This document shows, one piece after another, positions 1 through 64,000 of a stretch of 64,000 nt of DNA. Both the position numbers and the translations under genes were made by a program. This DNA is from Owenia fusiformis (lineage: Eukaryota; Annelida; Polychaeta; Sabellida; Oweniidae). How positions within the stretch are numbered: the stretch's first letter is position 1; every line of letters begins with the position of its first letter. The stretch lies in assembly GCA_903813345.2 (NCBI GenBank), contig CAIIXF020000011.1:23667754-23731753 (forward strand). The letters are read 5' to 3'. The notes beneath the pieces were generated by a model. It saw only the letters and a program-made list of their open reading frames with translations, ran no database searches and was not told where the DNA came from.

Positions 1-1345
1 TGCCCATTGGTCAATGACACGTGGCTAGCATGTCAAAATATTATTTATGACCTAAAGACTGACGGTGGTGCCCATAACAGTTAAGCATTACAAATTGAAC
101 ATATATGATTGGATGTACAATATTAATATAAGTGTGCCACTGACTAAAAGCCATCAGCTACTGTAAGAGTAAGAACTGGAACTAATTACACAATTGTGAC
201 TGATTGGTTGACAATGATACAATACTAGATCAAAATAAATAAATGACATTTGTAGCATATAAGGACCCAAGTCCGTCACATGTGTAACAGGTTTTCAGTA
301 CAGTCTCCATCATTGATCTTGGATAGGGGAAATAAGGAATCTAGTCTAGCATCAAGTTTCTACCCCTCCCCCCCCCATTTACCCATATTGTTTCTTATAC
401 ATTTAAACTTGATGCAGAGATGTTGTCAAAATGCAAAAACCATCATGTCAGAATTTGACAATATTGAGTTTGAATATAAGCCTGTCTCTTTTCATCAAAT
501 AAGTAAAATCTTGTAAAAACTTGATTATTCAATGTCTAAGATATAAAGTGCAAATGTCGAAAAAGCACTGAAAATGCCTTTGTATGAATGAAATGAACAT
601 GTAGAAAAAATTCTACCTTTTATTTCATTATATTTAGTTACAAAACAACTATATGTTAGTACTGGATAACAAAATGGTTATCAAATGGTACACCCATTTT
701 ATCATCATACGCAACCCACCCAAGAAGCATGCTCTATTAACAAATTAAGTTACATATTTAAGGACTGAGGGGACAATGCGTACCATCTAAATGACACAGG
801 CTTGTTTTTCCCTCACAAAATGTTATAATGCTTAGCCTATCAGATAATTTAGTTATTGCTTATTTTTTGGCGATGCTGTTCAATTGACAATATTTGTAGA
901 AGTTCCAATGTGAGAGGAATGGATAAATGGCAATTTCAAAATTGATTTTTGCCAACCCCAAAAAAATAATAAAAAACAATCAAATGCTGTAGTAAGGGGA
1001 ATCTAGTGAGACAACTTACTGATTGATCTATTTGCTTTACCTATACATAAAGTATAGTATGGCATTTCTACAATGCTTTCCATTTACGTTTTGATGATGA
1101 TATGTTCCTTGTATTCCTTGTAATTAATAGTTTAAAGCCATATCATATCAGCCCCTTAAACATTCTTTTTTATCATAATATTTCACAATTTTGTTAAAAA
1201 ATTTGTATATTGATTATTTGATGAAAGGAATGACCTTGAATTTTAATGCAGAGAAGGTATTTTTCTAATGTTGTAAAAGGAATCATAATCACCAATACTC
1301 TTACATAGAGACTGACATTGGTATCAAATGAATGGTCCCTAAAAA

Positions 1346-1425
1346 GTTTACAAGATTTTACAAGATTTTACTAGATTTACTAGGTTTACTAGATTTACGA
1401 GATTTACTAGATTTACTAGATTTAC
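1346..1425. repeat. 9-10-bp tandem repeat (TTTACTAGA type)
   Basis: About eight consecutive units. The first two are 10 bp (TTTACAAGAT) and the rest settle to 9 bp (TTACTAGAT) with single-base variants (TAGGT, CGAGAT). It is a simple minisatellite between unrelated AT-rich flanks. Confidence 0.85.
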
Positions 1426-1622
1426 AGTCTACCCACTTGGCAAGGGGTTTGTAGCAATGTTGGGAATAGTTTAATGTTTGACAGGTTCTTACTTTGGTTA
1501 AAAATTAAGCAAACAGTATTGTCACATTTGAATAGGTTCATGTGTTTGATATTTAGATATTTTACTGACCTAAACTTTATGTAGTCTGTAGCCATTGACT
1601 CTATTGAATACAAAATTTATCA

Positions 1623-1800
1623 CAGGCCCATAGACAGCATTTGCCAAGGGGGGGGGGGGGGCACTTTTTAAAAATTCCAGGGGGGTTCACTTTTGACAAT
1701 ATAAGTCCAAAAATGACCAAAATCACTTAAAAAGTGTTCAGAATGATGGAAAACTGAATGATTTTGAAAGAATATTTGGCCAGGGGTTTGCTCCATGAAT
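1623..1800. mobile_element. Decayed MITE related to the element at 12221-12416
   Basis: It begins CAGGCCCATAGACAGC, then a G-run, then GGGGTTCACTTTTGACAAT, AAAATCACTTAAAAAGTGTTCAGAATGATGG in outline, and GATTTTGAAAGAATATTTGGCCAGGGG. The same order of blocks is present in the intact copy at 12221-12416. The right terminal repeat is no longer recognisable, so the right boundary is approximate. Confidence 0.6.
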
Positions 1801-3847
1801 AACAGTGGGCAAACAAACCAGAATATATCATAACCTTTAAATGCTTGGGTTAGCAACTTACATATCTTAGGGGCTTGGATTTTTCATGAGCCTATTTTGT
1901 ACCAATAAGTCACTTCATGGGGGTATTCCTTTTGGCTATGTCCCAGAGTTTGCTTAAATTCTAACAGGGCTTGTTCTCTCTATTAATGCAGGCTGAACAC
2001 TTTTGAAAAATGGAATACATGCAAAGGGCTATATAAAATTTATTTTAAAATCTTATTTTGTCAAATATGGTCCATTAACTTTAAAAACTTAGTTACTTCA
2101 AATTTTCAATGTTCATTGATTATGGGGTCAGGAGGTATCCACAACTTTGCCAAAATATTCTGACGCCACGCCAGTATATTGGTAGCATCATATTTACAGT
2201 ACACAATCATGTGGGATTGAAAGTAAAATCATAAATTGGATTAGCATTTAAATGTTAATATCTTTCACTTATGCTGGTTATCACAATTGAGTACAAATGG
2301 AAAATAGGTATACCTTTACAAGATGCAACAATGAATCACTTTTAGAATTATAATCTTATTTTTAGATTTTGGATTTAATTGAAGGGAAAAGAAATTGCTT
2401 AACCATGTTAGAATCATATTGTCATTGATCATGAATTCATGTTTAAAGTTACATCAACTTTCCAATTTTCCACTCAATTTCTCTTTAAACTTTGAATGAA
2501 CTGCCTGATTTTTCACATTTTTGTTCAATTTAGAGAGTTAATTTCATGTCTGTTTACTTTATTCCATGTTAATTCCACACTTTTCCATTGTATTTTGCAT
2601 TTTAAATCATGTCCTCTGTTGGATTTTATGTATAAGTCAAACTTCAAAGGCCAAACAGTGTTATCAATAATCCGTTAGGTTTCTAGACCTGGTTGCTAAC
2701 AACTTTGAATTGTTATTCAAGATTTATTTGCTGTAAAGGGCTTTATATTATATAATACATTGGCGTATATTGTTGAAATTGCCATTGGAAATCTATATTT
2801 TCATATGACCTCAATTTATCAAAATCAGAAAATTAAACTTGAAAATTCACTTATGATAACCGATCACTTGGATATTTATTTTCGTGTTGATTTGACCCTT
2901 TCTCGACTCCCAAGTTCCTGTATTGCTCCAGAACCGGAGGCCTCAACCAAGAAATATTCCCCTCTTATTTAGAAGATTTTGAAAATAGTTTGTGGGGGGG
3001 GGTAGAGATTTGCTGACTTTACAAGCCAAGTTGAACATATTTTACTAGGGTTTGCTTAAAATAGGAAATAAAAACTTGATTTTAGGCAATATCTCAGGAT
3101 GTTATTGGAAAAAACATGGGACTTAGACTTGCATCATTTTATTTCAACTGAAGGTAAAAAGTAGTGATAACTCAAGAGGTCATTTTTTATCAGAAAACAC
3201 AAGGGGCAGATCCAAAAGAAAAAACAACATCCAAATCCAAGAAACAATGTGAACCTACAAACTGAGAGAACCAAAACTGTGAAACAGTTCTATTAAGCTA
3301 GTCAAGATTTTTTTAATGTTTGCATCAACATTTATCTATAATATCAATAGTTCCAAGATTTCGAATTCAGATTTTATACCCACACCATCTTTCCACCATG
3401 TACAACTTCTATTTCTTGCTATGCTATGCTATGAATTTTATAAATATTCCTGTTTTTCAATTCCATACAATATAGACTTTCTACTTCATGTCTGCATTCT
3501 TAGACTTCTGATCTGCTCAACCCTGTTCTAGTTTCTACAACATGACTGCCATTATTTTGCTGAAATTCCCAGTTCTGGGGTTACCATAGAAATAAAGATT
3601 AGATAATGGAGCTTATTGCTTATGATGACTCCACTTACAATAAATTATTCACTAAGGCTATTGTCCATCTTCCTGAAATATTGATAATGTTGATGGATTA
3701 CTCCAGTATTATTGCATGTACTGAGAGCTATAATGACATGTAGTCTTAGTCTGTGAGACTAGACCAGACTGCCCTTGACATAACTGATATATTCTACAGA
3801 ACAAGATACTAGGCCTAGATACAATGATATAATATACTTTTTGGCAT

Positions 3848-5075
3848 CTGGTGTCAATTGTTTATTGCTAGATTTTTGGGATCGCATTAATTGCTGGATT
3901 TGTCTTTAATTTGGTGAGCGTTTTAATTTGGCAAATTTAAAAAATCACCAAATTAAATATATACAGTGTCTTGTAGATTACTTGCCAAAATCCCCAGGAA
4001 TTTGACATATTTTTCATTCGTTGCACTCCCATTAATAAGAAATGTATCAAGAGGGTCGATGCCGTATAAAGGTCCATGTGCAGTATGGCAAGTGCTTTTA
4101 GACAGCCGTATCTTTCACCATGGGTACTTTCTGGCCATCAATACAGTGGTTTCTATTAAAACAATATTTTTTCTTTCAAGTGAAGTCCCCATGGTAGTAA
4201 AATTTCATTCTAACTCTCTGAGAAATTATGGATTAGGACCCCACCTTTGCACTTTTTTAAAAATGTAAGGCTCATTTTCTAAAAAGAGGATCTTGTTTTT
4301 TCTCAATTTAAACAGTCATATAACATGTATAAAAGTTTCTTCTACACTAGGCTATATTAACGATTTTTGAAAAGGGGATGCGGCGTATCAGTTAAAGTTA
4401 AAAAACACATATCCCATGTTATTTTCCCATAGGGAAAACTCGTGCTATCCATTGTTTTCAGCATAATTTTGGTCATTGAAAATTGATATCTTCAAAACTA
4501 GACTTTCAATACCATTCTACTTTTGAAGAAGTTATAGACCTCCTGTTGAATAATCTTTTCATGCAATAAAAACCATAAAAAGAAGATCCTCTTTTGAGTA
4601 AAAAGGTTCGACATTTTGAAAAAAATGTTGATATGGGGTCCTACTCATAAATTTTTTGAATTGTCCGATTGATATCTTTATCACCATGGGTACTTTACTT
4701 GAAAGAAAACATATTGTTTTAATAAAAAACACTGTATTGATGGCCAGAAAGTACCCATGGTGAAAGATATGGCTGTCTAAAATCACTTGCCATACTGCAC
4801 AGTAATTAGTCCCCATAATCCCCTCGGAATGTGACTTGTTTTTCCTTTGGTGAACTTCAGGTTATAAGATGGCCATGGCAGTTTAAATTATTTAATTTAG
4901 AGTATTTTAAATTGTTTTCAACAATTAAGCATGATTAGGCAGGAGGGTAGGCTATATGATAGATATAGATATGAGATTTATCCCCTTGAAAAATCGCAAA
5001 ATTAAATTAGACACCAATATCCCAAAATTGCCAAGAAATTAAGTAGCGCCAAATTGAAGACAAATAGGCTACAGT
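3848..5075. mobile_element. Foldback element, arms about 450-500 bp
   Basis: The left arm (about 3850-4300) and the right arm (about 4560-5075) are inverted copies. Matching landmarks are TTTCACCATGGGTACTTTC at about 4120 with its complement near 4750, GGCCATCAATACAGTG at about 4131 with its complement near 4732, and the GAGGATCTTG / AAGATCCTC pair bordering the loop. The outer ends share TGGTGTC and the AATTTGGCG motif also seen at 17032. The open frames inside are mirror images of each other in the two arms, so they are repeat-derived. No transposase is visible. Confidence 0.75.
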
Positions 5076-6208
5076 ATAAAGTTGTCAGGCATTTGCCCGA
5101 TATCATTAAGTTAATTACGAACTATTATCCAGTCATCTATATCTGGTTCTGTAGTAGTATTAGTAAATAGTTAAATTGTAAGGGAAATGATTAATCTTGG
5201 TTTTCAAAATGATTGTTATCAACATACAGGACATACACTTTCTTGTCTTTGTTGCAAGCCAGTAAGCCTACATGAATAATTGTAGCCTAGGCCTACATGA
5301 AAGTTGATCAAAATTAGAAGCAGAAATATTCCCAGTAATTTATGTTTTTGCGAGTTTTGAGAAAGGAGCAGGTAGGTTATCGCAAACAATTTCAGATGAT
5401 TCTAACTTGAAGTATGAATATTTTCTGATCATGAACACTAATATCATTTAGACCCATTCATTATCTCCAAGAATATTAAGTTAATCAGACTAAGTGATAT
5501 TAACACAAAAATGGACCATCAACGTACTTTTTAAAAATGTTGATCTAATTTACCAACCTATGTTAGTGTTATCATGTTGAATGCATAATTAGAATGTGCT
5601 TTGCACTTTGAGACATGTTCTATTTCCAAAAAGGAAAGGTGGATTCCTCCAACCAGGTACTTTAGATAACTAATTTGGATGACCAGAATGAGCTGAAACA
5701 AATGGATAGCATGAGTTTTTCAATGATTTGATATTCTTAGATGTTCAGAGGAATTCCCCGACGAAGGATTATGTCACAAGATCAAGGTTGGGAATTGGAA
5801 TTAATCCAGGCTATTACTGGCAAGCTGTGCACTTTTGTGAAGTGTCAGGACAATGGATCTTTATATAGAACAATGCAAGATTAGGTGAAACATGAGATCA
5901 AGACTAAGATTTTAAGTTTGTTCAATATCTGATGAAGAATTTTGACAGTACATGTGAACTATGGGCACTATAAATGAAGTGGTAATTAAACCTGTTATCA
6001 TCAAACTCTGTCAACCAAGTATTTTAGTCATACTTTGCCAATAAAATTATAAATACTTCAGAAACTGCAGATTTTCATGGAAAAAATGGTACTAAAATAG
6101 TAATTAGTAGCACTGTAGTAAGATTTGAATAAAAAATTGGCAAAGCATGAAAAAATATCTGGTGTACAACACCTTCAATTACATAAAATATTGTATTGTT
6201 TTTCATTC

Positions 6209-6214
6209 TTTATT
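6209..6214 (-). terminator. Candidate poly(A) signal for beta-tubulin
   Basis: TTTATT on the plus strand reads AATAAA on the tubulin strand, about 300 bases past the stop codon at 6515-6517. The context fits a short 3' UTR. No transcript evidence is available, and other AT-rich signals are nearby. Confidence 0.4.
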
Positions 6215-6514
6215 TTAGATCTAAATTCCCTGCAGCTTTGTTGTACACAAAATATAAAATGTTAGGATTTCTGCAACAGTGTGATGCAGTTACATACAGT
6301 AATAAAGCTATTGAGTTTTGACTTAGATCAATTTTGATTTAATGTTTTTTAACTAAATGCTGTCAACTGCTTGTAAAGAGCAATCTTCAGATGAACTGTA
6401 GCAACAACTCCCGAATTGAGAATTATACTGAAGTCTTTGGTTGAGATAAAACTGAGCAAGTCCATTTAAGAGTTTTTGTTACAATTCAAGAAGCTGGATG
6501 AGAGAAGACCCTGT

Positions 6515-8614
<2,100 letters not shown>

Positions 8615-8710
8615 GTTGGTTTGGTGGTGATAATTTAATCTGGCAAAGGAAATGTGTCTTCTTTTTCTGAAGTTTGCGTTTTCAACTGTCAGATTTGAAC
8701 GGTCAATTCA

Positions 8711-8718
8711 CTTATATA
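8711..8718 (-). promoter_or_regulatory. TATA box of beta-tubulin
   Basis: Reads TATATAAG on the minus strand, about 100 bases upstream of the tubulin ATG (8614). This spacing leaves a 5' UTR of roughly 65-75 bases if transcription starts 25-30 bases downstream. A second TATATAAG-like string lies near 8802. Position and sequence support it; no start-site data exist. Confidence 0.6.
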
Positions 8719-8758
8719 CGCAGCTGTCAACATCTGTGCGTTTCCAGGCGATTGTAAT

Positions 8759-8766
8759 TGACGTCA
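8759..8766. promoter_or_regulatory. Palindromic CRE (TGACGTCA) in the tubulin/FAAP100 divergent promoter
   Basis: A perfect TGACGTCA, the CREB/ATF full site, about 45 bases upstream of the tubulin TATA box and about 600 bases upstream of the FAAP100 start codon. The ATG-to-ATG gap between the two divergent genes is only 753 bases, so the site could act on both. Confidence 0.55.
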
Positions 8767-9367
8767 CTGATAAATATTTGATTTGCCAAGCAACTCTACC
8801 TTATATAGCAAAAAAGGCGGAGCTTATGCAGTTACTCCTCCTTTGATGGACGGGTCGTGTTGGTAGGCGCGCAAACAAACACAGAAATATTTGGCGGTTT
8901 CCAAGGGTCAATCACTAAATTTCGTTTTGTGTAAAAATTATTTGTTTTAAACCGGGTACAACTTTAAAACCGATTATTTTAATCTGCAAAAAATACTGGA
9001 CTATTTTGCCTGCTCTTTTGCAGGGTTCTGTCACTGTGTTCTGAGACCTGAGTCTCAGTCTGAGACTAACAGCAGCAGTGTTCAAGCCCCGGGGTTCAAG
9101 CATTACAATCAATCATTATCATTCTGAGAAATCAAAAGAGCAAGCCAAAGTATTTATTAAAATTGTTAATGATTTTAATTCATGAGAAGAGTAACACTAA
9201 GTATATATCCAGAGTAAGTTTACCAATTTGATTAGCTTTCTAATCCTTTGGATTATTTCAGCATTAGTTTTTCATGGTTTTGTTCTTTGCGCCATCTTTA
9301 CAAAGTTGCGGGAAATCCGAAAATATTTTCAACTTTTCATTTAGTTTCTTGGTTCTTGCTGCTCGTC

Positions 9368-12300
9368 ATGCTACAACCATTGTATCTGGAATACAGATAT
9401 AAAGGAAAATATAATCGAGGTCTGGTGATTATAAATCGACAATCAAATTGTGTTTTGGTTACAAATAAGAGCGGTATAAAGGTAATATTTTTATTCTTGG
9501 TGGGTGATAATTGAGTGAAAATTGAAAAAAAATTGATAATCGGAAGACCCAAAAGAACCACAGAGATTTGTATGGAAGATCGGGCAGAGCCCTCTGTTTA
9601 CACAACTATATCAGGCCTGTCAACTTGGGAACATCTAACCTGAGTGACTTACAAATCCTGCCCTGTCAACCCTCACGCATTAGGCGTGATTGTCACCCAT
9701 TTGCTGGAAAAATAGAAATCACGCATCAATTTAGCGTGTATGATCAAATATCACGCAAATCACGCATTTTGTTGATATTTTTAAAAATCGTTTTTTGTGA
9801 AATGCTGACACGGTAAAATACCGAACGGTGAAAAAAAGCGAACGCATTCCGTTCGGTCTTTGCACGCGATTGCCGTTTATGTCACGCATTTTGTACAAAA
9901 TATGTGTATATATCACGCATTCGTTTCAAAAAAATTTACACCTACCCCCCCATTCCCCCACAAATTATGTTTTTATTGGAATGTGTTCTTGAATAATTAC
10001 ACACAATGCAAAACCTGAAGAGAACATTTTGATACCTCTTTTCCTTATTGATCTTCTTTGTTTACTTTTGAATGAGAATTATCATGTTTAATGTTTTAAT
10101 CAAATTCAAAATTGATTTTTCTTCAAGATGATGCTATAAACATATATACTTTAATCAAAATCTTTTTGAAATATAGCCAAAAAAGGGAAGCATGGCACCG
10201 CTCATCTTGAAGTTCTCATGTAATAACACAAAGTTGCATACCCTTCTATTGAATGCCCATGTTGACAATAATCAGGTAAAATGCATATCTACATGACATA
10301 TTCTGTCACGCAAAAAACTGGTGTGACTTCAAATTTTCCAGCAAATGCGTGACAAACACGCAAATTGCGGGACAGTTGGACGGCCTGCTATATGAACATG
10401 ATAATGTTAATTATCCGCAAAAGGTGTATAAGTCCATTTGAAACAGACAGAGACACAAAGTTTCACAGTTTCTTCACTAGCTCTACTCTTTCTGTATTCC
10501 CATCACATCACAATATAACAGCTCCAAAAACTTGATAGTAGCCATCTAGGCCTACCCTCACAATCACAGGCCCAGGAATCAAGAGTTCAACCCCCACTCA
10601 CTATGTATCATATAAACGGTAGTTGGAAGTTCAATACAATAAGTAATAAATATCAGATTAGGAAAGATCCATGTAGAAATTCATTTCTACATGGATACTG
10701 CGCAAGCGTCCCGCAATGTGATTGGTCAGAAGGTGGAGCGCGGATCATCTTACGAATGTTGCAGTGCCAGCCCTGTCAACCCTCAAGCATTAGGTGTGAT
10801 TGTCACGCATTTGCTGGAAAAATAGAAATCACAAATCAATTTAGCGTGTATGATCAAATATCACGCATTTTGTTGATATATTTTTTAAAATCATTTTTTA
10901 TAAAATGCTGATACGATAAAATACCGAACAGCGAAAAAAAGCGAACGCATTCCGTTCGGTGTTTGAATGTGATTGCCGTTTATGTCATGCATTTGGTCCA
11001 AAATATGTGTATATATCATGCATTTGTTTCGAAAATATTGGCACCTACCCCCCAAGTTGACAGGCCTGCAGTGCTTACATTCGTATTATCTTTGAAATGC
11101 ATCTAATGTGGTTTCAATTTTACCTTATTTATATGACATACAAGGGTAGGGTAGACATTTTCTTACCAATACAAAGCACATAGTAGAAATGAATACCAAT
11201 CCAGTTGTGACAATTTTCAATTATCAGACCCAGACATAGAACAACCAGAGATATGTGTTGCCATTATCACAGGCATTACCATTGTTTAGTATTCCCAGCT
11301 AGCTAGATGTTGATGCATGTACAAAAAAAGCTGACAATATCAAAGCGTGAAAAAATTTCCCACCTAGTTAGCAGTGTAGACAAGTTTCTTATCGAAAAAC
11401 TAATCTTTTTCTTAAAAAATTAAGTTTTAGTTACTAATACTATAGAAAAGAAGGTCCATGTCCGAGTCCAATGATTGTAAGTTAATATCATAATGAATTA
11501 AAATATTTAAGGGTCATTAAAATCGAGAATTACTGCTACAAGCCTTTTAAAACAATGAAAAATAATATATGGTTGCTTACATATTTTCTAGGTCATTTAT
11601 GAATACCAAGATGCCATACAGGCAATATGTATAGATGGAGAATCAAGGTCTTTATTTACCGCTACAACAAGTGGTGACATCTTTATGTCTGGCCTTCCAG
11701 TAAAATCAAAGAGGTAATGCCATTTCTTAAATGAATGAATGTTTGTTTGTTTGTTCGTTTGTTTGTTTGGGTTACATGAGTGAAAAGAATAAAAAATTGT
11801 GATTTCCTAAATACTGATTCATTATTATTTTACAGAAAACGAGAGAATAGTGAGCCTTTAGCTAACCAGAGTAGCCAAGACATATTTGCAGACTTGTTAG
11901 AAACGCCGTGTCCAGAGCATGTTGAAGTTACACCACTAACAAATGAAATCATCTCGGTCCATAGACACATTTGTAAGGTAAGTTTCTCTATTCAAAATCA
12001 TCACATACAGTATACAGGGATCCAAATGTCCTCCACTTCCCAGTGTTTAGTTCCTCTCAGATTACATGTAGGAGATGTTGTCTGGGAGTCCTGTGCTTAA
12101 ATGATGTAAACATGAAAGAGAACAGAATGTTCAATTGTTGCAATGTCAGTTTCAATTCTTCACTCTGTAGCGTTAATGAGAGGGGCGTATGCTTTTCCCT
12201 GTCTATTTCCAGAGAATAAACAGGCCCGTAGCCAGGATTTGCCAAGGGGGGGGTTCAGTTTTCTAAAATTTCTAGGGGGGGTTCACATTTGACAATTTTG

Positions 12301-15300
12301 GCCCAAATATGGCTAAAATCACTTGAGAAGTGCTCAAAATGGTGAAAAACTGCACGATTTTGAAAGAATTTTGGCCAGGTGGGGGATTCGCCCGAACCCC
12401 CTTGGCTACGGGCCTGATAAAGAACTATTTTTCTATAATAAAAATTGTTTGGATACCTCAAATTGTTTCTCATTTGACTTTGACACAATTGATTTCTTTG
12501 TGTACCCAGTTCACTTCACAATACATGATATACTGTATGCAGTACAACCATACTGTTCTAATTTCAGATAGATGGCGTCTGTGATTTACTTGTCATCAGT
12601 GGTATACTTGTTGCTGTTACCATGGAAACTAAGCCATCTTATTACTGGAACATTCTCTACAAAGGCATCACTGATTTACAATCATCAACTTCTCCTGAAA
12701 GCTTCTGTAAAATACCAATTGATGAACATGTCATTGATTCTAAAACAAGGTTCGATGCTAAGATATATTGCTGCTTACCTGAAAGTGAGAAAACAGACAC
12801 CAGCGAGATAAAACCAGGAATTTTTTATTTGAATAAAGTAATGTATAATCACTTATTTGGGATCGATGCAAACCTTCTTGATACACCTATTATTTTGATT
12901 GGTTTACCAAGTGGTCTTTTGTTATGGTTGCCTGTGGCAACTCATCAAATTACTGTGCCATCTTTATTGTGTGATCTAAAACAACCAATTCATGGTTTGA
13001 AATATGTCCAATTACAAGCTTCTGAAAATCAACATATTGAATCTCTGATGATATTTGGCACCATGGGGAAAGTGGTTGCCATGACAACAGATGTAAACAA
13101 ATCAAGTGATTTGGTCACAAAGGAGTTTTCAATACCAGGAAATGTAGTGACAAGTTGCATTGCATATGATACACTCTACCACAGCACTGGTGTTGAATTG
13201 TACAAGACTGAAATTCAAGAGATGCTTTTACAACAACCAAAAGACAAGACACCAATCAAAAGCCTTACATTAGGCTATGGAGCAATTGTTGCCATAACAA
13301 CCAAGACAATATCACAACAACCACCAGTGGTTACCATAGCAATGTGCACTAAAACAGGGAAAACACTGCACATTGATCACCCTATTGAACAAAAGGCCCA
13401 AAAGTGTTCTAAACAAAATCAAGGTGCTCGAATCAAAGATCTTCTAGCTGGTATAAACAACATTGGTCAACAACTGACCTATCAGAAAGAAATAGATCAG
13501 GTAAAACTTTATGATCATGTTTAAAATAACAGAAATAAAAGTTTTATACTGGACTGAAAGGATAATAAGATTTCAAAATTATAGTTTCCAGCTGCTTTCA
13601 ATCAATCTAGGAAATTCAATATTAAAAAGAAAGATTTTATTAACATTAAATCTCATGATAACCTCCATCAATACATTCCTCAGTATGAAATCAAATTAGT
13701 AATAACATGTTCACTGTTCCACAGCTGGATGACTCAAAATGCAGTTAGCTTCATTCAATATGGTTGCCAAAATTCTTTCATTTTGACAAACCTCCGATAT
13801 TGAATCAGGATTCTAAAAGTTCCATGCAAACTACTAAAACTACGATTGTAAACAACCACAGCTAAATGCTCTAACAACTATGATATGGGTGAATTTTAAT
13901 GAAAACAGATTCACTTAGAATGACTCTTACTGAAGTTGTCATCATCAACTTCAGTTAGAGTCATTCTAAGTGAAGCCGTTTTCTTTCAGATTCTCTAATA
14001 TTGCGGGTGTTAAGGCATTTATTTGTGTTTTTTTACAATCATAGTTTTATTAGTTTGACGCAAAACTTTTGGAATCAAGATTCAGCTTAGTTTAGCTGAA
14101 ATCAAAGGTTTGTCGAAAACGAAAGAATTTCGGCAACCATATTGAATGACGCTAATGCAGTTAGAGTCATCCAGCTGTGGAACAATGATGTTGAAAAATT
14201 TCAGATAAGGAACTTAACACGATTCTAAATATACATACAGAAAGGACATTCCTTTTTTTCAGGTGCAGAATAGCGAACTTGAGCAACTACACTTGGCATC
14301 TCATCTTGCTAGTTACCATAGCAACCATTCTGGATTGACACCAAGCAAGCAAAACCAACATTCAGGAATAGACTGTTGCATAAATGTAACAACAGAAAAC
14401 TATGGATCGCATATCAGTTACAAGTTGGTAGCAACCATTGAAAACCAAACCCATATAACATTGTCAGAAAAGTGGGTTTTCTTAGTGACTCTTCATCAAA
14501 TGTCTCATAAAGAACATCCAAAACAAAAAGTTGCATTAAAATCCAAATCTGTACAAATCTCTCGTCTACCACCAAAAGGATTCCAAAGATTAGACCTTGG
14601 AATAGATCAGCAAACATTGGAGAGTTTACCATTGAATGGATCATGCTCCTTAGTGTACACATGTGAACCTTCACATGGTCTCCATAGCAACAATGCTCAA
14701 CATAGCAATATTAAGCACAGTAATGTCCTAGTCATTCCCATAGCAACTCAAGTGTTGAATATCACACATTTTATGAGATTGAACAATGATGCAACTACAA
14801 ACCCCACCAAATTGCAAAATAACTGTAGAATTTACTCAGATTCAGAATTGGCTCAAATTCTAAAGGAAGTTGCAGGATGCCAACCTGGCACTCACCCGAA
14901 TCTGGAAACTGAGGAAGAGACTTTGGGATTTGTTGGTTACCATAGCACTTCCATAGTTGTACCAACTGAACAGTTGAAAGTAGACCTCAGAAGTGAAGGA
15001 GTAAATTGTAAAAATGGTAAGCAGTTGACCATTTGATGGGATTCACAACTAACAATACTGTGATACATGTTTCATTGTTAAAAATAATTGTGCATTTAGA
15101 TGTTTAGATGACCCTGTACTATTCACCATTTGATATGAATTTGATAATCTAAAATTTGCATTTGGTGTTTTTATTGCAGACACAGATGTATGTAAATGTC
15201 TTATATGGAAACTCTTCCCTCATCTCTGCGAAGTCATCATGACCTCACAAGTCCGTCTGCTAACTCACAAAGGTCACCATATCACCTTGGGGGTCAAGGT

Positions 15301-16416
15301 TGGATCAGGAGAACAGGTTGTTATAGAGATACAGTCAGAAAATCTCCAAGCAATGTGTGAAACATCAATAGCAATAAAGCAACACATACAGGTTTGTTTT
15401 GTTTCTTGTAAATACATTTGAAACAGACATATTCACCATGTTTTTTGCCTCATTATAGTGGCCAAGCCACCCAACATCATTTTTGTGAAATAGCCTAAGA
15501 TCTTTGTTCCTTTAACTTTTTATACTATTTAAATTTTTCTACCAGGCAAATACAAGTAGCAGAAAACATTTTTAAACTTATATATAAAGTTTGATGAAGT
15601 CTTGTTTAAGATTTTCACCTTTCTTTCGGTTTAGTAATGAGCTCATATTCCACTGTATGTAGTAATAAGCCTATTCATCTGGTCATCTACAGTATTTCAA
15701 TTTTACATTTCTGTACATACAGGGGTTGAAGATGAGAATGCTGAACATTCCAATGGTAGAAGAGTTGAGACCCTTCATTCACCAAACTGAGGTTAGTGTT
15801 TAGAACATATGATAAGGTTACTGACATGTATAAAGAATAGAGAAGAATAGGTGATTCTTAAGAAGGAACATAGTTGGGGAATGGGGGTCAAGTCAAAATT
15901 TAATTCATTATGTTTTATTAGGGATGTTGACTTATTAACCCGACTCAGCGCTTTGTCCATTAATGTATCACTTGTCTATTCTATCTAACATTTTACTGAG
16001 ACTAAAGGTCAAGTTTTAAACCTAGCATACAATAAATGAGTGCTATGTCTCATGCAAAATGCATTTAGTCCTGTGCTTAAATCCTTTTCACAAATGACAA
16101 AACAGTTTTTATATCACCACCACAAGTGATCACATATTGTTAAAGTCTCCAACTATTTTTGTGGACTGTGTTCGGTGGTTGACATCTGTAATATATGTCA
16201 AGTTATGACATTTTGCATGTTAATGCATTATATAATACACAATCGAGCATGACATTCTTTGTATATTTTAGAATAGTATTCTTCATATTTCAGTGTCTGA
16301 GAACAGATCTGCTGTCTGCCCAGGAAGCGGTGTTGCTTGGAGACAAATCTGTAACGACAGCTGATGTCACACAACTCTACCATAGACTGAGGCAGATCCA
16401 TATTCCACATACATGA
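9368..16416 (+). CDS. FAAP100: FAAP100, Fanconi anaemia core complex subunit, 822 aa, eight coding exons
   Basis: FAAP100 joins FANCB and FANCL in the catalytic sub-complex that monoubiquitinates FANCD2/FANCI at DNA crosslinks. Exons: 9368-9481, 11592-11713, 11836-11977, 12568-13500, 14263-15016, 15180-15391, 15723-15791, 16294-16416; total 2469 bases, 823 codons with stop, in phase at every GT-AG junction. Human FAAP100 is 881 aa. Family signatures visible: SGIKVIYEYQ across the first junction (beta-propeller start), LFGIDANLLDTPIILIGLP (about residues 222-240), IKDLLAGINNIGQQL (about 415-429) before a helical linker, VVIEIQSENLQAMC near the end, and a C-terminal LYHRLRQ. The ATG at 9368 puts 38 residues before VIYEY, close to human. 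The same frame is open upstream (from 9248) but lacks ATG. A 5' UTR intron may exist. Exons 4 and 5 are unusually rich in X-box-like 14-mers. Identification rests on recalled family sequence; no search was run. Confidence 0.92.
9612..10387. mobile_element. Non-autonomous TIR transposon, 776 bp, 6-bp target duplication
   Basis: Ends are CAGGCCTGTCAACTTGGG and its partner ending GTTGGACGGCCTG. CTATAT lies on both sides (9606-9611 and 10388-10393). The first part (about 9658-9950) matches the shorter copy at 10768-11068, including the internal hairpin CCGAACGG...CCGTTCGG. No transposase frame is present. It lies in FAAP100 intron 1. Confidence 0.8.
10768..11068. mobile_element. Second copy of the CAGGCCTGTCAAC TIR family, 301 bp
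   Basis: Starts CAGCCCTGTCAACCC and ends AAGTTGACAGGCCTG. CAGTGC is duplicated at 10762-10767 and 11069-11074. The body is collinear with the left part of the 776-bp copy and lacks its right portion, so it is an internal-deletion derivative. FAAP100 intron 1. Confidence 0.82.
12221..12416. mobile_element. MITE, 196 bp, TIR CAGGCCCGTAGCCA, 5-bp duplication
   Basis: CAGGCCCGTAGCCAGG at the left and TTGGCTACGGGCCTG at the right are inverted copies. ATAAA is duplicated at 12216-12220 and 12417-12421. G-runs flank the phrase GGTTCACATTTGACAATTTTG. Decayed relatives are at 1623, 16780, 24480 and 36642. FAAP100 intron 3. Confidence 0.85.
13705..14192. mobile_element. Foldback element with nested hairpin, in FAAP100 intron 4
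   Basis: The outer arms start TGTTCCACAGCTGGATGACTC (split by this annotation as TGTTCCACAGCTGG + ATGACTC) and end in the complement at 14166-14184. CATTCAATATGGTTGCC at about 13754 pairs with GGCAACCATATTGAATG at about 14132. The centre (13911-13975) is itself an almost perfect hairpin with arms of about 29 bases around TCATCAT. The whole element would form a long double-stranded stem in the FAAP100 pre-mRNA. Exact termini and target duplication are unclear. Confidence 0.78.
16112..16227. mobile_element. Short repeat element, CACCACCACAAGTG start
   Basis: Shares its beginning (TATCACCACCACAAGTG, then CATATTGTTA) and its end (TGACATTTTGCATGTTAATG up to one insertion) with 43553-43692, while the middles differ in length. 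The opening can form a small hairpin (CACCAC/GTGGTG). It lies in the last FAAP100 intron. The class is not known. Confidence 0.5.
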
Positions 16417-16779
16417 TGTCATAGAACAATATCACATGTGACACAACATTATGTCACACAGTTACATTTGTATCTGTGAAGAGTACCAACAAAAATGGAA
16501 TGAGTTTGATCTATCTGTCACACCAGTTAATTTCAACATACAGTGTGTTAACTTTATGTCAGCATTGCTGAGTTGATCATGATCTGTTTAACTTTATTTA
16601 AAAGATATTTTCCATAACACATCACAATATATTAGAACCTTCGTGATTTCATGAGGAATTATAATTTTGTGAGTGGTCAATATTTCTTCAGCATTTGTAA
16701 CTGAGGTATCAATTCACACTTTGCTAAATAGTTTCCACTTTAACAAATGTATTATTTACAAACTTTAAATTGTGTAATA

Positions 16780-16935
16780 CAGAGGCCATTAGCCAGCTTT
16801 TGCCAGGTGGGTTCACTTTGTAAAAAATATACAAGGGGGTTCACATTTGAGCATTTAGTGTGCTCAGAATGGTGAAGAACTACCAGATTTTGAAAGACTT
16901 TTTGGTTAGGGGGTTCGCTCGCACCCCCAACCCTC
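16780..16935. mobile_element. Decayed MITE of the CAGGCCCGTAGCCA family
   Basis: The blocks CAGAGGCCATTAGCCAGC, GGGGGTTCACATTTGA, CTCAGAATGGTGAAGAAC and GATTTTGAAAGAC follow the order in the intact copy at 12221-12416. The right terminus is lost. It sits just past the FAAP100 stop, probably in its 3' UTR. Confidence 0.6.
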
Positions 16936-17031
16936 TACCTCCCGACTTCAAGCTTGATTCAGCTATTGTAACAGTGCTGGGGACAACTGTTTGTATTCAA
17001 TACCAAATGTTTGTTTGTGGTGCATGTATTA

Positions 17032-17305
17032 CTGTAGATTGGGTTAATTTGGCGTCACTTAACTTAGTGATTTTGCCATTTTTGGCAAAACTACTATATC
17101 TAGTAATTTATTATTGAAGCAACTCCACTGAGCCAATTTAGAAGTGACATGTTCTGATTATAACCCTTATCCTTTTCAAATTTTGTAAAAACTAAACCAG
17201 AGATGTCTTAAATACATCACACAAAATTCCTGGGATTCTCTCTAAATTTTGGAGAAGATGTAAATTGGCGGTTTTTCTATTTCGCCAAATTAACTCAATT
17301 TACAG
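17032..17305. mobile_element. MITE with CTGTAGATTG TIRs and TA target, 274 bp
   Basis: CTGTAGATTGGGTTAATTTGG and its inverted partner ending CAATTTACAG differ at two of about 23 positions; each end is flanked by TA. This is the layout expected of a Tc1/mariner-type MITE. Related AATTTGGCG ends occur in the foldback at 3848-5075. Confidence 0.75.
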
Positions 17306-17646
17306 TAACAATTTTGAAGAAATCATCCAATGCATACTGCTGCATTATACTACTGTAATCTCCCTTGCTAACTCAAAATATTATTAAGAACACATTAGTT
17401 TATGTTTTCTTGAATTTTTATAATTTATTTAATTTACTTCATATTGTACAAGAGAAATTGAGTCATAGTCTTTACTAACATGTGATTTGAAGACACCAGG
17501 TCATAATCTGATACTGTTTTCTTTCTTATATTTAATAAATGATGTAATAGATTTAAAAAGAGAACAATTTAATGTTTATCTGTCAAACTAATCAAATGGA
17601 TGATTACATATAATGCTGGATGTACACATGTGTATATTCTTAACAG

Positions 17647-17652
17647 ATAAAT
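17647..17652 (+). terminator. Candidate poly(A) signal for FAAP100
   Basis: AATAAA within GATAAATAAAGTTC, about 1.2 kb past the FAAP100 stop; another AATAAA lies near 17533. Either would place the two MITEs (16780, 17032) inside the 3' UTR. No transcript evidence. Confidence 0.3.
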
Positions 17653-17659
17653 AAAGTTC

Positions 17660-19270
17660 ATAACATTTTATGCATCAGTTTTGTCATGAATGGTCTCTTA
17701 GTAGTGCAGAATTGAATATAGTTAAAGGGTCTCCAGTGAGTATCAGATAAGACTTTGTCTTATATTTTGTCGACATATCCTCATGTAAATATTTACATTT
17801 TTACAATAATACCAGTACGTGATTATGAAGTTCTTGGTATTGATCTGCCGTTACATTATTTTTTTACCAATAAATTTTCAAAGTGAATAAATGTTGTATA
17901 AATCAGAATGTGCTTTAAGTGCACATATTTATGCCTCCCATCCCTGGTGATCATTTGTTCATCATTCAAGTCAAGTACTTGATTCTCTCAATTCAAGTCA
18001 ACTGTTATCCTCAAAAAGTCAATTATTTAATTTTTTACAATACAGAAGCATGTTGTGACTTTCATAATATAACACATTACTTAAAATACATACATGTACA
18101 ATGCATATAAATTTCAATACCAAATAATATTGAGCATAAAATTAGTTTCTCAATTAGCTACATAAAAAGTTCAAAATCAATCAAGCCACATTCTGTTCTA
18201 ATGAGTCGGGAAAATTAAAAAATGCATGACTTTAGCACACTATCCAAAATTGGTCACAACTTGGTAGCCTAATTAAGAAATCTTACTCTGCACTCACATT
18301 GATTATTCATGAAATGAGTGTATACCAGTAACCATAGTCAGAGTGAGTACCCTCTGAGCACAGGTTATTTTTGCAATGATTTTACAAGTATGAGTTATAA
18401 ATGATAATGTTCTTGTACATTTCTATACATTGGTTTCATGCATGGGTTAAAATTAGTTTATCATATGCACAGGTTAATTGGCAGCAATGGATTTATACTC
18501 AAGTTACAAAGAAATTATGCAAAAGTTACAATGATTTTATACACAAGCTATTTCCAACAGACTGCATCACTAAACTTAATGCATAACTTGTTGTGTCTAT
18601 ACATTTATAATATGCACTTTAATACAATATCTTTTATGTACAATTTTCAATTTTGTATGCCGCCCTAGTTACCATGGTAACTCATTTCAATTTTAACCAT
18701 TTTCCTGTTTTCAATATGACTGCTACTGGAATAAATGGTACCATGATATAATGCTCAAATTCGAGTTAATCAGTGTCCCAGTTGACCAGATTAGATACCT
18801 ATAATTCTGGGGCCACAATTGTCAGAATAAAGATTCAAATTTTACAGCACAAATGGCAAAAATGAAATTATTCTTTCAATTTTAGAACCATAATTTACTC
18901 ATTTAATAAAATCACCCAGGAGGGTGCTTTATGCCTGGCCATTGCAATATGTCATTCTGCTAGAGTACACAAAACGAAATCTAATAAAATTTGAATTCCT
19001 TTAATACACGTACATTATAGACATTTTCAAGTTGCGTAAGTGTGGCATTGAAATGACAGGACAGGTCAAAATATCACTTTTGCTCAACTGACCCCTGTTA
19101 AAACCTTATAGTACATTCTTGAATGTCAATTACATGTACATTATTGAAAACTTGATTTTCTGTTTCTACTTTCACAAAAATTTGATATTTGAAATTTTAG
19201 CCAGTCCCTAATTTGTTGAAGACTCAACCACAATGCTACAAAACATTATATTAAACTACTATATATTACA
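17660..19270. other. Convergent FAAP100/TFG spacer
   Basis: AT-rich sequence between the two converging 3' ends, with no coding frame recognised. It must contain the TFG 3' UTR at its right end. It includes a perfect palindromic X-box-like site, GTTACCATGGTAAC, at 18668-18681. Nothing else identified. Confidence 0.5.
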
Positions 19271-22200
19271 CTATTGTTGATATCCCTGTGCCCCGGGGGG
19301 TGTTGGATAGTTTCCTGCAGGGCGGGGATATTGTCCATATGAGGGTCCCCGAGAGTATGGGTTAGCACCTCCAGGCTGGGGTTGTGAGGGAGCAGGCTGG
19401 GCAGCTCCCTGGGGGGCAGGGTAGGCAGCTTGGGCTTGTCCTCCATACTGAAACAGAACAAAACATTGTAGTTTACATAATTATAATAAAAAATCCATAC
19501 CAATACGATTTTAAGTACATGTACTCTAAAGATACAATGACAAAATTATTCAAATTGTCTTAAATCGCAAATGCTGACAGATGGACAAACAGACTATCGG
19601 ATGAACTATGAAGACAGACAACTCAATATCACAAAAAAGTGATAGTATCCAACCTTACAGTATCCAACACTTAAAGTCTTGTATAATAGGCCTGTATTAC
19701 AGCAATAACAGACACAGTAAAACCTGTCTTAGTGAACACCTGTCTCTAGTGGACACTCTTCCTCTGTACATACTCTGCTGACTTCTGTATAAATTACTCT
19801 CTCTGTAGTGAACACATACCAACGTTGAACGTTTTTGCTTGGCAAAAAATGTTCTATAAACACAGATTTTACTGTATATGATATTCTCTCAAATATAAAC
19901 ATAAAACACATGTACATCGTGTTTAATGGACCATTTTATAACCAATTACTCTACAATCCTTACTTGCTGCTGTTGATTATATGCAGACTGTTGTCCAGCA
20001 TACTGCTGTGGCTGCTGTTGATATTGCTGTTGCTGCTGTTGTTGTTGACCATATTGGGAGGTTGCGGTGTATGATGGGTTAGTGCTGGGCTGGGAGGCTC
20101 CTGAATAACAACACAGTACGAAAAACGTAAAATTGTATAACACATAACACAATTAAATCAAATCTCTGATGGCTGTTGAATCCTGCGCTGTATTCAGATT
20201 GTGTGGGCTTTCAGGCTTTAACACTATGTATGATGGGTTATTATTAGGCCTAAAAGTCGAACAATTCTGACCTCATTTTAGGATAAACATTAGATTTTAA
20301 GGACAAAATGGGTATTTATTAATATTTGATGAGATATCTCAATCATTGTTTTCAACGAAATCAAAAAAATCCAGATTGTAAGGAAAAACATTAGCATACT
20401 TTTTTGAAAAGTGAGATTTTTCAAATAACTTAACAAGCTTACCACTATATGACTGCGAAGATGCAGTGGCAGATGGATAACTCTGGGATGCCTGAGGTGG
20501 AAAGTAGCCTGGCTGTTGTGGTGTAGCCTTTGGCTGCTGGGATGCGCTAGATGCTTGTGTGGCTTGTGGGTAACTAGACTGCTGTGCCCCTTGTTGTTGT
20601 TGGCCATAACCTGATATGAACAATTCCAAAGATATGTATTATCTCTGTTTACCCGACCAGAAGTTTCTTTTTGTTTTTTCTTATTTAAACACATCTAAGT
20701 GATAAAGGAAAAAAGCAAACAGAAGTTATATGCAGTTATTGTTAAAAAGTGCAAATATAAGATTGACAGTCACTTTTTTGTGGGTGGGTATAATTAGTAC
20801 AAGCTTCACCTTTACAATAGGTCCCCCATACATTATTCTTCCAAGGATTTTTTTCTATATTCAGTGAAAATTCTAATTTTTACTGATTTTGGCTAAAGAT
20901 ATCCAAAATGGTTAAATATCAATTTTCAAGATCTAAGGGATGCAAATACATTTACAGCTTGGTGTAGTTATAAATTCCCAATTGCGAGATCCCTCATCCC
21001 CAGACATATACCTTGAGGGTACTGCTGCTGCTGTTGCTGGGGAGGAGCCTGTGCGGGTGGCTGTCTCTGGTGTATGGGGGTCGCTGACCCATGACTTGAC
21101 ACACTATCTGGGGTACCTGGCCTAAGACCTGCTGAATCTGAGGCTAATAAAAAGAGGTGAGAAAGGCGAGGCTCAACAAAATGTTTCAGAAAAGTAATAT
21201 GATAAAAAACTGTGCATCAGAACACCTCTGAAATGCACAACTCAAAATGTGACAGCTTTTGTATTACCTCCCGATTCTACCAAAATCAGACAATTTTTAT
21301 CAGAACCCATCGCAATGCGAAGACTTTTCAGATTTTCTGAGTTTCATTGACATGTTACAAAGCCTCATAATACAAGCGCCTTAATTTTAGATATGATTGA
21401 ATATACAGATATTGAGGATATACCAGGTCTTTTGATATGTTTAGATTTTGAAAAGGCATTTGATTCGTTAAATTGGAACTTTATGTACAAAACAATCGAA
21501 AAATTTAACTTTGGAGAAAATTTTAAAAAATGGATCAAAATTTTATATCAAAGTCCAATTATGAAAATAAAAAATAATGGTTGGTTTTCAGATAACATTC
21601 AAATGGAAAGGGGTGTACGCCAAGGCTGCCCAATATCAGCTTTATTATTCATTTTAACAACAGAAATTTTGACTAATGTAATAAAAAATGAAAAGAACAT
21701 AGAAGGTATTAAAATCGAAGCAAAAGAGGTAAAAATTATACAGCACGCAGATGATACAACCCTGTTAGTATCAAATGAAAATTCTTTGAACATTGCACTT
21801 GAAAAAATTAAATCATTTTCAAAAGTCACAGGATTGAATCTAAATATTAAAAAAAGTAATGGAATAAAACTTGGAACTTTTCAAAACAATGAGAGGGAAA
21901 GCATTTCAGGCATTCACTTTCCAGAAACCCCAATCAAATGCCTAGGCATTTATATTGGCCAAAATAAACCACAATGTGAAACTCTAAATTGGGAATCAAA
22001 AATAAAAACACTAAGGAAAACACTTAACATTTGGAAATGTAGAAAACTTACTCTTTTTGGAAAAGCCCAAATTATAAACTCCTTAGCAATATCTAAATTA
22101 ATTTACAATTTTTCTGTACTCGAAATGAATGATAATGTAGTAAAAGAAATAGACAGCATACTCTTTGATTTTCTGTGGAATGGGAGAGACAGAATAAAAA

Positions 22201-23519
22201 GAAAAACTGTAATACGAATGGTGAAAAATGGAGGCTTAAACATAATTGATACTAAAATAAAAATACAAAGTTTAAAATCAGTTTGGGTTAATAAACTTCT
22301 AACTAGTGAAACATCCTGGAGACTTTTTCCAAGTTATTTGATAAATAAAACAGGTCTATGTTTAAAAACATTTCTAAAGTGTAATTTTAACCACGATGTA
22401 GCACCTAAAGAGCTGTATATATTTACAACTTTTTACAAGGAAGTGTTCTACTCTTTTAATAAGTGCAAAACATACAGGAATAATAATGAAATGAACAATG
22501 ATGACATTTTAAGAGAAATCATTTGGCTAAATAAAAGATTTTTATCTAAAGGCAAGACAATACTATATAAGAACTGGATTAAATCAGGTTTTATATATGT
22601 TAAAGATTTCTTCAATAATGATGGAACTTTTAAAAGTAGTAACACTTTCATTCAAATTTTAGAAGAAAAAAGAAACTGGATGGTAGAATTAAGTATCCTT
22701 AAAGATACAATTATGAAAATATGTAAATATATTGGAAAGGAAAATTTACCTTACCTAAATGAGAATAACAAACCGATTTTTTTAATGGAAAATCATTTTG
22801 TAGATATACAAAATAAGAAAGCTAAATTCTTTTATAATATCCTACAAAATCAAATATCTGAAAGGAATATGAATGAATTTAATTGGAATAAGTTATTTGG
22901 TATAAAGCAACAAATCTGGGAAGATATTTATCAGCAAAAGGTAAAAGACATGACATACAAATATTTCTCTGAATTTAACTTCAAAACCATTCATAACATA
23001 CTGGCATGTGGAAGCACAGTGTCAAAATGGAACAAAAATGTTTCAAGCATGTGTCTTATCTGCAATAAAACTCATGATATGAAACATATGTTATATGAAT
23101 GTAAAAAAGTAAAACATATATGGCAAGAATTAGGTATACAATTAAAATGTGAAATCATGTATAAACATATTGTTATAGGATTTTTATCTGGAAATAACAT
23201 CACCAACTTCAGGAATGTCATTATAACAATTTTAGGGATCACAATATATAACAACTGGTGTAAATTTTCTGAAGACAATAATAGTTGGAAACTATTTGAC
23301 ATTCGAACAACTTTCATAAGAAATTTACAATATTATTCCTGCTTATTTAAACTCATAAAAAAGGACTACAATTTGTCTATATGGATTGAAAACATCATTA
23401 AGAACTTTTGAAAAAAAAAAACATTTATCTTTATCAAGATTTTTGTAAAACAATTTTTGTGAATCCTGCTTATACGCAATTTATTGTATTGTCATTGTAC
23501 ATGTTTAATATTTGTGAAT

Positions 23520-23550
<31 letters not shown>

Positions 23551-26500
23551 GCGCCTCAATGTTTTGTGTCAGTTACAGCAGTGTTCAATTCAGACAGGTT
23601 TCATTGTACATTGCAGTGCTATAAGTGTATAAGTGTTGTAGACATCACTGCAAATGTTAATGGAAGAGAAAATGAAATAATCGAAGCAAGAATATAGTAT
23701 CTTTCATAGAAGTGGTGACATGTGATATTTTACAAATATTTCATTCTGTTGGGTAAATTTTTGGTCATCTTAGTGGTTTTTTGGACATCTCAGATATTAA
23801 TGAAATATTTGTTTTATCATCAATGATTAGAATCCCTACTTTACTATAAGGCAAGAAATGTTTATCAGTGTTAACAAAAATTTACAACAACATACATCAA
23901 AAAATCAATTTTAACTTTACATTGAATGAAAAAGGTCACGGCAAGGAAATGCACTCTGATCAGTATGCCTTTTAAACTAGAGGGAATACATCTTATTTTT
24001 CATTCATGTGCTTGGCATTGACCAATCAGCTAGAGAGTGGGTATCATGGCAATGAATAATGATGACATTTACCCAATTCAGGTATTCTACCAAATATGAA
24101 ATGTGAATGAGTCCTATTAGGTAAAACCTAAAATAATTACAAACAAAATTTTGTTTCAATACAAGTTATTCCTTGCCATGTTGCCCTTCACTGAAAATCT
24201 TCAAAATAAATTTCACCCTTCATTGATGCATACCTTCAGCTGCTTGATGACCAAATGAGCTTAAAACTGCATTCTGGGTAGCATTTTCCTCCTGTGACTT
24301 TTGCTTAGATAGTGGGTCAAATTCTTTACTCTCAAGCGCAGTTGCAGGCTTATAAACAGAAGTTGGTGCTGGGGATGGGTCATTTCTTGTTGTTGAGTCA
24401 GGGACTTGGTTATTTGCTGCAAAATCAGAAAATAACATGTAATACATCAACCTGATGATTGAACAACCCTCTCTGGCCCCAGCCTGTAGCCAGGGGTATT
24501 TGTCAAGTGTTTCTGGGCCAACTTGTCAAATGCGAACCCCTTTTTTGAATTTTTTTAAGAGTGAACACCTCAAAAATCTCTGGACCTATTTTGCAAAAGT
24601 ATCAATTACCAAATTGTGTTCATAAGAGCCCCTTTGGTGATATGACCATTAAATATGCTTCAAAATTTGCTAGACACCCCATTTAAAAACGCAAACTACT
24701 ATTTTCACTTCTTCAGTTGAAAAGCCTATTGGATTTCATCACAAGCAGGTATCAGGTGGTTTTATCTCATTAACTTTACTGAAATTACTGTTTCCATGTT
24801 TAATTAAGAATGATTTTAAATAATTTCAACTGTTGTCTTCATTCACTTTCCCTGTTTTCATGAATTCCAAATATATCCCTGAACCCCATCTAAATCCATC
24901 CTTGCTCCAGGGGTATTACACTTGATTCCAAAATTGAATTGAAAGATAAATGAAACCCTTTGAATAAAAGAGGCCTAAATCTACCATTCAGCCACTTACT
25001 TTGTTCTTCAACTACAGAGGCGCTGGAAATTCTAGGTTGTGGTTCAAGTCTGTCAAGTAAATGATTAACACGATCTCTAATATCCTGAAGTTCTGATTTC
25101 ATATGTTTAATCTCATCATCCTCAAGTGGTTTTGGAATATCATTAACTGAAATATAAATGTTTTAGAATATCATTTATTGAAATATAAAGGTTTGGAATA
25201 TCATTTAGGAAAACATAAAACATTTACACTGAATATAAGCTTTCAATTGTTAACTGAAATATAATGGTTTCAAAATATACAATGTATGTTGAAATATAGA
25301 GAATTCAATTTGTCAAACAACAGTTTCAATATATAACTTATTGAAACAAAATGCAATAAATCACTTATCACAGAGGTCAAAGGGTTAGCACAGATGGACA
25401 TTCCTTACATTGTGCTATAAACTATTACAATATGTACAGCGAAACTTATATATCCGAACACCTCTCTAATCTGAACACCTCTCAGTGTGAACATTTTTTC
25501 TGGTCACAAATTTGTTATCTCCCATTGACTTACATGTGAAATGTGAACACTTGCTAATCTGAACACTTTTGGCCAGTTCCAAAGGTGTTCGATTAAGACA
25601 GGTTTTACTGTTGTATATTGAAACTTTACTTACCAAATATGGTTAGCCTCAGTATTCTACTGCATTGTATGGCGAAGGATAGATCAGAACTATCAAATAT
25701 AGATATCAAATCACCCTCTAAAAATACAATTGTGAATACATGTATATGGTATCATGCCTGATGGATATGTATGCTGGTAGAGAAAATGATTATATTATGC
25801 TTAACATTCTGGACAGCAATGTCATTGTATATGTTCTGATATCCTTTGCATTTTGATAGACTTAGCTTCTGATTGGATGAGAGAATGTCAGGATGGCGGG
25901 TTTGAATTGTTTTATGACCAGTTAGTTTGATGGTCTCCAGCAGTAGAGATGGAGTTGCTTAACTGTGAATTTGTTTTAACATATTTAGAGGTTAATTTAG
26001 AAGAAAACCCTGCACTCTGGGCATTTTTAGGAAAATGGAGACACTGGTATTTCATGCAATATCAGACCCCTGTGAATTTGAATATTTGCAAGGATAATCA
26101 AAGGAGAAAATTATTCCACTCTTTCCTCCGTAATCACCCATCCCTACACTATAGCATAGGCGTAGCCAGGAGGGGGTGCAATGGTGCTATCGCACCCCCC
26201 CCCCCATAACCAATGAAAATATAATCATTAGATAGAGGAAGAAAAGAGCTTTAAAATTCTTTGATTTGAAGCTTCTAGCTCAATTTTGAAGGAAGTTACA
26301 TCAATTTTTGTAAAATTCAAAACAAATATTCGTCTTTTTTTGGGTTGCTTATGCCACAATCACACCCCTGACTGAAAATCGAAAAAATTTCGGCAATCAC
26401 ACCCCCCTTACTGAAAGCTGGCTACGCCCCTGCTATATTATTCCTATTCCTGTCAACTTTATTCGAAAATAATTTTTAATTCAAGACAACCTAGATCCTC

Positions 26501-26726
26501 ATTCCTTACCATCATCTTTGTATTTGATTGTGACCTCATCACTACTGTCTAAATGTCCTCTGAAGACACGCTGCATCATTAAGATAAGCTCATCATATGT
26601 AATATCCTCATTATGGATTGGTATACGCCGTATGTCATTCCCTAGTTGTGCCTTGATGATAAGCTTTCCACTGAGATCTAGGGTCGGGAAGCCTTGATCC
26701 CCCATTCTACCAGATGTTGAATTCAT
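19271..26726 (-). CDS. TFG: TFG (Trk-fused gene), PB1-domain COPII/ER-exit scaffold, 414 aa, eight coding exons
   Basis: TFG oligomerises at ER exit sites and organises COPII carriers toward the ER-Golgi intermediate compartment. Exons on the minus strand: 26510-26726, 25634-25717, 25000-25146, 24234-24416, 21012-21143, 20443-20610, 19964-20100, 19271-19447; total 1245 bases, 415 codons with stop (human 400 aa). The first six introns are all phase 1. Residues 16-101 form the PB1 domain ([49 protein letters not shown]). A coiled coil follows (about 108-131, [20 protein letters not shown]). Then come [12 protein letters not shown] and a long Q/P/Y/G-rich low-complexity tail ending GYQQ, with [11 protein letters not shown] matching the conserved end. 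An acceptor TTCCAG lies 3 bases before the ATG, so a non-coding 5' exon exists upstream; I did not find it. The N-terminus is about 12 residues longer than human. Confidence 0.95.
19713..19877. mobile_element. MITE of the TACAGTAAAACCTGTC family (copy 1)
   Basis: Begins ACAGTAAAACCTGTCTTAGTG and ends CACAGATTTTACTGTA, inverted with respect to each other. Internal phrases such as GTGAACACCTGTCTCTAGTG recur in six other copies in this window. TA at the ends suggests a Tc1/mariner-type MITE. Lies in the last TFG intron. Confidence 0.75.
21386..23543 (+). mobile_element. 5'-truncated LINE (L1/Tx1-like) inside a TFG intron
   Basis: The insertion is flanked by AATACAAGCGCCTYAAT at 21369-21385 and 23544-23560 (17 bases, one mismatch), and it ends in AATAAA followed by a run of about 25 A. 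It is antisense to TFG and lies in the 3.1-kb intron between exons 4 and 5. The 5' part (endonuclease and the N-terminal half of the polymerase) is missing, typical of target-primed reverse transcription that stopped early. The intact frame and near-perfect duplication suggest a young insertion. Confidence 0.93.
21393..23411 (+). CDS. LINE ORF2 fragment: reverse transcriptase C-terminal part, 672 codons
   Basis: Motif A is LDFEKAFD (residues 17-24, catalytic D18), motif B is [13 protein letters not shown] (from 73) and motif C is HADD (118-121). Next are the thumb and the block [11 protein letters not shown]...[20 protein letters not shown] in outline, characteristic of the L1/Tx1 lineage. 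A C-terminal zinc-knuckle-like CxxC-x3-H-x3-H-x4-C follows at 554-570. The ATG at 21393 is only the first methionine after the truncation point, not the native start. No stop or frameshift in 672 codons. It is not a host gene, and with no endonuclease or 5' UTR it is unlikely to move alone. H replaces the commoner Y/F before ADD. Clade assignment is by eye. Confidence 0.9.
   Translation: MIEYTDIEDIPGLLICLDFEKAFDSLNWNFMYKTIEKFNFGENFKKWIKILYQSPIMKIKNNGWFSDNIQMERGVRQGCPISALLFILTTEILTNVIKNEKNIEGIKIEAKEVKIIQHADDTTLLVSNENSLNIALEKIKSFSKVTGLNLNIKKSNGIKLGTFQNNERESISGIHFPETPIKCLGIYIGQNKPQCETLNWESKIKTLRKTLNIWKCRKLTLFGKAQIINSLAISKLIYNFSVLEMNDNVVKEIDSILFDFLWNGRDRIKRKTVIRMVKNGGLNIIDTKIKIQSLKSVWVNKLLTSETSWRLFPSYLINKTGLCLKTFLKCNFNHDVAPKELYIFTTFYKEVFYSFNKCKTYRNNNEMNNDDILREIIWLNKRFLSKGKTILYKNWIKSGFIYVKDFFNNDGTFKSSNTFIQILEEKRNWMVELSILKDTIMKICKYIGKENLPYLNENNKPIFLMENHFVDIQNKKAKFFYNILQNQISERNMNEFNWNKLFGIKQQIWEDIYQQKVKDMTYKYFSEFNFKTIHNILACGSTVSKWNKNVSSMCLICNKTHDMKHMLYECKKVKHIWQELGIQLKCEIMYKHIVIGFLSGNNITNFRNVIITILGITIYNNWCKFSEDNNSWKLFDIRTTFIRNLQYYSCLFKLIKKDYNLSIWIENIIKNF
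25435..25615. mobile_element. MITE of the TACAGTAAAACCTGTC family (copy 2)
   Basis: Starts TACAGCGAAACTTATATATC and ends GACAGGTTTTACTGTTGTA. Contains GAACACCTCTCTAATCTGAACACC and CATCTCCCATTGACT-like blocks shared with the copy at 43195. In a TFG intron. Confidence 0.7.
26154..26432. mobile_element. TIR element of the CAGGGGCGTAGCCA family, about 279 bp
   Basis: Left end GCATAGGCGTAGCCAGGAGG and right end CTGGCTACGCCCCTG are inverted. CTATA is duplicated at 26149-26153 and 26433-26437. A C-run and two ATCRCACCCC blocks are internal. It lies in the first coding-region intron of TFG. Confidence 0.75.
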
Positions 26727-27460
26727 TAGCTGGAATGAAGTTTGAAAAGTATCACTATCATGGCTAAGATGTTTGTCGTAAGCTGTGTATTCTTTGTGCT
26801 ACGTTATTATTTTACAAAATATTTCAAAAATTATGAAATTATAAATTTTGAGTACAAGATTTGATAATTGTACATGGGTTTATCAATCAATATGCACTGT
26901 ACAACCAATCAAGTTCACAGGATTTGTGCAATCATATATGGAAAAGTATATTCATAAATATGAATGACATTTGTATATTTCAGATTTTTTAGTTTTTTGT
27001 GCAATAAGCCTGTGCCCTCTTGCAATTTGAAGAATGTCAGCCATGTTATTCTTATTGCAAATAACATGGCAAAGAAGCATCAAAACATAAAAGGCCACAC
27101 ACTTTATAAGTCAAACTAGAAGTAATCCTAGATATACAAATGTCATTCATATAATAGGAATATATTTTTCCATATATTATTGCATAATGATATTTTGATT
27201 TCTTATTTTTTAAGTTTTACTGACGCAATAAAACAGTGAAATGAACTTTATCACAGCTAAGATGTTGGTTGTAAGCTGTGTATTTGTTGTGCTACTTAGT
27301 TATTATTTTGCAAAATATTTCAAAAATTATGAAATTATAAAATCGTACATGGGTTTATCAATCAATATGCACTGTACAACCAATCAAGTTCACAGGATTT
27401 TTCAGTGACCTCATTTATTCAGATCACACCAGTCGCAAATCACAATAAAACTGTAGGGGC

Positions 27461-28004
27461 TTATCCCGTGCCAGGACTATAGTCCTGCGAACGTCTTATT
27501 CTTTTGCCTGTAAGATTACAACATGGGAGAATTTTCTACGCTTCTTACACTTAAGATACCTATTTCAATAGATTCCTTGGTATTTTAGCATTCTTTTCGT
27601 GTAGTTGAATCTACAATTGTCTGGGTTTATCGGCAGAACAAAGACATTTTCGTTTTTAATCACAATATTTACGTGTAATATTTAACTTATTTCAACCGTC
27701 AAATTCCTCCATTTATTGGTGCTTCCGGGCCACTTCCGGGTCAGTCAAATGGGGAATCCCCTTTTAAATCCAACCTCCATCTTGGAAAGTGATGGAATAT
27801 CTCTCGATGAAAAGGAAATGTTCCCGTTCTGCCGATATACCCAGACAATTGTGGATTCAACTACACGAAAAGAATGCTAAAATACCCAGGAATCAATTGA
27901 AGTAGGTATCTTAAGTGTAAGGGGCGTAGATAATTCTCCCAAGTTGTAATCGTACAGGCAAAAGAATGCTCTCAATGCAGTACTATAGTCCTGGTACGGG
28001 ATAA
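27461..28004. mobile_element. Foldback element, 544 bp, about 200-bp terminal inverted repeats
   Basis: The left end TTATCCCGTGCCAGGAC and right end GTCCTGGTACGGGATAA are inverted, and similarity continues inward to the CGGCAGAAC / GTTCTGCCG pair. GTAGGGGC (8 bp) lies directly on both sides, at 27453-27460 and 28005-28012. Long TIRs plus 8-9-bp duplications fit hAT or Mutator-like non-autonomous elements. No transposase. Confidence 0.85.
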
Positions 28005-29074
28005 GTAGGGGCTGTAGGCTTCGGACACAGACATGGGAGAGTTTGCTGTTTGGATAATGCAAACTGTGTTTTGATCTTGAGATTTTGAAATGTTTAGATC
28101 ACAGAGGTCATGAATATGTGTTCGGATATTTCAATTTCCTAGGAAAATGGATGTCAAACTCAATCAATGACAATGTCAGGTGAGTGTGATTCACAAAACA
28201 AGTCACATAATTTCAGCTTTTCAGCCTTTTTCAAAAAACAAGGAGCCTTTACAAAAAGTATGTGTGTCTTTTGCAGCCTAAATAAAGTGTATACAATTCC
28301 CTTGAATAAAATGTAATGTATATACACTAAACTTACCTATAAATGCAGTAAAAAGGAGTTTAATTGAAGATTTCCTGGTTTCTCCTAGGTGGCTTGTATG
28401 TGGCAATATAGTAGTGACATCTATAGATACAAACTATAATTCAATCAATTTCTTGCATTTATCAATAATTCATATTACAGTTCAACGACCCCAGTTCAAC
28501 TATTTTGACGCAATTATCTATATTGTCATACTTAATATAATAATGATTAATATAATTACTTGTAATATCTGGTAAATTTGTCACGTAATTACAGTATGGC
28601 AGAGTTGTATAAAGTTTTCAAAATGATCGGTTCTTGAGACATGTACTTGGTCAATGAGTGCATGTCTTCCCATCATGCAAATTTTAACATCCGGCATTGA
28701 AAGAAAAAAGTTGATTTTTTCGTAAAAAGTTCATTCATGCTTTTATATCACGTTACATACACGAATAAGACATTTCTTGATAAATTAATATACAATAGAG
28801 TGGACCTACAACAATTAAAGTGGTAAAATTAACCAGGTAAGCTGAGAATAATCAGATTAGTTATGTTTAATTTCTATTATTTTTTTGCCAATTTTTCGGA
28901 GATGCATTTTTGATGGGACGAGAGTAAATCCTATGCGGCATATGATATATTATTGATGTTTGACCAATCACGATCAAGACTTTGCAATAAGCCTATGCCC
29001 TCTTGTAATTTAAAGAATTTCAGCCATGTTAATCTTTTTGAAAATACTATGGCGGAGAAGCATCAAAATATAAG

Positions 29075-29671
29075 CTTACTTCTTGCGAAAGCTATTTGGA
29101 TTTTGATATAATAGCTTTCCCACGGAGCATTTGGACAGCTGAATGATTGTGACCTTTGAAATCGAATTAAGTCAATCCGCGGCTTACTTTTGGTCTCTAA
29201 CTGTGTCTTACATCAGTATCATCAATCTGTGTAAGTATTAGAGCGCTGAAATACTTCTTTTTCGATCAAGACTTGTAAATTGTTCATCGAGTGAATGTTT
29301 TTTAAACCTATTTCCAATATTGCGGTTTGTGAGGAGCGAGATACGCAACGAACGAAATGAATTTTGAGAATTAGTTAGGTTCGGACAACCTCCGGAGATT
29401 TACGAAAATGTCCGAGCAGAAAACGCCATATTGGAATTTGGCAGTAAAAACATTCACTCGACTAACAATTACAAGTCTTGATCGAAAAGGAAGTGCTTCA
29501 GCGCTCCAATACTTACACGGATTGATGATACTGATATAAGACACAGTTAGAGACCAAAAGTAAGCCGCGGATCGACTTAATTCGATTTCAAAGGTCACTA
29601 TTATTCAGCTGTTCACTTCCCCGTTTGAGAGCCATAGGTTTCAAAATCTAACATGGCTCTCGAAGTGAGTA
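29075..29671. mobile_element. Foldback element, 597 bp, inserted in a duplicated segment
   Basis: Arms of about 220 bases (29075-29310 and 29445-29671) are inverted. Examples are CGATCAAGACTTGTAA against its complement and GACCTTTGAAATCGAATTAAG against CTTAATTCGATTTCAAAGGTC (split sites near 29150 and 29578). ATAAG flanks both ends (29070-29074, 29672-29676). The paralogous stretch at 27075-27095 lacks the element, giving an in-window empty site. Confidence 0.82.
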
Positions 29672-30280
29672 ATAAGAAGCCACATACTTTATTTACCAAA
29701 CAAGAAGCAATCCAAGATATACAAATGTCATTTCTGTACAATAGGAATATATATTTTAGTATTAAAAATTATTATATTTGAAAATCTACGTGAAACAAAA
29801 GTGCTGTGATGAAGAGGTTATAAATAATATGTCAACTAAATGATTATGAGGGGAATTATGATAAATCAAAATTCACAATAAAAAATCCTAAGATGATTCC
29901 TTTCTGATACAGTAGGGAACATAAAGAATTTCTATAGCTATGAAAATTACATGCTGTCGCACATGTAATAAATTCTTACCTCAGTGAATTCAGTGCTCTA
30001 TTTTCTCTGTCCTAGTAAGTCCAAATATAGTGGAATTTGTGTCTATGATGACAAATAAGAACTTAAAAATTTGAAGTAGATATTCACATGTTAATGCAGA
30101 CTCTTAAATGTCACAATTATTTAACATGTTACTCCTGGTAGGGGAATATATCAGTACTAAACTTTTTTGGATAAACACCCCTGCCATTGCCAATGACCTT
30201 CATTTGGTCTTACCTCATGTATGTATTCAATCTGACGCTACCTCCCACATGCATTAGTGTATTATTTTGTATGTTTATAT

Positions 30281-30461
30281 TACAGTAAAAACTGTCTATA
30301 TTGAACATTTTTCTGGAGAAAAAATATTCAGTATTGGTAGGCGTTCACTACAGAGAGGGTTATTTATACCAAAGTCAGTAGAGTATATGCGGAGGAACGG
30401 TGTCACTAGAGACAGGTGTTCACTAGAGAGAGGTGTTCACTAAAACATGTTTTACTGCATA
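30281..30461. mobile_element. MITE of the TACAGTAAAACCTGTC family (copy 3)
   Basis: TACAGTAAAAACTGTCTATA at the left and AAAACATGTTTTACTGCATA at the right. Internal GTGTTCACTAGAGAGAGGTG is the reverse of blocks in the copy at 19713. It lies about 0.9 kb upstream of the BAK-like start codon. Confidence 0.72.
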
Positions 30462-31345
30462 TGTGAGACAGAAGTCTGTCTCTTCTCCCACATACCTCTT
30501 TCATCTGTAAATCTTTCCTCATATAATGTGCTTGTAAACACCTACTTTCATTTTCACCTATCTTTCCTCATATGTACCAGCTCGTTCAATAAGTTTATGC
30601 CAAAAAATGCAATCATTTTTAATTTTCATATTTTTATGAAACTCATAGAATATAGATAACATATTTATCTATTGAGACACAAGATACACCATTGTGTTGT
30701 GATTGATCAAAAGTTATAGTTACCTCATAGTCACATGACCAAACATGAGATATGTTTTGTAGAAAATAGCAAACCTTCAATAATAATGAAATGTCTCTAT
30801 TTGAATCAAGACAAAAACTCTATAAATATGCTTTTGGTACTATGAGCAAACCCTCAATAAAAATATGGTCTTAATTTGGATTAAAACAAAAAATCTATAT
30901 TTACTGTATGTATATTATTTTATGTATTCTAGAACATTGCTGGTTTAGTAATTATAATTTAGGCTTTGATGATGGTAGAGAGAAACATTTTATAACTTGT
31001 GACAAAAATGTCTGCTTAGTGTAGTCTTAAATGTGTTTGGGCCTTCCCCAAAAATCCATTTGGCCTTTTGCTACTTCCTAGTTAAAGCTTTGACGGGGGT
31101 GTTGCCAGCAGCTATTCATTGTATGTGAGTTTGACATATAGGACCTCTGATGCTTATTGCACTGATGTCATTCTTTGAATATTTAATTAAAAGTGTCATT
31201 ATTATGCAATATTAAAATCATGACTCATTGTTTACTTTCAGAACTGTTTACTATTTAATTGGTGAAGTAACATGATGTGACACAACACAAGTGTGAAATT
31301 CTACCTGGTACAACATAATAATAGATAAACTGTGATTGAAACATA

Positions 31346-31359
31346 GTAACTATGGCAAC
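31346..31359. promoter_or_regulatory. X-box-like site over the BAK start codon
   Basis: GTAACTATGGCAAC matches the RFX consensus GTHNYYATRRNAAC at every position and contains the start codon ATG (31352-31354). Matches to the same consensus recur in FAAP100 exons. Binding is inferred from consensus only. Confidence 0.35.
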
Positions 31360-34300
31360 TGGAGGAGCATGTGGGGGAGCAGGGGATGGACCCCCAGAAT
31401 ACCAAAGGACTAAAAGCAGGGATAAATATTCAACACCACAACAAAGGCTAAGCCCAGACACTGAAGACAATGTTTTAAAGGAAACTGAAAGTGTTTTTCA
31501 AAGTTTTTCATGTCATATGTTGCAAAATGAACAAACTAGAACGGGAGACATGATGGATACACCATCAAATCCAGAGCTGATGTCAATTCGTCCAAACCCA
31601 GTATCGTAAGTTTCTATTATTTCCTATTTGCTAGATCAGGTTGTCAAAATCAGAGTTTTATCATTGTGATAAGCCACATTTCTTTGATCTCTGTCTGCAG
31701 CATCTTTGTAAGAACTATGTTATTGTAGGTACCAAAACAGAGTTCTATTTATAAAAGTACAAGCAATTGGTTTGACCAAATTTCGTAGGGAAAACCAGTA
31801 TGAAACTCCAAGATAAAATGCACTCAAGATTAAAAATCTTCAAGATATCATATTTTTAAAACTTTATCTGGTAGTGATCTCACCAGCCTAAAAGAATACT
31901 TCAAGTAAAATCATGCATTTTGCATTGAGTTGATATGAATCCTCAAGAATAACCCACAGAGAAGTATGATCTGTTGATCTATAACTTTTATAAAAGGAAC
32001 ATAAAATTAACAGTTTTGGGCAAATTATACAAACATTTAGATAGGCTAAGAATAATTATCCTGCAAATGACTCATAAAAATCCTTTAAAGGGAATGCGAA
32101 GTTTCATGTTCTAATTTACAAGCTGGCTACTTATGACCATCATCTATCACTTCAGCTCACTCATGGGACATATCGTGTTTGAACTAACATATAATTCAAG
32201 TTCAAAGTACCCATATCTGGATCGCTGCGGATGCCGCCATTGTTATGTATCAATGACGTCATTGATGCCTTAAAATTGATGCCTGGGAAATGTCGGTATA
32301 TAATCACGTCATACTCGGATCGCAGAAATAGAACACATTTCACTGATATTTTATAACTATTTCTGTCCGCTTAACATTGTTGTCGCATGTTCATGTCCAT
32401 ATCATATCATATATTTGGAAAAGTTGTTTCAATATATTCTTCATAGCAATTGAATTGTTGCAATGTAATTTTTCAAATGTTTGTATTTATTTCCTCCAAT
32501 GTGATATAGTATAGGCTAGGTAGGAAAATCACTAAACTTATGAGATATCGGCTGCGCGATTCGGAAGTCATCGCATTATATTCCACTTGAAAAATATCCA
32601 CTAGAATTATTTTATATAATGATAACACTGGGTCAAAAAGGATAAAACTGTTCAAATCCTGTAAATGCTTTCTTGTATATTTTACCAATAAATGAGGTAA
32701 ATGCATTAAAATATACAAAATGGCATTTGCACATAAATGCTACCCTGCGTGCAGAGTCTAAACTGAAGACGAAGCTCTCTTTTAAGAAGTGAAGTCAAAC
32801 TAATGCAAAGGGTACATAAATGCATTACTGTGCATCAATTGGGATTTATTTAACTAAGATTAATGTGGCTAATGTGTTGGCGTATTTGTGGTAAAAATAA
32901 GTACATGTAAGTTATATTAACGGCTGAACGCATCCAACAAATAATTGCATTTACTATATTTATGTAAATACACGACATACCATTTAAAATATCAAAATCT
33001 ATGCTAATGTTCATTAATGCGCTGATGAGCATTTACGGCACATCATTATTAACCTTAAGGTATACGTCGGCAAATAGGCATACTGCCGCAATTGCTTTCT
33101 TACCTAATCATAAATGGTAGATTTCTTCAATCTGTAGTATTCTATTCGAATGTGTATAGGTGCATGGATAGGGGCATATTGGAGAATGAAAGAAACAAAA
33201 CAAAAAGTAGTAATCCAATGAAACAGTAACTCCCTAAAGTGTTTAGCCATTTAAATTCTGATGAAAAACGCAAACAAAAAAACGAAAAATCGATGTCGTC
33301 TAAATGAAACGTATGTAAATGTCAATCTCCTAAATATTAAGATTGGCAAAAGCTTTACAAGGACATGCCACTGTCATATTTTCAAAGAATAATACGTAAT
33401 GTTTAATTTTTCTCAGTTGTTAATCGACCAATTTCAATCATCATATCACCGTGGCGACATTCGATATGACAAAAGAAAGCTTTTCAAAATTCAATGGTAT
33501 TTTCACCTTAGATCATGACAAGAGAAGGCTCATAACATTCAGTGATGCGGGGAGACGATGGGGTCGATTGTAGTATGATATTTCATTTCAACGACGATAA
33601 GGCAATTGCCGTATTGATAGTACGCCAATAGTTTAATATTTGTTTTATTATATATCTATTTTTTTGTTAAAAACAATTCCTGATTTCGAGCTCGAATTTA
33701 ATTATACGTAAATACAGTTTTACAGTATTTTCGATATAATGATTTTCAATTTAATGGCATACAACCTTTTGTTTTTCTATATCGGAAAATAAGTGGAACT
33801 TTAAAAGCTTCAGTCACATTTGTTCAATGCGACCACACGTCGATCGTAAATCAGTAAAGGAGGATGGAAATTAGCGCAACAGATTTTGGACAGTCATATG
33901 TTGGATTATGGCCATTTTCTGAGGATTTAAACAATTGCATATGTTGGGCCAATGCATTACCTCCAGGAAAATCCCTTCTAGAGATGATAAAATAATTTCA
34001 ACTTTGAGACAGGGTAGATGCAAACAACCCACCCACATGTTTTTTCTGAAATGTTTTCCTAATTTTCGACCCCTTCCATCCCTGCTTTTTTAATTTTTCT
34101 TGCATCAATATGTTGCATTTTGACATATAGTTAACCACCTTAAAGGAATAAGTGATTCCTTAAGGGGTTTTAAAGATACCCATTATGGGTGACCAAACTT
34201 AGCTGAAAGCGATGATTTTTCCTATGGGAAATATTGTTTTCCACTTTATCTAAAAGGAATCATTTATTCCTTTTAAGGTATTAACTGTGTGTCAAAACGC

Positions 34301-37300
34301 AACATATTGATGCAAGAAAAATAAAAAAAGCAAGGATGGAAGGGGTTGAAAATCAGGAAAATATTTCAGAAAAAACATGTGGGTGGGTTGTTTGCATCTA
34401 CCCTGTCTCCTAGTCGAAATTATTTTATCATCTCTAGAAGTGATTTTCCTGGAGGTAATGCATTCGCCTAATATATGCACCTGTTCAAATCCCCAGGAAA
34501 TGGCCAAAATCAAACATATGACTGTCCAAAATCTGTTGCGCTAACTTCCCTCCTCCTTTCTGCGGCAAACATAGGAAAACTACAGTCGACTAAAGGTCAC
34601 CTTGCTGTCTACGTACACGACATATCCAGTTTTTACAAGGCGTAGCGGAGTTATAACTTTTTCTTTCCTGTGGTCACCATAGATATCAACAAGCAGCAGC
34701 CAAACCGTAGGTCTCACGACGGCCGTACATCGGGTTCACGGTCGACTTGCGGCTGCGCTTGGATTCATAGGTTCCAATTGACCTTTCCGAACCGAACCCC
34801 TTGTGGATGCCTTCAAGAAAAACTACGCACGTCGTAGGGCCCCCCTACGCTGATCGTGCGTCATCATTTACCAGCCGTACGGGAATCGTAGTTTTTTCTC
34901 ATAATCAAGATACGCCGTACGGCTATCTTAGCAAATGTGACTGCTAAATTATCTGACTGCATAAATACTTAGGCAACCCGTAGAAATCCTACTTACCACA
35001 GAAATGATAGACCGTACGGTTCCCGTAAAAATGTAACGTGAGGCTAAGAATCCATGATAGTAATTGAATACGGTTTTAAAATTTAATTTTAAAATTTTAA
35101 TTTCTTTGAATACCTGTGTTAAAGATAAACATAAATGCAATGAATATTAAAGTACGAACACGTATTTTTGTAATGAGACTAGCAAATTAAACTCTTGCAT
35201 TCTTGGAAACTCAAGATGGGTTGGTTGAATTAATTTTATTATGTTTTATTCTAATAGTTTGCATTCGCCTGATAGAATTAGCATTTTCTGTTCGCATTTA
35301 GCGCTAGACCTAATAAAAGTTAAAAGTCACGAATCCCAGATTGTTTCAAGTGTAAATAAAGAATAAATCTAACCTGCATTCCATGTCTAGATAGGTAAAA
35401 AGCAATTCCGAAAATGCCGGCGTTAATATTCTATTGAAATCGTTCTTTATTATGGGTGGTATATACGTATTCTTTTAGTTCCTTTGAAATGATTTCTTTG
35501 GTTTTGGAATGGCAACAACTCGGCATTCATTTTTTGATTCAAAAATGGCGCCACAAAACTTTTAGAATGCCAAGGCATCAATCTGGCATCAATGACGTCA
35601 TAACAATGTCGTAAAGAACCACTTTACGGTTGAAATGGCAGCTCCGTGGTCCAGTTCATATGCAAAACCCGGGGCTCAATAACAATTAAAAGGATAATGA
35701 TAGAACAATAAAACTAAGTTGGATTGAAAGATATATCTTTATTCTAACTTATTATCAAGTTTAAGGGACAAAACTTCGCATTCCCTTTAAACCAATTTGA
35801 ACCAATTTTTGATTTGAATAATTAAACCCTGGACCGACCCTCTATTATACATTACTCACAAGTTTCATTCCAATTCTCTCATTATTTTAATTGCTGTATT
35901 TTGTCTGGTGACATCGATTGAAATTGATTCAATGTCATTAAAAAACTATTAGTAATGGATGATATATGAATATTTATGAAGCTGTTTCACAGAAACTTTT
36001 GAAATTGTCAAAGGGAGAAGTACAAATGTTTCATGATCAAAGGTTATTACTGATAATATCAAAGTAAAGATTTTGAAACATCTTTGTGTACGTGTATTTG
36101 TTGATTGTTTCTAAGAAATCAACAAAAAATTGTAAGTGTGAGAAGTAAAACAATGACCTATCATCAAATAGTAAATAACTTATGACTTCAGAACTACACA
36201 TATTGAATGTGAACATTGTAGTGTTGTAAAGTGTAAACGATATAATTAGAAATGCAGCACAAAATAATCTGTCTAATGTTGTGAAGACCATGAGTTGTAC
36301 AAGAAAATCATTACTTTATTTTAACAGATGTAAATACAATCGGCAGACAGACATACACCAGTAGTATTAATCTGGAATTTCAAAAAATTAAGCTTAAAGA
36401 AACTTAAACCATTCCTGTGTCATTTAATTTTTCACATCATCATATCCTGCAACAAAAGAATTTTCACCTTTAAGCACTAACATTTACACATAATGTTGGT
36501 TTTGGTCAGTGGGTCATCCTTCAAGATCTGGTTTCACTGCTATTAGCAGCTATGGAAAGCATTGAAATACCTTTAGACCAAGGATGCAGTGAGTGGGTGG
36601 AATTGAGATTGCGTACAAATCATTATTTGATATCATACACAGGGTCGTAGTCAGCAAATGTAAAGGGGGTGAGATTTTTTGGGTTTGCATCACTGTGAGC
36701 AAAGCGAGGCCCAAAAATCGGGGTACTGGGTTCACCCTCAGAATTTTTTTAAAATCTGCATTGTATATGATGCATTCTAAGCATTTCAAACAATAATTTG
36801 ATGGTGCTTTTACAACAAATTTTACAAAATTGCTTTTTTCTTTTATGTGGGGGGGGGGCACCCCCACCCAGTACTTAGCATTGGGGGGTCGGATCAAATT
36901 TTCGATAAAAGTATTTTAATTCTTAAAGGGATCTACCTTGAGTAAAAATGTGAAAATTTTGACTGAACCCCTTATCTGTGGTTCAGTGATGTATTCAAGA
37001 AATATAGTAAACTTTATATGCTCCAGGATTTTCAGTGGTGTCAAGGATAGGTGAGTGGTGTCACTTAAACCATAATCTGGTATTTCAATAGGTTATCAAT
37101 CATGCATGTCAAAAATACAAACATTATCATCTATTGGGAAATGGAGAGCTTTAAATTAAGCTTTATATTAATGATTGCACGTAATGAACATCTGACCGCA
37201 AAATCCGTAAAGGAATCATTGAACTGACATTGATATGTTTTGCATTGTTTTTTTATGAACCCCCTTAAAGAGAATTCTTTCATGTCATGCTATTGTGATG

Positions 37301-40300
37301 TTGTTTCTGTGATTGATTGAAGTTTCTTTTTTGGATTGTACCTGATATCGACCCCTTCCAAAGTCATCTTCTTTTTAAGTTTGAATTACTTGCATGAGAT
37401 CTAGATAAAAATCTCAGTAAGAACTTGAGGGGTTTTCTATGAACCTTTCACCTGATCTGAAACTATTGATTCATTTATGAATTATGCAATTATGCAGGTG
37501 GCATTGAGTTTGATTATAAGGTAAGGTAATTAGAAGTTGATTGTCATTTATAAATTTTTAACCTGGATTTACCTGGTGAGGAAGGTATAGATTGAGTAAA
37601 GGACATGGTTCCAATTGTGTTTTTTAATTCCAAATTTTTGCCAGCCCTGCATTCTACAGTAGACAATAGTAAACAATCTGCGTTATGGAGGCATTTGGAG
37701 AGATGACAATGATATTTGCATACAATATATTTAACAATTTTATAAAATTGATGTATGTCAGAAAAATCGACTAATATCAATATAGACCAATAAACCAGGT
37801 GTATAAAAACACAACAGTGCAGTGAGATAAAACTGTCTAAGAAATAAAAAAGGGAGTCAAGGTGATTTGTCCTGAGGAGATAAAGTGTCAGTCATCAGAT
37901 GACATCAATTGTGTTATTATACAATGAGTTTGGGGATTGTTACTATAGCAACAGTGTTAGGAATCTTTTGATAACAAGAAGACACTTTGCAAATTACATT
38001 CCTGAAATTCCTCAGTTTCTTCTTTTTCGTGTACATACTTTCTGATTGATATCAAATATTAATCCGGATGGTCCAAAATAATTTTTCCAATAAAGTTTAA
38101 ATGTTTGTTAGGTAATGAAATCCTTCATCCATCAATCAGTCAGTAAATCTGTTGGTTCGTCGCGATGGTCCCACAAGGAAGTTTTTGAAATCTGGAATTT
38201 TTAGATTGCTCCAAAGTGTGCCTTTATTAAATTCAAATTACATTTACATGTAAAGGTTCTCAGTATCCAGCAACAGCTATCACATGACCTTTATGATTCT
38301 TGCCTTCAAAATTCCTCAATGGCTATATGCTAGAAATTGCGTCTGTTATATTCAAGATGACTGCCTAAATGAAAGAAATACATCTATGTTACAATAAAAC
38401 CCTTTCAAATTTCAAGAGTATTGTTTCAAAAATGACTTATTTTTTTACACTTCGGTTTTTTTTGTCATGGACTATACAAATGAGGTATTAGGGAAAATGG
38501 TGCATACAATATTCTGTTAATTCAATTTGGGATTCAGTGCAGTTGCCATAGTCGAGTTGAATATAAACTTCTTTTAAGTTCTCAGACTTGGCTTAATTCC
38601 CTTTTTACCATGATACTTTGTTAATTAAACAAATGGATGCTTTTGGCTTGACACGATATGAAACAGCTAAATATATGGATTAAAACAATCACCACATTCC
38701 ATTCTGATGATGTCATAACCAATCAATAAAATGATGATGATCTGTTATTATGAGACGCTACTCGAGCGCCCTTAGAAATATTTCAAGAAATTCCTGCATA
38801 TTTCAACTATATGCCCAATGGTTTTTGAATAGCTTGATATTTACCCCTTGCATTCGTTTGACTTCACTTCTTAAAAGAGAGCTTCGTCTGTAGTTTAACT
38901 AGACTCTGCACATAGGGTACTTGATATTATGCATTTCTTTAAATCTGAGGTAATAAAACAATCACATGCTTGCTTTTATTCACATGTACCCTGCATGCAG
39001 AGTCTAGTTGAAGACGAAGCTCTCTTTTAAGAAGTGAAGTCAAACGAATGCAAAGGGTAATTCACATGCCTGTTTATCACCTATTTCATGTTACTTTATT
39101 TTGATTTAAAGGTAAATGCAATATTTTTCTGTGGGTATAAATGTGAATTTCCTGGTATATGTAATTGATTAGCTTTTTTAATTTACTTGAACTCCTGGAT
39201 TCAATGACTAAATTTAAAGGAAAGATATCAATTGCACTATATTTGTATATATAAAAGATGTATGCAGTTATTTGTTAATACAATTAAACTATAAATCATT
39301 GGGATTTCAAGTTGTTTTTACAAAGAAAAAACGAAAAATGGTCACAATAATCTACTGTCACTGAAATATTGAGGTGATTGTTTTTTCATATTACCCTTAT
39401 GTATCCGATAGTTATAGTTTTAATGATGAGTTTTAAATCAAGATTATTTTTACTCGCACCTAGTCTATTGAACATGTCAAAAAATAGATTGATATTGTAG
39501 ATAGATTTTTATCTCGTAAATAGCTGAAAAAATATGTCATAGTATTTGATCCACTTCCTAGTGCACTATGAACAACTCACAAAGAAATAGAAACCAGAAT
39601 TGATGATTAAAAACCATAAGATGATAAAAAGATAAAAATGTCAATCTTAAAACATCAATAAATCAGTTGGTTATTGAGTCATTTTAAAACTTAAATATTT
39701 TACGACCAAAGATTAATTTTACGAAAATTCTGAGTCAGTTTTCATAAGATATTTTCTTTGTTGATATTTTTGCAATCTAATCTTTGTTCGGTTAAACATT
39801 TAAGATTAAACTAATACACCTGTGGTTAGTAAACATTGAATCATTGATATTTCAAGGCTCTGTTTAAGCTTGTTCGGTAATCGTTAATTTATTTGACGTT
39901 ATTCCCATGATGACGTCATTGTCAAATATGAATTCATAATTTTAACAATTTAAAGGGTCTAAATTATTTTTATTATATGTTACCATAAAGATGTTAATAA
40001 CTTGATGTTTGATATTTTTGAATTCAATTGACATGAAAAGGATTGCACTTGCAAAGATGTTGATCTATGAAGTGAAAACAAACTACTCATTATTATTAAT
40101 TCAAATTGAAATATTAAAACAAATTACTTTAGATTTAATCTTTCTTGGTTGTATTTGATGTAAATGTGAATTTTAATCAAGAGCCTTTAATACAATCATA
40201 TTCATAAGTAAAAATAAATATGACTGCAGTCTAGGAATTGATTTTTCTGTTTGGGTGTGACTGATACTTGAGATGAAATCATTGAATGTCTCTTTCTATT

Positions 40301-43300
40301 CCTAGAATAGAATTTGCATCACCTTTACAACAGAGAGTACAGTACGTCTGCACCACCCATTCAATCTTTGACGACATATCCCATTTAGTACAACATTTTT
40401 TGCAAGAAGGTTGTAGAAACATTCTAGGCTTTTGCATTAGACTAAAAATCCAGTGTGGTGTTTAATACTTGATTATTCTATTTGTTACTTGTATACCATT
40501 GGTTAATGAGAAAAGAATTGACATCGGTATAGTAATACATGTCATGGGCGTAGTCAGGCATGAGGTAGCTGTGTCTCGCCAAATAAAAGTTGCTTCACCA
40601 AATTTTAGATCCTGGCTACACTGCTGCTTGTAGTAAAAAATGATTTCATAATAATGCAGATGCGAGTAGGTAGTTACCAGATTTACCACCAGATGGCTCA
40701 TTCGGGTCAGATATCATGGCGGGTATTAGTAGAAAGTTCCCTTTAACTTAAATTACATCTATTTGCGTGGTTCAATTTTCATATGACCCTTATGTATCTA
40801 ATAGTTATGCAAATTTAAATATGTCCAGTAAAAGAAATGTTATTTGTCCAATACAAAATAATTCACTTTTTGTGATTTTGTAACATGGGGACTATGGGGA
40901 ATCAACCCGAACAAGAAGTCACATTTTCAAAAAAAATTAAATTTTCAAAGTTGATAGACAATTTTCGAAACCATATTTCTAGATGTACTTTTACATGCAG
41001 ATTTCAAAAATGACATCACTTTGACTGAATTTTGAATATTTAATGACGTAAATCAAGATTATTTCTACTCACATCTAGTCTATTGATGGCAAAGAGAAGA
41101 ACCCATGTTCCCCCCTCCCATCTATACTAAAAACATTCACTTCAGGCATTACATGTTCTTCACAGATAACATAATAAAAAGGTTGAAGTCTGTCAATAAT
41201 TTATCAGTTGAGATGCCTACAAGTTTATATCTGTCTGGTACCCGTGCACAAAATGGGCATCTGTTTACGGTTATTTCACTCTATTTCTCTGTAAAATTTC
41301 AATTAACTTCTACATTTTCTGGCGTTTTTAGTGCAATTTAGTGCGTCACTTTCATTGTATATGTCAATTTTCTTCCGTTTGTTTCATTTTCACTCCATAT
41401 TGGAGATTCAAAAAGTATGATTATCATTGACTTTTGTTTTATTACATAGGGATTCACCTGTACTTCCTTCCTCTGATGTAAACATGTTTTGCTTATTTAC
41501 ATGGAATGTACTAATGGCAAATATATTTACAGGTTTAGTGTATATTCAAAAATGAGAGTACAAATTGAGTAATATCCTTTTAATAATGCACATACAACAT
41601 GTACATGTTAAAACGCTAAGATTGCATTGCCATGTGCCCCTGTCCATTTGGCTTGCTTGCTAGACTATGTACTTTTAGGTGGCATCATTCACACATCAGA
41701 AATTCTTGGTACATTTTATCATGAGTATTTCAAGTATGGCTGATATGTACTGGATTAGTAAATATTATCATCTGAGGGATATGGGGGGTCTATAAAAACA
41801 TATCATTTATTATCCCATCGAACGAAGTTCGGAGGGATATAGGGAACGCCTCCGTCCGTCCGTACGTACGTCCGTCCGTCCGTATCTATATATTACAAGA
41901 CGTACGTCTGTCTGTCTGTCCGTCCATCCGTCCGGGCAATAACTCAAATACCGTTGGCCCGATTTTGTTCATATTTTGTACACATATACCTTATGGGGAT
42001 AGAAGTTCTGCTCGAAAGCCGATTTTCAAGATGGCCACTCATTTCAAAATGGCGGCCATTTTAGTGACGATTTTACAGTAATTTAGGTGCAATATGTAAA
42101 ACTGTAATAGCAATATGTTTTAAATGTAAAAGAATTATAAAGGACATTAATAATGCTACAAATGTAGATATTAAAGAAGCACATGGCAGCCATCTTGAAA
42201 AAATGGCGGCCTTTACTCGTCATTTTACGATTTTTGCTATAACTCAAAAAATAGTGGAGCGATTTTGTTCATATTTGGTATATGAATACTATAAGCATTG
42301 CACACTGTCTAAAGACACTTTTGGTAGAAGGCGGCCATTTTGAAAAATGGCCGCCATTTTAACGTATTTTACTATAACTCGAAAAGTAGTGGAGCAATTT
42401 TGTTCATATTTGGTATGTGAATACTATAAGCATGGCACACTGTCCACTGACACTTTTGGTAGAAGGCGGCCATTTTTTAAAAAATTGAAAAATGGCCGCC
42501 ATTTTTATGTATTTACTATAACTCGAAAAGTAGTGGAGCGATTTTGTTCATATTTGATATGTGAATACTATAAGCATGGCACACTGTCCTATGACACTTT
42601 TGGTAGAAGGCGGCCATTTTTAAAAAGATTTTGAAAAATGGCCGCCATTTTAACGTATTTTACTATAACTCGAAAAGTAGTGGAGCGATTTTGTTCATAT
42701 TTGATATGTGAATGCTTTAAGCATGGCACATTGTTTAATAAAACTTTGGGGAGTAGTCGGCCATTTTGAAAAATGGCCACCAATTTTATGTGTGTTATTT
42801 TACAAGTACGTGTGCGATTTTTCAAAAATTTTAGAGGTGGCTACTTAAAAGCATATTATTTCTTCTGATGACAACTTGGCTAGTGAGCAACCATTTTGAA
42901 AATGGTGGCCTTTCTGGTGTGTTGTTTTATGATATTTGCTATTCGTTTGTAATAATGCCTGCCATTTCTGTTCGATGGGATTCGCTACGCTTTGGCGTTG
43001 CCGTTGTTCTGGTTCAGTATAGGCCCCAAGGGCTGTTCCGCTGGTCATTACCAGTTTACTTTTGATACGGACCAGTTGATTCTTTCACTAGGTATATGAA
43101 AATAACATTGCAACTGGTCAATAATGCCATTTTGACCAGCAGGTTTCAGATCCTTAGCAGCAACACTGCATATATCTGGTGTGTACAGTTGTATACATGT
43201 AAGACCTGTATATAAGAACACTGAACATCTCTCAATGGAACACTTTTCCTGTCCCAATTTGGTCATCTCCCATTGACTGACAGAATTATGAAACCTTGAC

Positions 43301-46300
43301 ATATGAACACCTGTTAATCCAAACACTTTTAGGTGATCCCAGTGGTGGATTAGACAGGTTTAACCTTAATTAGAAAAAAATATTTTGGGTTTGAAAAAGA
43401 CAAAGAATTGTTACTTGAATGAACTCTATTCTGCCTCAGAAATTTTGGGAAGTTTAGTTGCCATATTATGTTTGTGAGAAAAATTAAACAACAGCAATTC
43501 ATTGATCAGATAATGTTGACCGAAACCATTTGAAGATGATAGATAGCTCTAGTTCCACCACCACCACAAGTGGTGACATATTGTTATGGTCTATACATTT
43601 TTTGGAGGTGGTGGTTGGTGTTTGGCATTGGATGGTTGGTGTTCGGCATCTGTAACAAGTGTTAAGTGGTGACATTTTGCATGTTAATGTGTTGTTCAAA
43701 GAATACCGGCGTACATATGCCCTGAATCTCAGATTCTGAATTTTGAGTGACTTGACCTAATTCAATTTGAATAAAGCTAGATCAATGGATCTCTTATTCA
43801 AAGAATGTAGATGAGGTTCTTAAAGATGTGAAACCAATCTCTTGAAAAGGATTGTTTCTAAGAGGCGTACCTGAGTAACCTGGGATTCAACCCGGTTGTG
43901 GTAACTATAAAAAACCTTGGAGACGAGTGCTTTCATTCGTGATTGATTATTATTCATTATTAAATCATAGGATATTCCTTGATTTTGTGGTCAGAGACCC
44001 TGGAGGCACCTACCCATAATGCACCACCATGGGTCATGTGATATAGTCTGACCAATGAACAGTTGTCTTTATAATGAAGGATATTTGATTGTTTGAGTAT
44101 CTTATGGATTATGGGATTCGATTGTGATTATTCTCGTCAGATGATGCTATTTTTATGATTGGCGCCAATTTATACTTAAGCTGCGACATTTATTGTGGCG
44201 ATTTAGAGCAAATTGTCGGTCTACATGTTTGTAAATCACGTCACACCATCGAGTAACACATTATTTTTACAATAATATGTCTTGTGTCGAGACAGGTGTC
44301 TAGCCTGGTCATTTGAGATATGGCAAGACAAGAACAAACTTCATTTGGCTGGTCTTGACAGCCTGCAACAAAATGCTTGAATATTGTATAAAGTCATGAC
44401 TTTTCTCAGTGGTTCAATGGGTGCAACTGACCCCCTCCCCAAACCTGACGTGTTTGTGTTGTGGTGAATTTAAGTTCATCTATCGTATTTTATTTATTTC
44501 ATCATATAACATTAACAATGGTAAATTTTAACAAATATTCATCAAAATAAAAATATAGAAATCCTGGGTCAGAAAATGGGACAGCTAAGCCTGGGAATGG
44601 GTCTGAATGTCCCAGAATTGTATAATCCTTTGATATAATCCTGTTGGTAGACTGTCTTTTCTAGACACATGTTTTACAATTGGTAATTATCATTATAGGT
44701 AGCCTATTACCTTTTGGATATCGATAAAATAAATCAAAGTTGTCAATATTCGGATCTGATTACAAAAATCTAGGTTTAGTTCCGGGTTTAAAGGTCATTG
44801 GGTGCATTTCGTATGATCTTTTTGTGGGTATGACGAAAATGCAGAATTGAGAAATCACAAGTTCAAAATTTATTCCAAATTGATACACAGTATGCATGTT
44901 AATTCATTTGTAGGCGTTGAGTCATGGATGATGAATTCAGTAATTATACAATGATATATCCAGTTTCTCTCCTACCTCCTGAAAATACGGGAAAAATTAA
45001 AAATGGTTAACTTTACAAATTATTCAATTTTTCATAAAGTCTATAACAACTCATTTCATCTCAAGTATGTTTTTAGTGAAACAGAAAGATGTGATGAGTT
45101 TCAGAATGACAAATCCTTAAAAAAAGTATTGGCAATTATAATATTTTATAACCTTTTTTCAAACAAATTGTTAAGATATGAGTAAAATGTAAATAAAACA
45201 ACATAGAATATTCCGTTATCTAAATAGGAAATAAAGTTGCACTTATTTGCTTATATCAATAAATAATATTGCGTATTGAAAAATAACACCAGATAAAAGT
45301 ACATTTCCTCTCAAGTTTAATATATCACTCAGTAATTAGAATTCTATACACATATTATTTTACAAATATGATTTATTTTTTAATCCCGTCATACCCTCTT
45401 TACAAAATACACACTTTGTTCCTCAACATGGAATGTAGCCTTTGAATTGTATCCAAAACATAAGTTACGGGCGGGCATACAGGTATACATATATGCATTA
45501 ACTCCATTCCATACTAATTTCTCGATTTGTATACAATAACATAGGAAAATAATTGTGAAATTATTTGTAAGGGTAGTTGAGTCACAGTGTTTCTAGGTAA
45601 AATCAATTGTCTTGTACTCAATTACCCCCAATGGTAATGAGTGCTACCAACCAATACAATATAATAACACAACTTTATACGCTATCGATAGCATTGACTA
45701 ACTGGCTTTAGCTCCAACTTTTTATCAGTATTCAGTCTATTATTTTCGATGTAAATTTAGCTGGACATTCAATGCATCACTATAATTCAATTTTTTAAAG
45801 ATATATTGCATGATTAGAAATCTAATAGGAGTCCTTCAGTAGGTATCCCTGCTGTATGCTTTATCTGATTGTAGCAGTGATGGCTCAAAACTTATGCATC
45901 GCCCCCTGAAGGGCATCACTTCTCTTTTCTTTTAAGCCAGCGCCACCTTGACCTTGACTGACCTTGACTTCTATTTATAAAATACCAGACATACTTTATT
46001 GATATTCAAGTCGATAATTATTTATTTATAATTATTATATGATAATTAATTATTTATCTTCTATGAAAAAATCACAGGTCATTTTATCAATTTGGAACAT
46101 TGGGTTGGTAATATCTATACAACTGTTTGATCTTGAGCTAGCCATTGTCTATTTTAGTATTTTATCATAGATATATTAAGATAAATTATGTCATTAAACA
46201 AAATATGAAACATTTTTGCATGTAAGCATGATGGCCTTGTTGATATTCCCAGTGTGGGTACATTCTATATTTGCACCATTTTAAATGAATAAATGATTAG

Positions 46301-49300
46301 GTATGTATAAAACAACTAAGAATTGTGGGTTCATTTGTACATTGATCATTGGTTGCACCAATTCTGGCCTTGGGATAATTTATTTATTTATTACTATAAT
46401 GATACATACTTCTACATTATGTGATTCTAATTCTACATCTGGGCATTTGCTAAAACATCAAGCAGTTTTTGTCACATGTACAAATGTTCATCATATAAAA
46501 TGTATGTAAATGTACTCATCAGAAATTGATGGATAAAATAAACATAATAATAACTAGACATGTAAATTGAACAAGTTCAATTTAAGACTCCAGATTTAAA
46601 ACTTTTTTAAGCTGAGTCATCCAAAATACTGTAAGCTGAGCCATTCAGAATAAGCTGAGTCATCTAGAATACAGACATTTAGACAACTCTTAAGTAGCTT
46701 ATCTTCGTCTACATTGGCTTAACATGGGGATATCATAATATCGACTTTTCGAGACTTCAAACAGCTATAACTATCTAACCAGAATTTGGGTCGAAATTTC
46801 AGGACGCCATTCCTCAAAATCGGTAAGAGTAATCAAAAAAGACAGTTACAATAATGAAAGGACTGTCTTTAAGCTACATGATGAAAAAAAAGATAAAGGA
46901 ATAACGACGAATAGTGACAAAGATAATTGACATAACATGGGATATCAAAATACCAATTTTTTAATTTTTCAAAACGCCATTACTTCCAAACCGGGTGTCG
47001 GATTGAAATTTGATTTGCAGATTCGGATTCCTGAGAAAATTCTACCCTTAATTCATAACTCATACGTTAAATTTGGAGAAACTTTCATGTTGACCTACTT
47101 TTCGGACACTATATCTCAAAAGTGGGTCAAAATACTTTCTGACGGCAAAAGGCTAACACTATTAGCACACTCTTTGCTACCTGTATACAAAATTTGGAAG
47201 AATATAGTTAATCTGTACTGTCAGAATCGCAAAAATAAGGAAAAACTTAGAATTTGACCTAGATTTTGACCTAGGCATTTTGGTGTCCAAATTTTTATGA
47301 AAAGAAGGTCTTGTGGTCCCTTTCTTTTATGGGCTTCCATTATGTTTAGCTGTGCTTAGTCTATATCTCGTATTTTACACTTCAAAAAAATATATTTTCC
47401 CATTGAATTAACATGGGGCACCAAATCTAGCGATTTTTGAATTTTCAAAACGCCATAACTTCTGAACTGGAAGTCAGATCGAAATTTTGTTTTCAGATTC
47501 GGAATCCTGAGAAAATTTCCTATAAGACTGATATCCTGGACATTGGATTCGGAGAAATTTTTTTTGGACCTCGTTTTCGGACACTGATATCTCGAAATCG
47601 GTTTGAGATACCAAAAAACTAAATCGACCCTAGGTTTTCTACTTTTTTATGAGAAACACAATGAAAAAAACCAGGATCAAAAATATTGAAGGACGACTGA
47701 GATAATGGGAAAAAGTGACAAAGTACTGGATTTGACCTAGTTCTTGACCTTTGACCTAGATAAAAATTTGACCTAATTTCCCAGAAAGCCGGATACAGTC
47801 TTTAGTTAACCATGTAAGTTGGATTAAGTAAGATGTTATAGTTGGAGAGAAAATCTGTTAGGAGGAAGAAAAAGAAGAATAACTAGATTTGTGAAATTGA
47901 ACAAGTTCAATTTAAGACTCCAGATTTATTTGACCTAGATAGATCAGTAAAGAGCTGAGTAAGTAACTGAGTAATTAGTTGAGTAAGTAACTTAGTAGTA
48001 GTTGAGAAAGTAGCTGAGTAAGTAACTGGGTAAAAAGCTGAGTTAGTAGCTGAGTAAGTAGCTAAGTAAGTAATAACTAATTAAGCAATTGAGTAAGTAG
48101 TTAAATAAGTAGCTGAGTAGGTAGGGAGGTAAAGTAGGCTATGTAGGACTTTTTGAAAGTTTATTTGATCAATCTGCATCGTGAATACTGGCAAGTGCGA
48201 ATTTCAAACTTCAAAATGGCTTAGAATCTTAACCCGGGGTCGAATTGCAATTTTAATTTCAGATCCGGATTCCTTAGGAAATTATGCCCCTAATTCATAA
48301 CTCATACGTTAAATTTGGAGAACTTTTTATTTTGACCTACATTTCGATCACCAGATCTCAAAAGTGGGTCTAAAAACTTCTTGACGGCAAAAAGTTAACA
48401 TTATAAGCACACTCTTTGCTACATGTATACAAAATTTCGAAGAATATCATTGAAGTGTAGTGTCCGAATTGCAAAAATAAGAAAAAACTAAGAATTTGAC
48501 CTAGATTTTGAACTAGGTATTTTGGTGTCCAAATTATGAAGGAAAGTAGCTTTTGGGGTCCCCTTCTTTTATGGGCTTTCATTATGTTTAGCTGTACTCA
48601 TTCTATATCTTGTATTTTTACACTTCAAAAAATTATTCGGTCCCATTGATTTAACATGGGGCACCAAATTTAGCTTTCAAAACATCATAACTTCTGAACA
48701 AGATGTCGAATCGAAATTTGGTTTGCAGATTCGGATTCCTGACAAAATTCTACCCCTAATTCATAACTCATACGTTAAATTTAGAATTTTTTTATTTTGA
48801 CCTACTTTTTGGACACGCCATAACTTCCGAACCGGAAGTCGAATCGAAATATGGTTTGCAGATTCCGATTCCTGACAAAATTCTACCCCTGATTCATAAC
48901 TCATAAGTTAAATTTGAAGAATTTTTTATTTTGACCTACTTTTGGGACACCATATCTCAAAAGTGGGTCAAAATACTTCCTGACGGCAAAAGGCTAACAC
49001 TATTAGCACACTCTTGGCTACATGTATACACGATTTCGAAGAATATAATTAAAGTGTAGTGTCAGAATCGCAAAAATAAGGAAAAACTTTGAATTTGACC
49101 TAGATTTTGACCTTGGCATTTTTGTGTCCAAATTTTTAAGCTAGATGGCTTTTGAGGTCCCCTTCTTTTAAAAGCTTCCATTATACTAAGCTGAACTCAG
49201 TCTATATTTCGTATTTTTCACTTCAAAAAAATCTTTTTTCCCATTGACTTAACATGGGCACCAAATTTAGCGATTTTTGAGCTTTCAAAACGATATAACT

Positions 49301-52300
49301 TCCAAACCGGAAGTCTAATCGAAATTTGGTTTTCAGATTCGGAATCCTGAGAAAATTTCCTACAAGACCAGTAGCGTGGACATTGAATTTGGAGAACTTT
49401 CTTTTGGACCTCGTTTTCGGACACAGATATCTCGAAATCGGTTTGAGATATCAAAAAACTAAATCGACCTGTTTTCCCCTACTTTTTTATGAGGAACACA
49501 ATGAAAAAAACCCGGATTGAAAATATTGAAGGACGACCGAGAAAATTGAAAAAAGTGACAAAGTACTGGATTTGACCTAGTTCTTGACCTTTGACCTAGA
49601 TAAAAATTTGACCTAATTTCCCATCATCCCAGATACATTCCCTAGTTGATCATGTAAGCAGCTTAAAGTAAGCTCTTCTAGTTGGTGAGAAATCTTGTAA
49701 GGAGGAAGATTCTGAAAGAAAAATAATAATAACTAGATTGGTAAATTGAACAAAGTTCAATTTAAGACTCCAGATTGATTTACTTGAGTAAAGAGCTGAG
49801 TAAGTAACTGAGTAGGAAGCTGAGTAAGTAGATGATTAAGTAATTGAGTAAGTAGCTGAGTAGGTAGCTGAGTAAGCAGCTGAGCAGGTAGCTGAGTAGG
49901 TAGCTGAGTAAGTAGCTGAGTAGGTAGCTGAGTAGGTGGCTAAGTAGGTAGCCGGGTAGGTAAGTAGGCAGGTAAGTAGGAATTTTTGACCAGAAGTCAG
50001 ATTGAAATTTGGTTTGCAGATTTGGATTCCTGAGAAAATTCTACCCTTAATTCATAACTCATAAGTTAAATTATGAGAACTTTTTATTTTGACCTACTTT
50101 ACGGACAGCATATCTCAAAAGTGGGTCAAAATACTTTCTGACGGCAAAAGGCTAACACTATTAGCACACTCTTTGCTACCTGTATACAAAATTTTGAAGC
50201 AAATCCTAAAAGTGTAGTGCCAGAATCGCAAAAATAAGGAAAACCTATGAATTTGACCTAGATTTTGACCTAGGCATTTTGGTGTCCAAATATTGAAACT
50301 AGGTAGCTTTTGAGGTCCCCTTCTTTTATAGGAATTCATTATCTTAAGCTGTACTCAATCTATATCTCGTATTTTACACTTCAAAAAAATCTTTTTTCCT
50401 TGACTTTCTATCAGGATACCATCAGATCGATTTTCCGAAATTTCAAAATGCCATAACTTCCGAACCGGAAGTCGGATCGAAATTTGATTTAAAGATTCGG
50501 ATTCCTGACAAAATTCTACCCCTAGTTCATAACTCATACGTTAAATTTGGCGAATTTTTATTTTGACCTACTTTTCGGACACGCCATAACTTTGGAACCG
50601 GCAGTCGGATCGAAATTTGGTTTGCAGATTCGTATTCCTGAGAAAATTCTACTTTTAATTCATAACTCATATGTTAAATTTGGAGAATTTTTTTATTTTG
50701 ACCTACTTTTCGGACACCATATCTCAAAAGTGGGTCAAAATACTCTCTGACGGCAAAAGGCTAACACTATTAGCACACTCTTTGCTACCTGTATACAAAA
50801 TTTTGAAGCAAATCCTTTAAGTGTAGTGCCAGAATCGCAAAAATAAGGAAAAACTATGAATTTGACCTAGATTTTGACCTAGGCATTTTGGTGTCCAAAT
50901 ATTGAAACTAGGTAGCTTTTGAGGTCGCCTTCTTTTATAGGAATTCATTATCTTAAGCTGTACTTAGTCTATATCTCGGATTTTACACTTCAAAAAAGTC
51001 TTTTTTCCCATTGACTTAACATGGGGCACCAAATTTAGCGATTTTTGAGCTTTCAAACCGCCATAACTTCCGAACCAAAAGTCGGATCGAAATTTGATTT
51101 GCAGATTCGGATTCCTGAGAAAATTCTACCCTTATTTCATAGCTCATTTGTTAAATTTGGAGAACTTTTTTAGTTTGACCTACTTTCTGGACGCCATATC
51201 TCAAAATCGGTAAGAGGAATCAAAAAACGGATGGCACACTCTCGATTTGTTTTTTTCTAAGCTACATGTTGAAAAAAAGATGAAGGAGTTAGGACAAACA
51301 CCAACGAAGATAATTGACAGATTGTTGATTTGACCTTAATTTGACCTAGTTCTTGACCTTTGACCTAGATAAAAAATTGACCTAATTTCCCAGAAACTAG
51401 GTTGATGGGCTATGTTGGTCATGTAAGTAGGTTAAAGTAAATTCTTCTAGTTGCTGAGAAAAAGTGTTCGGAAAGAAAGAAAGAAAGAATAACTAGATTG
51501 GTAAATTGAACAAAGTTCAATTTAAGACTCCAGATTGATTTACTTGAGTAAAGAGCTGAGTAAGTAACTGAGTAGGAAGCTGAGTAAGTAGATAATTAAG
51601 TAATTGAGTTAGTAGCTGAGTAGGTAGCTGAGTAAGCAGCTGGGCAGGTAGCTGAGTAAGTAGCTGAGTAGGTAGCTGAGTAAGTAGCTGAGTAGGTAGC
51701 TAAGTAGGTAGCCGAGTAGGTAAGTAGGTAGGTAAGTAGGAATTTTTGACTGGAAGTCGGATTGAAATTTGGTTTGCAGATTCGGATTCCTGAGAAAATT
51801 CTACCCTTAATTCATAACTCGTAAGTTAAATTATGACAACTTTTTATTTTGACCTACTTTACGGACACGATATCTCAAAAGTGGGTCAAATACTTTCTGA
51901 CGGCAAAAGGCTCTCACTATTAGCACACTCTTTGCTACCTGTATACAAAATTTTGAAGCAAATCCTAAAAGTGTAGTGCCAGAATAGCAAAAATAAGGAA
52001 AAACTATGAATTTGACCTAGATTTTGACCTAGGCATTTTGGTGTCCAAATATTGAAACTAGGTAGCTTTTGAGGTCCCCTTCTTTTATAGGAATTCATTA
52101 TCTTAAGCTGTACTCAATCTATATCTCGTATTTTACACTTCAAAAAAATCTTTTTTCCTTGACTTTCTATCAGGATACCATCAGATCGATTTTTCGAAAT
52201 TTCAAAACGCCATAACTTCCGAACCGGCAGTAAAATCGGAATTTGATTTAAAGATTCGGATTCCTGACAAAATTCTACCCCTAATTCATAACTCATACGT

Positions 52301-55300
52301 TAAATTTGGCGAATTTTTATTTGGACCTACTTTTCGGACACGCCATTACTTTTGAACCGGAAGTCAGATCGAAATTTGATTTGCAGATTTGGATTCCTGT
52401 GAAAATTCTACTCTTAAGTCATAACTCATATGTTAAATTTGGAGAATGTTTTATTTTGACCTACTTTTCGGACACCATATCTCAAAAGTGGGTCAGAATA
52501 CTCTCTGACGGCAAAAGGCTAACACTATTAGCACATTCTTTGCTACCTGTATACAAAATTTTGAAGCAAATCGTAAAAGTGTAGTGCCAGAATCGCAAAA
52601 ATAAGGAAAAACTATGAATTTGACCTAGATTTTGACCTAGGCATTTTGGTGTCCAAATATTGAAACTAGGTAGCTTTTGAGGTCCCCTTCTTTTATAGGA
52701 ATTCATTATCTAAAGCTGTACTCAATCTATATCTCATATTTTACACTTCAAAAAAATCTTTTTTCCTTGACTTTCTATCAGGATAACATCAGATCGATTT
52801 TTCTCGAAATTTCAAAACGCCATAACTTTCAAACGGGAAGTCGGATCGAAATTTGGTTTGCAGATTCGGATTCCTGAGGAAATCCTACCCTTATTCCATA
52901 GCTTATATGTTAAATTTGGAGAACTTTTTCAGTTTGACCTACTTTCCGGACGCCATATCTCAAAATCGCTAAGAGTAATCAAAAAACGGATGGCACACTC
53001 TCGATTTGTTTTTTTCTAAGCTACATGATGAAAAAAAGATGAAGGAGTAACGACAATAAACAACGAAGATAATTGACAGAATGTTGATTTGACCTAAATT
53101 TGACCTGGTTCTTGACCTTTGACCTAGATACAAACTTGACCTAATTTCCCAGAAACTAGGTCGATGGGCTATGTTAGCCATGTAAGTAGGTTAAAGTAAG
53201 TTCTTCTAGTTGCTGAGAAAAAGTGTTCGGAAAGAAAGAAAGAAAGATAAATAATAATAATAAGAAAACTGGCAAAAGCAATAGACTCCAGATTTTCATC
53301 TGGAGTCTAATAAGAAAACTGGCAAAAGCAATAGACTCCAGATTTTCAATCTGGAGTCTAATAATAAGAAGAAGAAAACTGACAAAAGCAATAGACTCCA
53401 GATTTTCATCTGGAGTCTAATAATAACCACTATAAGTTAAATGCCTTGTTTTGATTGTTGGTGATTGCTTGATGTGATGGCCTCTGCATGACTATATTTT
53501 ATATAGCAATTTGGTACACTAGAGGTACACTAGAATAAGGTGTGCAGAGTGTGCCAATCTTAGACAATCTCAGTACATATTGCCTAAAAACCACTATGAG
53601 TTTGAAAATAAGAAGACATTTCTATGTTATATTGATTTAGAATCACATGCAGTTTATGTAGAAGTTTATGTTTAGTATGTAAATTGTATCAAAATGTTAA
53701 CAGCTTTACTACAGTGTTTTATGTATGAAATATGAAATAACTGCCATGTTTTTTTCTGGTTCTCCATGTCCTGCAAGATAAAGGTACCTTCAAATGAAGC
53801 ATAATTGTAAATGTTAACATTAACTGTTTTAAAAACAGGCATTTGTTTGATTTTGTATGGCCAAAACCTAACATCATAATAAGAATTGGATTGTCCAAGA
53901 CATAAACAATTAAATAATATTGGCCTCTCCATGAAAATCATGTATAGTGCTTCCATTTTTCTATTATGGCAAAAAAATTAAATTATGTTTGATTGTCTTT
54001 GCAGACGTCCTGCTCAAGTCGGCCGACAATTAGCGCAGATTGGTGATGATATAAATGAACAGTATGCAGGGCAGTTTCGAGATATGATAAAGATATTAAA
54101 CGTCACTCCAGATACTGCTTATGACGCCTTCGCTGGCGTTGCTAGAAAGTAAGTTAATTTTGGAATGTTTATTTGAAGGTCAATCTCGATGGTCTCTTCC
54201 CTAGGGCATATACTATTTAGAATAGATGTGGGAGGTAGAGAAATGATACAATGCTATTGATGACTTTTGATGAAATGTTTTATATTACCAGTTTTAGTCA
54301 AATAGAAAGAACCATTAAATACATGATAAATCATAACAAGCTGTATTACTTTACATGCAAAAGCAGTAGACTTTGATACAAACATTCTTGTCTGTCGTAA
54401 ATGTTAACTCTTGAAAAAGATTGCTTCAATAGTAAACAGCATACCATATTCTATATAATTAGCACCCGGGTGCTTAGAAAATTCAAAATACCTCCTTCAG
54501 ACCATTCTAATAATATAAAGGGTGGGTGCTTAATACAGCGATTATGGTAAAATCTGAAAGGTGTATTTAATTCAAGAAGCAAGATTTGTAACAAAGCGTA
54601 TGGATGGTGGCGATTCAGTATTATATTAACATTTTGTGTATTTGGGGATCACAGTTAGAGTTTATACACTTAAATTTCTAAATTGCTATTTCCAAAAACA
54701 TGATATACAGCATTATTGATCGAAAGACTTCAGAATGCCTGAAATTCTGACCTTGACATTGAATCTACAAAAAAACTGATTTCGGAAATCAATAGTTCAT
54801 TTTATAGGCAGCAATTATAAGTTTCAATATTTGTTTTCTTGAGTGCATATACTGTATATTCATTGATGTTATGGATCGAAAAAGCAATACAAAACAAAAC
54901 ATGTCAATTTAACCTTGTTTGTTTATGATATCAGAGACATTTGTGGTTGCATTCTTTGGAAATGATTGATTCAATGTGATGTTGTTATTAGATGCTTTAA
55001 GTTAAAACCTCAAAGTGTTTATGACTCAACTTAAAGTACTTTGTAAATATTTCCTGATCAGATGGCTCAAAGGGCAACATCTGAAAAACACAAATGATTT
55101 TTAACTACCTTATGGCATCATGTCATAAATTAAATGTAAATATTAACTAGATTTCGCGCCCCTTTGTCTTTATCCTTCCAACGTGACCTCACAAACACGA
55201 TGACTTCACTGGCTCATCAACAAAATGGCAACAGATACACTGTTACTATGGGAACCCATGCTCATTCTATAAATATAAGCTTTGACGTCATAACAATAAT

Positions 55301-58300
55301 GCTTGGTTGCCATGCGTATCCCAGAATTTTCTATAATATTGAAGTGACGTCATAACAAAAACATAACATCCGGGACTTTCTACCGAGGTATACACTCTGT
55401 GGTATTTACACCGTGGTATATACAGTTGAAAACGAGGCTGCAGCTGGACAATGCAGGAAACAATGAAATACACCCTAATATTTTTAATCATGTGATCGGT
55501 TCTTATCCAATGAGAAAGCGAGAAACATTTCAATGATATAATAAACACATATATGTATTTTTTGCTTTCAGACTCTTTATAGATGGGAACATAAACTGGG
55601 GACGAATTGCAACTCTACTCAGCTTCGGATATAGGCTAGCTATATCAGTATTTCAGAATGGAATCAGAGGATTTTTTAACAAAATAGTTAAATTTATAGT
55701 AAAGTTTATCTTAAATGAAAAGATCGCCCAATGGATTGCACAACAGGGTGGATGGGTAAGTAACTAAATAAAAGCATTTCCTTTTGGTAAAATAACTTAC
55801 TATTATTTAAAAGTCATTTACTTGAATTATGTGTCATGCTTTGAATGGCATGCTATTTTCATATGTTATTATCCCATCGAACGAAGTTCGGAGGGATATA
55901 GGGAATGCCTCCGTCCGTTATTCAAAAATGGCGGCCATTTTAATGCTGATTTTACAGTAATTTAGGTACAATATGTAAAACTGTAATAGCAATATGTTTT
56001 AAATATAAAAAAAATTATATAGGAAATTAATAAAGCTAGAAATGTAGATCTTAAAGAAGCACATGGCAGCCATCTTGAAAAATAGCGGCCTTTACTCGCT
56101 ATTTTACGATTTTTGCTGTAACTCGAAAAGAAGTGAAGCGATTTTGCTCATATTTTGTATGTGAATACTTAAAGCATGGCACACTGTCTAATGACACTTT
56201 TTTGAAAAATGGTCACCATTTTAATGTAATTTACTATAAATACTTTTACTATGTTTTTCAAAATCACCACCATTTTATCCTATTTTACCATAACTAGAAA
56301 AGTAGTGTTCATATTTGGTATGTGAATACTATAAGTATGGCACACTGTCTAATGACACTTGTGGTAGAAGGTGGTCATTTTGAAAAATGGCTGCCATTTT
56401 TATGTCCCCACCACATAGTGTGGGGCCATATTGTCGTCCTAGGCGCGTCCGTCCGTCCGTCTGTCTGTCTGTCTGGTTGTCTGTCTGTCCGTCCGTACGT
56501 CCGGCAGTTTTCTCCAAAACCGCTACAGGTATCACCTTCTAATTTTCAGGAATAACTTATGAGTGCCTATAGATGTGGATGAAAAAAATTTAACTCGAAA
56601 CCTACTTCCTGTCGGCCATTTTGAAGTCAAATGCTAAAATCCTTGTCTGCAAACTTTAAGAAAAACTGCTTCACAGTTGCATTTAAAACTTTAACATCTT
56701 GTTCAGCTCACTTCATTCTAGATCTGATTAGGTTTTGGACCTGCTAGCTCAGTCATGTCAGCCATTTTGAATGTCTTAAGAAAAGTTAGCGCGCGATAAT
56801 ACTTTGTATCATATTCAATGGTGTTTTTGAGTTTTCATACTTTAACTATTTAGTAGCTTTATAAATAATTTCAGATGTACTTTGCTGTAAAAGCCTACTT
56901 TATTGTTAACAGTAGTTATATGTGATAATTTTGTAAAAAGAAATCAGCAAAAACTCATAAGGACTTTTTTATTGTCGGCCATTTTGGATTTTTCGGTCCT
57001 AAAATCTTGTCTGTGAAGTCTTGTCTGCCCGTTTTCAGGTGAACCGTTTGGTGGATCAATTTCAAATTTTCAGGGATGATTCTTAGTATAAAAATCTATA
57101 TCTCATTAGTTTTTTGGCTTTCTGGGTAAATGTCAAGGCAGCCATTTTGGATTTTCCGTCCTAAAATCTTGTCTGTAAAGTCTTGTCTACTCGTTTTCAG
57201 GTGAACTGTTTGGTAGATCAATTTCAAATTTTCAGGAATGATTCTTAGTATGAAAATCTAGAACTCATTAGTTTTTTTGCATTCTGGGTAAATGTCAAGG
57301 CAGCCATTTTGGATTTTCCGTCTTAAAATCTTGCCTGTAAAGTCTTGTCTACGCGTTTTTAGGTGAACGGTTTGGTAGATCAATTTCAAATTTTCAGGGA
57401 TGATTCTTTGTATGAAAATCTACATCTGATTACTTTTTTTGCATTCTGCGTAAATGTTAAGGCAGCCATTTTGGATTTTCTGTCCTAAAATCTTGTCTGT
57501 AAAGTCTTGTCTACCCGTTTTCAGGTGAACCGTTTGGTAGATCAATTTCATATTTTCAGGGATGATTCTTAGTATGAAAATCTACAAACAGATTAGTTTT
57601 TTGATATTCTCGGTAAATGTCAAGGCAGCCATTTTGGATTTTCCATCCTGAAATCTTGTCTGTAAAGTCTTCTTTACATGTTTTCTGGTTAACTGTGTGA
57701 CGGATCAATTTCAAATTTTTCAGGGGTGGTTCTTAGTATGAAAATCTAGAACTGACTAAATTTTGGGCATTCTGGGTAAATTTTAAGGTGGCCACTTTGG
57801 ATTTTCCGTCCTCAAATTGTGTTGGTAAAGTCTTGTCTACTCATTTTCAGGATAACCATTTCACGGGATCACCACTTGGTGGGGACATTTTGTACACATT
57901 TGTGTTCTTGTTGCTATATACTTTGTAAAAATGCAGGCCATGGCTGTTCGATGGGATTTGCTACGCTTTGGCGTTGCTGTTGTCTAGTTATGAATACAGT
58001 CTGAATACAGTCTGTATGTTAACAACCAGTGATAATTCTAATATTGTGTAAAGATCAATGTGATATTTTGCTTAATCATGTATCACATATGCATAAAAGT
58101 TATCAACAAAATATCATTTACCAGCTGCATACTGTAAAAATAATATATAAAAGGATGTACAGTAAAACTTTTCAAATCCAAATGTCTCTGGGATCAACTA
58201 AGAGTGTTCAGATTGGCAGGTTTAAACACTTCAAGGTTTTTTAACATGGAACTCTAAATAGCAGGTCAAAAAATGAGACTGAAAAAAATTGTTCGCATTA

Positions 58301-58525
58301 AGAAGTATTCCAAGAGAGGTATTTGGACATATAGGTTTTACTGTACTTATAAATTGAAAACAAAACTACCAAGCACATAATAGTAAATTGCATTTTGTTT
58401 GTTATGGTTTTCAGATAGCTGCACTTAGAGAAATACCAGAACAAGTAGGTTGGTCTACAATAGGATTTGTCGCTGGCTGTGCATTCGTATCTATAGCTGC
58501 CGCATGGTATTTAACTAAACGATAG
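31352..58525 (+). CDS. BAK1: BAK-type pro-apoptotic BCL-2 effector, 230 aa, four coding exons
   Basis: BAK-family proteins oligomerise in the outer mitochondrial membrane and permeabilise it during apoptosis. Exons: 31352-31605, 54005-54148, 55572-55755, 58415-58525; total 693 bases, 231 codons with stop (human BAK 211 aa), in phase with GT-AG borders. Motifs: N-terminal helix VLKETESVFQSF; BH3 VGRQLAQIGDDIN (residues 90-102), strikingly close to vertebrate BAK; BH1 DGNINWGRIATLLSFGYRLA (137-156); BH2 WIAQQGGWIAAL (187-198); C-terminal membrane anchor WSTIGFVAGCAFVSIAAAWYL (207-227) followed by TKR. The BH3 and BH2 sequences favour BAK over BAX or BOK. Intron 1 is 22.4 kb and packed with repeats; the others are 1.4 and 2.7 kb. 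Start choice: first ATG of the open frame, giving a Gly-rich leader as in human BAK. Confidence 0.95.
32741..32814 (+). mobile_element. Micro-element copy A, 74 bp, 9-bp duplication CATAAATGC
   Basis: Runs from TACCCTGCGTGCAGAGTC to AATGCAAAGGGTA, with CATAAATGC at 32732-32740 and 32815-32823. It matches copies B and C closely, including the central AGCTCTCTTTTAAGAAGTG. It is nested in the TTAA element. Confidence 0.9.
33853..34563. mobile_element. Foldback element, about 710 bp, arms about 310 bp
   Basis: TTAGCGCAACAGATTTTGGA at 33871 pairs with its complement at 34525-34544. GATGCAAACAACCCACCCAC at 34018 pairs with GTGGGTGGGTTGTTTGCATC near 34379. The loop is around 34160-34250. Outer ends read CAGTAAAGGAGGA and TCCTCCTTTCTG. 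No clear target duplication. Nested in the TTAA element. Confidence 0.8.
36642..36900. mobile_element. Decayed element related to the CAGGSSCGTAGCC family
   Basis: Begins CAGGGTCGTAGTCAGCAAAT followed by G-rich text and CACCCCC strings at the far end, in the manner of the copies at 12221 and 26154. Right terminus and duplication not recognisable. Confidence 0.4.
37939..37952. promoter_or_regulatory. X-box-like site in BAK intron 1
   Basis: GTTACTATAGCAAC matches GTHNYYATRRNAAC at all positions. No other support. Confidence 0.25.
38842..38919 (-). mobile_element. Micro-element copy B, 78 bp, 9-bp duplication CTTGATATT
   Basis: Reverse-oriented copy: TACCCCTTGCATTCG to CTGCACATAGGGTA, flanked by CTTGATATT at 38833-38841 and 38920-38928. 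It has a small internal insertion (AACTA region) relative to copies A and C. With copy C it forms an inverted pair that could be mistaken for one foldback. Confidence 0.9.
38987..39059 (+). mobile_element. Micro-element copy C, 73 bp, 9-bp duplication ATTCACATG
   Basis: TACCCTGCATGCAGAGTC to AATGCAAAGGGTA, flanked by ATTCACATG at 38978-38986 and 39060-39068. It differs from copy A at only a few positions. Confidence 0.9.
40545..40625. mobile_element. Very short remnant with GGGCGTAGTCAGG ... CTGGCTAC ends
   Basis: CATGGGCGTAGTCAGGC at the left and GATCCTGGCTACACTG at the right resemble the terminal repeats of the CAGGSSCGTAGCC family. Only the ends are recognisable. Confidence 0.35.
41809..43013. 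mobile_element. TIR/CGTC-repeat element, copy 1
   Basis: TTATTATCCCATCGAACG at the left and GTTCGATGGGATTCGCTACG near the right carry the inverted pair TCCCATCGAAC / GTTCGATGGGA (41813-41823, 42970-42980). A CGTCCGTC microsatellite follows the left end (about 41850-41935). The body has four tandem units of 136-146 bases starting ATAACTC...GTAGTGGAGC (42238, 42374, 42519, 42665), each with a GGCGGCCATTTT / AAAATGGCCGCC hairpin. The right tail GCTACGCTTTGGCGTTG is shared with copy 2 (55866-57987). Open frames here are repeat-derived. Superfamily unknown. Confidence 0.7.
43195..43366. mobile_element. MITE of the TACAGTAAAACCTGTC family (copy 4, diverged)
   Basis: ACATGTAAGACCTGTATATA at the left and TAGACAGGTTTAACC at the right; CATCTCCCATTGACT and GAACACCTGTTAATCC blocks match the copy at 25435. 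Confidence 0.6.
43553..43692. mobile_element. Short repeat element, CCACCACAAGTGGTGACATATTG start
   Basis: Partner of 16112-16227: same opening hairpin, CATATTGTTA, and closing TGACATTTTGCATGTTAATG. The middle contains several GGTTGGTGTTTGG-like repeats. Class unknown. Confidence 0.5.
47745..47757 (-). promoter_or_regulatory. DR1 nuclear-receptor-type site in array unit 1
   Basis: TGACCTTTGACCT reads AGGTCAAAGGTCA on the minus strand, a perfect DR1. Identical copies are at 49585-49597, 51354-51366 and 53113-53125, one per unit. Function is not shown. Confidence 0.4.
53284..53418. repeat. Three tandem hairpins closing the satellite array
   Basis: AGACTCCAGAT-TTTC-ATCTGGAGTCT repeats at 53284, 53334 and 53394, spaced by AAGAAAACTGRCAAAAGCAAT. 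The left half matches the AGACTCCAGAT that opens each array unit, so the array begins and ends with inverted halves of the same sequence. Confidence 0.8.
55242..55255. promoter_or_regulatory. X-box-like site in BAK intron 2
   Basis: GTTACTATGGGAAC matches the RFX-type consensus at all positions. Intron 2 is otherwise AT-rich with no recognisable gene. Confidence 0.25.
55866..57987. mobile_element. TIR/CGTC-repeat element, copy 2, with nested element
   Basis: Starts TTATTATCCCATCGAACG and ends CTGTTCGATGGGATTTGC...GGCGTTGCTGTTG, as in copy 1 at 41809-43013. It has lost most of the CGTC run and several body units. It is interrupted by the element at 56404-57886. In BAK intron 3. Confidence 0.7.
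56404..57886. mobile_element. Nested TIR element with CGTC repeat and 160-bp tandem body
   Basis: GTCCCCACCACATAGTGTGG at the left and CCACTTGGTGGGGAC at the right carry the inverted pair GTCCCCACCA / TGGTGGGGAC. A CGTCCGTC run follows the left end (56446-56505). The body holds about six tandem units of 160-165 bases marked by GTAAAGTCTTGTCTAC and TTTCAGGTGAACYGTTTGG (57011 to about 57850). Its plan parallels that of its host element although the sequences differ. Confidence 0.7.
58158..58345. mobile_element. MITE of the TACAGTAAAACCTGTC family (copy 5)
   Basis: TACAGTAAAACTTTTCAAATC at the left and TATAGGTTTTACTGTAC at the right; AGTGTTCAGATTGGC in the middle is shared with the copy at 62031. 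In BAK intron 3, just before the last exon. Confidence 0.75.
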
Positions 58526-58604
58526 CATAACGTCCATATATAGACTTAAAAAACCAAACTGTGTGTAAGACTAGAGATGAATCAAGAAATTGATTGAAGC
58601 ATGT

Positions 58605-58975
58605 ATAGCCGCAATGGCAAAGTTCTGCTATTATGTAAATTGCAGCTGTACTGTTCTGTATTACCAGGCTATAACGCAATGGCAAAGTTCTGCAATTACG
58701 TAAATTGCAGCTGAACCGTTCTGTATTACCAGGCTATAACGCGATGGCAAAGTTCTGCAATTACGTAAATTGCAGCTGTACTGTACTGTATTACCAGGCT
58801 ATAACACAATGGCAAAGTTCTGCAATTACGCAAATTGCAGCTGAACTGTTCTGTATTACCAGGCTATAACAGAATCAAAGTTCTGCAACTACGTAAATTG
58901 CAGCTGAACTGTACTGTGTTACCAGGCTATAATGCAATGGCAAAGTTCTGCAGTTGTATTGTATTACCAGACTAT
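58605..58975. repeat. 65-bp minisatellite with internal hairpin, BAK 3' region
   Basis: About six units of 65 bases marked by GGCAAAGTTCTGCAATTACG, AAATTGCAGCTGAAC and TATTACCAGGCTATAAC; the last unit is shortened. Each full unit contains CTGCAATT-ACGTA-AATTGCAG, an 8-bp perfect stem. It begins about 80 bases past the BAK stop, so it is probably transcribed in the 3' UTR. Confidence 0.9.
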
Positions 58976-59103
58976 ATTATGGATGAATGAAATCACAAGT
59001 TTAAAACTGAGAAGAATCAAACAGCAGGGCTGTACATAAACTTGCAAATAATCTCAACATTTTAAATGACTTGTAATCTGCAGGACTACTTAGTATATGT
59101 ATA

Positions 59104-59288
59104 TACAGTCAAGCTTGTCTGGTGGAACATACCCCTATGAAAGAAATGCCTCTTCATATAGAACAGTTTTCAAAAGACCCTATGACAAATTGACTCACAA
59201 ACCCTCTCTGAAAGGAACACCTGTTTACAAGGAATATTTTTTCCAGTACAGAAGGGGATGTTCCATATCCACAGGTTTTACCATAGTA
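59104..59288. mobile_element. MITE of the TACAGTAAAACCTGTC family (copy 6)
   Basis: TACAGTCAAGCTTGTCTGGTG at the left and CCACAGGTTTTACCATAGTA at the right, with GGAACACCTGTTTACAAGG internal. Diverged but collinear with the others. Confidence 0.65.
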
Positions 59289-59698
59289 ACTGTACAGTTA
59301 TCATTGCATCCTTTTGGGCATCTTTCCCTCCTGGGGGATGAGAGTGGGGGAATATGACCAGAGCCTTTGGGCAAAATTACTCTCCCAGTCCATTCCCCTT
59401 TTCAAATAAACAAACATGGGGATGAGAAAGTGGGTCTGTATTAATAGTTAATCGTCATGGTGACGACCCAGCCAGTCTGTTGCACAGCTTGAGGAATACT
59501 TTGCTAGAATACAGAATCAGAATACAAACATTTAACATGTAAATGCATTAAGGAACACATTTTAGGCATTTTCTGTGTCTGTGCAGACAAGACTGAAGAG
59601 AGCAGATGAGAAATATAAATATATGAAAAATCCATTCACCATTAATTTTATCAATAATGTTGAAGCATGCCAATTGAATTGAATATACATGTATACTT

Positions 59699-60532
59699 AC
59701 TGTAGAAATGGAAACTTTAACGACGTGGAAACTTTGGCGAAATTTAGTGTTTAAGGAGAGACGCCAAAATAAAAATTCGTAGAAAAATATGAAAAAATAT
59801 CGGTGGGCGATAATACCGTGAAGAATACAGATCGACATCCAGATGCTGAATTTCGTTTCGAATACATAAATAATACATACATCAGTGCTTCCTCATCGAT
59901 TTACAATCATAATTAATACCTATTTTGTTTTGCAATCATGTTTTGTTGCCCTAAATGATGAAAACAATACAGAAATAATTTTTCGATTTTTCGATCACAA
60001 AATCTGTTATTTGATTGGATATCTACTGTCACGTGACAACTTATCACTAACATGAATGATACGATTATTTTATGAGAATATACTAGTATTTATTCCTAAT
60101 AATAATAATAAATAGAATAAAGTTTGATAGTGAATTAGCTGAGTTTGTTACTTATTTGATTGTTTGTCGGGTATTAACACCTACTGTACGGTTTGAGCAC
60201 ATTGATTGGGGATTACACACAAATATAAACGACTTATCTTTGATGGTGACACACCATTCCTCGAAAGGCAAGTTTAATTATAGGGCTAATAATGGTGATA
60301 TAGAGCTAATAACTGTGATATACATGTTTACAACTCGGGGTTTACAAAAATGCAACCAATCGTGTTGGTGAATAAATGCTTCATGATAACCTAATAATAA
60401 GCTTATAAGCTCGCCCAAGTAATTTTCCATTTTCTTGATTGCTGGTCCGGGAAAGTTTAATTCGGCAATAGAGTTTTAGGGACCATCTCGCTAAAGTTTT
60501 GTTTCACTAAAGTTTCCACTTCTACAGTATAC
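59699..60532. mobile_element. TIR element with TA target, about 830 bp
   Basis: Left TACTGTAGAAATGGAAACTTT and right AAAGTTTCCACTTCTACAGTA are inverted with one mismatch. TA at both ends suggests a Tc1/mariner-type non-autonomous element. No transposase frame. Confidence 0.78.
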
Positions 60533-61328
60533 TGAAAGTTTACCTCTGTATAAAGGGACTAGTAAAAATATGAGAAATTGTTATTTAAAGTGGCACTGCC
60601 TGTATCATTTGATTGACCATTTCTAAAATGGTACATACCTGGAAAAAAGAAGATTCATTAAAAGCTTTTATTCCTTCTTCAAAATTAACATTAAGAATGT
60701 TTTATTTATATATATTTATATTGCATTTATATTAATGTATAAACTAAAAATGCAGTTGACTCCCCAATATCACAAATGTGAGATGTTTTTGCTCAAAGTA
60801 CTGAAAATACAGAGGGTGCCACTTTAACCACACTGAAAATTGAATGAAGTGATTTTACATAAAAGATTTTGTAGAATGCCTCATAAAGTCTAATAAATAA
60901 TAATGAACTATGGCTTATGAATTTAAGATCTAATAAAATATAAATAGATATATTTTATATTCTCTACCAATAAAAATAATAAATCATGTTATTATAAATT
61001 AAGTCTATTTGGAACTATTACATGAAAGTTCAGGGCATCTTAAGATTTATTGCAGAACTTATGATCTTTTTTTCATATCTTTGTTCACTAATTTAATGAT
61101 AACTACCTGTACCTCAGTCTGCCAGCTTGTGATCCTGTTTTGAGACATATTGATGAATATAATATATGTACATGTATAGTCCCTAATTTAATGATTCTTT
61201 ATCTAGTTTTAAATTAGTATATATGGTATAAATATTTAAAACATTGCAATTGCAGTCTATGTTGATAATTTGTTACGTTTGAATAGATTAGTTGATTTAG
61301 AATAGGTAGACTATTTTATTTTCAAACT

Positions 61329-61461
61329 ACATGTAGTAACATATGTACATGTAGTAACATATGTACATGTAGTAACATATGTACATGTAGTAACATATGT
61401 ACATGTAGTAACATATGTACATGTAGTAACATATGTACATGTAGTAACATATGTACATGTA
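61329..61461. repeat. 18-bp tandem repeat (ACATGTAGTAACATATGT), about 7.4 units
   Basis: Near-perfect consecutive copies. The unit is rich in short palindromes (ACATGT, ACATATGT). The translated open frame (repeating TCTYVT) is a by-product. Confidence 0.95.
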
Positions 61462-62030
61462 CTGTATTTTAAGGATGACAAGTGATCACCCAAGGGTTGA
61501 GATAACTTAATTCTGCAACTTATTAAGAATTTAAGATTGATCTTGCACCTACTTGAAAATCCCTTGCTCTATGTTGAGAACTCAAGATGGACCTTGAAAA
61601 TATATTGCACCCAGTTGAGAATTTTAGAATTATTTCGCACCCACTTGAAAATCCAGCATACACAATAAAAAAAATTAAATTGCTCTTGCACCCACTTTAA
61701 AATTCTTTGCTCCCAGTTGAAAACTTGGGAAATTATGAACTGGAAGTTTTAAGCTTTTCAGTTAAACAATTAGGTTAACACTGTTAAAATCCTTGGGAGA
61801 TCACTTTAAAGTATTGATGTGTGTGGAGTTATAAAGGACCATGCATCTTTTATCTCAAATTGTTATTCAGGAAAGCTAGCAACTTTTTAATAAATTCTCA
61901 GAGCATTTGAATGAATTTAATTCAACATTTCAATCATATCAATTCTTAACCCTTTGCTGGCCATCCATATGGAACATCCCACAAAATTGCAAAATGTCCC
62001 TTCCTTCTCTTAATAAAATCTAAATACATG

Positions 62031-62155
62031 TACAGTAAAACTGTACAATCTAAATGCCACTGGGACTGACCCAAAGTGTTCAGATTGGCGATGTTCACAT
62101 TTCTGTGTACATTGAGAGGTGTCCTGATTAGAGAGGTGTTCTGATATATAGGTTG
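62031..62155. mobile_element. MITE of the TACAGTAAAACCTGTC family (copy 7, right end decayed)
   Basis: TACAGTAAAACTGTACAATC at the left, AGTGTTCAGATTGGCGATG in the middle, and GATATATAGGTTGG at the decayed right end. Confidence 0.6.
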
Positions 62156-62495
62156 GTTCTTGTTGTTTTTTCACCACCTCCTTACCCTCTATTCACTGTG
62201 GTCTTTTAACAAACAGAGCAGACTTGTGACAAATCGTATGGATGGTAAATGAAGGGTTAAGTCTAAGGACAGCATTCATGTTTCTAATGTCACCAATGAT
62301 GATATTTTTGCATGCTTGACTACAAGGAGGTTTGGCTCCCAGTGTTCACTGCTATTTCTCTTATTATATGTCATTGAGGTCCTCACCTTGTTGCCATGTG
62401 ACAGCTTGCGAAACAGCACAAATGACGGATTTAGTAATAATATTACCATAATTGTCACCTCTTGACTAGATACTTGGTCTGGAGATGTACACTAT

Positions 62496-63850
62496 CAGTG
62501 GCGTAGGAACAATGTACGCCAAAACGCCAGTGCGTAGTGTTGAAAAGTGAGAATAAAAAAGACTTTTTAACTTTCCTATGTTCTTTAGTCATATTTTCTC
62601 ATTGTATTGTGCAAAAGTAATCTCGAGCACACTAGCCTAAAGAAATGTTTTGTGGATACCATATCATTATTGGTCTGTCTGGCAAATATCATTTAACAGA
62701 TTGAATTCCCTTACCAACATGCTTTATGTCATGAAAATCGAGCCACTATTGACTGTCTTATACATGTAAATACAATTTCGCCAAATATTCGTGAATCGCG
62801 TTCTCTTCACGAATTTGAGAGGAAAACTGTGTTTTTTTCAAAAACTACTCGATGAATACCTTTGACATTTTTTCTGCATTTTCCGTAATGCTTATGCTAA
62901 CTATGGTATCATATAATTATAATGATGAACCTCTTTAAATTTAGATGTATATTTTTTTTATTCTTCCCTACCCCAATTTTTCAATTTCACTATCGATTTA
63001 TATTCCGTTGCTATGCAAAATCATAGACACGAAATTATAGTTAAGTCAACAATTATCTATCTTCTTACTAAATCACTAATTGTTATTGGTAGTACTTTTT
63101 GAAATATGGATGTTAAAGACAAAAACAACTTGAAAATGCTGATTATTCAATTACATGTTCCATTGGTTTCAGTTCTAGAAAAGCGATTACCTAGTTTTTT
63201 TTCATTTGAAAAATAATAGATTCTTGTTTTATAACATTTTTTGGCATCCCCTAAGTCACGTTGAACTCGATTTGACCTTTTTGGTAAGTGTGTTTATTTG
63301 TTTCATTGATCACGAATGCGTTTCTTTATATCAATTGATCAAACTAGTTTCTTTAATCTGTACGTATTGTATTGCACGGTACACGATGGAATCCGACAAT
63401 ACTATATATCTTAATTCAATTATTCGAAAATGATTAAAAAATCTCTAATTGTTTTTTTGAAATTGGTCGTTTCAATCGTTCGAGACATTAGCAAAGTGAG
63501 AATGATTTGTGTCGAGATTTAAAAGATAGGCTTTCCAAGGTGATTTTAAATGATGAAAATCATTCGAACATTTTAAAGCACATTAAAAAGGTATCAGGGA
63601 TTTAAAGCTTGCATATGAAATCGAAACGCCAACCTATACGTATGACCAATCGCCCATACAAATGCATCGCTTAAGTATTTCCGTTCACATTTAGGTTGTG
63701 AATATTGCAAGCTTAAAATCTCTGTTACCATAAAATGACGTTTTACGAGCATAATATAGGCGTTTTGATATAGAATATTGACACAATTGTTTCATATTTT
63801 TTTGCGGGATTTTTGGCGTAGTGTTGAATTTACACCTTCCTACGCCCCTG
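62496..63850. mobile_element. 1.36-kb non-autonomous TIR element, 5-bp duplication ACTAT
   Basis: CAGTGGCGTAGGAAC at the left and TTCCTACGCCCCTG at the right are inverted. Both ends also carry an inner ACGCCAAAA / TTTTGGCGT pair. ACTAT is duplicated at 62491-62495 and 63851-63855. The ends resemble the CAGGSSCGTAGCC family (12221, 26154). The longest open frame is about 75 codons, so no transposase. Confidence 0.82.
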
Positions 63851-64000
63851 ACTATAGTAATATTATTACCAAATTGTTCTCTTCCAGGCAAATGAAGATT
63901 GGGAAGGAATCTTGGTTGCCAACCCACCTTGCTTGACTATATACCATTGCAGTTGTAATATACCCCATGTATTAGGAGACACATGACATGTGCCTGACAT

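Follow-up and report, generated by a model that had tools for sequence, protein, structure and literature searches.

Three copies of a 73-78-bp element between perfect 9-bp direct repeats: an apparent MITE family of very small size in what is probably an animal genome

What kind of event could have placed nearly the same sequence, only 73-78 bp long, at three sites of a single 64-kb stretch of DNA, each time between two identical 9-bp words? In this stretch, hereafter the window, which was analysed as a whole, blastn and nhmmer return three strong matches to the element, a density of 3 copies in 64 kb (Table 1), with coordinates, ends and 9-bp repeats all as the preliminary description had given them. 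The other matches are weak, with E values of 0.057 and up. Those at 25840-25870, 38547-38578 and 43806-43850 (E 0.057 to 0.91) were considered as decayed copies and set aside, being without a TACCC/GGGTA end; neither they nor any weaker match entered the copy count. The three copies are 87-93% identical, with 6 differences in 74 aligned bases between copies 1 and 2, 4 in 73 between copies 1 and 3, and 8 in 73 between copies 2 and 3. In addition, a block of 4-5 bases present in copy 2 is absent from copy 1 (4 bases) and copy 3 (5 bases). The element is non-coding: no frame exceeds 26 codons, and the longest stop-free frame has 24.

Table 1. Positions in the 64-kb window of the element copies, their flanking repeats and two internal features.
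Feature	Positions	Strand	Length	Remarks
Element copy 1	32741-32814	+	74 bp	ends TACCCT...AGGGTA
Element copy 2	38842-38919	-	78 bp	TACCCT at one end, TACCCC at the other
Element copy 3	38987-39059	+	73 bp	ends TACCCT...AGGGTA
Duplication of copy 1, CATAAATGC	left 32732-32740, right 32815-32823	.	9 bp	perfect
Duplication of copy 2, CTTGATATT	38833-38841, 38920-38928	.	9 bp	perfect
Duplication of copy 3, ATTCACATG	38978-38986, 39060-39068	.	9 bp	perfect
Core, copy 1	32767-32800	+	34 bp	identical in the three copies; alignment columns
Core, copy 2	38856-38889	-	34 bp	identical in the three copies; alignment columns
Core, copy 3	39012-39045	+	34 bp	identical in the three copies; alignment columns
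Near-palindrome in copy 2	38886-38904		19 bp	shorter in copies 1 and 3

The direct repeats differ in sequence from copy to copy and lie exactly at the TACCCT/AGGGTA borders. Their length is 9 in all three cases: at an offset of 9, 9/9 bases match, and at ten other offsets (4-8 and 10-14) the best match across the three copies is 6/13. Terminal inverted repeats (TIRs), a duplication of fixed length (9 bp in 3/3), a short, non-coding body and dispersed copies in unrelated flanks together make up the anatomy of a MITE, and described MITE families include some with TIRs of only 5 bp (PMC4405373). We therefore take the copies to stem from three recent and independent insertions of one very small TIR DNA transposon, non-autonomous and 73-78 bp long (a MITE), with a probability of about 0.88. 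The recency is suggested by the alignment, where pairwise differences of 4, 6 and 8 in 73-74 aligned bases, next to intact duplications, point to a family that is probably young. Readings as a solo LTR or a Helitron were rejected, since the ends and duplications do not fit them.

In the proposed mechanism, a full-length relative at another place in the genome would provide a DDE-type transposase in trans. The enzyme would recognise the TACCCT...AGGGTA ends, perhaps together with sub-terminal core sequence, excise or copy the element, presumably in cut-and-paste fashion, and insert it at staggered cuts that lie 9 bp apart; repair of the resulting gaps would leave the 9-bp duplication. No longer relative of the element was found in the 64-kb window, and a Pfam scan of 24 of the window's 38 stop-to-stop ORFs of at least 90 aa gave no match to a DDE transposase. 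One ORF (42068-42343) has a weak match to an integrase SAM-like domain, with an E value of 0.0053, below the cut-off for that domain.

The superfamily of the source enzyme is suggested by the length of the duplication. MULEs typically duplicate 9 bp (PMC4486113), the length seen here in 3/3 copies, and Tm1, an animal Mutator/Phantom family, is described with duplications of 8-10 bp, mostly 9, in 45/53 complete elements, its commonest class being MITE-like members (PMC3169594). Given the MITE reading, a Mutator-like source is therefore moderately favoured on the evidence of duplication length, a length that is not exclusive to MULEs. It is also possible, if tentative, that the same kind of element was mobilised by hAT/hATm, Merlin or another non-Mutator superfamily with a possible 9-bp stagger, a reading that overlaps with the favoured one and differs from it in the enzyme only. 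In its favour are hATm, whose integrations are described with duplications of 8 or 9 bp and short conserved TAGGGTG/CACCCTA ends (PMC6004678), and the 6-bp inverted ends of the element, since MULE MITEs such as MuTAnT have longer TIRs, with a reported mean of 47 bp (PMC4486113). The duplication length is thus compatible with hATm, but the terminal letters differ, reading TACCCT from the outside in and not TAGGGTG, and all three duplications are of 9 bp. Merlin is listed with 8 bp, and MuDR/IS256 with 4-10 bp (PMC10045372). For molluscs, one study reports MULEs and hATs from every genome it analysed and Merlin mostly from cephalopods, although its ORF survey turned up some bivalve Merlin as well (PMC10294476); a first literature search for 9-bp MITEs in molluscs found none. 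The Mutator origin advanced in the preliminary description accordingly holds as plausible, the duplications being of 9 bp in 3/3 copies, and falls short of an assignment, as it draws on a length that hATm also produces (8-9 bp).

The element resembles the MITE-like members of Tm1 from root-knot nematodes in its probable animal host, in mostly 9-bp duplications and in the predominance of short non-coding members, and one of the asymmetric outer motifs of Tm1, CCTACCC, contains the element's TACCC, possibly by chance; it is unlike Tm1-ML, compared here by printed motifs alone, in that the latter averages 431 bp and has composite repeated TIRs (PMC3169594). MuTAnT of Medicago (PMC4486113) and Ac-mMITE of pineapple (PMC8449440) share with it duplications of 9 or 9/10 bp and a non-autonomous nature. 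The pineapple Mutator-derived MITEs are described as clustered by adjacent insertion, with no autonomous partner found and with 9/10-bp duplications (PMC8449440). MuTAnT elements are mostly 200-300 bp long, with longer TIRs starting GGGG and with (TA)n targets (PMC4486113), whereas the present element has 73-78 bp, a 6-bp TIR and no (TA)n at its three insertion sites. The surroundings of those sites are slightly richer in AT than the window, with 70-72% AT in 100 bases centred on the respective empty site and 63-69% across the window in 4-kb bins. Finally, hATm elements and their MITEs share the short conserved ends and the 8 or 9-bp duplications, and are unlike the element in their TAGGGTG/CACCCTA termini, the viral MITEs of the same source being 116-422 bp long with 2-8-bp duplications (PMC6004678).

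The flanks bear on a second explanation, in which segmental duplication of a single end remnant, and not transposition, multiplied the 73-78-bp units. A MAFFT alignment with 30-bp flanks aligns the copies within their borders and not beyond, and a comparison of the joined flanks of copy 1 with those of the other two copies gives a best E value of 2.9. Ungapped repeat extension overran the borders in two pairs, by 4-10 bases with mismatches, which we take as chance. The high identity of the copies (87-93%) and the 67 bp that separate two of them, a closeness expected by chance in ~1.4% of cases, would suit segmental duplication; the flank, however, would then be carried along, and here the flanks are unrelated and the 9-bp duplications differ, so that this explanation is highly improbable. 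The claim of three separate mobile-element insertions, each with its own 9-bp duplication, is thus upheld, and the possibility that all copies sit in one longer repeat with conserved flanks finds no counterpart in the window.

Copies 2 and 3 lie in opposite orientation, and the interval 38842-39059 was considered as a compound element. Its outer 9-mers, CTTGATATT and ATTCACATG, differ, and the pair therefore represents two insertions and no compound. Three random positions in 64 kb have members within 68 bp of each other in ~1.4% of trials; the closeness of the two copies could possibly come from adjacent insertion or local hopping.

The occurrence of perfect 9-bp repeats at the borders was set against the background of the window. 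Among 130 TACCC/GGGTA pairs that are 40-6000 bp long, three have a perfect 9-bp repeat, and these are the three copies; a tolerance of 1 or 2 mismatches in the repeat adds 0 further pairs. By base composition, the chance for one border pair, p(match)^9, is 9.3e-6. When intervals of 73, 74 or 78 bp are placed along the window with four satellite regions excluded, 11 of 165,009 placements have a perfect 9-mer pair, of which 4 are the elements themselves (one being copy 1 shifted by one base), leaving a background of 7 in ~165,000; with the satellites included the count is 12 of 191,721. A letter-blind scan for perfect 9-bp repeats with perfect 6-bp inverted ends, 50-400 bp long, returned three rows, copies 1 and 3 and an interval at 58705-58760 within a 65-bp satellite; 30 shuffles gave 0 or 1 row each, 5 in total. 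A looser scan (9-bp repeat, at least 10/14 inverted end bases, 50-6000 bp), which misses the three elements, returned 15 rows, compared with 1-3 per shuffle over 5 shuffles; of these rows, 11 begin in the satellite at 46.9-53.3 kb and none has TACCC ends. That short repeats and matching flanks came together by chance, a reading that can point to the 7 placements in 165,009 outside the elements that also carry a perfect 9-mer pair, is a negligible possibility against 3/3 copies at borders fixed by the repeat itself, at ~9e-6 each by base composition. The earlier judgement that three such matches are unlikely by chance is borne out by the 3 in 130 pairs and by the same per-border figure.

The ends themselves are short. 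Copies 1 and 3 have 6 exactly inverted terminal bases each (TACCCT/AGGGTA) and copy 2 has 5/6, its mismatch falling on base six at one of the two ends. When these six bases are kept fixed, the 34-bp ends of shuffled sequences align no worse than the real ends in 202/1000 cases for copy 1, 232/1000 for copy 2 and 49/1000 for copy 3. These counts do not establish a TIR of greater length, with copy 3 borderline; of the ends first described, the roughly 6 exact bases stand (5/6 in copy 2) and the imperfect extension does not. The folds of the element are likewise no stronger than those of shuffles, with z-scores from -1.19 to +0.35 over 3 DNA and 6 RNA folds. Stable secondary structure is listed as a MITE feature (PMC6004678); it was not seen in the folds of this element and is treated here as a trait common in MITEs, not a defining one. 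A long-TIR or foldback element was rejected on the end shuffles and the fold z-scores.

Internally, the three copies share an invariant run of 34 bp, longer than the core previously indicated. If the nine variable columns fell at random among 73, a run of this length would have a probability of ~0.02; with three related copies and a count that depends on the alignment, this weakly hints that the core may matter, as suggested earlier. A text search of the literature for the element's 17-bp core found no paper, figures and supplements lying outside such a search. Where copies 1 and 3 lack bases, copy 2 has a near-palindrome, and the 73- and 74-bp forms may thus derive from the 78-bp form by small deletions within it.

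The element is smaller than the families compared above. Some grass Stowaway MITEs measure only ~80 bp, so that 73-78 bp lies towards the low end of the sizes known for MITEs and probably still within them. That it ranks among the smallest transposable units, as suggested earlier, is not established, although it is below the sizes given in PMC6004678, PMC4486113 and PMC3169594; nor is a size record shown, literature searches on how small or short a MITE can be, or on Mutator MITEs of 60, 70 or 80 bp, having found nothing usable. The copies apparently belong to a young, very small MITE family, of notable size, in a probable animal genome; as they stand, the three are a neat but ordinary MITE case.

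With a donor this small, pairing of the two ends is mechanically awkward. Its 73-78 bp amount to roughly half the persistence length of DNA, and 73 bp with inverted ends of 6 bp offer little space to bind transposase at two sites and to bend the ends together. If abundant in its genome, the family would be a natural test of how small a cut-and-paste donor can be. It could also be used as a presence/absence marker. That a Mutator-like animal transposase efficiently mobilises such donors by binding the 34-bp core rather than long TIRs is unlikely; if true, the element would be a near-minimal transposon, and its ends would be recognised in a way new to the superfamily.

The window looks metazoan by its protein matches, which comprise beta-tubulin, a LINE reverse transcriptase and, just above its cut-off, the Fanconi-anaemia-associated FANCAA, a family of animals. 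The tandem satellites and palindromes would suit an invertebrate, conceivably a bivalve. Exact-pattern scans of bacterial and archaeal genomes and viral contigs gave 0 matches to the element, and blastn of 38842-39059 against phages and plasmids gave none; such nulls are expected for an animal repeat and carry little weight, these collections holding no animal genomes. Rfam gave 0 matches in the window at the gathering threshold.

Other repeats and elements lie in the window. A 686-codon open frame at 21351-23411 has a reverse transcriptase domain and is probably a LINE fragment. A candidate non-autonomous element of 1.6 kb at 62323-63931 has a perfect 8-bp duplication, CTTGACTA, and ends CAAGG... 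that are inverted at 12/14 bases; it is hAT-like in form. At 27461-28004 lies a 544-bp element with inverted arms of ~200 bp, TTATCCCG ends and a flanking 8-bp direct repeat, GTAGGGGC. Large near-palindromes are found at 33856-34559 (306-bp arms, 90% complementary), 29086-29662, 13711-14188 and 26924-27187; inspection by eye saw no 8-10-bp duplication at the blastn borders of the first three. A tandem array with a period of ~1.75 kb occupies 46926-53294 and contains 12-bp AGCTGAGTAAGT-like sub-repeats and 133-bp repeats. Satellites at 56978-57871, 42232-42773, 58610-58955 and 61328-61461 have periods of 162, 144, 65 and 18 bp, respectively, and the 18-bp array comprises 7.4 copies that are 100% identical.
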